From Rugalucina vietnamica (taxonomy: Eukaryota > Mollusca > Bivalvia > Lucinida > Lucinidae), in NCBI GenBank assembly GCA_964017185.1, contig OZ024875.1:60941043-61005042 (forward strand): a stretch of 64,000 nucleotides of DNA, written 5' to 3'. The position numbers were made by a program, and so were the translations under genes. Positions 1-64,000 of this stretch are shown here, in pieces (the stretch's first letter is position 1; the number at the start of each line of letters is the position of its first letter). Under the pieces are notes generated by a model. It searched no databases. It had not been told where the DNA came from and saw nothing but the letters and a program-made list of their open reading frames with translations.

Positions 1-23
1 TCATAATAAATCATTTTTTCCAG

Positions 24-141
24 ACAACAGAAATGATAGATGTATATTGTTTTGGGCATCTACTGTATGAGATGACCTTTGGTAAACAACTAGACCAAGA
101 AAACTGTGATAACTTTCCTCCTCAATGTCCGGCACAACTAA
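24..141 (+). CDS. PXK: PXK exon: kinase C-lobe
   Basis: Acceptor tttttccag and donor a|gtaagt. Codes for the subdomain IX aspartate (DVYCFGHLLYEM) and the following FPPQCPAQL. It enters in phase 0 and leaves one base for the next exon. It is the first exon fully inside the window. Confidence 0.9.
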
Positions 142-3100
142 GTAAGTTTGGGGCTTATGTCTTATTTTGATAAAAAGTGATTGAATAAAGTAAGTGAAAC
201 AGTTTGAAAATATTGTCAAAGTTTAAATGCATCTCAATCAGGGAAGCAAGAATGTTAGATTGATGACAAACATTTGAGCCGCGTCATGAGAAAACCAACA
301 AATCACATATGCGAAAGCAAAGGTGCTGATCAGCCTCTTAGTTACTGCAAAGCTGATCAGCACCTTTGTTTTCGCTACATGGATAGTACATTTCTTCTAC
401 TTTCTAAATCCAAAATTTCTAGCCTTTAGCCATCTTCTATGATTGTAAATCTCGGTTTGTGTCGAACCTGTTTGGAAACCACATTGTTGGTTTTTCTCAT
501 GACATGGCTCATTTTTTCCCTTCAGCCTGTGATCCAGTAAAACCTTATTATTTTAGACCCCAGCTTCAGCCAAGCAATGTTCAATGCACATGTACATGCA
601 GAAATTAGAAACATTTAGAATGTACATGTATGGCTTAGAACATCACATTCAAGGAACCTGTATTTCCATTTCTAGGGTCAGTGTTAGAGTCAATACTCAC
701 AACAGAGGCATGTAAAAATGGCCTACCAACAGTAGAAGGATTGTTAATGCATCCGTAAGTATTTTATATATTCTGCAGCTTTAAGCTTTTAATGACAGTG
801 TTTTCTGTTTTGCTCTTTATAGAATCATTTTGAATAAAATAAAGCCAAGGCATTCATACAATCAGGGCCCAGTTGTTCAAAACTAACGACGTCGTTAGTT
901 AATGTTTTGTTAAAATTTCAAACATTAATATTACAAATACACTGTTTTTTTGTTGAAAAAATGTGAGAATCCTTTGCACTGCAAAGGATTCTCACATTTT
1001 TTCAACAGAAAATAATGTATTTGTTACTTTAGCTGATATTTGCTTAACAAATTTATGTCTTAACGATATCGTTAAGCTAACGATGCTTTGAACAACTGGG
1101 TCCAGATATATTACATGTTTACAGTATTGCTTTAGTAAATGTGAGAACTAAAGGTGCTGACCAGCCTTCCAGATTTAAATTATTCAACTCGGCTAATAGC
1201 TTTAGGAATATGAGTATAGGTGACGACCATGAAGATTGTAATGTGCCGATTGATTTGTATACAGTCCAACCTCATTATAACGCGCCTCGTTATAACACGG
1301 TTTCCAATATAACACGGCCATGACATGGCTCCCAAATTACTATTTTCCTATAATGCATATAGTAAATAACCTCATTATAACATGACTCACATATAACACG
1401 GTCTGTTTCTTTGGACCCCAAACATAGCGTTATAATGAGGTTGTACTGTAGTTAAATAAAATGTAGGTTTTCATAAGACATGATGGTGTGTTTGGTTCTT
1501 ATTACAGATTATTCTCAGATGTAGTGCTACCATCAACAGACAAGCCGGTGCTCAAAATTCCCAGTAAACTGAAAGAAGCATTAAAGCATAGTAAAGAAGA
1601 ATTTGAAAGAAGATTAAAAGAAGAACAAAAACAAGTAAGGATAGAAATAACATTCTTGCACACCTGACAAGAAAATATCGTTACTTCCAAGGTTTTGGAG
1701 AGGGTTAGAATCCTGGTCTACCCCTGGTTGTCTGACCCTGTGTTCTGATGTTCCTTTTTAACATTGGTTGTATAGGATGTTAATTACACACTTCACAATG
1801 ACGTCAAAATGTTCAATTTCAAAGTGGCAGACAACACAGTTGTAGCATTATTCTATGTACATGCTGTAAAAATCAAGCCTCGCTGCATTAAGGCGTGCTA
1901 GAAAAAGAATCTATCATGCGTGTAAGGTATGGACAGACAAAGGCCTAGGGAATTTAAGGCCTGATTTCGGCCTCATGTGTTGGTAAAAAAATGAATTTTG
2001 GAATTTTGAGGAGAGAAGTATTGAAAATAGCAGGTAAAGGTTCCTGCTTATAAATTCTAGCACAACTACCACATTCAAATTATACATGTTGCCATGGCAA
2101 TGCCCCGAAAAGCATAGAAATACCACGTTTTACACTTTTGGGTCTATTTTTCACCATTCAACATCATTTTCAACTACCGGCCCACGCGACGAACACTTTC
2201 TTATTATGAAATGATTATGAAGTATCATCCAGAGATATTGTATGCTAAGTATGATTTTGTTCGGGGTGTGGGCTGGCACTTAAAAATTAAAAAATATGTT
2301 CAAAAATGGTCAAAAATAGACCCAAAAAATGTGCTCTATCTATGGTTCTTCCGGGCATTGCCATGGCAACGCTTGTAGGATGAATGACGTGCTTGTTCTT
2401 GTTTTGAATAGAGGGGACATACATGTATGACTGTTTTAAGGAATAGTTGTCTCACCTAAATTCCAAAAATTATTTTTTCGCAAAATCTGAGGCCAAAATC
2501 AGGCGTTAAATGCCCTAATCCTTTGTCCCTCGGGTCACAGTTTGGCTTCCCTCGGGTCGCAGTTTGGCATCCTTCGGCAAGCCTCATGATGCCAAAGTTA
2601 CCCTTTGGACAGATTTATCTATCCATACCTGACACTAAATAAGGTGTGCAAGAAAGGGAAAATCAAATCTGTTTTTAGGGTTTGAGACCCTCAATGTGCG
2701 CAATTAAGTCCTAGGTAGTGTCTACCAGTCACCTCTTGTGTACTGCTCTAGAATAGATCTGTCATTCTAAAACTGCAGTCCCCTATGGTTTAGGCACATT
2801 CTCAGTGAGCATGTGCGGTGGGGGGGGGTGGTCCCTCGGGTCGCATGACTCTCATGGCAGTTTTTCTAGTTGTTCAGAAAATTAGTTCATCAGCCTTGCA
2901 GGTATCATGCAGCTAATCAAATAATTATATGCTCATATTTTCTCATGATGAAATTTAAATGAGCCTGTGCATGATCATATGATAAAACCAACAATATGGA
3001 TTCCGAACAGGTCAGACACAAACCGTCAAAGAAGAAGGCTAGAGGCTTGAAATTTCGGATTTAAGAAGAAGAGGGATCATACTATCTGTGTGGCGAAAAC

Positions 3101-6100
3101 AAAGGCGCTGATCAGCTTCGCGGTTACCGCGAAGCTGATCTGCGTCTTTGTTTTCGCATATGCAGAGTGTTGGTTTTCCCATGCGGTGGCTCAAATGTGA
3201 TTTTGCAACTTCTATTGCAGATCTACAAGAAAAAGAAGGTCTCTAAAGCCAAACAGTACCATATGTCAGAAGATGAGAAAACAAAGAGAAGAAAATCTAA
3301 AAAGGTAATATGACATGAGCCGGTCTGTGCAGCTACAGAAGATGGCTAGAAGCTTGACATTTTTGATTTAAGAAGAAGAGGAATTGTACTATCTGTGTGG
3401 TGAAAACAAAGGTGCTGATCAGTTACTGCACAGCCTTTGTTTTGGCATAGGCTAAAATCTGGGCTTCTTGTGACGTGACTCATGTTTGTGTATGCAGCAT
3501 GTATATAAAAGGAGGTTACCATTACTTACACTGAAAAGTCATTAAAATGAACAAGTTTTACCCAGCTCTTTTTGCTTGGTAAAGGCCATGCAATGGTTAT
3601 TATTTTTATAATTCCAAACATGTTTAATGGAGAATATTTTCAATGGCTTATTTCTTTGTTTTTCAATCAGCATTCTTATGTGTATTTAGTTTAGTCAAAA
3701 GCTACAACAATCACTTATAGGAATGTACAATTATTGTTGATTATTTGAGCCGTCTCGTGGGAAAACCAACATTGTGGTTTCCGAACAGGTCCAACACAAA
3801 CCGACCTGTACAAGCACAGAAAAGAGCTAGAAGCTTGAAATTTTGGATTTAAGAAGAAAAGGAAGTTTACTATCCGTGTAGCGAAAACAAAGGCGCTGAT
3901 CAGCTTCGCGGTTACCGCGAAGCTGATCTGCGCCTTTGTTTTCGCATATGTAAAATGTTGGTTTTCCCATGAGGCGGCTTATTTATTTACCCACAGAAAG
4001 CCCTGGAGAACGGGGATTTAAACAAGCGTGATTCAGGAGCCCGACAAGACGAGGCTCCCCCGGCCCCCAAAACACCAGATGTCAGCTCCACAGGTGAGTT
4101 TAGAGAGTGCTTTTTGTTGTTTTTTTTCCAAGTCTTTTTATTGCTCATTATGTCAGTTTCTATTAATCATGCAGTAGAACGAACGGGCTAGGTCATGAGA
4201 AGACGTCTATGGAAGGATTATGAACAGGTTCAACCCAATACAGGCTGATAAGCAAAAAGAGATCACCTGAGGATTGAAATGTCGGATTTAGATATAATTC
4301 AGCTGCTGCATGAGAAAACCAGCAATTTGGGGTTCTGACAAGGTCTGACACAAACTGGCCTGTACTGTCACAGAATAATGCTAGAAGCTTGAAATTTCTG
4401 ATTTAAAAAGAAGAGGGATTATACAATCGGTGTAGCGAAAACAAAGGTGCTGATCAGCTGTGCAACATTTGTTTTCACATATGCAGTTTGCTGGTTTTCA
4501 TGCGGCAGCTCAATTATCTCTGTTCTAAAACAATGTCCCTGATTAGCTGCTTGATTTCAAGGCAGTTTCTTCATGTCTTTGTTTTGGCATACAGAAAATC
4601 ATGTTTTCTCATGGCTTGGCTCAAATAGTGTGATATGAGGGTTTTGATTGGGTGCCCGCTTTGAAGTAAAGTTTGTCATGCAAGTTTGGGATTTGCTATG
4701 TGATGATCAGTTTTAGCAACAATTCACTAACATATAGCTTTCTATTGTTGTTTGCAGCCATTGACAAATAATATTGCATTTATTTTTGCTAGCTGATTGT
4801 TTTTCTCATAAAAATGCATCATAAAAATTCATATATTTACTTACTTAAGCTGAGTTTTGAGTAATGTCAAAACATGTTAAAGTGGCAACATTTGAGCCAC
4901 AACGTGAGAAAACCGGTCTTTTGCTTTTCCCACCAGGTCTGACACAAACCAGCCTATGCACCTACAGAAGATGGCTAGAAGCTTGAAATTTCTGATTTAG
5001 GAAGAAGAGGAATTGAACTATCCATGTTGCAAAAACAGAAACGCTGATCAGCTGTGCAGTTACTGCACAGCTGATCTGCATCTTTGTTTTCGCATAGGCA
5101 AAAATTTTGTTGTCTCGCGACGCGGCTCATTTGAAAATGTGTAAATGAATAGAAGGACAAAATGGTTTAGTCTGCATCATTTGAGCCTCGACGCGAGAAA
5201 ACCGGTCTTCGGGGTTTCCGACCAGGTCCGACACAAACCGGCCTGTACAAGCTCAGAAAAGAGCTAGAAGCTTGAAATTTCGGATTTAAGTAGAAGAGGA
5301 ATTGTACTATCCGAGTAGCGAAAACAAAGGCGCTGATCAGCTTCGCGGTTACCGCGAAGCTGATCTGCGCCTTTGTTTTCGCCTAGGCAAAAATCCGGTT
5401 TTCTCACGATGCGGCTCATTTCAAGAACTTTAAATGACTATATTGTTTCCATGTCATATGTGATGCTCATGATTAAGGTAAAGCTAGTGACAATTATCCT
5501 GCAAATTGACAAAGACTGTCTGTGGCAAAGCTGAAATGAGCCGCCATATGTGAAAACCAACACTCTGTATATCTGTAGATCAGCTTCGCAGATCGACACC
5601 TTTGTTTTCGCTACACAGATAGTACAAACCCTCTTCTTCTTAAAACCAAAGTTTCAAGCTTCTGCTTCTGTGCTTGTACAGCTTGGTTTGTGTCAGATTA
5701 GTTTGGAAACCACATTGTTGGGTTTTCTCATGACGCGGCTCTAATAAAGATTGATGACAATGCCAAATGAAAGTTTTTTTTTTTTGATTTTTTTTGTTTG
5801 TTTTTTAGCTCACCTGAGCCGAAGGCTCACAAGGTGAGCTTATAGGATGGCCATGATCCGGCGTCCATTCGTCGACCGTCGGCCACCATTTTCAAAGATC
5901 TTCTTCTCTGAAACCGCTTGGCCAATCAAAGCCAAATTTTATATGAAGCATCTATAGGAAGGGGGAACCAATGTGTTTATAACTAATCCAGGTCACATGA
6001 CCAAGATGGCCGCCATGCCCATATATGGTAAAAACCCTTCAAAATTCTTCTCCGGAACTACTGGACCGATTTCAACGAAACTTGGCATGAAGCATCGGGG

Positions 6101-9100
6101 ACTAGAGTACTACAATGTGTTTATAAATAATGCCCTTTGGTGACCTTGACCTATTTTACGGCAAGGCCAACATAGGTCGCCCATGCATTTGAATGGGGAA
6201 AATTGTTAAAATGTCATTTGAAAGGCAAATCTTGCAGGAAATGGGCAAATGGACTGAAGGTAGGTAATTCTGAAAAAAATTTGGACCCCAGGGGTTGGTC
6301 TGCCCCCACCCCGGGGCAATATACATGTATATTACAAAAATATTCAAAGATCTTCTTCTCTGAAACCACTTGGCCAATCAAAGCCAAATTTTATGTGAAG
6401 CATCTATGGGAAAGTGGAATCAATGTGTTTATAAATAATCTAGGTCACATGACCAAGATGGCCGGCATGCCCATATATGGTAAAAACCCTTCAAAATTGT
6501 TCTTCTCAGGAACCACTGGACCGATTTCAATGAAACTTGGCATGAAGCATTGGGATCTAGAGTACTACAATGTGATTATAAATTATGACATTTGGATGAC
6601 CTTGACCTATTTTACGGCAAGGTCAACATAGGTCGCCCATGCATTTGAATGGGGAAAATTGTTAAAATGTCATTTGAAAGGCAGATCTTGCAGGAAATGG
6701 GCAAATGGACTGAAGGTGGGTAATTCTGAAAAAAAAAAAAATTGGACCCCAGGGGTTGGTCTGCCCCCACCCTGGGGCAATATACTTGTATATTACAAAA
6801 ATATTCAAAGATCTTCTTCTCTGAAACCACTTGGCCAATCAAAACCAAATTATATATGAAGCATTTATAGGAAGGGAGAACCAATGTGTTTATAAATAAT
6901 CCAGGTGACATGACCAAGATGGCCACCATGCCCATATATGGTAAAAAACCCTTCAAAATTCTTCTTCTCTGGAACCATTGGACCAATTTCAACGAAACAT
7001 GGCATGAAGCATTGGGGACTAGAGTACTACAATGTGTTTATAAATTATGACCTTTGGATGACCTTGACCTATTTTACAGCAAGGTCAACTTAGGTTGCCC
7101 ATGCATTTGAATGGGGAAAATTGTTAAAATGTCATTTGAAAGGCAAATCTTGCAGGAAATGGGCAATGGACTGAAGGTAGGTAATTCTGAAAAAAAATTG
7201 GACCCCAGGGGTTGGTCTGCCCCCACCCCGGGGCAATATACATGTATATTACAAAAATATTCAAAGATCTTCTTCTCTGAAACCACTTGGCTAATCAAAG
7301 CCAAATTTTATATGAAGCATCTATGGGAAGGGGGAATCAATGTGTTTATAAGTAATCCAGGTCACATGACCAAGATGGCCACCATGTCCATATATGGTAA
7401 AAACCCTTCAAAATTCTTCTCCGGAAGCACTAGACCAATTTCAACGAAACTTTGCATGAAGCATTGGGGACTAGAGTACTACAATGTGTTTATAAATTAT
7501 GACCTTTGGATGACCTTGACCTATTTTATGGCAAGGTCAACATAGGTTGCCATCTATGGGAAGGGGTACAATGTGTTTATAAATAATTCAGGTCACATGA
7601 CCAAGATGGCCGCCAAGCCCATATATGGTAAAACATCTTTAAAATTCTTCTTCTCCTGAACCAATGGACCGGACCAATTTCAACAAAACTTGGCATGAAG
7701 CATTGGGGACTAAAGTACTACAATGTGTTTATAAATTATGACCCTGTGATGACCTTGACCTATTTTACGGCAAGGTCAACATAGGTCGCCAATGCATTTT
7801 GAATGGGGAAAACTTTTAAAATGTCATTGAAAGTGAAAGTCTTGCAGGAAATGGGCAGTAGGACTGAATATTAATGATTCTGAAAAAAATTGGACCCCAG
7901 GGGCTCAGTTGCCCCAGCCCCGGGGCATTATACATGTATATTACCATAATATTCAAACATCTTCTCCTCTGAAACCGCTTGGCTAATCAAAGCCAAATTT
8001 CATGTGAAGCATCTATAGAATGGGGGAATCAATGTGTGTATAAATAATCAAGGTCACATGACCAAGATGGCCGCTATGCCCATATATGGTATAAACCCTT
8101 CAAAAATCTTCTTCTCTGGAACCGGTGGACCGATTTCGAAGTAACTTGGCATGAAGCATCGATGACTCAAGTACTACAATGTATATATAAATCATGACCC
8201 TGTGATGACCTTGACCTATTTTAAGGCAAGGTCAACATGGGTTGCCTATGTATTTGAGTATTTGAATGGGTAAACTGTTAAACTGTCATTTGAAGGGAAA
8301 AACTTGTATGGACAGTATATTGATTATTCTGAAAAAAAAATGGCCCAAGGGCTTCATCTGCCCCTATACTGGGACTATTTTCTGTAACATTCGTATATAC
8401 AGCAGATCTCAGGTGAGCGTTTACAGGACCATTGGTCCTCTGGTTTTTGTTTGTTTTTTTTTTTGTTTGTTTAGTTCAGTATCACGTCTAGAATAAAAAC
8501 GTTTGCCTTTAAAATGCCTTACTGAATCCTCACATAGACTGAAAACGTTTTCAAAGAAAATGTATCTTATGAGCCCATCCTAGCTTGGGCCCAAGTGTAT
8601 ATTGGAGCATTCAGCAGATAAACTGCATCCACAAAGCATTCAGGTGATTGGAATCATATTTTATCCCTCTTATTTTAACATTTTATTTTGTTTTTAGCTC
8701 ACCTGAGCCGAAGGCTCACAGGTGAGCTTATAGGATAGGCAGGCATCCGTTGTCCGTCGTCGTCCGTCGTCCGTCCGTCGTCCGTCCACAATTTCAAAGA
8801 AGAATATTTCTGAAGCTAGTAGGCCGATCTTGATCAAATTTAATGTGAACCATAATTTGGTTGGGGGATTGATGGCATTAGGTTTTGGAGCAGATTGTTT
8901 CAAAATTGTGGTTCCCATGGCAACAGATAGGTCCCATAGACTTACAATGGGAAAAACTAAAAAAATCTTCTTCTCTGAAACCACTAGGCCCACAGCTTTG
9001 ATATTTGGTATGTAGCAATGGCTAATGGTCCTCTACATAAATTATGCCATTCATGCCCCTAGGGTCAAATTTGGCCACACCCCGGGGGGTCGATAGTCTC

Positions 9101-12100
9101 CATAGACTTACTATGGGAAAAACTAAAAAAATCTTCTTCTCTGAAACCACAGGGCCCACAGCTTTGATATTTGGTATGTGACAATGGCTAATGGTCCTCT
9201 ACATAAATTGTGCCAGCCATGCCCCTGGGGTCAAATTTGGCCACGCCCCGGGGGTGGATAGTTTCCATAGACTTACAATTGGAAAAACTAAAAACATCTT
9301 CTTCTCTGAAACCACTAGGCCCACAGCTTTGATATTTGGTATGTAGCAATGTCTAATGGTCCTCTACATAAATTGTGCCATTCATGTCCCTGGGGTCAAA
9401 TTTGGCCACGCCCCAGGGGTTGATAGTCTCCATAGACTTACTATGGGAAAAAAATTAAAAAATCTTCTCTGAAACCACTAGGCCCACAGCTTTGATATTT
9501 GGTATGTAGCAATGGCTAATGGTCCTCTACATAAATTGTGCCAATCATGCCCCTGGGGTCAAATTTGGCCACGCCCCGGGGGTCGATAGTCTCCATAGAC
9601 CTACAATAGGAAAAAACTAAAAAAATCTTCTTCTCTGAAACCACTAGGCCAACAGCTTTGATATTTGGTATGTAGCAATGGCTAATGGTCCTCTACATAA
9701 ATTGTGCCATTCATGCCCCTTGGGTCAAATTTGGCCACGCCCCAGGGGTTGATAGTCTCCATAGACTTACTATGGGAAAAAAATTAAAAAATCTTCTTCT
9801 CTGAAACCACAGGGCCCACAGCTTTGATATTTTGTATGTGGCAATGGCTAATGGTCCTCTACATAAATTGTGCCAATCATGTCCCCGGGGTCAAAATTGG
9901 CCACGCCCCGGGGGTCGATAGTCTCCATAGACCTACAATAGGAAAAACTAAAAAAATCTTTTTCTCTGAAACCACTAGGCCCACAGCTTTGTTATTTGGT
10001 ATGTAGCAATGGCTAATGGTCCTCTACATAAATTGTGCCATTCATGCCCCTGGGGTCAAATTTGGCCAGGCCCCGGAGGTTGATAGTCTCAATAGACTTG
10101 CTATGGGAAAAAAATTCAAAAATCTTCTTCTCTGAAACCACAGGGCACACAGCTTTGATATTTTGTATGTGGCAATGGCTAATGGTCCTCTACATAAATT
10201 ATGCCAGCCATGCCCCTGGGGTCAAATTTGGCCACGCCCCGGGGGTAGATAGTCTCCATAGACTTACAATGGGAAAAACTAAAAAAATCTTCTTCTCTGA
10301 AACCAAAAGGCCCAGAGCTTCTATATTTTGTATGTAGCAATGTTTGGTAGTCCCCATTATAAATTGTGCCAGTCATGCCCCTGGGTCAAATTTGGCCATG
10401 CCCCGGGGGTCAATAGTGTCCATGCATAGACTTTCATTGGTCGATTCTCAATTGATTTAAATCTCATGAGCTTACAATGTGATAATCTCTCAGGTGAGCT
10501 ACAGGACCAATGGTCCTCTAGTTAGTTTATGATCACATCATTCACTGTAGTATTGACTCTTTTTCATTATTGATATTTTTGTGATTGTTTCACCCTAGAT
10601 AAGCAGGAGACCACTAAAGCTTCATGAAACCATGGTAACTAGTAGCACTGTGGAGTATCGGTGGTGTTGTAGTCACTTCTTTCTTCTACAACTGAAGGGC
10701 AAATCATACATAATTTGAGAATTTCATTGTATTTTTTGGAGAGTTGCTAGTAAAATCAGATGTCTGATCATAGTAATTTACCCACAAAGGCTAGCAGAAC
10801 AAATTAACTTCAGACTTCCCTTTTAGCTGTCAGAGTAAAAACAAATGCACATGCAGACACATTTTTTTTGTTTGCTATAAAAGAGAATCATAAACCATTT
10901 AAATTCTTGTAAGCTGTAAATGGCTTTTACCCATATGTGACCAGTGGACTCACCCATCATCATATGGGCAGTCCATTTTCGTTTTTAAGGGAATCGGGCG
11001 TGCTTTTAAATTTTTATTTCATTTTTCGATGGATTTTCTTGAAGCAAACAGAATAATCCAGGTGGGATGCCACATTGTGTGACGTGGCATCACATCTGGG
11101 GCTATATTGTTTGCCAGTGTCCGATAAATAAGGCATAAGGCTTAAATGAGTTAATCGAAAGAGCACTATAGTCTTGCTTCCAGAAACTTGCATGTTATAT
11201 TTGTTGGATAACTTCATGTTGTCATTCATATTTAACTTTGTGCATTTTATTTTGAGTGGAACTTTTGTCTGAGATAATGCTTTATGCATTTAAAATTGAG
11301 CCATTGCATAAGAAAACCAACAAAATGCTTGGGCGAAAACAAAGGCGCAGATCAGCTTCGCGGTAACCGCGAAGCTGATCAGCGCCTTTGTTTTAGCTAC
11401 ACAGATAGTACATTGCCTCTTCTTCTTAAATACGAAATTTCAAGCTTCTAAACTGCTTCTGTGACTGTACAGCCTGGTTTGTGTCAGACCTGGTCGGAAA
11501 CCCAAATTGTTGGTTTTCTCACGCACAGGCTCAATTTAGTCATCCAATAAAAATGCATTATGTTCTAACATTGATTTGCCCTTCTTTCACTAGCACAGCA
11601 GCTGTAATTTCTTTTAGTGGTCTCGGACTAACAACTTTCTACATACAATTGTAGTTACATTACGAAAACATGCCCATATATTTTACATTAATTTTTTTCA
11701 GGTCAAAAATCGATAATTTTCAGAGGAAAAAATTTGATATTTTTCTTATTTTTGCTCAAAACATAGATCGTGGGTACACGTTAGAACCGCCTCGCCGAGG
11801 CGGTTCTAACGAGTACCCACAATCTATGTTTTGGAGCAAAAATAAGAAAAATAGGTATACCCTTGCATACCCCAGTTTTGCTATATAAAAGTGGGGTTCA
11901 AGGGGGTATACATTACATGGACATGTTTTCCTGATGTACTTTACAGATCAAAACCTGTGTGCATGAAAGATCTGGGGCCAGTGAGTTGTTCAAAACTTTG
12001 TTAGCTGAACGTCATCGTTAAGACCTTAACTCTTAAAGTAAATGCCAACTACACTGATATTTTTGTTGATAAAATGTGAGAATCTTTTGCAAAAAATAAC

Positions 12101-15100
12101 AGTGTATTTGTAATATTCATGTTTGAAATTTTATGGAATCGTTAACTAACGATGTCGTTAATTTTGAACAACTGGGCCCTGGGTTGTAGGGTATGCTGTA
12201 TTCATAGTGTTTACAGTACAGGCATAGTCTACCTTTTGCCACCACCAAAGTGTTAAGGGTAGGCCTGGTAGAAAAATTAAATGCAACAAACATTTGCCCA
12301 TTTTTTAGCTCGCCTGTACGGAAGTAGAGGAAGAGCTATTGCAGTCACCCTGGCGTCGGCGTCAGCGCTGCAAAAATGTTAAAGTTTTTTGTTAAAAGTT
12401 TTCAAGTCTATATTTCTTGAGCCTGTTGATGGACCAAGTTGATACTATGCCTGTAGTTGGATATTGGTCTGAAGTTTTATGCTGTACTATCGTGATCCAC
12501 CTGTGTGACCTTGAGGTCAAGGTCACGGACTTATGTTGAAGTTTTTAGAACTCTATAACTCTTGAATGTAGATGAATCTAGTTGATACTTTGCCTCCTAT
12601 TAGCTTTTGGTCTAAAGTTATATGCTATACCATCTTTACCCACCTGGGCGACCTTGAGGACAAGGTCACAGACTTTGAAATTTTAAGTTTTTGGTTAAGG
12701 TATTTAGAATTATAACTTGCGTATGAATGTAGTTTATACATTGAATCCTATTAGATATTGGTATGAAGTTTTATGCTTTACCATCATGACCCACCTGAGT
12801 GACCTTGAGGTCAAGGTTATGGATTTTGAAAGAAGAGTTTAATAGTTGTAGTGGCAAAGCACAAGTCAGGCGAGCTACGCTGTCGTACCACAGCTCTTAT
12901 TGACATTGTTTTAAATCATTCCTTTTTCAGATTCATGTCTTAATTTTTCTTGAGCAAAAACGTGAAAAGAAAAGAGCGTGAATCATTGTTTGGAAAGATA
13001 ACTCTGCCGCATGACATAATATGGGGCTTTAAGCTTAGCTTAATTGATATGAGCCTCATCATGAGAAAATACGGGTTGAGCTCAATCAATCAAACTACAT
13101 GTGTATGTACATGTACATTTCAGTCAACAAATCCACATATCAGCTGGATAAAAACACTTGCTGTTTCTAATACAGAAAATAATATGTAGGGCCTATTAGT
13201 ATTATTCAAGTGTTGTCTATCAAAGTACAAAGCAAGACCATTTATTTTGGAGTTGGTAAGAATACTGTTTTCAGTTTCATCAAGTCTAAAAACCGTAGTG
13301 ATATTTCTCATGATGAGGTAATGGGGTCATGTACATTGTCTATGATCTTTCTTCTTCTTTTTTTGTGTTGTTTTTAGTGGTGGTGGGACTTAGTAATAGT
13401 ATTGTGGGTGATTATTATTAGAGAGCTAAAATAACATCACTAAAATATACTTAGCATCAATGAAAAGTTACCAGTAAATCAGGTTTAATGAACACACAAC
13501 AATATTTGATTAATTCTGAAAAGACAACTGCTGATCCTTCAGCATTCACTTTATCACAAATTTCACATGAACCATAGTTCCAGGCTAGTGTAACTGTTGT
13601 AACTGTAACCAGAATCATGAATGAAACCACAATTTTTGAAAGAAATTATATTTTTTTCAAAATATCAAAATTTTAGTGGTGGTAACTTTTCATTGACGCG
13701 GAGTATATGTTGCTTTTGATGTTCAGTATTATTGGGTGTAGCACCGTATTTCTTAACCATTAATGTTAGTGTACTTCTAATAATGTATATGATTAATGGT
13801 GAATAAATAAATCTTACAGATACTACATGTATAATTTTTTTATTATATGGCAAGTGATGAAATATAGAGAAATATGTATGAAATATAACCAATATTTGAA
13901 AAAAGTTATATTTTCACATGTGAAAATATAAAAAAGTTATATTTTCACATGTGAAAATATAAGATTTGGGAATACGCAAATTACGATTCCAACGTTTCAT
14001 TTCTAATTTATGCATAACTAAATTTTATAATCTATGCTATTGTTGACGCAATGAACGTTCACACACAATAGCGACGTAATGACGTGACGTAATGACGTCA
14101 TTTAAGATTTTGACGTCATATGCTTTAGCGCGCAACGTTACAATGACTACATGCAATATAATAAAAAGAAAATTCAAGTTTGTGGAGTGAATATGACTTT
14201 TATTTCATCTCGTGAAGTGAAAAATTATATATTTCATTCGTGCCTTCGGCACTCATGAAATATAAAAATTTTTCACTTCACTCAATGAAATAAAAGTCAT
14301 ATTCACTCCAAAAACTTGAATATCCTCTATATATGAATTTTGCTCTCAGTAAACATATGAGCCGCCCCATGGGAAAACCAACAATCTGCATATGCGAAAA
14401 CAAAGACGCAGATCAGCTTCGCGGTAACCGCGAAGCTGATCAGCGCCTTTGTTTTCGCTACTCAGATAGTACAGTTCCTCCTCTACTTAACTCCAAAATT
14501 TCAAGCTTCTAGCCATCTTCTGTGCTTGTACAGGTCGGTTTGTGTCGGACCTGTTCGGAAACCACATTGTTGGTTTTCCCACGAGGTGGCTCATATATAA
14601 TTCAAGTCTATTTAGTGTCCTCCTGGACTAAATGTCTAGTTGCATCCGCCTTTTTTATACTGACAGTGATTGAACTAATTGGATGCCAGCTGTGGTTGAT
14701 GAAAACATTAATTTCGGTGGGGGTTGGGGGGGATAATACCATGCTCACATACCTGGTTTACTGTATTAGGTATGTGAGGCGTTAAGAACATGTACTGATT
14801 GCCATTTTAGGTGAGATGCACTTATGCCTCATGCATTTAAAGAGCTGCAGTCAGTTTGACAAGCTTTTTTATCAATATTTAAAGAATAAATAGAAGAATG
14901 GTCTAATAATTTGAACACCACTTTAAAATCCATTGGATCTTATTATTGAATCAAGGGATGGTATTTAATGCATGATTGGGGGTGGGTGCAAATTATTTGT
15001 GTACCTTTCCACAATTGTTTCCTTTGGATGTTCTGGGCCCTTAACTTAAGCCCATGTTCAAACTTTTAGAACATTCCAATATGCTGACTTTCTCAATCAC

Positions 15101-16884
15101 TTGATGCATGTCACGTGTTGGTGTCATTTATTGAAATGCATTCCTTTTCTTTCTTATTTATATTCATTGCAATTCTTTAAGTATATACTGTAGGTGACTT
15201 TGCAAAAAAAGAGAAAAGGCTTTACATTTTCAAACTGTATTATTCTTTATATAAGTTTATTTTATATTCCATGTTTGATATGCATGCATGCATATTTGTG
15301 CAAGTTTGTCTAGTTATGCTTAGAAAGTTAGGCTTAGAGCATTTTTTTTAGTACGAAAGATTTTCATCATCCTAAGGGTCTTATTTTTTACAGTATTGGT
15401 GTATGAACCCACTAAGATAATTCAGTTGTATGGTTTTATGGTGATTTGACTAAGTCATCTTTTATAACTACTGAATAACCTCTAGCCACACACGCTGTTT
15501 TATAGATAATCAAATACTTTTTAAAACTGAATATAAGTTGTTAGCCCAGACTTGCATCTTATGCATGTGTAATTTGCAGATTCATTTCAATTTCAACCCA
15601 CTTACTATTAAGATGTAATCATTGAAACTTTTGCTGCAGCATTACTTGCACTAATTCATGCGCAACCACATTCATGGTACATTAACACTGAATTTGTAAC
15701 TTCATTCAGATAATATGAGCCGTGTCGTGAGAAAACGGGATTATTGCCTATGTGATAACAAAGGCGCAGATCAGCTTCGCAGTAACTGCAAAGCTGATCA
15801 GCGCCTTTGTTTTCGCTACACGGATAGTACAATTTTTCTTCTTCTCAAATCCGAAATTTCAAGCTTCTAGCCTGCTTCTGTGACTGTACAGGCCGGTTTG
15901 TGTCGGACCTGGTCGGAAACCTCGAAGCCCGGTTTTCTCGCGTCGCGGCTCATTATCTCAATCATTTTCATCATAACCCACTCAAATTTCAATCTTGACT
16001 GGTGAAAAAGCTGTCTACAGATTTTATGCATGAGACACAATCCAGATTGGTTTGCACAAATTGTTATGTAGAGGCTTAAAATATGGTATGTATAAACAAG
16101 AAATTAGGGTACTTAGGGCAGCAAATAAGAAAATGACCGATGGCACAATCCAGCACCTTTGATTTTTGGTGATGCTGAATCAGTTTTTCTCGTAATGCAA
16201 CTCTCTTTATTTATGGTTGCCTTCCCTGGGAAAATGTAAATAAAATACTTTTTTTGAATAATGACATTCACCACCATTCAAAGCTAAAGTACAAATTCAA
16301 AGCTAAAGTACAAATCATATATCTGTACTAAACGAAGGACGGCCATTAAGGTGTTTATTTCATGGTATAGTGCGACTGCTTTGACTGTGCTGCTTTACGT
16401 CTCTTGACAAATGTTTGTAAACATAAGAAGAGGGAACATATTTTTCAAATGTCACATGAAGTGTGGACATGCCTTCGTTATTGGCTTGATAAGAAGTTCC
16501 TTAAAATGTCTGTTTGAAGCAGTCTGATCATTAATTATAAATCTGTTGTCAAAGGTCAACCGGCATGGTAAAAGAAATCACACTATATTTGAAGGATGAT
16601 GTGTAAATGAATAAATACAAAATGTTTTCTTTCTGTTTTTAGGTGTACCAGCAGCCCCTCCCCCTCCTCCAGCTGGCAACATTCCTCCCCCACCCCCTGC
16701 TCCTGGGCCCCCTGCCCCCATGGCACCCCCTCCTCCTGGAGCACCCCCACCCCCTCCAGCAGCTGCACCCCCACCCCCAGCCTCATCCTCAGGGAGAGGG
16801 GCACTACTGAGCTCTATCACAGGATTCAAGAAAGGTGGTCTGAAGAAAGCTGTTACGGTGGATAAAAGTGGGCCAAGATTATAG
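24..16884 (+). CDS. PXK: PXK-like kinase, 3' part of gene (six exons)
   Basis: Spliced gene whose 5' part lies outside the window. Exons by GT-AG and phase: 24-141, 676-754, 1508-1634, 3221-3304, 3997-4093, 16643-16884 (747 nt, 248 residues plus TAG). In order, the product has the kinase subdomain IX segment DVYCFGHLLYEM, a helical end of the kinase-like domain, a lysine-rich charged linker, a long proline-rich tract, and a terminal WH2-type motif (RGALLSSI then LKKAV). This order is that of PXK/MONaKA, a PX-domain pseudokinase-like protein of endosomal membranes that affects receptor trafficking and Na,K-ATPase and may bind actin through WH2. The PX domain and kinase N-lobe must lie upstream. 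The last intron is 12.5 kb and almost wholly repeats. All exon phases join without a frame break, so the gene looks intact. Confidence 0.92.
275..511. repeat. Foldback repeat F, copy 1
   Basis: Family description: about 237 bp. It starts TGAGCC..(ATGAGAAAACCAACA) and ends in the inverted form (TTGGTTTTCTCAT..GGCTCA). A central palindrome of about 65 bp is built on GCGAAAACAAAGGCGCTGAT, AGCTTCGCGGT and their complements. Between the palindrome and one end lies a unique arm with ACACAAACCGG and GCTTGAAATTT. No coding capacity, so it is best seen as a MITE-like or foldback element. Peptides such as ENKGADQLR in predicted ORFs come from it. This copy lies in a PXK intron. Confidence 0.85.
676..754 (+). 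CDS. PXK: PXK exon: end of kinase-like domain
   Basis: 79-nt exon after acceptor ttctag and before CC|gtaagt. Encodes SVLESILTTEACKNGLPTVE and GLLMHP, the conserved helical end of the PXK kinase-like domain. Confidence 0.9.
865..1103. repeat. MITE with GGGCCCAGTTGTTCAAA ends
   Basis: Terminal inverted repeats GGGCCCAGTTGTTCAAA and TTTGAACAACTGGGTCC, subterminal AACGAYRTCGTTA palindromes, and a central perfect hairpin around TGCAAAGGATTCTCACATTT (about 952-1003). A second copy is at 11968-12182. Confidence 0.75.
1262..1448. mobile_element. Mariner/Tigger-like MITE with TA duplication
   Basis: 187 bp with ends CAGTCCAACCTCATTATAAC and GTTATAATGAGGTTGTACTG, flanked by TA on both sides (1260-1261, 1449-1450). 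CAGT..ACTG termini with a TA duplication are typical of pogo/Tigger-type mariner MITEs. A right-half copy is at 32675-32772. Confidence 0.75.
1508..1634 (+). CDS. PXK: PXK exon: LFSDV segment and charged helix
   Basis: Acceptor ttattacag, donor CAA|gtaagg. Encodes PLFSDVVLPSTDKPVLKIPS then a charged helix ending KEEFERRLKEEQKQ. This is the most PXK-specific stretch in the window. Confidence 0.92.
1915..2640. repeat. Foldback element with ~85-bp inverted arms
   Basis: About 1931-2012 and 2450-2528 are inverted copies (GGACAGACAAAGG.. against ..CCTTTGTCC, with the CTGATTT-GGCCTC core). A second inner pair, GTTGCCATGGCAATGCC near 2089 and its complement near 2350, gives a long interrupted hairpin. 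No ORF of note. Confidence 0.6.
2960..3193. repeat. Foldback repeat F, copy 2
   Basis: Complete copy with a near-perfect central palindrome. It ends 27 bp before the PXK exon at 3221. Confidence 0.85.
3221..3304 (+). CDS. PXK: PXK exon: basic linker
   Basis: Acceptor cttctattgcag, donor AAG|gtaata. 28 codons rich in K and R (IYKKKKVSKAKQY, then EDEKTKRRKSKK), matching the basic linker after the kinase domain. A foldback repeat ends 27 bp upstream. Confidence 0.85.
3314..3482. repeat. Foldback repeat F, copy 3 (deleted)
   Basis: Shortened copy that has lost part of the left end and half the central palindrome. Confidence 0.7.
3746..3981. repeat. Foldback repeat F, copy 4
   Basis: Complete copy abutting the acceptor of the PXK exon at 3997. 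Confidence 0.85.
3997..4093 (+). CDS. PXK: PXK exon: start of proline-rich tail
   Basis: Acceptor acccacag, donor ACAG|gtgagt. Encodes KALENGDLNKRDSGARQDEA then PPAPKTPDVSST. The repeat at 3746-3981 ends only 15 bp before this exon, so part of the 3' splice-site environment is repeat-derived. Confidence 0.85.
4300..4512. repeat. Foldback repeat F, copy 5 (deleted centre)
   Basis: Both ends are present but most of the central palindrome is gone. Confidence 0.75.
4892..5129. repeat. Foldback repeat F, copy 6
   Basis: Complete copy, 53 bp from the next copy and in the same orientation. Confidence 0.85.
5182..5418. repeat. Foldback repeat F, copy 7
   Basis: Complete copy with a full GC-rich central palindrome. 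Confidence 0.85.
5535..5742. repeat. Foldback repeat F, copy 8 (deleted centre)
   Basis: Inverted relative to copies 6 and 7. It retains only one side of the central palindrome. Confidence 0.75.
5808..8447 (+). mobile_element. Non-autonomous Helentron-like element with 455-bp tandem array
   Basis: Begins AGCTCACCTGAGCC after a T run. It ends with the inverted CTCAGGTGAGC, a short hairpin AGGACCATTGGTCCT and CTGGTT. The interior is a tandem array: the CCAAGATGGCC marker recurs at 6001, 6453, 6913, 7370, 7601 (partial unit) and 8062, so units are about 455 bp. Subterminal inverted repeats, a 3' hairpin, insertion at TT and internal arrays match Helentron-associated elements (HINE/pearl type) of bivalves. 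Predicted peptides such as LTLTYFTARST come from the array. Confidence 0.7.
8697..10522 (+). mobile_element. Helentron-like element with 165-bp tandem array
   Basis: Same ends as the element at 5808 (AGCTCACCTGAGCC; CTCAGGTGAGC, AGGACCAATGGTCCT, CTAGTT) but with a different interior. About nine direct units of ~165 bp carry GATAGTCTCCATAGACTTAC at 9092, 9257, 9422, 9585, 9751, 9917, 10082, 10248 and 10412. A GTCCGTC-rich microsatellite lies near the left end (8750-8787). Confidence 0.72.
10523..11296. other. Unannotated part of last PXK intron
   Basis: AT-rich DNA. GATAAGCAGGAGACCACTAA at about 10601 follows a pyrimidine-rich stretch ending CCCTAG, but soon meets stop codons and has no donor that continues a frame. 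Nothing else is recognised. Confidence 0.4.
11297..11533. repeat. Foldback repeat F, copy 9
   Basis: Complete copy in the orientation of copy 1; the palindrome is intact. Confidence 0.85.
11660..11933. repeat. Palindromic element with ATTACGAAAACATG end
   Basis: An almost perfect hairpin of ~105 bp (about 11748-11855) centres on GCCTCGCCGAGGC, with arms reading AAAACATAGAT..GGGTAC. It is flanked by ATTACGAAAACATGCCC and GGACATGTTTTCC. Copies at 46553-46829 and, half only, 23527-23680. Confidence 0.7.
11968..12182. repeat. MITE, second copy of the GGGCCCAGTTGTTCAAA family
   Basis: Right end TTGAACAACTGGGCCC is intact; the left end is altered (GGGGCCAGTGAGTTGTTCAAA). Internal ATGTGAGAATCTTTTGCAAA matches half of the hairpin in the copy at 865. 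Confidence 0.7.
12308..12897 (+). mobile_element. Helentron-like element with AGCTCGCCTG ends
   Basis: Begins AGCTCGCCTG after a T run. Near the right end it has CAGGCGAGCT followed by a small GCTGT..ACAGC hairpin and CTCTT. The interior has about three units of ~145 bp marked by CACCTG..GACCTTGAGG..AAGGT. Same architecture as the element at 5808, different family. A fragment is at 32534-32650. Confidence 0.5.
13890..14330. repeat. AT-rich inverted-repeat region
   Basis: Two direct copies of AAAGTTATATTTTCACATGT-GAAAATATA at about 13904-13962, each palindromic in its second half. Later come GAATATGACTTTTATTTCAT (about 14190) and its complement ATGAAATAAAAGTCATATTC (about 14285) round GTGCCTTCGGCAC. 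A decayed foldback element. Confidence 0.45.
14358..14593. repeat. Foldback repeat F, copy 10
   Basis: Complete copy in the last PXK intron. Confidence 0.85.
14594..15715. other. Unannotated part of last PXK intron
   Basis: No repeat shared with other parts of the window and no convincing exon. A short ATGCATGCATGCAT-type run is near 15283. Confidence 0.4.
15716..15952. repeat. Foldback repeat F, copy 11
   Basis: Complete copy about 0.7 kb before the PXK terminal exon. Confidence 0.85.
16643..16884 (+). CDS. PXK: PXK terminal exon: polyproline and WH2
   Basis: Acceptor ctgtttttag. The split glycine codon joins in frame to the exon ending at 4093. Encodes about 45 residues of P/A/G-rich sequence, then RGALLSSITGFKKGGLKKAV and a TAG at 16882-16884. 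A long antisense ORF over this exon is a by-product of its GC-rich composition. Confidence 0.92.
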
Positions 16885-16984
16885 ACAACATGAAAATGCC
16901 TTAATATATCCTGAAAAAGGAGAATAACTGCCACCATAGAGTTTCTTAGAAAATTGGGTTTCCTAGAAAACAAGATAAGGCCTA

Positions 16985-16990
16985 AATAAA
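16985..16990 (+). terminator. PXK: Candidate poly(A) signal of PXK
   Basis: AATAAA about 100 bp after the PXK stop codon. It is the first canonical hexamer downstream. Use is inferred; distal sites could also be used. Confidence 0.4.
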
Positions 16991-17279
16991 GGCTTTACAT
17001 GGCATAGATGTGAGAATGTAAGAATTGCAGTTGCTGTTCTCAGGGAGTTGCTTAAAATGTCAGCTTATGTGATTGTAGGTGTGATATTGAGCTCCGAAGA
17101 ATTCTTGTTCTAGAAATACATTATGTTTTAATATTGCTGCACTCATTGCCTCCAAGGTGAGGGATAGTTGCCCTTTTGTATACTGTTTTTCAAAGTATAA
17201 TTTACCTCTCTATATATGATAGGTTGTCTCTAATATTGCAATCATTGTGCCATATAACCATGAATTTTTCACCACTTTC

Positions 17280-17523
17280 TGAGCCATGACTTGAGAAAAC
17301 CGGTCTTTGGGATTTCCGACCAGGTCTGACATAAACCGGCCTATGCAGCCACAGAAGATGGATATAAGCTTGAAATTTTGGATTAAGGAAGAAGAGGAAT
17401 TGTCCTACCTGTCTCAGATCCAATAAACCGAGTATCTGTGTAGCGAAAACAAAGGCGCTGATCAGCTGATCTGCGCCTTTGTTTTCGCATAGGCAAAATC
17501 CAGTTTTCTCATGACGTGGCTCA
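17280..17523. repeat. Foldback repeat F, copy 12
   Basis: The central palindrome is shortened so that the two TGATCAGC/GCTGATC arms meet. A short stretch is added in the long arm. Confidence 0.8.
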
Positions 17524-17963
17524 TCTGTGTAAATATGTGAGCCTAAGGTGCTAGATATCTCAGTGTACAAAGACAGAAGGTTGGGACCTAATATACTATC
17601 CCACTTTTATGTCCTTGAGAAGGTCACTTCACTACCCCAAGTATTGCTTTAAGTTCCCAGAAAGCATTGGCTTCACCTCAACATGACTGAAAAGCAATGT
17701 TGTTTGTGAGATAAAGCCTCAGCTGAAACAAACAAACTCTTTATGTTTAGACTGTGTATATGCAGGATTATCTGTATCTTTGTAATTTACATAGTCTGGT
17801 ACTGGTTGCAGTTTTTGAATTGATGTTGTGTCTTAAACCTTGTGGAAACATTGTCAGGGATTTCATGGTTTGTGTTGTTTTCTTTTATTGTTACTTCTAT
17901 TGATTTTACAGTTACATGTATCATGATAGCCAATTGGAATTCTCTGGCTGACAAGAGGTTAAA

Positions 17964-18200
17964 TGAGCCATTGCGTGAGAGAACCAACAATTTGGGTTTC
18001 CGACCAGGTCTGACAAAGACCGGTCTGTAAAGTCACAGAAAAACGCTAGAAGCTTGAAACTTTGGATATAAGTAACAGAGGAATAGTACTATCCGTGTAG
18101 CGAAAACAAAGGCGCTGATCAGCTGTGCAGTTACTGCATGGATGATCTGCGCCTTTGTTTTCGCATATGTAAATTATTGTTTTTCTCATGCGAAGGCTCA
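17964..18200. repeat. Foldback repeat F, copy 13
   Basis: Complete copy with a slightly diverged palindrome. Confidence 0.82.
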
Positions 18201-18332
18201 AATATCTTTTCTCACTAAGAAGGTACATAGAAGAGTGAAGGGAAGGTGTTGGCATATACCGAATCATTGCCTAGTTTCAAGTGCTCTAGTGTTACAATGT
18301 ACTGTTTACAGGCTGTCCACTTAATGCATAAA

Positions 18333-18618
18333 TCATTTGTAACCACTGCCCCCCACCTATGGGGAAGGGTTGGGGATAGCCGGGCTAAAGTGCGGGGCAA
18401 TTATTTTCAAGTGTCCCCACTGTGCAGGGGAAATGACGGGGTTTTGACTTTAGGATCCTTACCCCAGGGAGATGTTATAGTGCGAATGGTGGGGCAAAGA
18501 GCAAAGTTTTGACCTCCAGTTTGCCCCCTTGGGGTGGGGCTCATAGCAGGGCACTGAAAGCTGAAAATTCATAATCCCCGCCCTTCCCCATAGGTGGGGG
18601 AGCAGTGGTTACAAATGA
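18333..18618. mobile_element. MITE with 37-bp terminal inverted repeats
   Basis: 286 bp. The ends TCATTTGTAACCACTGCCCC and GGAGCAGTGGTTACAAATGA continue as inverted repeats through CACCTATGGGGAAGGG. GCATAA occurs just outside on both sides (18326-18331, 18624-18629), a possible target duplication. The interior is G/C rich, unlike the surroundings. Confidence 0.75.
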
Positions 18619-18725
18619 CTGGTGCATAATCAGTATACATGTAGAAGAAGACTGATAATTGCACAAAGGGCACAAAATACTCAAAAATAAGTGCCTGATA
18701 ATACTCAAATATAATTATTTAAGCA

Positions 18726-18942
18726 GAATGAGAAATGTGCTGCCACACCAGAAAACCAGCAATCTACATAATGTGAAAACAAAGATGCAGATCAGCTGTG
18801 CAGTAACTGCAGCTGATCAGCATCTATGTTTTCGCTACACAGAAAATGCAATCCCACTTCTTAAGTCTGAAATTTCAAGCTTCTAGCCTGCTTCTTTGAC
18901 TGTACAGGCCACCTTGTTGGAATTTTCTTATGTGAAGGCTTA
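18726..18942. repeat. Foldback repeat F, copy 14 (degenerate)
   Basis: Diverged copy with a recognisable centre and long arm. The left end is poorly matched. Confidence 0.7.
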
Positions 18943-19214
18943 TATGTCATCTGGTTGCAGTTCTTTTTTCACAATTAATTTTACTGAATGTGTTACCATA
19001 CTTTAGAAATGATACAATATGGAAATATTTATTTGGCTTTACAAACCTTAAAACATTCCATGGTTTTCACTATGCAAGGCCCTTTTGCTGTAAATTAAGC
19101 AAAGACATTTAGGAATTTGACTAGGTAGTTAATTTTATTAAATGTATGATTAAAACTTTTTGAAATATAAAATGAGTAGAATATCTGGTCTTGAATTTAG
19201 CACACAAAATGTTA

Positions 19215-19453
19215 TATGAGACTGTGTGTGAGAAAACCAACAATTTGTGTTTCTGACCAGCTCCGACACAAACTAGCCTGTACTAGCACAGAAGATGGCT
19301 AGAGGCTGGAAATTTTGGATTTAGAAAGAAGAGGAATTGTACTATCCGTGTAGCGAAAACAAAGTCGCTGATCAGCTTCGCAGTAACTGCGAAGCTGATC
19401 TCCGCCTTTGTTTTTGCCTTTGCAAATTGTTGGTTTTCTCATGCGAAGGCTCA
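19215..19453. repeat. Foldback repeat F, copy 15
   Basis: Complete copy directly left of the inverted-repeat element at 19458. Confidence 0.82.
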
Positions 19454-19457
19454 ATTA

Positions 19458-20828
19458 TATACGAGGGTCTGGATGGGGGGTCCTGGTATTCACTAATCAC
19501 TAAAAATTTAGCCATTTATTCACTGTCATTAAAATTTTGGCTTATTCATTAAAATAAAAATAATTGTTAGATCCTTTGGAAGCAGTAAAAGTACAAAGCT
19601 AGAAGATGGGCCATATTGTACAATTTCGGGTAATGAACCTTCATCAGTGACCCTTTATTAGCTCGATTATTCATTAAAATATGATAATTACTAGAACCGC
19701 CTTCTTCACCCAGCTAATTTCTAATAGCAAATATAGGTATTCCCCACCTAAGGCATCCCTTATCTAAAGCCACAAAGACTAGTTCTATGATACTTAATTG
19801 TAGACTGCTGAGTGCAACCTTGATTTTAGCATCTTGAGAGAAGCATAATATTATCTGCTAGACCACAAAGCCTCATAGAAACTTTCCAAAATAGTTAACT
19901 GATTTTTTAGCAAATCCTCTTTTAAATCTGTTGGGTATATAATCCCCTCCAAACTGTATACTGAATATGCCCTGAGTTTCACCCTGAATCTTTCTCTTCA
20001 ATTATGCATATCAAAGGTTAATTTAAGAAAAATTGTAACTTCAGGGGTAAAAGTTATAATAAAAAGCTGTTGTTTTTATTTAGTTAACTAGTAAGCATAG
20101 GAGTACTATGTGAAGTATGATTTTGTGCTTGTGCCTGATTGTACAAAACATTTTAAAAATGTCTTAAATACCGAGCGAGCGAAGCGAGCGAGGAAAAAAT
20201 TATATAGCGCCATTCAAACTGCCAGTTAGATTTGCATTAACGTTCTTAGTACTGGCTTGTTTCTGATTGCAAAAGTCACCATAATTATGCTCTGTCATAT
20301 AAAAAAGCAAAGTGATGTCCGTCCACAGAAAAGATTATCATTATAGGATTGGAACATACATAATAAGGACAAAGTGGGGGTAACAGAATAAAAAGAAAAT
20401 ACATATACATAAGCAAACAAAACAGTGAAATAGTATCTGGCTCAGGAAATGACACATTTTTTTTTAAAGATTCATGAAGTGAGTCCCTACATGCTATGTC
20501 TTTCCAAACATTCAAAGATTTCAGAAATATGACTATAACATTTGAGCTTAATCGGGTCTGGGGGCGAAAAAAAATGAAATTCTGGAATGTCAGGGAGGCC
20601 ATCTAAGACAATTCCATAGCCAAATTTAGCATATTCATTATTCTTTAAAATGTTATTATTCACTATTCATTATATTATTCTGCTATTCATTAAAATTTTT
20701 CATTTATTCATTATTTTTTAGGACCTACTTATTCACTAATCATTAAATTTTTGGCTCTTTATTCACTCTCATTAAAATTTTTAGGCCATTATTCTTTAAT
20801 CATTATACCCCATCCAGACCCTCATATA
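19458..20828. repeat. 1.37-kb element with GAGGGTCTGGATGGGG inverted ends
   Basis: Left end TATACGAGGGTCTGGATGGG and right-end complement match at 20 of 21 positions (19458-19478, 20808-20828). Next to both ends are AT-rich arrays of TTCACTAATCATTAAA-type repeats. The middle (about 19560-20590) is unrelated and has no convincing ORF. Confidence 0.6.
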
Positions 20829-20866
20829 CTGGAGCTTGTGATATTTTCACATTTTCATACTGAGGT

Positions 20867-20900
<34 letters not shown>

Positions 20901-20904
20901 CAGT

Positions 20905-21205
20905 TTTACGTCCCTTTCAAGATTAATTCAGCTCATATGAGACCAATCAGAAGGTGGGGCGAAAACTGGAGAACCCCGAGAAAAACCACCTGACACACCC
21001 GCAAGCAGAACTTGGCTTGTCTCACATGTCTGAGGTAAATTGTGGGTACTCTTTAGAACACTGCAGTTCTCAAAGATACACACAGTTGCAGCATATTTTG
21101 AGCCAAAAATAAAAAGAAAACATTTGAACCTCACTTTTTGACTGCATGTAAAATTAGGCTGCAAGTGGACAGCAGTTCCAGATCATTGCTTACTTTTACT
21201 TTTTC
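20905..21205. repeat. Dispersed repeat, part of a duplicated segment
   Basis: Follows a T run at 20873-20897. Contains TGAGACCAATCAGAAGGTGG, GCAAGCAGAACTTGGC, CTTGTCTCACATGT and TAGGCTGCAAGTGGACA. Related stretches are at 28356-28540, 32945-33100 and 34640-34870. Predicted short proteins over these stretches are repeat-derived. Confidence 0.55.
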
Positions 21206-21209
21206 TTAA

Positions 21210-21448
21210 GGGCTCGTCACACATAAGCGAAAATCCGGCGACGCAGACTTGCGTGTTTTTTTTTTTTCGCTAAAAGGGATATTTGTTTGTTTGAGTTATT
21301 GCTTTACGTCCCTTTCAACATTGATCATCCCGACATGACCATAGTTGTTGACTGGGGCGTAAAGCAATAAATAAAGCAAACAGAAACTAATTTTCGTAAT
21401 TAAACGCAATTATACGTCAAGAGATTTTCGCTTATGTGTGATGAGTCC
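21210..21448. mobile_element. piggyBac-like MITE with TTAA duplication
   Basis: 239 bp between TTAA (21206-21209) and TTAA (21449-21452). Ends GGGCTCGTCACACATAAGCG and CGCTTATGTGTGATGAGTCC. A TTAA target and near-perfect inverted ends fit the piggyBac superfamily. The interior holds a second inverted pair, ATTGCTTTACGTCCC and its complement-like GGGGCGTAAAGCAAT. Confidence 0.65.
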
Positions 21449-21529
21449 TTAAATGTCAAAGATATGTTAAGATGGTACTTAGTTGGTAATTTATGTTTTC
21501 AGTTAATGCAGTATCTATTTCCAATTTTA

Positions 21530-21690
21530 AAATACCTTACCTTGTTTCAATGCATGATATATTTTTATTCATCATTACATGCATATTGTTAAAGTTTATT
21601 GTCTCTTGGGAATAAAGATGCCTGATAGAAATCATTGCTTTGGCTGTTAATTTACTTTCAATGAAATGGAGATGCCTGCTTGTAAACTCA
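21530..21690. repeat. Segment duplicated at 33590-33755
   Basis: Shares GCATGATATATTTTTATTCA, CATGCATATTGTTAAAGTTT, GGAATAAAGATGCCTG and GGCTGTTAATTTACTTTC with 33590-33755 at high identity, in the same order. With 19565-19660 against 33105-33190, this suggests an old duplication of a larger block. Confidence 0.6.
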
Positions 21691-23526
21691 TGCTATAGGA
21701 CCCTGACCTTATAGGATGATTTTTTTAGCAAACCAAAATCGTGGACAGGAGGATAAATAATGAAGATGCATACATTTTTCTTGATGTAAATTGAGTTTAT
21801 TTTCACCTAAGCCAAACTTGAATGCATGTACAGATCGATCTGTATTACATTTAGTTCATGTAAGTGCAAGCAGATTTTGTTCAATGTAGTGGTATGCAGA
21901 AGATAAATGACACACAGACGTGTTTGGGTGGCCTTGCTCATGTATTATTTATGAAATTCAAAAGACAAAAATCATCCTAAAACTTAGTTAAGTATACTTT
22001 ATGTGTCAAAATAGGAATATTCCATTACAATAAAACCCCACAAACCCACATGAGTGCTACACTGTAAAATTAAACAGAAAAACTACTGGTTTTAATCACT
22101 GTACAGACACTTAAAGTTCCCAAATCGCGTGCAAAACATGCAGTATTTTTGGAGCAGTACTGAACAGGTATTTCGAGCACATTTTACATTGAAGGGTATT
22201 CTCATGCCATTTCTGTACGCGTGTTTCGAGTATGTAAATATTGTATTTTACCCTTAAAATCATCAAAATCTTTGTCCTCACTCTTTATATGAAAGGCAAT
22301 AGCGGGAGACATCTTCAATTTATTTATGCATCTGGTTTGTGTCGGGCACAGTGAAGTGTTTTAAAATGACAAAGCTTGTATATCTCCAGACAGCAACAAA
22401 GCAGCAAGGATCTCGGAAGACTTTATAGGTTTCCTGCCCAGAGTTTGAGTGTTTCTGGAGGCTTTTGTGTTATTTATATAGATTATCTGTTGTATTCTCC
22501 TTGAAATTAAACACTTGATAGATGCAACACTATCGTGGAAACCTCTTGATGTTAAATACATGCAGCATAAATCTGTGTCAAAGGGGGAGGAGGTAAGATT
22601 TTTTGCAAAAAAATTATTTTGTCAGAAAACATATTTCTTGCCTTAAATTATCAATAAAATACAACAGTATGCTTAATGCAACCTAAATTTTTGGGTACAA
22701 ACAATTTATGCACGAATAACAGGTACATCATCTTTATCAGATTTGTAACTTTAAATAACACTGCCAATCACTTATGCAAATACCTGTACCTTAAATTAAT
22801 TACCCTAAAATAGTGCCTGGAACTTGAGATTTTAAAAAAAATTCTTGGGCAATCTCACTAAGTAAATGTTTCGAGATCAAGGGGAATGTCCATTCTGTAT
22901 GGGAGACTGCCTATAGAAAAAGCTTAATAAGTTGTCAGCGATTTAAATAGTTTGATTATGCCTTCATTGATCCACGAAATGTTTTCCTCCAGGAAAAAGT
23001 ACCGATAAAAAGTCCCCCCCCCCCCCCCCCCGGGACCAAGAAAATCCTTTTGCACACAGTTGTAGTTTTACATTACAGACATCATATACAAGTGGCATGC
23101 TTGGTCCCGGGGGTGGGGAGGCTGTCAAAATGCTAAAAAAAAAAACGAACTATAATGCAAGCCATCAAATCACCTGATCTGAATAATTTTTTGTAAGACT
23201 GTAGCTCTTGTTTATATACATATTTCTATCTGGCTGAACATGACCCAGTGTTTGAAAAGTATGTCTTCAGTTCATCAAACAAATAAATAATCAGACACAC
23301 TTCTAGTGAACTTTGATGAGCATCAGAAATAAGAGTGTCTGTACTACATGTAATGCATTTGTTTCTATCTAAGGTGACCCATGCATTTGTCTTGGCTTCA
23401 TAACATGTAAGCTGAAGGTTACTCACGGAATATTTTAGGCAAGTCAAGGTCTACATGGTCACTGGGTTCTATGTTTTGCTAAATGTCAAGTCCAACAAGC
23501 TATTTTGCTCAAAATGACTCAAAATG
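21691..23526. other. No gene recognised
   Basis: AT-rich intergenic DNA. The only notable feature is a run of C at about 23012-23030 followed by GGGACCAAG, with the inverted CTTGGTCCCGGGGG at about 23100. Confidence 0.4.
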
Positions 23527-23680
23527 AACCGAGGCGGTTCTAACGTGTACCCACAATCTATGTTTTGATCAAAAATATGAAAAATATCAAAAATTTTCTA
23601 CTGATTTTTTTTTTCTCCAAATTTTTACAGTTTTAAACTCTCTGTATATTACATGGGCGTGTTTTCGTAATGCTTGATTC
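23527..23680. repeat. Half copy of the palindromic ATTACGAAAACATG element
   Basis: Starts in the centre of the hairpin (CCGAGGCGGTTCTAACG) and runs out to GGGCGTGTTTTCGTAATGC, so only one arm and one end remain. Confidence 0.6.
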
Positions 23681-24884
23681 AGGGGACCCAGTGGCTATTC
23701 AGGCCGTTGATTTTGTTAGTCCATTACAGCAATCGACCAATGTTATAGCCTTGCTCAGGTCGCATGTAGCTTTTTTAATCAGGAGGCGGTGCAAAACGGG
23801 AAAAACTTCGAAGAAAAAAAAACAAAACAAGTAGCCCAAGGGCAACGATCGCTCACCTGAGAGTCAACAAGTACAGTCACTGGACAAAGTGTTGTTGTTT
23901 TTTCCATGGGTATGACGGTCATCTTGGTCAAGTTTTAGGCCTATGGCTGCAATGGTTTCCATAGGATCATTGGTCCTGTAAATGCTTACCCGAGACCTAG
24001 TTGTCACTTTTTCCCCATGTTTCCATGTTTGCCTATGTTTCCAAAATCGACCTTTACCTACATTAATCACATACCTTCATCTACTCTATCAGTTGTTTGC
24101 ATCTATCACTTTTCAGTTCTCAGGCTGCAATAGTTTTCAAAAAATAACATTTTAAAAGCAGATGGGCTCCTGGGGTCTATTTCTTTTTTCAGAATCATTA
24201 AATTTCAGTCCTACTGCCCATTTCCTGACTTTCACTTAAAATGACATTTTAAAAGTTTTTCCCATTCAAATGCATTGACGACCTATGTTGACCTTGCCAT
24301 AAAATAGGTCAAGGTCACCACAGGATCATGTTTTATATATACATTGTAGTACTTGAGTTATCCATACTTCATGCAAAGTTTTGTTGAAATCGGTTCACCG
24401 GTTCTGGAGAAGAAGATATTTTAATGGTTTTTACCATATATGGGCATGGCGGCCATCTTGGTCATGTGACCTGGATTATTTATATACACATTGGTTCCCA
24501 CTTCCTATAGATGCTTCATATAAAATTTGGCTTTGATTGGCCAAGTGGTTTCAGAGAAAAAAATCTTTGAAAAGTGTGCATGGACGACAGACCAGCCAAG
24601 GTCAATAGATGACCTTGACCTAAATTAATCGTATACCTTCATCTAATCTATTAGTTGTTTGCATCTACCACTTTTCAGATCTCAGGCTGCAATAGTTTTC
24701 AAAAAATAGCTAATTTCCACTTTTCCCATTATAAGTCTATGGAAACTTAAAGTTACCATAGCAACCAGAGTTCTTATCCGACTGGAATAAAAAACACAAA
24801 TTATGAAAAGGCTACTGTCAGGAACATGTATACAAAGTACAGGATTCATCCACTTGACAGTTTCTGAGGAGAAGATTTTTGAAT

Positions 24885-24927
<43 letters not shown>

Positions 24928-25334
24928 CTCTCTCTCTCAAAATTTTGCCCTTTAAGGGGCCCCAGCAACCAATCAAAATAAAGGATTAGGACAAAACTTG
25001 CAAGAAATGTCAAACACTACTCAATAAACATTTCTGCAAAAACAAAATTCAAGTGTCTGCAATTTAGCGGAAAAATAGCCGAGTTCCATTTTCCTATTAT
25101 AAGTCTATGGAAACTTTAAGTTGCCATAGCAACCAGAGTTCTTATCCGCCTGGAATAAAAAACACAAATTATGTAGAGGCCACTGTCAGGAACATGTATA
25201 CAAAGTATAGGCTTCATCCCCTTGACAGTTTCTGAGAAGAAGATTTTTTAATGTTTTTCGAAATTTTACCCTAAATGGGGCCCCTGCAACCAATCAAAAT
25301 GAAGGATTAGGACAAAAGTCACATGAAACGTAGA

Positions 25335-25501
25335 TATCTTGGAATGGAATTGAAACACAAGGAAAATGTACACTGTATCACTTTGATTTGTATTGCGGAA
25401 GGACTTAATACTAGGCAACGTTAGTAAAACAGGATACGACGTTAGACGTTAAGAACATTGCATTACGTTAACGTCAACTTTGGCGCTAAAGATCTCCAAC
25501 A
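25335..25501 (-). repeat. 3' LTR of the BEL element
   Basis: 167 bp, identical by eye to the copy at 27846-28012. Ends in CCAACA (TGTTGG on the element strand). Confidence 0.9.
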
Positions 25502-25639
25502 TACTCCGGGCCGCGAAATGATTAGATTAACTTGAAGAAATGATTGAAATTGTGATTAATAAGTTTGTAAATTAAGACACTTGAACTGTATGAATTAAAA
25601 TAGTTAAATTAAAATCGTATGCTATAACGTCTCTGACTT

Positions 25640-27817
25640 TCATGGTAGTTTGGCCAAATAGCGACCGTCTTCGAATGAGATGCAGGTTTCTTGGTAATTC
25701 TTAAGATGGTCCGAGGCGGCGGTGTTGTTGTCATCGGTTATGCCTAAGGATTCAAGCTTCCAAAACCGCTCTATGTCGTGTACGGCCGGTGGAGACACCG
25801 TGAGATTCATCATGTGGTTAACTGTCGTGTCATCTGATGATCTAACAGGAAGTGGACCAGATAAGAGGTATCCAAGTTTTGATTTCACTGCTGTCGGTCC
25901 GTTTCCACGTACAACCTTGTCTTGTACAAAACTCCAGTAAAAGTCGGCACCAATGAGAACTGATATGTTGAAAACTTCATCTTCTGTTACAGGGTGTGCC
26001 AGCTTCAGTCCACGGAGATACGGCAGGTTTGCGGCTTCACGTTGATAGATCTTGAGGGGAACCGCTATAGAAGGGACGACTAAAACATTGATAGGAATGG
26101 ACTGTCCGTGGTCGGCGAAAACATGAACTGTTGTTGTTTCAAACGACTGTGTGTTCCTCGCGTCGCTGCCGAATGTCGCCAAATTGATCAAGTCGTTCCC
26201 ATTACGAGGTAGTTCCAACTCGTCTGCTAGTTGTTGGGTGATAAATGAACGTTGTGCACCTTCGTCGAACAGAATATTGGCCGTTGTCGTCAAGCTTCGA
26301 GATGTTACCTCTGCCACGGCTGTCTTAAGCAGAACGTTGGTTTGGTTTTGAATTGTAGAATGCAAAGCTGCGGCGGCGTTAGGTTGCGGAACTGATCTCG
26401 GTACCGTAGTTTCTTGGTCAGAAATCCCCGAGGAAGAAGTTTCCACACCTGACTGGTCACAGATACTGGTATGATGTTTTCTCTTACACTGTCGACATCT
26501 GTTGTTCGAACGACAGGCCGAAACCAAATGCTGCCCCAAGCAATTGAAACATAGCTTTTTGCGTTTAACGACTGCAACCCGATCTTGGCGCGAAACGACT
26601 TTACTACAGTTGGCTGATGAATGATGGTCGCCACAAAACACGCACAAAATGGGTCTGGCTCCCGGCGGTGCATCATACGGCTTTCTCTGTGTTGCTGGTA
26701 CTCTGCGCTTTGCTCCACCGGTGAAGAAAGATGCTGTAGCGGTCGGTACGTCGGAAATCTGAGACACATTTCCTGCCTCTAGGACGGTCAGTTCTTTATG
26801 AAGTGCCTGTCGTAACTCAGCCAATATCCACTTGTCACTGCCATTTTCTCGCGCTAAGTGTTTCCGAATCTCTGCTGGAAGTTTAGCTAGCACAATTGGT
26901 ACAAGTAGGGAACCATACTTCTCTTGAGTCTCTCCCAAAGATTCTAAACTCCGAATACTGGACTCTAGCTGGTCGTAGAAAGAACGTAAACTTGGATAGT
27001 TGTTGCTGGGCGCAGGAAGGTTCACCATGGCATGCATGTGGGCTTGTACGATTTTATGTTGCTGTCCGAATCTTTCCCGTAGAAGAGAAATGGCACTGGA
27101 ATAATTTGAATTTGTCATAGCGAATCCACTGATAGTTCTGGCTGCTTCTCCCTCTACCTGGGCTTGTAGGTAGTTGAATTTCTGGATTTCTGACAGTCCA
27201 TGGTTTAAGTGCACGGATGACTCAAAGGAATCCCAAAACGGTTGCCATTCAAGTAAATTCCCAGAAAATGAAGGTAGCGTGAGCTTGGGCAGTCTCTGGA
27301 ATTGAGAACTGGTTGAGAAGTTGCTCTCGGTCTGCTGCAGGCCTTGTGACTGCGATCCGTGAGACTCTGTGGGTAAAACTCTTGGAATCTCTATGAGAGG
27401 CGGCGACGGAACGTCGTGGGTCTGTCGTGGGCCGGACTCCTGCACGGAATGCTGCGTGGTATTTATGCCGGATGGTGTTGGATTGCTGAAAACATTGCTA
27501 GCAACAGATGATCGCATAGTATTTAGCATAGAACGTTTAGAGTTTACAAGTTTCTGAATTTGATGAATTTTACTCTCTAAATCAAACATGTACTCATCTG
27601 TATCAGCGATCTCTGTCTCTATCTCGTCGTCCGGTAGGTCTTCTAGAATCTTGTCATTCAACTCCGTGAGTGTGGACACTTTCTTCTCCAACGCTGCGGC
27701 CATCCTCGCTATCTCGTCGAACGATTCTTCGTCTCCCTTGATCTCCTCGAATTTATTCAGCAATCTGGAAACAGCACTCCTATGTCCGTTGCGAACGTGT
27801 TTCACTTTTGAACTCAT
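25640..27817 (-). CDS. BEL/Pao gag-protease polyprotein, truncated before RT
   Basis: 725 residues if started at MSSKVKHVRNGHRSAVSRLL (27815-27817). An ATG further upstream lies inside the LTR and is less likely. In order: an N-terminal coiled-coil-like region, a DUF1759-type gag domain (FSGNLLEWQPFWDSFESSVH), cysteine/histidine knuckles (CVFCGDHHSSANC, CFNCLGQHLVSAC, CRQCKRKHHTSIC), and a DUF1758-type retropepsin with ILFDEGAQRSFI, where the usual catalytic pattern DxG/DSG reads DEG, then LIGADFYW and KLGYLLSGPL. The frame stops at RYLAKLP, exactly where the RT-linker normally begins, so about two thirds of the usual Pol is missing. It is intact otherwise. Confidence 0.9.
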   Translation of the reverse strand: MSSKVKHVRNGHRSAVSRLLNKFEEIKGDEESFDEIARMAAALEKKVSTLTELNDKILEDLPDDEIETEIADTDEYMFDLESKIHQIQKLVNSKRSMLNTMRSSVASNVFSNPTPSGINTTQHSVQESGPRQTHDVPSPPLIEIPRVLPTESHGSQSQGLQQTESNFSTSSQFQRLPKLTLPSFSGNLLEWQPFWDSFESSVHLNHGLSEIQKFNYLQAQVEGEAARTISGFAMTNSNYSSAISLLRERFGQQHKIVQAHMHAMVNLPAPSNNYPSLRSFYDQLESSIRSLESLGETQEKYGSLLVPIVLAKLPAEIRKHLARENGSDKWILAELRQALHKELTVLEAGNVSQISDVPTATASFFTGGAKRRVPATQRKPYDAPPGARPILCVFCGDHHSSANCSKVVSRQDRVAVVKRKKLCFNCLGQHLVSACRSNNRCRQCKRKHHTSICDQSGVETSSSGISDQETTVPRSVPQPNAAAALHSTIQNQTNVLLKTAVAEVTSRSLTTTANILFDEGAQRSFITQQLADELELPRNGNDLINLATFGSDARNTQSFETTTVHVFADHGQSIPINVLVVPSIAVPLKIYQREAANLPYLRGLKLAHPVTEDEVFNISVLIGADFYWSFVQDKVVRGNGPTAVKSKLGYLLSGPLPVRSSDDTTVNHMMNLTVSPPAVHDIERFWKLESLGITDDNNTAASDHLKNYQETCISFEDGRYLAKLP

Positions 27818-27845
27818 TTTCCTATCCTGGTCACGGCACCAATAA

Positions 27846-28012
27846 TATCTTGGAATGGAATTGAAACACAAGGAAAATGTACACTGTATCACTTTGATTT
27901 GTATTGCGGAAGGACTTAATACTAGGCAACGTTAGTAAAACAGGATACGACGTTAGACGTTAAGAACATTGCATTACGTTAACGTCAACTTTGGCGCTAA
28001 AGATCTCCAACA
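27846..28012 (-). repeat. 5' LTR of the BEL element
   Basis: 167 bp, abutting the duplicated GTAGA at 28013. The gag start codon is 29 bp inward from this LTR. Confidence 0.9.
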
Positions 28013-28172
28013 GTAGATGACTACTCAATAAACATTTCTGCAAAAACAAAATTCAAATATCTCAAACAAGACAGCAAAAATAGGCAATTTTCACTTTTCC
28101 CCATTATAAGTCTATGAGTTGCCATAGCAACCAGAGTTCTTATCCGATCGAAATAAAAACACAACTATTCGT

Positions 28173-28203
<31 letters not shown>

Positions 28204-28929
28204 TGTAGATGCTATATGTGAAATATGAAAAGATTCGGCCTGGCAGCTTCAGAGGAGAAGTCGTTTGAAAATGTTGACGACGACGAACGACGACGCACGG
28301 ACGCCGGCTCGACTACTATACTATAAGCTCACCTTGTGAGCGCTAAAAACAAAAACACCTGACATATTGCAAGCAGAAGTTGAGAATTTGGCATGTCTCA
28401 CACGTGTTAGCTAGTTAGCTAAATTCTGAGGGTACACAGCCAATGTCAGGTTGCTTCTGTAGATGTGCTTTTTCTATTCCTTGGGTACTACCGTTTTTCA
28501 TCCTACATAATAATCTTAAGCCTTAGCCGTATAACCATGTACCATGGGAAAACCAACAAACATTCCAGTCATTAAACGTGGGTTAAAGGTCGACAGGTAT
28601 AAATCCTTTTTGTACTTTACATATGCACTGTGACGATTTTACATCAAATTTCAAAACAAATATATTCAATAAGTGGTAAATTGCTGAATGGTGGTGGGTT
28701 GTTCAAATGACTGAACAGAGTTATGTTAAATTATTCTTCGGCGTTAATAATATGTAGGTAATGAACAATAAAACCATGCAGCAAGACATTATACTCTTTA
28801 TACCTACAAAGAAGGGGCATTTGCATAGGCTGAATAACTTAAGATGTTTCAAATCTTCAGCAAAAGTATGCACATTTCCTTAAGTATGGATAGATTGAAT
28901 AACGTGCTTAGAAAAAGGACTCACATCAG

Positions 28930-29714
28930 GTAAGAGTATTTTTATTTTAACAAATGAGCCACCTCGTGGAAAAACCAACAATATGGTTTCCGACCAGGTC
29001 TGACACAAACCGAGCTACAGTCACAGAAGATGGCTGGAGACGGGAAATTTTGGATTTAGAAAGTAGAGGAATAGTACTATCCATGTAGCGAAAACAAAGG
29101 TGCTGATCAGCTTCGCAGTTACTGCGAAGCTGATCTGCGCCTTTGTTTTCGCCTATGCAGATTGTTGGTTTTCCCATGGGGCGGCTCAAATTGTTCATAC
29201 ATTCATCGTTTTAACATGTTTATATTTTCATTTATTTAATAAGTCGACCATAGCGTTTTATGATGCCTAAACGGAGTCATGAAAGGTGAAAGGACATTGC
29301 ACTTAACAAGTGATCAAGCAGAAAAAAAGTCGAAATATGGCAAGATAATAAGGTATACAAAAGCGGAACTAGCACGATGGACATGTGCTTACAATGGCAA
29401 CGATGGTTTGGTCATATTTGCATCTATATTTTACGCTCAGTGCATGTGATGATCACAATGTCCCATAGTCTTATGGAATTTAATTTATTTTTGAATATGT
29501 AATTTGTGACATAAATTTTATGTAACACTGGCCGTTGATGTCTGCATATCTGCATTTTAATTAGTTTTATCATTAAGTTTAAAATGAAATGATGATGGTA
29601 GACTACTGTTAGCTACATATACAGCTGCACAGACGAAACAATATGTCAATAATTGCTTCATACAATATGGTTTACTCTATTTTGGATTATTTATCTGAAT
29701 GTTTTGCCTTGCAG
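28930..29714 (+). other. First intron of condensation-domain gene 1 (predicted)
   Basis: Donor ATCAG|gtaaga and acceptor ttgccttgcag, both conserved at the same places in the paralog (43077-43686). The exon upstream, ending at 28929, is probably a noncoding leader; its start cannot be fixed. Confidence 0.5.
28955..29188. repeat. Foldback repeat F, copy 16 (with empty site in the paralog)
   Basis: Lies in the first intron of the condensation-domain gene at 29755. The homologous intron of the paralog (after 43076) runs from the donor to the shared ACATGTTTATATTTT stretch without it, so the paralog shows the uninserted state. Confidence 0.88.
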
Positions 29715-29729
29715 ATTTTTAACAATCAG

Positions 29730-29942
29730 ATGACTAGAAAACCTTTGCACGCCAATGTCAGCAGTTCCACGGACGCTCATTCGACAAATTGGCTCCTTTG
29801 CACATCGGCACAATTTTGTTCTCCAGCAGACGATATTAACGGACCATGTGAAACGCATGTGTGTCTCAAAGCCATGGTCGACAACGCAGTGGGCACACAC
29901 AAAACTATTGAACAATTCAGAGAAAGTCCCGTCCTTCAATGA
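29730..29942 (+). promoter_or_regulatory. Overlapping upstream ORF of gene 1
   Basis: 70 codons starting MTRKPL, 25 bases before the main ATG and in the +1 frame, overlapping it by ~190 nt. The paralog keeps an ORF at the same place ending in the same FRESP..Q. It could reduce main-ORF initiation. Its maintenance may only reflect shared ancestry. Confidence 0.4.
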
Positions 29943-31509
29943 TACCGAAAAAACTTCCCCAGCACGTTGTATTTCTGGGACAACATCATTGACGTCAACA
30001 CAAGCAGCTATTGAAAATTTCAAAAGTGTTTCCACAGAATCAGCGCATGAATCTCGCAAATCAAGTCCATTGCTTAGACGACCATTCGGTGGACTTGAGA
30101 TCATGTACCACCAGGCTATAGCGAATGGTACTGACATTGAATGGGTTTTAGCAAAAGTTGGAACAGTTTTCCCTGTCGATGCGGCAATGTTCGAAAAAGC
30201 ACTATTTTTTCTTGCGGATAGACATCCAATGTTGCGCATGTCAGTTCAGTGCGATGCAAACGATATTTCTTTCCAGGAAACTGACCATTTGAAAATAGAT
30301 TTTACAGCACCAAAATGCGACGATTGGCTTCAACATGTGTCGGAAGAAGTGTCCATTCCATTTGATATTTCGACTGGGCCATTGTGGAGATGCAGGCTTT
30401 TGAAAGTAGGGCGTATTGACCAGCAGAACCAGAAGGAAGTTGCGTCAGATGAGTTCATGTATGAGTCAACTGTACTGTTTGTATCGCATCATTCGGCAAA
30501 AGATGGACGATATCTTTCAAGCATAGTCGGTCAGTTTGTAAATATTCTTAACGACATCGATCTCGACAAACTGAGCACAAACACTCTTCAAGCTTTACCA
30601 CTGTTTCCACCAGTGGAAGATTTGTTGGTATGCCCACCTTTCACCAGGACATCTGAGAAATCTGCTGCATCATCATCACCATCTTCGTCAATAAGCGCCA
30701 ACTTTTCAGATCCTCCAACCCAAGCTATTGATGATTACAATATAAAGTTCCGTCGAGAAATCCAAGATGTCTGGTCAGACCAACCATGTAACCGCTACCT
30801 AATTCATGAGTTCACAAGAAAGGAGACCGCCAAGCTGCTACGATCGTGCAAAGATATGGGATTGTCTTCCACAGGAGTATTAGTTGCCGCCAGTCTGCAA
30901 GCGTTTGCTGATTTAGTTTATTCACCGTCATCTCAAAGGAGAATATGCATTCCGTTTGAATTCGTGCTTGATCTCAGACGATTTTGCCCAAAAGACATCT
31001 TAGAAAGTGCAAAACCTTGCCTACCTGGCGTGGCCTCCACCACCATACCAATGTTTGCAGATTTAGAGCTGTCTCGAGGACCAAAGTCAAACGACGAAAT
31101 ATGGGAAATGTCAAAATCATTCGGACATGCTATTAACAATGAGATTAATTCACAAGAAGCCTTCAAGCAGGCACTGAATATTATCAACGACAGCAAAAAT
31201 CTGAATAAACTTGAACATACAAAAGGGAAGTCGCCATATGTACTGTGTATATCCAATATGGGATGTCTGGATGGCTTGAATGCAAGTATTGTAACAAAAA
31301 GGGTTATGATCAGAGAAATCCATGGACATTCTTCAATCCTAGTTGATGATTGTCCCATATTCTACATGTGTTACTATTCATTAAATGGGAAATTGTACGT
31401 TAACATAAGTTTCTGTGAAAATTATACATCTGTGAAAACAACAGAGAAGTATATGGACTACATTAAAGAATACATTCTGACTCCATCGACAAAGAAACCG
31501 AATCCATGA
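29755..31509 (+). CDS. Condensation-domain / HHxxxDG acyltransferase-like protein, copy A
   Basis: 584 residues in one exon. The in-frame TGA at 29731-29733 closes the frame upstream, so ATG 29755 is the first possible start. Residues 1-42 are R-rich and without acidic residues until D30, which would suit a mitochondrial presequence (inference). From about residue 112, LEIMYHQAIANGTDIEW and LADRHPMLRMS match the start of the condensation / alcohol-acetyltransferase fold. The active-site motif is HHSAKDG (H245, H246, D250, G251), intact. The C-terminal half carries PFEFVLDLRRFCPKD and PYVLCISNMGCLDGL. Members of this superfamily move acyl groups from CoA or carrier-protein thioesters to alcohols or amines; the substrate here is unknown. 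A paralog lies at 43721 on the same strand. Confidence 0.85.
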   Translation: MSAVPRTLIRQIGSFAHRHNFVLQQTILTDHVKRMCVSKPWSTTQWAHTKLLNNSEKVPSFNDTEKTSPARCISGTTSLTSTQAAIENFKSVSTESAHESRKSSPLLRRPFGGLEIMYHQAIANGTDIEWVLAKVGTVFPVDAAMFEKALFFLADRHPMLRMSVQCDANDISFQETDHLKIDFTAPKCDDWLQHVSEEVSIPFDISTGPLWRCRLLKVGRIDQQNQKEVASDEFMYESTVLFVSHHSAKDGRYLSSIVGQFVNILNDIDLDKLSTNTLQALPLFPPVEDLLVCPPFTRTSEKSAASSSPSSSISANFSDPPTQAIDDYNIKFRREIQDVWSDQPCNRYLIHEFTRKETAKLLRSCKDMGLSSTGVLVAASLQAFADLVYSPSSQRRICIPFEFVLDLRRFCPKDILESAKPCLPGVASTTIPMFADLELSRGPKSNDEIWEMSKSFGHAINNEINSQEAFKQALNIINDSKNLNKLEHTKGKSPYVLCISNMGCLDGLNASIVTKRVMIREIHGHSSILVDDCPIFYMCYYSLNGKLYVNISFCENYTSVKTTEKYMDYIKEYILTPSTKKPNP

Positions 31510-31616
31510 AGAGATTTATGTCAGTAAATACTCAAGATAGACAATATCATTTTTGCAAACCACTCATTTATTATTGGGATCATGAAAAATAGGTAGGTGG
31601 TTGTTGCTGAGGACAA

Positions 31617-32258
31617 AATGGTACACGAAGGCAATGATCAGGAAATGGAGCAATCAGAAAGAAATTCCCACCCCAAAAACCGAGGTGGAAAAAAACTAAA
31701 TTGACAATAAGGTATTGATAAACTATGGAAACATATCGTAAGCCGAGTGAGCAGCTATTTTCCAAAAGGCAGCTACTCAGTTACCCGAACTTAACTAAAT
31801 ATATGAAAACGTACATAAGGTTCAACCAGCACAAAAACCGACGCAAAACATAAAACAACAATTAGAACCACAACAGAAGTATCGCCTTGGCACGATCAGT
31901 AATATAAAATTACTGGGGGGGGGGAGGGGCTTAAACCGGTTTTACAGGGCCCTAACCTCATCCTCATCTTCTGCAATGGTTCACCACATCTAGTTAGTTA
32001 TTCGGTCCTCGTGTTGAATCTCTAACTCGTCAATGAATCATCATGATTTTAGGGATAAACAATTGAATCATGATAACGATCATGATGAATCAAAAACGAG
32101 GACTCACAGATTCAGTAAGCTGCCCGACGATGGAGAACCCTGGGCGCCAAATAACTTACTGAAAACACTAGTTGAACCCCGTTGGGCCAAGCTACAGACA
32201 AGCCCCGGCCCAACCATCTAAAATGAATAGAATTAAGTCGGGGCCATCATAGGGACGA
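31617..32258 (-). mobile_element. Naiad 3' fragment (reverse)
   Basis: Matches, in reverse, the Naiad 3' end from the CCCTATGATGGCCCC stretch to the ..GATCTTTGCCTACTTGTACC tail, with small indels and a G run at 31915-31924. It follows directly after condensation gene A. Confidence 0.75.
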
Positions 32259-32291
32259 CAAAACGACCATCTGAACAATCTAAAGATATAA

Positions 32292-32533
32292 AAGTAGGCA
32301 ATGATCAGAAAATATCGTGATCAGAAAGCCGAGGTGGGAAAAAAACTAAATTGACAATAAGGTACTTATACACAGGGAACATATTGTTAGCCGAGTGAGC
32401 AGCTATTTCCCAATAGGCAGTCATTTAGTAATCCGTACTTAACTAAATTATAACATCAAAACATAAAACATTCAGTAGAACATCAACAGAATTATCGCAT
32501 TGGAACGATCAGTAATATAAAATTACTGGCGGA
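32292..32533 (-). mobile_element. Naiad 3' tail fragment (reverse)
   Basis: Second reverse tail piece, from the GTAGGCAATGATCAG end to ATAAAATTACTGGCGG. Confidence 0.7.
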
Positions 32534-32772
32534 AGATTTACGATCCACCTGGATGACCTTGAGATCAAGGTCATGGACTTAGAAATTTTGTGTTAAAGTT
32601 TTTGGTTAAAATTTTTATACTCTATAATTCTTGAATATATAGATGGCTCACAAAATGGTTATATTGCTATATTGCTATGGTAAATAACCCCATTATAACA
32701 CGGTGCACTTATAACAGGGTCTGTTTCCATGGACCCTAAAGATCGCGTTATAATGAGGTTGACCTGTACTTT
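32534..32772. repeat. Fragments of a Helentron-like unit and a Tigger MITE
   Basis: 32534-32650 matches a unit of the element at 12308 (CACCTGGATGACCTTGAG). 32675-32772 matches the right half of the MITE at 1262, ending GCGTTATAATGAGGTTG. Confidence 0.6.
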
Positions 32773-32944
32773 GTTAGAAGTGCTACAGTACTGAAACATT
32801 TATTTTTCTAGACAAATCTATTAGTTAGGCCCCAAGCACAGTGAAAACACAGACTGGGTATATAGCTGCATGTTTTTCACTACACACACACACACACAAA
32901 AAAGATGAGTACTTGGTCTTGAACGTAGCACACTAATGTTTGGC

Positions 32945-33755
32945 TGTAATTATCTGATTTTTTTACAGAAGATAAATTGTGAGTACTCTTTAGAGTGTTC
33001 TCTAAGATACAAAACAAAACAAAACAAAAAAGATTTAACATTTGTACCCCTGTTTTTGTCCGCATGTAAAATTAGGCTGCAAGTGGACAAAATATAAAAG
33101 CTTGATCCTTTGGAAGCAGTGAAAACGTTCAAAGGGATGTAGTATGGGCATATTGCGCAATTTCGGGCACTGCACCCTCAGTGACCCTTTATAAACCAGC
33201 GACGATAGCCAGATAATATACTGCAATTTCAAACATACACAAAGTACTTGTCAAATCAAAGACGCTTGCCTAAACTGGGTCAAATAATTAAAACATTGTT
33301 TAGAAGATGGCTCTAAACGTACAATTTTTATAACTCTGAATATTCTAACTGATCTCAAAGGAACGAAAGAAATAATATAACAGCAAAGGACCGAAAGAAA
33401 TAATATAATCTGCACTATAGATGTTTTTAGGGCCGCCATACGACAAAACGCCAGCTGCAGTAATAGCAAATAAAATATATTAGCTTGATCCTTTGGACAC
33501 CAGTTCCTGATCGTTGCCTTTACTATTTTCCTTTTAGTGTCAAAGAGATGCTGGCATAATGCCAAAAACGCCGGATCGATTACATGTTTTAAAATACTTA
33601 GTTTTTTCAATGCATGATATATTTTTTATTCATCATCAATACATGCATATTGTTAAAGTTTATTGCCTCTTGGGAATAAAGATACCTGAAATAAAACCAA
33701 TGCTTTGGCTGTTAATTCACTTTCCATGAAATGGAGATGTCTGCATTTATCGTAG
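32945..33755. repeat. Duplicated block related to 19565-21690
   Basis: Contains TAGGCTGCAAGTGGACA, GATCCTTTGGAAGCAGT (about 33107) and the 33590-33755 stretch, each with a counterpart at 19565-21690. Two copies of GAAAGAAATAATATAA lie at 33366-33415. No gene recognised. Confidence 0.5.
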
Positions 33756-33779
33756 AAACTATTAACTGATTTTCAAAAT

Positions 33780-34340
33780 TGTTGGGTTAACGGCGCTTTT
33801 ACGTGATGGCCTTTCGAAACCAGAATTTTATGGTGTTTTTGGTTAAGAAACAAACTTACAGAAAGGAATGAATTTTCAGTTTAGAAAAATTATTATACGT
33901 TACAATTAACTTAAATGTTATGCGTTATTATGCATGCTTAGTTTTTATCCCAATCATGGTTGATAACTATGCTGCCTTATTCAATTGCACAACGGTGGGT
34001 CGGGCGTCAAACTCTATGATAGCCCCGACTTAAGGCTATTCATTTTAATTGGTTGGGGCTGTCCAGAACGTCTTGTCTGTTGCTTGGCCCACCGAGGTTT
34101 AACTGGTGGTTTTCTTTTTTTGCTCCAGATTTTCAGTGATGTTGCTAGGCGCCAAGGGGCAGCTTATTGTATCCGTGAGTACGCGTTGTTGATTCATTGA
34201 GGAGTTAGAGATTCACGAGGACCGAAAAACTATCTAAATGTTGTCATTGCGTCATCAGATCATGTGCTATGCAGTGAGCTAAGGGGCGATAATGAACTGT
34301 TGTGAACCACTGCAGAAGCTGATGGTAGGGTTAGAGGCAC
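33780..34340 (+). mobile_element. Naiad 3' fragment (forward, decayed)
   Basis: Starts in the C-terminal coding part (TTGTTGGGTTAACGGCGC), passes the stop region (CTATGATAGCCCCGACTTAA) and the 3' UTR. Many substitutions and a broken frame. It keeps the main SECIS-like helix with a paired change (see findings). Confidence 0.75.
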
Positions 34341-34889
34341 CTGTAAAGCCAGTTGTTGTATATTACTCATTACTACTTTTACGTTTGTAAACTTGGTCAC
34401 GCCACTAAATACCGAAATTTATAGTTTTTAGCAGCACATTATGCAGACCCACCACAGATTTATTCATGACAGGCTATTGTGGTATATATGAGCACTTTAT
34501 ATTTAATGCTCAGCTGAGCATGAAAAGGGGCGTGGGGCTTGTGGTTGCTAAAGCTGTTGATTTTGTACATAATATCAAATGACCGAAGTTCATGATAGCC
34601 TTGCTTAGATCGCATTTGGGTCTAGCTAAATGTTTTATTCACTTTTATTTATGTTCTTTTCAAAACTATTTACCTCATGTGAGACGGGCCAATCAGTAGG
34701 TGGAGCGACAACGGAAGTATGCCTTGGAATACCAGTAAGCAACACTTGGCAAGTCTCACAAGTGCAAGCTAAATTCTGAATGTAGGTATATCGGGTTGTT
34801 TTTCTTTGGTTACTACCGTTTTCGTCCCGCAAAATAATCTTAAAATTGTCCTATCACCATGCACCATGGTAAACCAATCCTTCTTTGAG
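34341..34889. other. Intergenic, partly repeat
   Basis: 34640-34870 is a copy of the dispersed repeat seen at 20905 and 28356 (GAGACGGGCCAATCAGTAGG, GGCAAGTCTCACAAGTG). The rest is unassigned. Confidence 0.45.
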
Positions 34890-35343
34890 GGCGTCTTTGA
34901 CTTTATTTATTTCAATTATACGATATTTAAAGAGGGTGCACAATTAGCCAATGGCTAGTCTACCTTATGGCCCTCTATTTATACATACAAACAATACAGT
35001 GAAATAAAACATATATACACAATATTTACAAAGAGTTGAGCATGTTTCGTGGTTAAGAATATGGAAAATGGAACTGAAACATATTCAATATGCTTCCTAA
35101 CTTTGAAGTTAAAATAAATAAAAGAAAAATAGTTAAAACACATATTCTAGGCGTTAAAAATTCCGTATTTAAATATTAACAATGTGAAATGTGTTTAAAA
35201 GCCAGATTGCTTCAGATATCTTAACTAAAATACCTCTAAGGGCACATAAAAGCAACATCACAGACGTTATTTAAAACCAAGGAACAAATCTATATGTCAA
35301 ACAGTAAAAACAGTTTGCTTTGTAGCATATTACTAATAAGATC

Positions 35344-36580
35344 TTAGCACCATGGTTTAACGTTTGTTTTAAAGACATTTAAGGATTCTGCATGTCGGAC
35401 TGCTTGAGGAAATGAGTTCCATAATCTTGGTGCCGAGCAAGAAAATGCACTGCTATACAACTTTGTTTGTGAAAATGGTACATACAATTCATTCCTCTCG
35501 CTTGAACGAAGGTTACGAGAATGTGCTTGTCACATCGGTGTTAGCAACTTAGTAATGTAATCAGGTGTCATATTATTAAGCGCTTTATATGTAAGAACAG
35601 CTTTGTTGTAATTGATTCTACTTTCTACAGGCATCCAACCAAGCTCCTGAAACATTGAAGCAGATGAGGTATCAAAATCAGAGTTTAGAATTATACGCGC
35701 GGCCCGTTTTTGGAGTTTTAATAATCATGCTACCAAGATTTGCTGTAGACGTAGACCCCCAAGTGATGGAGCCGTAGTCAATCAGAGGAAGAATATAGCT
35801 CTGGTAGAACTGTTTCTGGACGTGTATTGGAACATACTCTGATAACTTTTGCAGTAAAGATATTTTAGATGAGACAATCTTGCACAGATATTCTACATGG
35901 CTACCCCAATTTAGATTTTCGTCAATATAGACACCTAAGTGTTTTTGAGAGGTAACATGTTTGATGCTTACATCGCCTGCCTTTATATCAAAATGATGGG
36001 AACCGTCAAGCCGTTTGCTAGTTCCAACAGTCATGCAAGATGTCTTAGTGTCATGCACGTGCATTTTATTACATTTACTCCACTGCTTAGAGTCATTAAA
36101 GTCAGACTGTACCTTAAATTGAATTGTTGCTTTAACTTTGTCATGAGTGTGGAATATGGCATCGTCAGCATATAAATCTGCTTTACAAAATTTTAGAACC
36201 AAGGGCAGGTCATTTATAAATAGAAGAAAGAGGGTCGGGCCAAGGATTGAGCCTTGAGGGACTCCGGATCGTACATTGGCATATTTAGATAGACCTTTGT
36301 CACTTATTATTGCTTGTTGGCGGCATTCAAGATATGATTCGAACCATCGAATAGCATTAGTACTAAATTTGTACACGTGAAGTTTTTGTATAAGAATGCG
36401 ATGGTCTACTACATCAAAGGCTTTGCGAAAGTCTATAAAAAGTGTTCCTACAATGTCGCCGTTATCAATACATGCCTTCCATTGGTCAATAAGTTTTACA
36501 AGAGCCGTTTGGCAGCTATGTTTCTGTCGAAACCCAGACTGACTTTCATGTAATAATTTAAACTTATTTAAGTAGCCCAT
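35344..36580 (-). pseudogene. Host retroposon: RT palm and C-terminus
   Basis: SQSGFRQKHSCQTALVKLID, FIDFRKAFDVVDH (motif A), SGVPQGSILGPTLFLLFIND (motif B), LYADDAIF (YADD catalytic site), and HLGVYIDENLNWGSHV. After a frameshift near 35700 the C-terminal region continues (QKRAARIIL, ELGWMPVESRI, FPQAVRHAESLNVFK) with one TGA, ending KPWC at TAA 35344-35346. Confidence 0.87.
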
Positions 36581-36591
36581 TAAATGATGAT

Positions 36592-36942
36592 TTATATGCT
36601 TTTCATAGATTTTGAAACTGTGGGTAAAATGGAAATCGGTCGATAATTTGAAGGGTCCGATTTCGTCCCCCCTTTGTAGATTGGAAATACTTTTGCAGTT
36701 TTCAGCTGTGTCGGAAATTTACCGGTTTTAATACTTTTGTTGACTAGTATAGCAATCGAGGGGGCTAGAACATTGGCTGCTAGTTTGATGATTCTCGGAC
36801 CTAATCCATCAATGCCTGTTGCTTTTGAAGAATCGAGTTTATTAATGTATGATAGAACTTGATCAGAAGTTATAAGTGGTATATGGAAGAATGTATTGTC
36901 AGGAAGTTTGCTATTTGTAAAATGTTGCAATCTGTCGAAAGG
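36592..36942 (-). pseudogene. Host retroposon: start of RT domain
   Basis: Resumes after the Naiad fragment at FTNSKLPDNTFFHIPLITSD, then LDSSKATGIDGLGPRIIK and KGGTKSDPSNYRPISILPTV (RT motifs 0-2). A one-base loss in an A run near 36620 shifts the frame into a stop at 36592. Confidence 0.85.
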
Positions 36943-37183
36943 TACAAGTAGGCAAAGATCAGGAAAAGGCGCAATCAGAAAAAGATTCCCACTCCAAAAA
37001 CCGAGGTGGGAAAAAACCAAACTAACAATCAGGTACTATTACCATGAAACATATCGTAAGCCGAATGAGCAGCTATTTTCCCAATAGGTGGCCACTCAGT
37101 TACCTTAACTAAAAATATGAAAACATACATAAGGCGCCAACAGCACAAAAAATTTTAAACACCAAGACATAAAACCAGAGGAC
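36943..37183 (-). mobile_element. Naiad 3' tail, distal part of the split fragment
   Basis: Tail from the CTTGTACCTTT end (36943) to the GTCTTGGTGTTT region. The rest of the same fragment continues at 38915, after the Helentron-like insertion. Confidence 0.8.
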
Positions 37184-38914
37184 CAATGGTCCTGTAAACG
37201 CTCACCTGAAACCCGAGATATATACCAATAAACGTGTTTGACTAGAATGGTAATATACATGCATGTAACCCCTGGGCCGGTTCAGAGCAACCCCTGGAGT
37301 CAATTTCTTTTTCAAATCAAAAACTTTAGTCCATTTGCCAATTTACTGCAAGTTTTGCTCTTCAAATCACATTTTAACAATTTTCCCCATTCAAATGCAT
37401 GGGTGTTTGCAGTAAAATAGGTCAAGGTCATCCAAGGGTCACGGTTTGAATATTATGGTATTTAACTCCAGTGCAGGGGCAGATGAAGCCCTTGGCCATT
37501 TTCTTTTTTCAGAATCTTCAATATTCTGTCCATTTGCCAATTTCCTGCTGGCTTTTGCCTTCAAATGACATTTTAACAGTTTTCCCAATTCAAATGCATA
37601 GGCAACCCATGTTGACCTTGCCATAAACTTGGTCAAGGTCATCACAGGGTCATGATTTATATATACATTGGAGTACTTAAGCCATCGATGCTTCACGCTA
37701 AGTTTCCTTGAAATCAGTCTATTGGTTTCAGAGAAGAAGATTTTTGATGGGTTTTTACCATATATGGGCATGACGGCCATCTTTGTCATGTGACCTAGAT
37801 CATTTATATATACATTGATTCCCCCATTCTATAGATGCTTCACATAAAATTTGGCTTTGATTGGCCAAGCGGTTTCAGAGGAGAAGACGTTTGATTATTA
37901 TGGAAATATACATGCATATTGCCCCGGGGTGGGGGCACATGAGCCCCTGGGGTCCATTTTTTTTTCAGAATCATTAATATTCAGTCCTACTTCCCATTTC
38001 CTGCAAGACTTTCACTTTAAATTACATTTTAAAAGTTTTCCCCATTCAAATGCATTGGCGACCTATGTTGACCTTGCCGTAAAATAGGTCAAGGACATCA
38101 CAGGGTCATGATTTATATACACGTTGTAGTGCTTGAGCCATCAATGCTTCATGCCAAGTTTCGTTGAAATCGGTCAACCGGTTCCGGAGAAGAAGATTTT
38201 TGAAGGGTTTTTACCATAGATGGGCATGGCGGCCATCTTGGTCATGTGACCTGGATTTTTTATATACATATTTGTGACCCCTTCCTATTGATGCTTCACA
38301 TAAAATTTGGCTTTGATTGGCCAAGTGGTTTCAGAGGAGAAGACGTTTGAATATTATGGAGATATACATGTATATTGCCCCGGGGTGGGGGCACATGAGC
38401 CCAGGGGTCCAATTTTTTTCAGAAACATTAATATTCAGTCATACTGCCCATTTCCTGCAAGACTTTCACTTTAAATGACATTTTAAAAGTTTTCCCCATT
38501 CAAATGCATTGGCGACCTATGTTGACCTTGCCGTAAAATAGGTCAAGGTCACCGCAAGGTCATGATTTATATACACATTGTAGTACTTGAGTCATCGATG
38601 CTTCATGCCAAGTTTGGTTGAAATCGGTCCAGTGGTTCCGGAGAAGAAGATTTTTGAAGGGTTTTTACCATATATGGGCATGGCGGCCATCTTGGTCATG
38701 TGACCTGGATTATTTATATACACATTGGTTCCCCCTTCCCATAGATGCTTCATGTAAAATTTGGCTTTGATTGGCCAAGCTGTTTCAGAGAAGAAGATCT
38801 TTGAAAATGGTGGACGACGGACGGACGGACGACGGACGGACGACGGACGGACGGACGACGGAGCATGGGTATACTATAAGCTCACCTTGTGAGCCTGACG
38901 GCTCAGGTGAGCTA
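37184..38914 (-). mobile_element. Helentron-like 455-bp array element, inserted in a Naiad tail
   Basis: Ends AACCAGAGGACCAATGGTCC (3' hairpin) and GGCTCAGGTGAGCT (5' end). Units of ~455 bp are marked by GGCCATCTTGGTCATGTGAC at about 37775, 38231 and 38685. A GGACGGACGAC microsatellite lies near the 5' end (38814-38860). Intact Naiad copies at 52114 and 56340 give the empty site TTCTTTTTGTT/TTATGTCTTGG: the element sits between T residues with at most a TT duplication. Confidence 0.8.
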
Positions 38915-39424
38915 ACAAAAAGAACCACTACAGAAGTATCGACTTGGAACGATCAGTAACACAAAGTTACTGGCGGGCTTAAACCGGTTTTACAGGTACC
39001 TAACCTCACCCTCAGCTTCTGCAGTGGTTCACAACATTTAGTTAGTTCTTCTGTCCTCGTGGTGAATCTCTAACTAGTCAATGAATCATCAAGAACAAAC
39101 AAATAAATCATGATAAACATCCTGATGAATCAAAAACCAGGACTCACAGATTGAGTAAGCTGCCCGACGATGGAGATCCCTGGGCGCCGAATAACCTACT
39201 AACTCCGGAGCAAAAGAAAAACACCAGTTGGACCCCGGTGGGCCAAGCAACAGACAAGAAGCTCCGGCCCCAACCAACTAAAATGAATAGCTTTAAGTCG
39301 GGGCCATCATAGAGTCTGACGCCCGACCCACCGGCGTGCAATTAAAGAAGGCAGCATAGTTATCAACCATGATTGGGTTAAAAACTAAGCATGCAGACTG
39401 TCGCATAACATTCAAGTTATAACC
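38915..39424 (-). mobile_element. Naiad 3' fragment, proximal part
   Basis: Last ~35 codons of the Naiad RT ORF (RIGYNLNVMRQSACLVFNPI), stop region and 3' UTR, near identical to 51605-52115. The SECIS-like stretch is conserved here (ATGA complement at 39307-39310). Confidence 0.85.
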
Positions 39425-39778
39425 TATACGTCTGTAACTGGATATGCTGATTCGGTCTGGTTTCTATTAAGAATATCTGCTATGGAGGTAAAGTATTCAT
39501 TTAGCTTAGTTGCGATATTTTCTGAGCCAGTGAAAGTTTCATCATTTATAATTAATTCATCGGGGAGATCGCTTGAAGAGACCCGTTTATTACTGGTGAC
39601 GGACCGTAGGTGGCGCCATAAAAATTTAGAATCTTTGGAATCGGAAATTGAGTCAGAAAAATATTTTCGTTTTGCTGCTCGTATTAACTGGCGTGTTTTG
39701 TTACGATATCGTTTGAAGTCAGACCAGTTCTTTTTCCGTTTGCTGTCATCCCGCAGTCTCTGCATATGGGTAATATCT
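39424..39778 (-). pseudogene. Host retroposon: endonuclease-RT linker
   Basis: Continues the host frame after the nested element: ITHMQRLRDDSKRKKNWSDF, RNKTRQLIRAAKRKYFSDSI and YFTSIADIL. The SDSDSD residues seen upstream of it in an open frame are not host coding but the microsatellite tail of the nested element. Confidence 0.8.
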
Positions 39779-42133
39779 GAATCTGAATCTGAATCTGAAT
39801 AGTTTACTGGTGACACGCCAAACGACATTATTTCACCAGGGGGTTCGGATGGGGGAGAAATTAGTCCCTTGAACGCACGAGTGTAGCGAACTTGGACACA
39901 CAGTCATCAGACATTTCAGCAGAGGAGATAAGTGAATCAGGGAGGTCATTCCAGTCCCTGATAGTCTGTGGAAAGAAACTACTTTTGTACGCTTCTTTGC
40001 TAGCTGAAGGTATCTGAAAAGCCAAAGAGTGTTGATTTCTACAACGCCTATTCTTTGGGATAAGGTCATCTGTGGGTATTCTGGCTTTACCCTTTAGACC
40101 TTTGTATAGCAATATAAGTCTACTATCCTTCCTCCTTTTCTTAAGAGATTCCCATTTCAGTTGACCTAAAATGCCAGTCATGCTCCCAGTTTCAAAAACA
40201 TAATTTCCCGTCACAAACCTTGCCGCACGATTTTGTACCTTTTCCAGTTCTTCCTGGAGGCCATGAGTGTGAGGGTCCCAAACTGAGCTTCCATATTCCA
40301 AGACCGGCCGCACCAGTCCTTTATAAGCTGCTTCTTTCACATCTGGGGGACAAGAATACAAATTTCTCCTTAAGAATCCGAGAGTTCTGTTAGCCTTTGT
40401 ACAGACATTGGAAATATGAGTATTCCATTTCAAATCATTTGTGATAGTTACACCAAGGTATTTTATGCTTTCAACGTTTTCCAGTACAGTGCCCTCAAGG
40501 GTGTAGTTAGCCTGTATCTTACTAGACCGTTTATTTGTCAGCTGCATCATGTTGCATTTGACGGGTTGAAATCTCATTCCCCATTTCCTAGCCCAACTGC
40601 CTAAACGATCAATGTCTCTCTGAAGTTTCAATGTATCCTCTTCATTCTTGATTTCACGATAGCAAACACAATCATCAGCAAAGAGTCTTATTTCAGACTC
40701 AATGTCTGCTGAGATGTCATTTATATACAAGGAAAACAGCAAGGGGCCGAGAACGGTGCCCTGAGGGACACCCGAGACAACTGGAGCCCAATCCGATTTA
40801 ATACCATTAACCACTACCCTTTGTTGTCGGAAACAAAGGAAAGCATTTATCCAATTCAGTGTTGTTCCACCTATTCCATAGCTAAACAATTTGCTTTTAA
40901 GGAGTTCATGGGGAGGAGTATCAAAAGCCTTTTCAAAATCGAGTATAAAAGTGTCGACCTGGCCTTTTTTGTCTAAGATTTTGGCCCAGTCATTTATCAC
41001 TGTAGTCAACTGAGTTTCACAGCTATGCCATTTCCTAAATGCGTGTTGCCTGTCCGACAAGAGTTCATGTTCATCAAGATGGGCCATAATATTTGAGCAT
41101 ACAATATGTTCAAGAAGCTTACAAGGAATGCATGTCAAAGAAACAGGGCGGTAATTGCGGGCAAGTGACCTGTCGCCCTTCTTAAACAGGGGGCAAATAT
41201 TAGCAAGAGACCATTCTTTAGGAATTTCACCTGTATCAATTGACTGTTGGAAGAGATGGGCGAATACCGGCCCTAATTCCACAGCCAGTTCCTTTAGGAC
41301 TCTGGGATGGAGCTCATCAGGCCCTAAGGCTTTAGACGGGTTTAGACCTTTGAGAAGTTTGGTCACCCCTTCCTTTGTGACCACAATATCATGCATGAAT
41401 GGGGCAGATCTATCCATAAGAGGGACCTGTTTGTATTCACTTTTAGTGAAAACATCCGAGAACTGACCATTAAATTCTTCCGCCTTCTCAAATTCGGATT
41501 GTGCAATTCCGCTTCCATTTCTCTTTTTCAACGGGGGAATACCTTGGGTATCTTTTTTCTGACTGTTTATGTACCTGTAAAAATCTCTAGGATTAGCCTT
41601 AACATCTCCTACCAAGTTGTTCACGTAAAGATCATGCTGCTTCCTGATATCAGCTTTGATCTCTCTCCGTAAAGATTCAAATTTAGATCTAATTTTTGCA
41701 CTACCAGTCTTTTTAGCCTTTGCATGAGTTGCATTTTTTCTGCGAATCTTCCTCCTTATTTCAGGTGTTATCCAAGGGACAGAGGAAACTGAGCGACTAG
41801 TTTTTTCTGCTCTCATAGATTCATAATTACCTTTCTGATAACGATACACTTTTCTCCTAGGTTTCTTTATTGGGGGGATAGCAATTTTCAAAGTGCCGGA
41901 AACAATGTCATGATCACTGAGCTTATCCGGGGAATGAATGTCTGCAAACTGACCAGGAAGAGAGGTCAAAATTAAGTCCAAAGTATTTCTTTCTCTGGTG
42001 GGGAAATTGACTAATTGTTCCAAACCGTGGTCATTCATGATATCTATCAAAATCTGACCCTCCGTCTGACTCAATGATGACCCAGATTTGCTGAGTCTGT
42101 CTGGCCATACAATATCTCTGGCCATACAATATC
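39779..42133 (-). mobile_element. Nested 5'-truncated non-LTR retroposon with target duplication
   Basis: Flanked by a 7-bp duplication of host sequence, AATATCT (39772-39778 and 42134-42140). The 3' end is a microsatellite of four ATTCAG units directly before the duplication. The 5' end shows a 17-bp tandem repeat (TCTGGCCATACAATATC twice, about 42100-42133). The coding frame is open for 754 codons, so insertion is fairly recent. A related 3' end is at 46850-47115. Confidence 0.85.
39861..42125 (-). CDS. Non-LTR retroposon endonuclease (partial) and reverse transcriptase
   Basis: 754 codons, uninterrupted. The first residues (MARDIVWPD) come from the 5' junction duplication. True element coding begins within the endonuclease C-terminal part: NFPTRERNTLDLILTSLP and KLSDHDIVSG. 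Then a basic linker (WITPEIRRKIRRKNATHAKA) and the RT: LKGLNPSKALGPDELHPRVL, KGDRSLARNYRPVSLTCIPC, FILDFEKAFDTPPHELL (motif A), VVSGVPQGTVLGPLLFSLYI (motif B), IRLFADDCVCY (FADD catalytic site), IKYLGVTITNDLKWNTHI, and a C-terminal domain ending SFFPQTIRDWNDLPDSL. The 5' half of the endonuclease and any ORF1 are missing, so this copy cannot move by itself. CR1/Jockey-like by motif order. Confidence 0.9.
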   Translation of the reverse strand: MARDIVWPDRLSKSGSSLSQTEGQILIDIMNDHGLEQLVNFPTRERNTLDLILTSLPGQFADIHSPDKLSDHDIVSGTLKIAIPPIKKPRRKVYRYQKGNYESMRAEKTSRSVSSVPWITPEIRRKIRRKNATHAKAKKTGSAKIRSKFESLRREIKADIRKQHDLYVNNLVGDVKANPRDFYRYINSQKKDTQGIPPLKKRNGSGIAQSEFEKAEEFNGQFSDVFTKSEYKQVPLMDRSAPFMHDIVVTKEGVTKLLKGLNPSKALGPDELHPRVLKELAVELGPVFAHLFQQSIDTGEIPKEWSLANICPLFKKGDRSLARNYRPVSLTCIPCKLLEHIVCSNIMAHLDEHELLSDRQHAFRKWHSCETQLTTVINDWAKILDKKGQVDTFILDFEKAFDTPPHELLKSKLFSYGIGGTTLNWINAFLCFRQQRVVVNGIKSDWAPVVSGVPQGTVLGPLLFSLYINDISADIESEIRLFADDCVCYREIKNEEDTLKLQRDIDRLGSWARKWGMRFQPVKCNMMQLTNKRSSKIQANYTLEGTVLENVESIKYLGVTITNDLKWNTHISNVCTKANRTLGFLRRNLYSCPPDVKEAAYKGLVRPVLEYGSSVWDPHTHGLQEELEKVQNRAARFVTGNYVFETGSMTGILGQLKWESLKKRRKDSRLILLYKGLKGKARIPTDDLIPKNRRCRNQHSLAFQIPSASKEAYKSSFFPQTIRDWNDLPDSLISSAEMSDDCVSKFATLVRSRD

Positions 42134-42646
42134 AATATCTGGAGAAAACCATTCCGGCAAACGCCTATGTTTGACTCGTAGAGTTTTAATAGGAGCATGG
42201 TTGTCCAAACGTGATGTAATCAAATTAGACCAGTTTGAAAAATCGTCATCAACACATGTCGCATTTGCCGTAAATGAATCAAGGTCATTTTGGAGATCGC
42301 TCAAGAAAGCAGATTCATTAAACTGTTTAAAGCATCGGTACGTTGTAGTTACGTGTTCATTTTTAGGAATTTTACAGTTGATCTTGCGAGTAAAGCAGAT
42401 AGGAGAGTGATCGCTGATGGCTAATTTAGATATAAAGCATTCAGTTATATTTTCAGGATGGTTTGTGTACACGTGATCTATTATTGTCGCTGATTTTTCT
42501 GTGATTCTAGTCGGTTCAGACACGAGTTGCGAAAGATCGAATATTTGTATCATGTTGAGCCATTTTTTAGTTATAGATTTGTTGTAATCGATATTGAAAT
42601 CACCCATCATAATGATTTCAAGTCCGGTAGCTTGCGCAATGTTCAA
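42134..42646 (-). pseudogene. Host retroposon: endonuclease C-terminal part
   Basis: APE-type endonuclease motifs MGDFNIDYN, IDHVYTN and ISDHSPICF, then a linker ending RRLPEWFSPDI, cut by the insertion at 42133. The N-terminal half of the endonuclease is missing. Confidence 0.85.
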
Positions 42647-43701
42647 ACATCCCTATAAAAATATTTACGTGGGTTCAAAGTCGAAGGATACAAATTCAAT
42701 TTGTGCTTCACTCGTCCACTGTGACGATTTTGCTTAAAATTTCAAAACCTATTCAAAAGTGTAAAAAGCCAAATAAATAAATAAATATTTTGTAGTAAAT
42801 TGCTGAATAGTGGTGGGTTGTTAAAACGATTGAACAGAGTTATGCTAAATTATTTCAGAATGCCTTTGGGGTTAATAATATGTAGATAGTGAATATAATA
42901 AAACCATGTAGCAAGACATTAGGCTTGTTATACCTACAAAGAAGAAGCAGCATTCGCTCTATTATATATAAAACTGTTTAACTTTACAAGATGTTTCAAC
43001 GCGTTAGAAAAACTGCGCGTATTTCCTTTGGTATGGATAGGTTGAGTTGCGCGTCTAGCAAAAGTGCTAAAATCAGGTAAGAATATTTTTTTCTTTTGCA
43101 CATAAATTCACATTTTTAACATGTTTATATTTTTATTTATTTAATAAGTCGACCATGGCGTTTTATTATTCACAAACGGGGGTCATGAGTGGTGAAAGGA
43201 CATTGAACTTATGTACAAGTGATCAAGCAGAAAAAAAACCGGAAGAGGGCAAATAAAAGCAGTACTACCACGATGGACATGTGCGTAAAGCAACGAAGTA
43301 CTGATATGCTCATTTGTAGCTATTAATACCCCGTGCATCTGAAGACTCACAAATTTCCTTTTGTCATATGCTACAGATACGGTCATATTCATATTTGATA
43401 CTATATAATTCTGTTAATGTTGACATAAATGTATAACATTGAGTATGTACATACCATTGATGTCTGCATATAATCTGCATTTTGATTAGTTTTAATAATA
43501 ATTTTCATAAACGATGATGGTAGACTGGCTACTGTTTTAGAAATGTTGGTAATCTTTGTATATGACGTATATAGGCAAATACATACAGCTGCAGACAAGC
43601 GAAGATGTTGATATAGGCTTCATTCCATATGATTTAAACGTCTTTACTCCATTCTTGATTATTAATCTGAATGTTTTGCCTTGCAGATTTCTAACAACCA
43701 G

Positions 43702-43908
43702 ATGACTAGAAAACCATTGTATGTCAGAAGTCCCACGGACGCTTATTCGCAATATCAGCTGCTTTGCACATCGGCGCCATTTTGTTCTCCAGCAGACGAT
43801 ATTAACGGACCATGTCAAACGTATGTGTGTCACAACGCCATGGCCGAAACCTCAATGGACAAACAGAAAGCTACTGAACGATTTAGAGAAAGTCCCGACT
43901 TTCAATAA
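43702..43908 (+). promoter_or_regulatory. Overlapping upstream ORF of gene 2
   Basis: 68 codons, MTRKPLYVRSPTDAY.., in the +1 frame relative to the main ORF, beginning 19 bases before it and ending FRESPDFQ. Positional match to 29730-29942. Confidence 0.4.
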
Positions 43909-45484
43909 TGCCGAAATAATTTCCCCAGCACGTCTTGTTTCTCGAGCAAAATCCTTGGTATCAACAAAACCAGCTATGGAGAATATCCAGAGTGTCTACC
44001 CAGAATCAGCGCATGAATCTCGCAAATCAAGGTCACTGTTTAGACGGTCACTTGGCGGTCTTGAAATCATGTATCACCAGGCTATAACGAACGGAACTGA
44101 CATTGGCTGGGTTTTAGCAAAAATTGACACCGTTTTCCCTGTCGATGTGGCAATGTTCAAGGAGGCACTATATTTTCTTGCGGATAAACATCCCATGTTG
44201 CGCATGTCAATTCAGTGTGATGCAAACGATGTTTCTTTCCAGGAAATTAACCACGTGAATCTAGATTTTACAGCGCCAAAATGTAACAATTGGCTTCAGC
44301 TTATGTCGGAAGAGATGTCGCTTCCATTTGATATTTCGACTGGGCCATTATGGAGATGTCGGCTTCTAAAAGTGGAACGTCTTATCCAGCGAGACAAGGG
44401 GGAAAGTGTTTCAGACGGGCTTACGTATGAGTCAACTGTACTATTTGTATCGCATCATTCGGCAATAGATGGAAGATATCTTTCAAGCATGGTAAGCCAG
44501 CTTGTGAATATTCTTAACGACATCAATCTCAACAAACTAAGTACAAACACTCTTCAAGCTTTACCATTGTTTCCACCAGTGGAAGATTTGGTGTCATGCC
44601 CACCTTTCACCAGGACATCTGAGAAAGCTGCTGCACCATCGCCTCCAACTTTGTCTTCATCAATTAGCGCCAACTTTTCAGATCCACCAACCAAAGCAAT
44701 CGATGACTACAATATGAAGTTCCGTAGAGAGATCAAAGATGTCTGGTCCGACCAACCACGTAACTGCTTCATAATTCATGAGTTTACAAGACAGGAGACC
44801 ACCCAGTTGCTACGTTCGTGCACAGATATGGGACTATCATCAACTGGCGTATTTGTTGCCGCTAGTCTACAAGCGTTTGCTGATTTAGTTCATTCATCTT
44901 CGCCACACAAAAGAAACATATGCATTCCATTTGAATTCATGCTTGATCTCAGGCGATTTTGCCCAAAAGACATCTTAGAAAGTGCAAAACCTTGCCTACC
45001 TGGCGCAGCGTCCACTACCATACCAATGATTGCAGACATGGAATTATCTTGGGGACCGAAGTCAAACGACGAAATATGGGAAATGTCAAAATCATTCGGA
45101 CATGCTATTAACAATGAGATTAAATCACCAGAAGCCTTCAAGCAGGCACTGGATATTATCAACGGCAGCAAAAATCTGAATAAACTTGAACCAACAAAAG
45201 GGAAGTCTCCGTATGTATTGTGTATATCAAATATGGGGTGTCTGGACGGCTTGAATGCAAACATTGTAACAAAGAGGGCCATGATCAGAGAAATCCACGG
45301 ACATTCTTCTATTCTCGTTGACGACTGTCCCATATTCTACATATGTTACTATTCACTGAACGGGAAACTGTGCGTTAGCATAAGTTACTGTGAAAATTAT
45401 ACATCTGTGAGAACGACAGCGGAGTATATGAACTACATAAAAGAATACATTCTGGTCTCACCGGCGACGAAGTCCAATCTATGA
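43721..45484 (+). CDS. Condensation-domain / HHxxxDG acyltransferase-like protein, copy B
   Basis: 587 residues, one coding exon, paralog of the gene at 29755 and collinear with it except for three extra residues in the serine-rich loop and elsewhere. Motif HHSAIDG at H245-G251 is intact, as are LADKHPMLRMS, FEFMLDLRRFCPKD and PYVLCISNMGCLDGLN. The last ~200 residues are the most conserved between copies; the N-terminal 115 diverge most. The TGA at 43703-43705 closes the frame upstream, so the start matches copy A. Both copies being open and keeping all motifs suggests both are functional. Substrate unknown. Confidence 0.85.
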   Translation: MSEVPRTLIRNISCFAHRRHFVLQQTILTDHVKRMCVTTPWPKPQWTNRKLLNDLEKVPTFNNAEIISPARLVSRAKSLVSTKPAMENIQSVYPESAHESRKSRSLFRRSLGGLEIMYHQAITNGTDIGWVLAKIDTVFPVDVAMFKEALYFLADKHPMLRMSIQCDANDVSFQEINHVNLDFTAPKCNNWLQLMSEEMSLPFDISTGPLWRCRLLKVERLIQRDKGESVSDGLTYESTVLFVSHHSAIDGRYLSSMVSQLVNILNDINLNKLSTNTLQALPLFPPVEDLVSCPPFTRTSEKAAAPSPPTLSSSISANFSDPPTKAIDDYNMKFRREIKDVWSDQPRNCFIIHEFTRQETTQLLRSCTDMGLSSTGVFVAASLQAFADLVHSSSPHKRNICIPFEFMLDLRRFCPKDILESAKPCLPGAASTTIPMIADMELSWGPKSNDEIWEMSKSFGHAINNEIKSPEAFKQALDIINGSKNLNKLEPTKGKSPYVLCISNMGCLDGLNANIVTKRAMIREIHGHSSILVDDCPIFYICYYSLNGKLCVSISYCENYTSVRTTAEYMNYIKEYILVSPATKSNL

Positions 45485-45499
45485 AAAGATTTGTGACAG

Positions 45500-45757
45500 T
45501 ATTCTTTTTGTTTTATGTCTTGGTGTTTACATTTTTGTGCTGTTGGCGCCTTATGTATGTTTTCATATTTTTAGTTAAGTTAAGGTAACTGAGTGGCCAC
45601 CTATTGGGAAAATAGCTGCTCATTCGGCTTGCGATATGTTTCATGGTATAAGTACCTGATTGTTAATTTGGTTTTTTCCCCACCTCGGTTTTTGGAGTGG
45701 GAATCTTTTTCTGATTGCGCCTTTTCCTGTTCTTTGCCTACTTGTACCTTTCTATAG
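45500..45757 (+). mobile_element. Naiad 3' tail fragment
   Basis: TTTTTGTTTTATGTCTTGG to CTTGTACCTTT, inserted just 3' of condensation gene B. Only the last ~250 bp of the element. Confidence 0.75.
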
Positions 45758-46080
45758 ACAGACACTATCACATACATACGTCACTTTGGGGCCTAAAGAA
45801 ATAGATGGGCTGCTTGTGCCTCCAGGCAAACTTATACTCTACTGACTGGCCATCTGATTTCTGGTTAACCGCTCAGGTCTGAGCCTGCCCAGGAAAATGA
45901 ATCAAGTAAAACCATTCATACGTATAAGCCTTTTGTGGCATAGTTGTATGGTTATATTTCAAGCACTTGTTTGATGTCATGACATCCTCATTTTGGGTAA
46001 AAGTCCCATAAAATGGAGGCAAAGTCCCGACATGACTATAGCTATTGAATGGGATGTAAGTTATCGATTCAAACAAAATA

Positions 46081-46317
46081 TGAGCCATTGCATGAGACAG
46101 TTAGCAATTTGCATAGGCGAAAACAAAGACGCAGATCAGCTTCGCGGTACCCGCGAAGCTGATCAGCGCATTTGTTTTCGCTACACGGATAGTACAATCC
46201 CTCTTCTTCTTAAATCCTAAATTTCAAGCTTCTAGTCTGTTTCTGTGATTGTACAGCCTGGTTTGTGTGGGACCTGGTCGGAAACCTAAATTGTTGGTTT
46301 TTCCATGCAAAGGCTCA
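46081..46317. repeat. Foldback repeat F, copy 17
   Basis: Complete copy about 0.6 kb after the second condensation-domain gene. Confidence 0.85.
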
Positions 46318-46330
46318 AATTCTTGTGTAG

Positions 46331-46431
46331 AATTCCATGTAGTTAGTGATTTCGAACCATTTTTCGATGCAAAAGAAGCGAACTGCCCAGGTTCTACGGG
46401 TTATTGTATGTGGATAAATAAACCGCAGTAG
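46331..46431 (+). CDS. Possible short coding exon (weak)
   Basis: After a fair acceptor (TTCTTGTGTAG) one frame reads FHVVSDFEPFFDAKEANC and ends GYCMWINKPQ at TAG 46429-46431, with a cysteine pair and unbiased composition. No partner exon identified. It may be chance. Confidence 0.15.
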
Positions 46432-46552
46432 CTCATAACGTATTTGGTTAAGTTTACCTAAAAAATTATCATTTTCACAAGTCACTCTTTCATTACTTCA
46501 TGCTTTCATCTATCTGGATGCCTATCTCCGGTCTACTGAGACAATTCAGATC

Positions 46553-46829
46553 ATTACGAAAACATGCCCGCGTAATGTACATATTTTTCTGACGCTGTAA
46601 AAGTTGAAAATTTTCAGTAGAATTTTTTCGATATTTTTCTTATTTTTGCCCAAAACATAGATTGTGGGTACACGTTAGAACCGCCTCGCCGAGGCGGCTC
46701 TAACGAGTACCCACAATATATGTTTTGGAGCAAAAATAAGAAAAACAGGTAAACCCCTGCATACCCCAGTTTTGCTTTATAAAAGTGGGGTTTAAGGGGG
46801 TATTCATTGCAAGGACATGTTTTCCTTAT
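46553..46829. repeat. Palindromic ATTACGAAAACATG element, second full copy
   Basis: Same hairpin as 11660-11933 (centre GCCTCGCCGAGGC near 46685) with both ends present. Confidence 0.7.
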
Positions 46830-46849
46830 GATTACATTGAATCACCCGA

Positions 46850-47115
46850 GGGAACATACCACAGAAACAATAGGCCAAATCAACACTCATTGGCATTTCA
46901 GATAACAATTAAAAGGAGCGTACAAAAGTAGTTTCTTTCCACAGAATATCAGGGACTGTAATGACTTCTCTGATCTCCTCTGCTGAAATGTGTGATGACT
47001 GTGTGTCCAAGTTCGCATCTCTTGTGAGAGTCCCAGATTTATTTTCATCCTGGCAAACCCCCCTAGTCCGACTTTTTGTCAATTTGGCGTGCCAGCAGTA
47101 AACTATTCAGATTCA
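46850..47115 (+). mobile_element. 3' end of the FADD-type non-LTR retroposon
   Basis: Decayed coding for the last ~60 residues (NQHSLAFQI.., then a stretch matching AATGACTTCTCTGATCTCC), the stop region, and the same terminus as the element at 39779: GCAGTAAACT followed by two ATTCAG units. Confidence 0.75.
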
Positions 47116-47159
47116 GAATAAACTTTAGGTGCATATGTATGGGGTGCCGTTTTACTATA

Positions 47160-47670
47160 AAATCCCGAGTTTTTTTATATCAGAAATTCGATTGTTTGAT
47201 ATCAGAAATTATTTTTTTTATATCAGAAATTCGATTTTTTGATATCAAAAAATATTATTTGATATCAGAAAATATTTTTTGATATCAGAAAATCGATTTT
47301 TTGATATCAGAAAATTGAATTTCTGATATAAAAAAAATCGAATTTCTTATATCAAAAATTAACTACAATTTTTTGATATCAGAAATTCGAATTTTTGATA
47401 TCAGAAATTCGATTTTTTATATCAAAAATTTGATTTTTTTGATATCAAAAAATAACCCTGATTTTTTGATATCACAAATTCGATTTTTTGATATAAAAAA
47501 ATCGAATTTCTGATATCAGAAAATCGAATTTCTGATATCAGAAAATAACTACGATTTTTTGATATCACAAAATCCAATTTTTGATATCAATAATTCGATT
47601 TTTTTATATAAAAAATGTAGAGTATTTTTTTATATAAAAAAATTCGATTGTGTGATATCAAAAAAACTTT
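47160..47670. repeat. GATATC-palindrome array 1
   Basis: About 25 irregular ~20-bp units built from TTTTTGATATCA and AAATTCGATTTTT, both self-complementary, so the whole array can fold on either strand. Flanked at the left by GTGCCGTTTTACTATAAAAT. A related array is at 62505-62945. Confidence 0.75.
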
Positions 47671-47950
47671 TAGGCCTTCCTTTGCTGAGAAAAAATGATA
47701 GATCCCTCAAATTATTTATAGGCTTGCATGGGCTGAGTTCAGGTGTTTAACTATGGTCACTATAGTTTTCGCGAAAATCTTCTTGAAATCCGCTGTGTAT
47801 GTTTGAAGTAAAACTACCGATAAACTGCGCAGCATGGTCAGACTTGAAACATGCGCAGCAGAATAAACACGGTTTCCGATGGACCGGAATGTGCCTATAA
47901 TTAATGGACACTCGTATGTGTCTTGGGGTACTTTTAAGGCAGAATAGAAT

Positions 47951-48199
47951 AAGAGCCGCCGCATGAGAAAACCAACAATCTGCATAGGCGAAAACAAAGG
48001 CGCAGATCAGCTTCGCAGTAACCGCGTAGCTGATCAGCGCCTTTGTTTTCGCTACACGTATATATATAGTACATCATCAGTTCCTCTACTTTCTAGATCT
48101 GAAATTGCAAGCTTCTAGCATGCTTCTGTGACTGTACAGTCCGTTTTATGTCGGACCAAGTCGGAACCCAAATTGCTGGTTTTCTCACGCACAGGCTCA
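47951..48199. repeat. Foldback repeat F, copy 18
   Basis: Complete copy with a short TATA-rich insertion in the long arm. Confidence 0.82.
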
Positions 48200-48600
48200 T
48201 ATGCTTAGTATTATCAAGGACACTCACTCGATAGAGTGTCCTTGGTATTATATGCTAAAATGTAGATAATTATTGTTATTATTAGCCTGATATAAGTACC
48301 ATACACGGCGTACGATGGGGGTAATAGCTGGCATCAATTGCCTATGCTTGGGTCCCTGAAGACTACCGTCACGTCGTCACCACTCCTTACCCATTTCTAT
48401 CAATGTTTTATAAAACAACCCATGATATGAGGTCTGGTTATAGTTTTGATCGAAGAAACCGTTGAATCAGCGTTAACATAGAACAATTATTCCCACTCCA
48501 CCTCCTTCTGCCATCCGTAACCCAATGCACAACTGCAGGAGGTTATTTTTACTATGTTTAAATGAAACACATCTGATGCATGTATTTTTATGCATATGAA
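48200..48600. other. No gene recognised
   Basis: ACACTCACTCGATAGAGTGT (about 48220) is a short palindrome beside the foldback copy. Otherwise unassigned DNA. Confidence 0.4.
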
Positions 48601-48607
48601 ATACTAC

Positions 48608-48872
48608 ACAATTACACAGCAGTTAGGCCATTCCGGTAATTAGGTCCATCCGGTAAAAGGAACCACGTGGATGCCACGATCGAGGTGCGACTGGTACAGA
48701 GCGTTTCTCGGAAAGTCAAACTATGGGACAGATAGTTGAGCGAGTTGCCTTTCATTAGTGAGGATGAAAATTTATCACCGACATAAAATGCATATATGGC
48801 CGATCGGGAATCGAACACCCAACCTCTCGAAAAAGCTATCTACTTGACTACCGTGACAATAGCTAACACCCG
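48608..48872 (-). repeat. Probable tRNA-derived SINE
   Basis: On the - strand a tRNA-like head contains a good B box (GGGTGTTCGATTCCCG near 48800) about 35 nt after an A-box-like stretch. An unrelated body follows, with AAGGAACC and ACCGGATGG near the low-coordinate end. No intact tRNA cloverleaf, so not called a tRNA gene. Confidence 0.45.
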
Positions 48873-48904
48873 AACTAACCCATAAACTGTTTTCTTTACA
48901 TGGG

Positions 48905-49425
48905 AAACTACCGGTCTGGTCTCTTATGGCAAACCGTAACTTTTGAAAGCTAAGGTTTGTCGTAACTTTTTCAAGTGACAGTTTTCATGGCTTAAATGGT
49001 GTGTTTTATGTCTCCTGAATCTCAAAGTAATACATTACTGACCCCCACTGGTGGCAACAGACACTCCCTGACAAGATCACCTTGACAACCAATGGTCATT
49101 CCCATTTTATTGATGTAAAATGGCTGAAAAACTGCATGAAAACATGGAATTCAATGGTAAGATTTGGTAATAAATTATGCATGTTTACCTAAAATATGAG
49201 TGCTTGAATGCTACTAACCATGTAATTTAAGGCTTCGTTAATTGAACTGACACCATTTTGTATTGATTACGTTTTTTCTGGGCTAGATTACGTTTTTAGA
49301 AAATAACAGCTTCCACTTTCAAAACACAAAAGTTACAATAGACTGTAACTTTTTTCTGTGAAAGGTTACGGCTATCCATGACCATTAAAATGAATGGTTC
49401 ATCGTAACTTTTGTTTAAAAGGGAG
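48905..49425 (+). repeat. Unclassified repeat with GTAACTTTTG motifs
   Basis: Contains GGTCTCTTATGGCAAACCGT then several CGTAACTTT motifs. 62150-62455 has the same material in reverse orientation. Confidence 0.55.
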
Positions 49426-49493
49426 GCTTTATAAATTGATTATGCTGATAAACATGATAAAGTGGTAGGCCTCAGGAAAATTGAAAAGAAAAA

Positions 49494-50375
49494 AAAATGC
49501 GAAAACGATGTGCTGCAATGAAATTGAACACTTCCCTTATTGACTTAGAGGCTAAACTAAGGGAACACGGTCGACATTCTATGCTTTCTTATCTTAGTTC
49601 TTTACCTATTGCTGTATTACGTTCCTTGGACACAGAGGCTAACAGATTTTTCGATAGAAATCATCCAATGTACACGATGCTGCACTGCTGACAAGTAGTT
49701 ATACTCAACACGCTCTTCGTCAATTTAACGATTCCGAACCTAATCATATACGGCATTTCATTTAAATTCCATTCATTAATAAAGGAATTGACTTTATTGA
49801 TTTACCAAGTATATTCCAGGACAAATCAGTGTCACAGTCTATACCTACGTACTTCCAAAACTCGGAACCTCCTCTTATTTGTTACAAATTTAACAAACCA
49901 ATCAGAAGTACAATTTTTAATTGCAATAAACTTGTTTCTGATCTTGATATCCATGCTAATACTCCTAAGTCTTGAGAGTGTAAAGATTCACAATATCTTT
50001 ATCAATCTTTATCAATATCTTTATATAGTAATTGGACATTTAAAAATAATTTCGGATTCTAGCATTCGCAATATTGTTTCTAAAGGTCAGAAATACAGAG
50101 TCCCTTCGACAAATGTAGAGAGGAGAATGCATCTGCATTAAATGAATTCGGTAATCGATGGTGTAAACGAGAGGGTGTTTAGGATGGTGCTCTTAAAGTT
50201 TGGAAAAGAAGTATATTCACTATTGTGGATAAACGTATAAAGTTTATTCACAAAATACTAATCTTTTACCGCATAAGTCCCAATCGTCCTTTAGGCATTT
50301 TGAAAGGTCCATAGAAAGTATGTCTTTGTTACAGCAGACAAGGCGGCAAACAACGTTGTTGTTTTTTTGTAGGCT
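49494..50375 (+). pseudogene. Old Naiad copy, left part
   Basis: Diverged copy starting in the linker after the endonuclease (KRCAAMKLNTSLIDLEAKLR, HGRHSMLSYLSSLP), with frameshifts. It keeps the in-frame TGA of the UxC motif (TCT TGA GAG TGT, TGA at 49973-49975). It breaks off at TGTAGGCT (50375), where the young insertion starts; its continuation is at 56595. Confidence 0.85.
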
Positions 50376-50392
50376 AAGACAAACTTCCTACG

Positions 50393-51741
50393 ATGTATTG
50401 GTTACCTAAGCTTCACAAAAGACCATACAAAGCTAGATTTATTGCAAATTCTAGCTCTTGTACTACCACTGAACTTTCTAAATTATTAACTTCCTGTCTA
50501 ACTGCTATCAAATCTCATGTTATAAGATACTGTGAGACAGTGTATGAAACTTCAAATAAAAATTGGTTTTGGTCAATTAAAAATTCTGGTGAGGTGCTCA
50601 GTAAATTGAAGTGTAGAGGGTTCCGTGCGACAAGCTTGTCCACATATGATTTTTCTACTCTGTATACAACATTACCACATAATCTAATAAAAGAAAAACT
50701 TCTGGATTTGATAGAGTGGACCTTCAAAAGGGCATTAAAAACTATGGTTCACTTTATTTGGCATGTAATGACAGAAAGGCTTTTTTCACTTCCTCTGACC
50801 AAAGTCGGTATACACTTTGGTCATGTCAGAATGTATGCGACGCCTTATCCTATCTCCTTGATAATATTTATATTAGATTTGGGACCAAGTTATACAGACA
50901 AATTGTTGGAATTCCGATGGGTACAAATTGCGCACCTCTCGTAGCTGATTTATTTTTATACTGCTACGAAAGAGATTTCATGGATTCTCTTAACCATGAT
51001 AATCAAGCTGATGTTATCGAGGCTTTTAATTCCACATCTAGGTACCTCGATGACCTTTTGAACATTGACAACCCTTATTTTGAAGGTATGGTCAATCAAA
51101 TTTATCCACCTGAACTTCAGTTGAACAAAGCCAATATCTCAGATACTGAAGCCCCCTTTTTAGATCTACATCTTTCTGTTGCTAATGGATTTGTTTCTTC
51201 TAAAATTTATGATAAGCGCGATGACTTTGATTTTGATATAGTAAATTTTCCTTTTTTGGATGGTGACGTTCCTCGTCGTGCTTCTTATGGTGTATACATT
51301 TCGCAACTTATTAGGTTTGCTAGAGTCTGCAATCATGTTACAGACTTCAACGCTCGAAATAAATGTTTAACGGCAAAACTTCTCCAACAGGGCTATCGGT
51401 ATCATAAACTTCGAAAAACTTTTTCTAAATTTTATCGTAGACACTATGAATTGATTTCTAAATATAATGTTGGGTTAAAGACGCTTTTAAGTGAGGGCCT
51501 TTCGGAACCTGAATTTTATGGTGACTTGGTTTACAAATTGAAGAAACTTAAAGGAATTAATGATTTTTCTTTTCAGTTCAGAAAAATCATAACACGTTAC
51601 AGACGTATAGGTTATAACTTGAATGTTATGCGACAGTCTGCATGCTTAGTTTTCAACCCAATCATGGTTGATAACTATGCTGCCTTCTTTAATTGCACGC
51701 CGGTGGGTCGGGCGTCAGACTCTATGATGGCCCCGACATAA
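50393..51741 (+). pseudogene. Naiad RT, truncated upstream unit
   Basis: Starts in the RT (YWLPKLHKRPYKARFIANSS). One A is missing from the A run at about 50737-50741 (five, against six in the full unit), which shifts the frame. The second frame then carries GIPMGTNCAPLVADLFL, RYLDDLLNI and the C-terminus to TAA 51739-51741. Confidence 0.9.
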
Positions 51742-52916
51742 AGCTATTCATTTTAGTTGGTTGGGGCCGGAGCTTCTTGTCTGTTGCTTGGCCCACCGGG
51801 GTCCAACTGGTGTTTTTCTTTTGCTCCGGAGTTAGTAGGTTATTCGGCGCCCAGGGATCTCCATCGTTGGGCAGCTTACTCAGTCTGTGAGTCCTGGTGT
51901 TTGATTCATCAGGATGTTTATCATGATTTATTTGTTTGTTCTTGATGATTCATTGACTAGTTAGAGATTCATTACGAGGACCGAAGAACTAACTAAATGT
52001 TATGAACCACTGCAGAAGCTGAGGGTGAGGTTATGGCCATGTAAAACCGGTTTAAGCCCGCCAGTAACTTTGTGTTACTGATCGTTCCAAGTCGATACTT
52101 CTGTGGTGGTTCTTTTTGTTTTATGTCTTGGTGTATAAATTTTTTTTTGTGCTGTTGGCGCCTTATGTATGTTTTCATATTTTTAGTTAAATTAAGGTAA
52201 CTGAGTGGCCACCTATTGGGGAAAATAGCTGCTCATTCGGCTTACGATATGTTTCATGGTATAAGTACCTGATTGTTAGTTTGGTTTTTTCCCACCTCGG
52301 TTTTTGGAGTGGGAATCTTTTTCTGATTGCGCCTTTTCCTGATCTTTGCCTACTTGTACCTTTTTATATCAGAGTTCTTGTGGTTGTGCCGTGTGGCGGC
52401 CCTAAAAAGTCTCCCTGTACATCCATTTAATGCTCTTATTTTTCCAATCCTCAGGGATTGCTTGCAATCAGTTTGTATTTTCCTATCTCTAACTACCACA
52501 ACTCTTCGATACCGTATTGAAGGTCATTAGTTGACCGTCACTCGTATCTCGTTGTATAAGCGATTCTTACGTTTCTATCCATGGACTTGTATTAGACATG
52601 GACCTGAGGTGTGGGTTTCGGTTATACCTTTTTCTTTCATTCGAAAGATTTTGTATTACGATTGAGTGCATTATTTATTCTATAACCGGTATGAGTGTCG
52701 CGCTCCTTTTGGCAGTATCAACACAATACTCCCAACTATGACTATCACAAAAAGATTAGGAATTACATTAACTCCCCTTAGGTCGATGCCGCGTCTACTG
52801 TACGGATTCCTCATTCAACTAACAATTTTCAAAATTTATTACCTACTGTAAGGGTGACACTTCTTAATTTATTTTCGGCATCTACTGTTAATCTACACGG
52901 AGCTTCTAATTCTAAT

Positions 52917-55900
52917 ATGTTTCGTAATAATCTTCAGATTAGGTTATCTCCACTCAAATCACCAATTTTACGTAAATATATTAATCCGTTCAAGAGACCT
53001 GGAATGTACCCTAGTATTTCTAAGTGCAATGCCAAGAAGTGCAACTGTTGCAATCATTTATGCTCTAAGACTACTATCACTTCATCTGTGAATGGTAGGA
53101 CATTTTCAGTGGTTAATGATTCTGATTTAGACTGAAAATCAATGGATCTTGTATATGTTCTTACTTGAAATACACACAATTGTAGGATGCAATATGTTGG
53201 ACAAACTTGTCGAACTTTGCAAAAACGATTTGGTGAGCACTATCGTAGAATCAGAAAGCCCAAAAATAATGATACCTTTCTGTACCAGCATTTTAAGCGC
53301 ACTGGTCATTCTCCCAATAATGTTAAAGTTCAACCACTGGAGAAGATCTCATATGATGAAAATTCTTCAGTTAGATTCAAAAACATTAAACGATTTGAAA
53401 CTGAACTTAAATGGATAAAATTACTGCAAACACCCTTTCCACTGGGATTTAACGACAACATTTACCATGAAGGCAATATTTCCAAAATGCCCGATTTTGA
53501 TGTACTTACACTTTCGGACTCTCGTAAACGTAAATCTAGATCTCATGGTATACGGAAAAAGGGTAATGACAAACGTAAACGGTGCGCTGCATTGAAATTG
53601 AACATTTCTCTTAACGATTTAGCTGTTAAACTAAGGATTCACGGTCGACATCCAATGCTGTCGTATCTTAGTTCTCTACCTATTGCTGCATTACGTTCCT
53701 TGGACACAGAGGCTAATAGATTTTACGATAGAAATCATCAAATGTATGACGCTGCACAGTTAACAAGATGTTATACTCAGCATGCTCTTCGTCCATTTAT
53801 CGATTCCGAATCTAATCACATTAGAAGTTTTATTAAAATTCCTTTCATCAATAAAGGAATTGACTTTATTGATTTACCAAGCATATTCCAGGATAAATCA
53901 GTGATACAGTCTATACCTACCTACTTCCAAAATTCAGAACCTCCTATTATTTGTTACAAATATAACAAACCAATCAGAAATACAATTTTTAATTTCAATA
54001 AACTTGTTTCTGATCTTGATATCCATGCTAATACTCCTAAGTCTTGAGATTGTAAAGATTCAAAATATGTTTATCAACCCGCTGGACATATTGTTACTGG
54101 AAATTTAAAAATAATTTCGGATTCTAGAATTCGCAAAATTGTTTCTAAAGGTCCGAAATATAGATTCCCTTCCTACATTAATTTCGACAAATGTAGAGAG
54201 GAGATTTCATCTGCATTAAATGATTTCGGTAATCGATGGTGTAAACGAGAGGGTGTTGAGGATAATGCTCTTAAAGAATGGAAAAGAAGTATCTTCACTA
54301 TCGTGGATAAACGTATTAAGTTTTATTCACAAAATACTAATCTTTTACCTCCTAAACCCAAATCGTCATTTAGGCATTTGAAGCAGGGTATCCAAGAATT
54401 TCATAGAAAGTATGTCTTGGTTCCGGCAGATAAAGCCGCAAACAATGTTGTTGTCGTTTGTAGGCTTCACTACGTTAACACCTTAAAACAGGAGCTTGAT
54501 GGTACCAGGGCTTATCTGGAGACAGATACTGATGAGGTGTCTGTGGTTAATGCCCACTTAAACGATTTACCTGTTAAGTTTTCTGTTTGTGTCAATGAAG
54601 GCCAAGACAAACTTCCTACGATGTATTGGTTACCTAAGCTTCACAAAAGACCATACAAAGCTAGATTTATTGCAAATTCTAGCTCTTGTACTACCACTGA
54701 ACTTTCTAAATTATTAACTTCCTGTCTTACTGCTATCAAATCTCATGTTATAAGATACTGTGAGACAGTGTATGAAACTTCAAATAAAAATTGGTTTTGG
54801 TCAATTAAAAATTCTGGTGAGGTGCTCAGTAAATTGAAGTGTAGAGGGTTCCGTGCGACAAGCTTGTCCACATATGATTTTTCTACTCTGTATACAACAT
54901 TACCACATAATCTAATAAAAGAAAAACTTCTGGATTTGATAGAGTGGACCTTCAAAAGGGCATTAAAAAACTATGGTTCACTTTATTTGGCATGTAATGA
55001 CAGAAAGGCTTTTTTCACTTCCTCTGACCAAAGTCGGTATACACTTTGGTCATGTCAGAATGTATGCGACGCCTTATCCTATCTCCAAGATAATATTTAT
55101 ATTAGATTTGGGACCAAGTTATACAGACAAATTGTTGGAATTCCGATGGGTACAAATTGCGCACCTCTCGTAGCTGATTTATTTTTATACTGCTACGAAA
55201 GAGATTTCATGGATTCTCTTAACCATGATAATCAAGCTGATGTTATCGAGGCTTTTAATTCCACATCTAGGTACCTCGATGACCTTTTGAACATTGACAA
55301 CCCTTGTTTTGAAGGTATGGTCAATCAAATTTATCCACCTGAACTTCAGTTGAACAAAGCCAACATCTCAGATACTGAAGCCCCCTTTTTAGATCTACAT
55401 CTTTCTGTTGCTAATGGATTTGTTTCTTCTAAAATTTATGATAAGCGCGATGACTTTGATTTTGATATAGTAAATTTTCCTTTTTTGGATGGTGACGTTC
55501 CTCGTCGTGCTTCTTATGGTGTATACATTTCGCAACTTATTAGGTTTGCTAGAGTCTGCAATCATGTTACAGACTTCAACGCTCGAAATAAATGTTTAAC
55601 GGCAAAACTTCTCCAACAGGGCTATCGGTATCATAAACTTCGAATAACTTTTTCTAAATTTTATCGTAGACACTATGAATTGATTTCTAAATATAATGTT
55701 GGGTTAAAGACGCTTTTAAGTGAGGGCCTTTCGGAACCTGAATTTTATGGTGACTTGGTTTACAAATTGAAGAAACTTAAAGGAATTAATGATTTTTCTT
55801 TTCAGTTCAGAAAAATCATAACACGTTACAGACGTATAGGTTATAACTTGAATGTTATGCGACAGTCTGCATGCTTAGTTTTCAACCCAATCATGGTTGA

Positions 55901-55970
55901 TAACTATGCTGCCTTCTTTAATTGCACGCCGGTGGGTCGGGCGTCAGACTCTATGATGGCCCCGACATAA
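52917..55970 (+). CDS. Naiad GIY-YIG endonuclease-reverse transcriptase with three in-frame UGA (candidate selenoprotein)
   Basis: 1017 residues if TGA is read as selenocysteine. Start uncertain: first in-frame ATG is 52917; the frame is open back to the TAG at 52779. In order: a cysteine-rich segment (KCNAKKCNCCNHLC); UGA at 53133-53135 (residue 73) and 53166-53168 (residue 84), flanking VYVLT of the GIY-YIG core; YVGQTCRTLQKRFGEHYRRI; a basic linker; UGA at 54045-54047 (residue 377) in KS-U-DC, where the family has its CxC motif; GHIVTGNLKII and GPKYRFPS; then the RT with STYDFSTLYTTLP (motif A), GIPMGTNCAPLVADLFL (motif B) and RYLDDLLNI (motif C, LDD). All three interruptions are TGA, share one frame and fall at expected cysteines. 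Naiads with several selenocysteines are reported from clams (established knowledge). If UGA is not recoded, only fragments would be made. Confidence 0.85.
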
Positions 55971-56012
55971 AGCTATTCATTTTAGTTGGTTGGGGCCGGA
56001 GCTTCTTGTCTG
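55945..56012 (+). promoter_or_regulatory. Candidate SECIS element over the Naiad stop codon
   Basis: Lower helix CAGAC (55945-55949) with GTCTG (56008-56012). Core ATGA (55953-55956) opposite GGAG (55998-56001), giving tandem G.A/A.G pairs. Ten-pair helix 55957-55966 with 55989-55998 (GGCCCC-GGGGCC in the middle). AAA at 55969-55971, 12 nt after the core. An upper mini-helix AGCTA/TAGTT closes the top, as in type II SECIS. Odd point: the TAA stop (55968-55970) lies in the apical part, so the 5' strand is translated. Found by hand folding. Confidence 0.6.
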
Positions 56013-56594
56013 TTGCTTGGCCCACCGGGGTCCAACTGGTGTTTTTCTTTTGCTCCGGAGTTAGTAGGTTATTCGGCGCCCAGGGATCTCCATCGTTGGG
56101 CAGCTTACTCAGTCTGTGAGTCCTGGTTTTTGATTCATCAGGATGTTTATCATGATTTATTTGTTTGTTCTTGATGATTCATTGACTAGTTAGAGATTCA
56201 CCACGAGGACCGAAGAACTAACTAAATGTTATGAACCACTGCAGAAGCTGAGGGTGAGGTTATGGCCATGTAAAACCGGTTTAAGCCCGCCAGTAACTTT
56301 GTGTTACTGATCGTTCCAAGTCGATACTTCTGTGGTGGTTCTTTTTGTTTTATGTCTTGGTGTATAAAATTTTTTTTTGTGCTGTTGGCGCCTTATGTAT
56401 GTTTTCATATTTTTAGTTAAGTTAAGGTAACTGAGTGGCCACCTATTGGGGAAAATAGCTGCTCATTCGGCTTACGATATGTTTCATGGTATAAGTACCT
56501 GATTGTTAGTTTGGTTTTTTTCCCACCTCGGTTTTTGGAGTGGGAATCTTTTTCTGATTGCGCCTTTTCCTGATCTTTGCCTACTTGTACCTTT

Positions 56595-57490
56595 TCACTA
56601 TATTAACACCTTAAAACAGGAGCTTGATAGTACCAGGGCTTATCAGGATACAGATACTGATGAAATGTCTCTAGTTAATGCTCACTTAATGATTTACCTG
56701 TTAAGATTTCTATTTGTGTCAGTGATGGCCAAGACAAACTTCCTCAGATGTATTGGTTACCTAAGCTTCACAAAAGACCATACAAAGCTAGATTTATTGC
56801 TAATTCTAGTTCTTGTACTACCACTGAACTTTCTAAATTATTAACTTACTGTCTTACTGCTATCAAATCTTATGGCATACGATACTGTGAGACGGTGTAT
56901 GAAACTTCAAATAAAATTGGTTTTGGTCAATAAAAAATTCTAGCGAGGTGCTCTGTAAATTGGAGTGTAGAGGGTTCCGTACGACGAGCTTGCCCTAATA
57001 CAATTTTTCTACTCTGTACACCACATTGCCACATAATCTGATTAAAGAAAAATTACTCGATTTGATAGAGTTGACATTCAAAAATGCATAAAAAACTATG
57101 GCTCACTTTATTTGGCCTGTAATGATAGAAAAGCATATTTCACTTCCTCTGACCAAAGTCGATATACACTTTGGTCATGTCAGAATGTATGCGATGCCTT
57201 ATTCTATCTCCTGGATAATATTTATATTAGATTTGGGATCAAGTTATACAGACAAATTGTTGGAATCCCGATGGGTACCCATTGTTCTCCTCTCGTAGCT
57301 GATCTATTTTATACTGTTACGAAAGAGAATTCATGGATTCTCTTAACCATGACAATTAAGCTGATGTTATCGAGGCCTTTAATTCGACTTCTAGGTACCT
57401 CGATGACCTTTTGAACATTGACAATCCTTATTTTGAAGGCATGGTCAAACAAAATTTATCCCCCTGAACCACAGATGAATAAATCAAACT
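56595..57490 (+). pseudogene. Old Naiad copy, right part
   Basis: Continues the old copy from TCACTATATTAACACC. RT pieces in several frames (YWLPKLHKRPYKARFIANSS; GIPMGTHCSPLVADL; then RYLDDLLNIDNP after further shifts), with many indels. Ends at AACCACAGATGAATAAATCA, where a tail fragment is joined. Confidence 0.8.
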
Positions 57491-57741
57491 GGGAAAATAG
57501 CTGCTCATTCGGCTTACGATATGTTTCATGGTATAAGTACCTGATTGTTAGTTTGGTTTTTTCCCAACTCGGTTTTTGGAGTGGGAATCTTTTTCTGATT
57601 GCGCCTTTTCCTGATCTTTGCCTACTTGTACCTTTTTAGTACCTTATTGTTAGTCTGTTTTTTCCCGCCTCGGTTGTTGGAGTGGGAATCTTTTTCTGAT
57701 TGCGCCTTTTCCTGATCGTTGCCTACTTGTACCTTTTTATA
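57490..57741 (+). mobile_element. Two Naiad 3' tails in tandem
   Basis: 57490-57640 (GGGAAAATAGCTGCTCATTC to CTTGTACCTTT) and 57641-57741, a shorter repeat of the last ~100 bp. Tandem tails are common for Penelope-like elements. Confidence 0.75.
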
Positions 57742-58179
57742 TATCAACCTTAAATGATTAATGCTCTCGCATTGATAACACTAGGTCTGTTTTGAGATAC
57801 AGATGAAAAGGTTCTGAGAGCAGGTTGTGTAATTGAATTATTGCAGTCGGCGATTATCCGCTTCATAGTTTACTGCGGCGCAGGTCTGCAAACATGTTTT
57901 AGGATATGAAAAAAAATATAGACAGTGTTGTGACCTGGAATTGAAAACTAACTAACAGATTCGGCATCTGTCTGCCAAGGTAAGGTCATATTGTGACTGT
58001 CACTTATCCTTACCAGATTGTTACTGGGCCAGCTTCCCAGAGGAGGATAATCAGTACTAAGTGCACACTTATTTCACCAGTAATAGACAAAAACCCTTAT
58101 TGAAAGAGTTAAACAATTGCTGTAGAAATGCATCATCATAGAATGTCACACATTTTTTTAATTCTTGTTATGACTGATT
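57742..58179. other. No gene recognised
   Basis: Unassigned intergenic sequence between the Naiad tails and the Helentron-like element. Confidence 0.4.
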
Positions 58180-59204
58180 TTAGCTAACCTAGGATGTTCC
58201 GTCAGTCGTTGTCGTCCCCAATTTAAAAAATCTGCTCCTCTGAAACCACTTGACCAATCAAAGACAAACTTAATGTGGAGCATCCTTAGAAGTGGGAACG
58301 AAAGTTTATGCAAATGGTCCAGGTCACATGACCAAGATGGCCGCTATGCCCGTATATTGTAAAAACCATAAAAGAATCTTCTGTGGAACCTGTGGAGCGA
58401 TTTCAACGAACCTTGGTATGTAGCATTGGGGACACTGGCCCATCATAGTTTGTATAAATCATGACCTTTGGTTGACCTTGACCTATTTTACGACAAGCTC
58501 AATTTTGGTTAAATAGGATTTTCAATGGAAAAAAGTAAAACATTGAATTTTCAGGAAGTTTTGTAGCCTGTGACCTGAAGTTGGTAGATACAGACAACAT
58601 GTTGAGCTAATGAAGTGTTGTGAGTTGAAAGGTCAAGGTCATTTTTTGACCTTGGCTAAAGGTAATTTACAAATTAAATGTAAAACTAATTTTCTCAGTT
58701 CACGTGATCAATCAAAGCCAAATTTTATATGTAGTATCCTTGGCATGGAGGAAGGTTTATATAAACGGTCAAGGTCAAGGTCACATGACCAAGATGGCCA
58801 CCATGGCTATAAATAGCAAAAACCTCTAAAACCTTTTTCAGAAACAGAAGTCTCATGATTTTGAAACTTGGCATGAATCATCGGGGGGAGGAGCTCTACA
58901 AAGTTTATATAAATTATGGCCATGGGATGACCGTGACCTATTTTACGGCAAGGTCAACATATCTCGCCCATGCATTTAAATGGGGAAAATTATCAAAATG
59001 TCTTAAAGGGAAAGCTTGAAGAAAAGGGACTTACGATTTATGATTAAGACCCCAGCGCTAAGTCTGATCCCACCAAAGGTCAATATACGTAATAGTTATA
59101 GAATGGAGGAGAGGTTAATACGCTCGCTGCGCTCGGTCGGCTTTAAGTTCACGTGCCGGGTCTATAATTTTCGTATTGACCGATACCGACATTCTATACC
59201 TGAC

Positions 59205-60157
59205 TTATATACAGGCTCCTTTGTTTTGTTATAACAAGTGCTATTAATCTTTAGACAGCAAGCCGGTTGGCCAAACCGTGCGCAGCATATTTAGACCAAT
59301 TATATTCCGCTTAAGTTACTTTTCTCAAGACATGGCATATTGGCCAAAAGATCCCACGGATATACCGAGAAAACTAACTGTGAACGATATTTACATTCCC
59401 TCGTGCATTCATGTACGAATAGAGCCTTCACAGTAATTTCCCTTTTAAACGTCGTTAAACGCAATGGCTTAACTCAGATTTTAAACACAAATAATTCAAC
59501 ACCATTTAAGTATGATTTTGCATAAAAACATAATGTGTGTAAATGGATGTGTTATGGATCTGTTAAGGGCAAATCTCCTTGCTCGAAAGACAGAGGACCA
59601 TTATTATTCCCGGCTGTTTTGGGGGATACAGCTGGTCAAAAATAATTATGTGAAGTTCGTTCCTACTGCCAGGTTTCTCTTTCATCTCACACTAACCCTA
59701 ACCCTTCTAACAATGAAACCAGGGAGCAAATGCCATTTTCACATAGAAATATGCTACGACGCGTTTAAGTTAACGTTTCGGAGAATTGTGAATTAATGAC
59801 TTCTTTTCTTTCAAGACTCTGTAGGAAGGAATTATATTTAACGTTAGAAAGATTCCAAACCACGATTTTCTAGCCTGGACAATATTTAATGCCTTAGAAC
59901 GCAGCTAAAGCATTACTGGGTGCATCTGATCCATTTCATAATATGCATAGCTTTCGTTGAGTCTAAAAGTCAAAACATATATCAACAGGAAGATTGATAA
60001 GTTTCCCGCCAGGTGTATAAGTTTCCCGCCGGATATTATCGACCGGTGTCTAATAAACGGCGGGAAACTTATACACCTCCCGCCAAAACTTCCTTTGTTG
60101 AGTAGGTGTATATGTTTGTTAGACACCTGCTCGAAACAAAGGAGCCAGTTTATAAAT
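59205..60157. repeat. ~950-bp insertion with CTCCTTTGTTT inverted ends
   Basis: CAGGCTCCTTTGTTT (about 59211) and AAACAAAGGAGCCAG (about 60136) are inverted copies extending into TTATA. The interior has a perfect 21-bp hairpin at 60011-60031/60058-60078 and no convincing ORF. A smaller stretch at 59085-59205 with GGTCAATATACG/CGTATTGACC inverted motifs may belong to it. Confidence 0.45.
60011..60078. repeat. Perfect hairpin of 21-bp arms
   Basis: AGGTGTATAAGTTTCCCGCC plus G (60011-60031) pairs fully with 60058-60078 across a 26-nt loop. A further TTTCCCGCC copy precedes it at 60002 and CCCGCCAAAACTT follows. Confidence 0.6.
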
Positions 60158-60907
60158 GTATATTACCTTCATGTTCAAAGATCTTCTTCTCTGATACCGT
60201 TTGGCCAATCAAAGCCAAACGTCATGTGGAGCATTCTTAGGAAGGGAGAATGAAAATTTATATAAATAGTCAAGGTCACATGACCAAGATGGCCACCATG
60301 GCTATAAATAGCAAAAACTTTTAAAGATTTTCTTCTCCAGAACCAAAAGGCCTTTGATTTTGAAACTTCGAGTGAAGCATCAGGGAGATAAGCTCTTCAA
60401 AGTTTCTGTAAATCATGACCTAACTATGACCTTAACCGATTTTATTCCAAGGTCAACATTGATTGTCCATGCCTTTGAATGGGAAAATTAGTAATATGTC
60501 ATTAAATGGGAGGAAACTTGCTGGGAGTAAGTAAATGAAATGTCCTCAGGGGGTTGTCTGCCTGGCCCCTTGGCCTTCTTTTCTGAAACTGCTTGGCCAA
60601 TCAAAGCCAAACTTTATGTTGAGCATTGTTTGGAAAGGGGAATAAAAGTTGATATGAATGGTCAAGGTCACGTGACTAAGATGGCCACCATGGCTATATA
60701 TAGCTAAAACCTCTATAAAACTTATTCTTTAGAACCAGAAGACCTATGATTTTGAAACTTTGACTGAAACATCAGTAAATGGAGCTCTTCAAAATCTGTA
60801 TAATCATGACCGCCAGATGACCTTGACCTATTTTATGGCAAGGTCAGCTTAGGTCGCATTTTCCAGATCTAAGGTGAGCGTTTACAGGACCATCGGTCCT
60901 CTGGTTT

Positions 60908-62149
60908 TAGTTCTTGTCCTGGTCTGACTCTAACTTACAGAAACTTACGTTTATTACAGTTACTATACAGCTGTATTCATATTATGCAGTCTGTATTGTA
61001 GCTTACAAACTTCTTTCAGACCAGAATACCATCCATGAACCTAAGCCCTTGACCAGGTCTGATTCAATGCTGATATTGATTCAGTTATGTAAAGGCGCTT
61101 CATGAAAGGAATATCTTGATGTGAGGATTAATCATGGGTCTTCAGTAGGACAATCTGTACAAGTTTTGAAGACATTTTTTCAGATTAATTTTTTCTTGAA
61201 TGTCCAACAAGGATGCAATTGCTTCATCAGCTGTTATGAAAATTAAACCAATATAATAGTATTAACTAGTGTAAGTCTTCATTTGTGTGAATGGTTTTGA
61301 GGAAGGGATCAAACGAAAAAGTCAATTTCTTTTTAAAAGTCAATACTAGTCAACAAAAAGTATGAATGCTTTCTCTTGAAGTCATATTTCATGAATGTGT
61401 ATCAGTGTATCAACAGTATCTTGATCTTTGCATTTGTTTCATAAAATATAAAAAAGACAATGTATTTTTGATATACAAAATCAATACTCTCTCAAAAATT
61501 ACCTTACAGGTAAATTACGCTAATTTTATGCACATTTTTGATGGTAAAAGTTATATACCATATTCGTTCTAATAAGCGCATATGCGCCAATAAGCGCAAA
61601 TCCCTGTGGTGTCCTAAATATTTGCATAAGCACACACTGCTCGAATAGCGCATCAGTATGATACACCAATTTTACACGGATACCGTATAAACTACATCAA
61701 AATGAAACCTCAAATGAACAAAGATTGAATAACTTGAAAGACATAATCTCTGAATGGGGAAAATTGTTAAAAATGCCATTTGACAGTCAAAACTTGCAGA
61801 AAATGTGCAATTTGTTTATGCGTAACACAGGAGACCTAATAGTTTAGTAAAAAATTTCTGTACTCTACCCAATGGATGGCCACAAGACACCTGATTTTGC
61901 AGCCCCTGTGCAAAGCTTGTCCTTTTCCTGGACGTTTAATTTTTAGCAACGCCTTGTATAACATGTAAACTACATGTTATACTTTTTCTTGTCCACATTG
62001 CAAGTGTTTAAGATTTCAGTGGTTTGAGATAATCTTTGCAAACAATGCAAGCCACATGGTAATATTGCCGAGGGCCCAAATGGGGTTTAATGGAAAATGT
62101 ACAAAGGATTTTGGGGCTATTGTTGCTATTAATGAAGTTTGTTTCCTTC
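60908..62149. other. No gene recognised
   Basis: AT-rich DNA. AATAAGCGCATATGCGCCAA (about 61571) is a small palindromic patch. 61753-61815 is a remnant of the 455-bp array unit (GGGGAAAATTGTTAAAAATG). Confidence 0.4.
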
Positions 62150-62455
62150 TTCTTATCTAATACAATAAAATGATCTGTCTTTATGCATTATTGGTATAGA
62201 GTTATTTGTTATTTTGCATAAAACAGTAACATTCCAAAAATATAGAGACCCCAAAATTGCCTCCCACAAAAAATTATGGAATACTGTAACCTTTTTAAAT
62301 TTTTGAATTATTATTTCTCCCTTCATCAAAGCGTCCCCTAGTGAAGAAGTTTTATAAAAGTTAAGGATTACCGTAACTTCAGAATTTATCAAGAGTTACG
62401 GCAAACCTTAGTTTTCAAAAGTTACGGTTTGCCATAAGAGACCAGACTGACTACT
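62150..62455 (-). repeat. Unclassified GTAACTTTTG repeat, reverse copy
   Basis: Carries the complement of 48905-49425 motifs, ending ACGGTTTGCCATAAGAGACC at about 62443. Confidence 0.55.
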
Positions 62456-62504
62456 CTGATTGTTTCTTGTTAGGGAGCCATCATTTCTTAGATGGAAAAT
62501 TTTC

Positions 62505-62945
62505 CAGATTTTTTGATATCAAAAAATCGAATTTTTGATATCAAATAATCGCTTTGATTTTTTGATATCAGAAAATCGAATTTTTTTATATCAAAAAATC
62601 GAATTTTTGATATCAGAAAATCACTTTGATTTTTTGATATCACAAATTCGATTATTTGATATCAGAAAATCGAATTTTTGATATCAGAAAATCGATTTTT
62701 TTATATCCAAAAAATTCGCTTTGATTTTTTGATATCAAAAATTCGATTTTTTATATCAAAAATTCGAATCAAAAATTATTCGAATCAAAAATTCGAATTT
62801 TTTGATATCAATTAAGGAATAACCCTGATTTTTTGAAATCACAAATTCGATTTTGTGATATCAAAAATTCGATTTTTTGATATCACAAATTTGATTTTGT
62901 GATATCAAAAATGCTGATTTTACAGTAAAACGGCGCCTTTTAGGT
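62505..62945. repeat. GATATC-palindrome array 2
   Basis: Same class of units as 47160-47670. Bounded at the right by ATTTTACAGTAAAACGGCGC, the complement of the left border of array 1, so both arrays belong to one element family. Confidence 0.75.
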
Positions 62946-63254
62946 TGGCGGCCACACCAGATCATGATTTTCTACACGGCATACAAAATAATGTAGATCG
63001 CAGAATATCAATTTGTCTCCTCCACTCCTTACATGTGATTTCTCTGCAAAAGTTGAAGAGGAGCGGTTCAAAGTTAGATATATGAAGTTATAAAGTTTAC
63101 CTAACGACACTTAACATTAAAATAAATTTAATTTAATGTATCTTAATCAAACGGGATTTCAATTAACATGTGAAAACAAGGATGCGATAATAATCATTGA
63201 CACAATTTGTCACATAGACAACAGCTATTACGTGTGTTTTCATTTCCTATTTCA

Positions 63255-63364
63255 ATGACTTCAGAGAAATCACATTTTATTCTTCTTCCTCCTTTGAGAA
63301 TACGTGATGATATACATTTGATTGTGGGGGAGCATGTTTACCGGCAGCACTTCTCATTTCAGAA
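63255..63364 (+). CDS. Possible first coding exon (weak)
   Basis: ATG at 63255 opens MTSEKSHFILLPPLRIRDDI and runs to a strong donor AA|gtaagt at 63365. No stop in frame and plausible composition. No other exon of such a gene is visible before 64000. Could be chance. Confidence 0.2.
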
Positions 63365-63532
63365 GTAAGTACCAATATCATTATCTAAAGAAATTGGAGA
63401 AATATTTCCTTGACTTGGCGTTTTGAAGAATTCAAAATTGGGCACTAATATGGGCAATTCTAGGGGTGAGGCTGCATAAAACAATGCCTGGTTGTTGAAC
63501 TTAAGATGAATTTAATTATGTTTGAGCCGCCG

Positions 63533-63745
63533 TATGAGAAAACCAAAAATTTACATAGGCGTAAACATAGGCGAGTAACTGCGAAACTGATCAGCGCCTT
63601 TGTTTTCGTTACACGGATAGTACATTTCCTCCTCTACTTATACCCAAAATTTATAGCTTCTAGCCTGCTTCTGTGACTGTAGAGCCTGGTTTGTGTCGGA
63701 CCTGGTCATAAACCAAAATTGTTGGTATTCACATGCACAGGCTCA
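63533..63745. repeat. Foldback repeat F, copy 19 (deleted)
   Basis: Both ends are present; one side of the central palindrome is partly deleted. Confidence 0.78.
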
Positions 63746-64000
63746 TTTTGCTTTAGATGATTACGATGTAGACATATGACGAATCTGAAAAATTCATTGT
63801 TTATTCCTGGAAAATCTTCAAGTGATGCTTAACTTTTTTCTGGCTGTATATCTAGATAAAACTTTAGAGTGGACATCATACGACTAACCGTATCAACTTC
63901 AACATTGAACGATAAGATAAATTGGACACAATTACTACTAATATTTTAAAATTTTATTTGTAATTACATTTTTTATCTGATGTGAAATATCAAGGATATT

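Follow-up and report, generated by a model that had tools for sequence, protein, structure and literature searches.

Among Penelope-like elements (PLEs), a permuted domain order, in which the GIY-YIG endonuclease lies ahead of the reverse transcriptase (RT), defines the Naiad and Chlamys elements. Naiads are further marked by a CxC motif in the linker, a CCHH set in the endonuclease and the lack of a canonical hammerhead ribozyme, ribozymes being known in other PLEs. The insertion of selenocysteine (Sec) is costly and inefficient; several UGA codons served by a SECIS in one mRNA are found in multi-Sec selenoproteins, e.g. selenoprotein P. A selenocysteine kind of Naiad is known, and rare: selenoprotein Naiads were reportedly found in clams and spiders by Craig, Yushenova, Rodriguez and Arkhipova in 2021 (Mol Biol Evol). 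Here we describe an element present in a 64-kb stretch of DNA from Rugalucina vietnamica (the whole stretch analysed, hereafter the window) which, judged from its sequence, is very probably a selenocysteine-encoding, Naiad-type Penelope-like retrotransposon whose UGA codons 73, 84 and 377 would be decoded as Sec by means of its own SECIS and the host machinery. It resembles the clam and spider Naiads in having a GIY-YIG endonuclease at the N-terminus, an RT at the C-terminus, a linker of the CxC type, several Sec UGAs, tandem copies and high copy number, and, in this comparison of general features, it may be one of these published elements or a sister. Membership of this group, the principle of which is already known, is our best reading of the element; the original prediction had considered it probable, and the Cys homology, the TGA codons of other copies, the host machinery and the SECIS all speak for it.

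Translation shows that positions 52917-55970 of the forward strand form one reading frame of 1,017 codons plus a final TAA (55968-55970), with an N-terminal GIY-YIG endonuclease, a U-x-C linker and a C-terminal RT. As originally predicted, endonuclease and RT share this frame, which is broken only by codons 73 (53133-53135), 84 (53166-53168) and 377 (54045-54047); all three are TGA, and neither TAA nor TAG occurs before codon 1018. Each of the five remaining frames of this region contains 40 to 142 stop codons, of all three kinds. Since there is no in-frame TAA or TAG upstream as far as 52782, the true start may lie 5' of the ATG at 52917. Taken alone, the TGA-only pattern is poor support for recoding. 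The original argument was that decay would mix the types of stop codon. Premature in-frame stops elsewhere in the sampled copies are of all three types (17 TGA, 16 TAA and 8 TAG), and against this background three TGA codons would arise by chance in about 7% of cases. Strong support comes instead from the SECIS, from the host machinery, from the recurrence of the codons in other copies and from Cys at the corresponding positions of relatives, together with purifying selection past codons 84 and 377.

No match to RT or GIY-YIG families was obtained when pieces of the frame were searched against Pfam and NCBIfam, and neither sequence searches of the PDB with the frame nor an IMG/VR scan gave a match. 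Both domains were identified via another PLE in this genome, one with the canonical order (L122 and L111, of the Penelope/Poseidon type), which matches Pfam RVT_1 as well as Pfam GIY-YIG. Codons 37-179 (53025-53453, forward strand) are homologous to its endonuclease (BLASTP, 3e-11), and codons 500-914 (54414-55658, forward strand) to the RT encoded by the L122 open reading frame (ORF; BLASTP, 4e-14), and the positions of these two regions therefore give the permuted order of the Naiad and Chlamys elements. L122 and L111, on the other hand, have the RT first and the endonuclease last, Cys instead of Sec, and no stop in a frame of 964 aa. L111 had been considered as a Cys-type Naiad and was ruled out by its canonical order.

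The original prediction placed two of the UGA codons beside the GIY-YIG core, at positions where family members have Cys, and read the third as giving U-x-C in place of CxC; alignment with Cys-containing relatives from the same genome bears out all three placements. Fourteen GIY-YIG elements, several of them of one family, were obtained from the best 150 of 451 candidates; they have Cys in 13 of 14 cases at codon 73 (F in L114) and in all 14 at codon 84, and the alignment at both codons is unchanged when Sec is masked as X. Codon 84 lies just past the GIY half of the endonuclease and corresponds to the first Cys of its Cys-Cys-His-His set: U84, C89, H108 and H125 align with C, C, H and H of the relatives, the last H being gapped in one of the 14 (L114). 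As for codon 377, a Naiad-like relic (L009), which is about 36% identical in the linker, reads TPVCSCNSSKFCYQPVGHVITGD opposite TPKSUDCKDSKYVYQPAGHIVTGN of the window element. This alignment makes codon 377 the first C of CxC, so that, if Sec is counted as Cys, U-D-C at codons 377-379 equals the C-S-C of the relic. The endonuclease of L009 was not found, and L009 has no bearing on codons 73 and 84. With roughly eight conserved Cys columns among 1,017, a rough estimate of the probability that three stops fall on Cys columns by chance is about 5e-7. In the endonuclease of the relatives, the replaced Cys residues probably bind zinc; that U-x-C has a redox role is a guess.

The end of the frame overlaps a SECIS element, which was absent from the original prediction. 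It was identified with the Rfam model SECIS_1 at 55945-56012 on the forward strand (37.4 bits, cut-off 35), and by its position in the DNA it starts ahead of the frame end and 3' of all three UGA codons. The TAA stop lies inside it, on the conserved A's of the SECIS model according to the Rfam alignment and in the unpaired, A-rich apical part according to the predicted fold. A longer base-paired stem surrounds the SECIS (55928-56030, forward strand; predicted fold of 55925-56030, -59.6 kcal/mol), and its 5' arm is coding sequence. Two further SECIS elements score above the Rfam cut-off, one in the upstream partial unit of the element (51716-51783, forward strand) and one in a truncated element copy at 38914-39438 (39251-39318, reverse strand); besides these three, nothing in the 64-kb window reaches the gathering threshold of Rfam, and no hammerhead ribozyme was thus matched. 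The twister-P1 model gives a weak match, probably by chance, in the 3' UTR of the Naiad units at 56278-56342 and 52049-52113 (20.8 bits, cut-off 67.2; E 1.4). With selenoprotein P the element has in common several UGA codons and a SECIS in one mRNA; it differs in having one SECIS per unit, positioned on the stop codon, and in being a mobile element.

Elsewhere in the genome, a SECIS above the cut-off is present in four of eight further copies scanned, L012, L019, L023 and L028 being those without one, and the old copy L013 (86-89% identity, TCA at codon 377) has kept it. When the alignments are restricted to 94% identity or more, variants shared between copies occur at 2 of 103 sites of the SECIS region compared with 80 of 1,009 third codon positions (p 0.03); the difference from the rest of the 3' UTR, with such variants at 33 of 565 sites, is not significant (p 0.15). 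Both shared variants of the SECIS region fall on positions that are unpaired in the predicted fold.

A frame that is open but for TGA would look identical, from the frame alone, if UGA were simply read through, or reassigned to Trp, Arg or Cys, without any selenium. We regard this as highly improbable: the positions concerned are occupied in the relatives by Cys rather than by Trp or Arg, and the SECIS, the tRNA-Sec and an SPS2-like exon of the host would be left without a role. Two tRNA-Sec genes, both with anticodon TCA according to ARAGORN, score above the cut-off of Rfam, at 79 and 71.2 bits, and 22 further matches lie below it; the same search gave matches in all 14 control genomes, above the cut-off in five. 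A search for selD, matched exon by exon, gave four exon-size matches on contig C7, all of them below the cut-off of 125 (best 46.5), and matches in 13 of the 14 control genomes. Upstream of the selD matches lies RLTKFADLKG-TGA-GCKVPQEVLLKLL, an SPS2-like exon with an in-frame TGA which we take to be the Sec site of SPS2; a TGA at this site is a further point against a selenium-free decoding of UGA. The host machinery that decoding as Sec would require, and which the original prediction proposed to look for, is therefore represented in part, by the tRNA-Sec genes and the SPS2-like exon, the selD match itself being below its cut-off.

The three codons recur as TGA in other copies of the element. 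Forty-nine copies out of 85 loci were aligned to the frame; the 36 left out are the window copy L001, the duplicate L057, the divergent L009 and L037, eight loci from the tRNA search, five from the selD search and 19 short 3' stretches. Among the aligned copies, which are neither independent nor random (they are mostly young and related, some are neighbours in arrays, and part of them were picked by high score), no exception to TGA is seen at codon 73 (24 of 24) or at codon 84 (23 of 23), and codon 377 is TGA in 44 of 47, the remainder being two TGT and one TCA. Pattern searches list exact-flank, least diverged copies: codon 377 was TGA in 97, TGT in 2 and TCA in 1 of the first 100 of 1,530 places (flanks without mismatch), and codon 84 was TGA in 100 of 100 among the matches listed for 469 exact-flank places. 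For the latter pattern the flanks were taken from other copies; with the window's own flanks it occurs at two places only, because the window copy has a flank change that is absent from the sampled copies. Genome-wide, exact-flank places with a codon other than TGA at 377 comprise three TGT, one TGC and two TGG. Reversion to Cys within the family was considered as evidence and rejected, since four Cys codons (three TGT and one TGC) against two TGG are too few to be told apart from neutral mutation. The TGT copies L011 and L012, as well as L013 with TCA, show visible damage elsewhere, L120 is a single copy with TGG, and as far as seen neither the two TGT copies nor L120 represents an active Cys lineage.

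In a sample of 20 copies with a variant motif, codon 377 is TGA in 17, TAA in one (L103) and not alignable in two. No other lesion was found within the 143 bp fetched for L103, and its TAA is what a mutation in a single copy would give, one copy among these counts. The original prediction that other copies would have only TGA, TGT or TGC is thus borne out by TGA in nearly all of those counted, with TCA, TGG and the one TAA as exceptions at codon 377; codons 73 and 84, at which it had likewise named TAA or TAG as evidence against itself, are TGA in every copy counted. Two wider searches, whose sets overlap, found TGA in 147 of 149 family places (best 150 of 1,949 candidates) and in 149 of 150 places including the query L086 (best 150 of 2,276 candidates), a few places having a further TGA or TAA. 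The L086 search also gave one further close relative with one TGA and one TAA inside, and TGA at codon 377 is kept in a relative at 67% amino acid identity.

Purifying selection was assessed from codons with one changed base, a variant being counted as shared when it occurs in at least three copies. Shared nonsynonymous/synonymous counts (N/S) are 1/3 for codons 1-72, 10/26 for codons 85-376 and 19/68 for codons 378-1017, compared with private counts of 14/7, 110/60 and 303/173, respectively, and with a neutral expectation of about 2.9 (transitions weighted 2). Shared and private variants differ strongly in the second and third segments (Fisher p 7e-5 and 5e-13); in the first (p 0.27), one N and three S shared variants are too few to prove selection. 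No stop is found among the variants common to at least three copies, and two among those common to two. Because the shared variants are mostly synonymous and include no stop, the parts of the frame after codons 84 and 377 would, as we read it, have been translated in the lineages that spread.

These data bear on the possibility that the element is decayed and that its TGA codons are ordinary premature stops, spread by a master copy while intact elements complemented it in trans. The best-scored copies are closely related, so that one ancestor could have spread the stops, other positions of single copies carry stops of every type, and one copy has TAA at 377. Nevertheless, we consider this explanation very improbable in view of the purifying selection past codons 84 and 377, Cys in relatives at all three sites, the SECIS at the frame end, the retention of TGA even in the 67%-identical relative, and the absence of an intact Cys-coding lineage among the best-scored places of the two wider searches. 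It is also conceivable that the UGA codons are real stops and that initiation after each of them yields separate endonuclease and RT pieces; Met codons do follow the stops, e.g. at codon 91, and selection acting on each segment would look alike. However, codon 84 separates the GIY half of the endonuclease, which precedes it, from the YIG half, so that an endonuclease divided in this way would be broken, and the SECIS would be unexplained; we attach hardly any probability to this arrangement. By the same token, termination at codon 84 leaves no endonuclease, and a complete endonuclease, as well as any RT fused to it, needs this UGA to be read.

Returning to selenocysteine decoding, we infer the following course of events, in which the decoding itself, the zinc or redox role of the residues and mobility are all conditional. 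The transcript would be translated into a single protein, about 1,017 residues long, the SECIS at 55945-56012 recruiting tRNA-Sec together with a SECIS-binding protein and eEFSec (the last two presumed) for insertion of Sec at codons 73, 84 and 377. Sec would then take the place of the Cys used by relatives, twice in the Cys-rich GIY-YIG endonuclease and once in the U-x-C linker that precedes the RT, and the protein would cut DNA and reverse-transcribe its own RNA, giving rise to tandem or partial-tandem copies. For the protein of another PLE, DNA cleavage and reverse transcription have been shown in PMC11167929, which also describes a tandem organisation with pseudo-LTRs like that of the window element; this biochemistry supports the mobility part of the model by analogy only. 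The family, present at 1,530 or more places in one genome, would thus have spread even though each protein needs three Sec insertions, and its many copies could serve as natural replicates in which to ask why Sec replaces Cys, whether Sec acts as a metal ligand or as a redox switch in an endonuclease, and whether selenium supply limits a transposon. It also represents an annotation hazard, as gene finders would probably report short dead fragments.

The least familiar feature of the element is the stop codon on the SECIS, and we know of no such overlap in the 2021 Naiad report. The overlap itself is observed; a limiting effect on synthesis is our proposal. The UAA would supply A's to the apical motif of the SECIS and the 5' arm of the long stem is coding, and a ribosome finishing the protein must therefore melt the SECIS, so that full-length synthesis would limit itself. 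That the element is in this way a selenium-gated, self-limiting retrotransposon is a tentative idea, which we think is somewhat unlikely to be correct. If it were true, transposition would hinge on the supply of selenium and the spacing of ribosomes. With a SECIS on the stop codon, how termination and recoding are related can be tested directly.

Self-alignment delimits a full unit of 4,231 bp (52365-56595, forward strand), which lies head-to-tail behind a 5'-truncated, pseudo-LTR-like unit (50376-52364, forward strand), the two being 99.25% identical over 2,000 bp. Tandem and partial-tandem copies with pseudo-LTRs are thus present, and arrays elsewhere in the genome have a spacing of 4,226 bp. 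On both sides lies an older, decayed relative: its left part (49500-50375, forward strand; 84.5% nucleotide identity) still has TGA at codon 377, and its right part (56594-57483, forward strand; 90%) picks up at the homologous base. From this arrangement, the full and partial units appear to be inserted into the older relative, split at 50375/56594; no clear target-site duplication was seen around the insertion. The window occupies positions 60941043-61005042 of contig C7. The assembly comprises 1.09 Gb in 47 contigs, 17 of which account for about 1,088 of 1,090 Mb and therefore indicate about 17 chromosomes. The count of at least 1,530 places was obtained with the codon-377 pattern at up to three mismatches, the reversed control giving one. 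In a protein search, RT frames without a stop were found in 69 of 69 cases, matching the whole query at 99-100% identity (best 69 of 34,262 candidates), and the element looks like a recently active retrotransposon.

Several other observations concern the surroundings of the element. Behind the older copy, two 101-bp tandem copies of the Naiad 3' terminus are located at 57536-57739. Two ORFs that look intronless and encode about 592 aa, 43706-45481 and 29734-31506, are 85% alike in DNA and show weak similarity, below the Pfam cut-off, to condensation/acyltransferase domains; 20 bp past the first of them, at 45502, the 3' end of a Naiad unit follows in the same orientation; the two could form a chimeric retrocopy or have come together through insertion by chance. 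The Naiad region is bracketed by inverted arms of 57 nt (48914-48970 and 62391-62447; 95% complementary, 13.4 kb apart), and arrays of a GATATC-rich 22-bp unit at 47170-47665 and 62507-62921 form many inverted repeats. Finally, the window contains further retroelement ORFs at 25643-27928, 35681-36718 and 39864-42131, one with DUF1759/DUF1758 domains, as found in BEL/Pao polyproteins, and two LINE-like with RVT_1.
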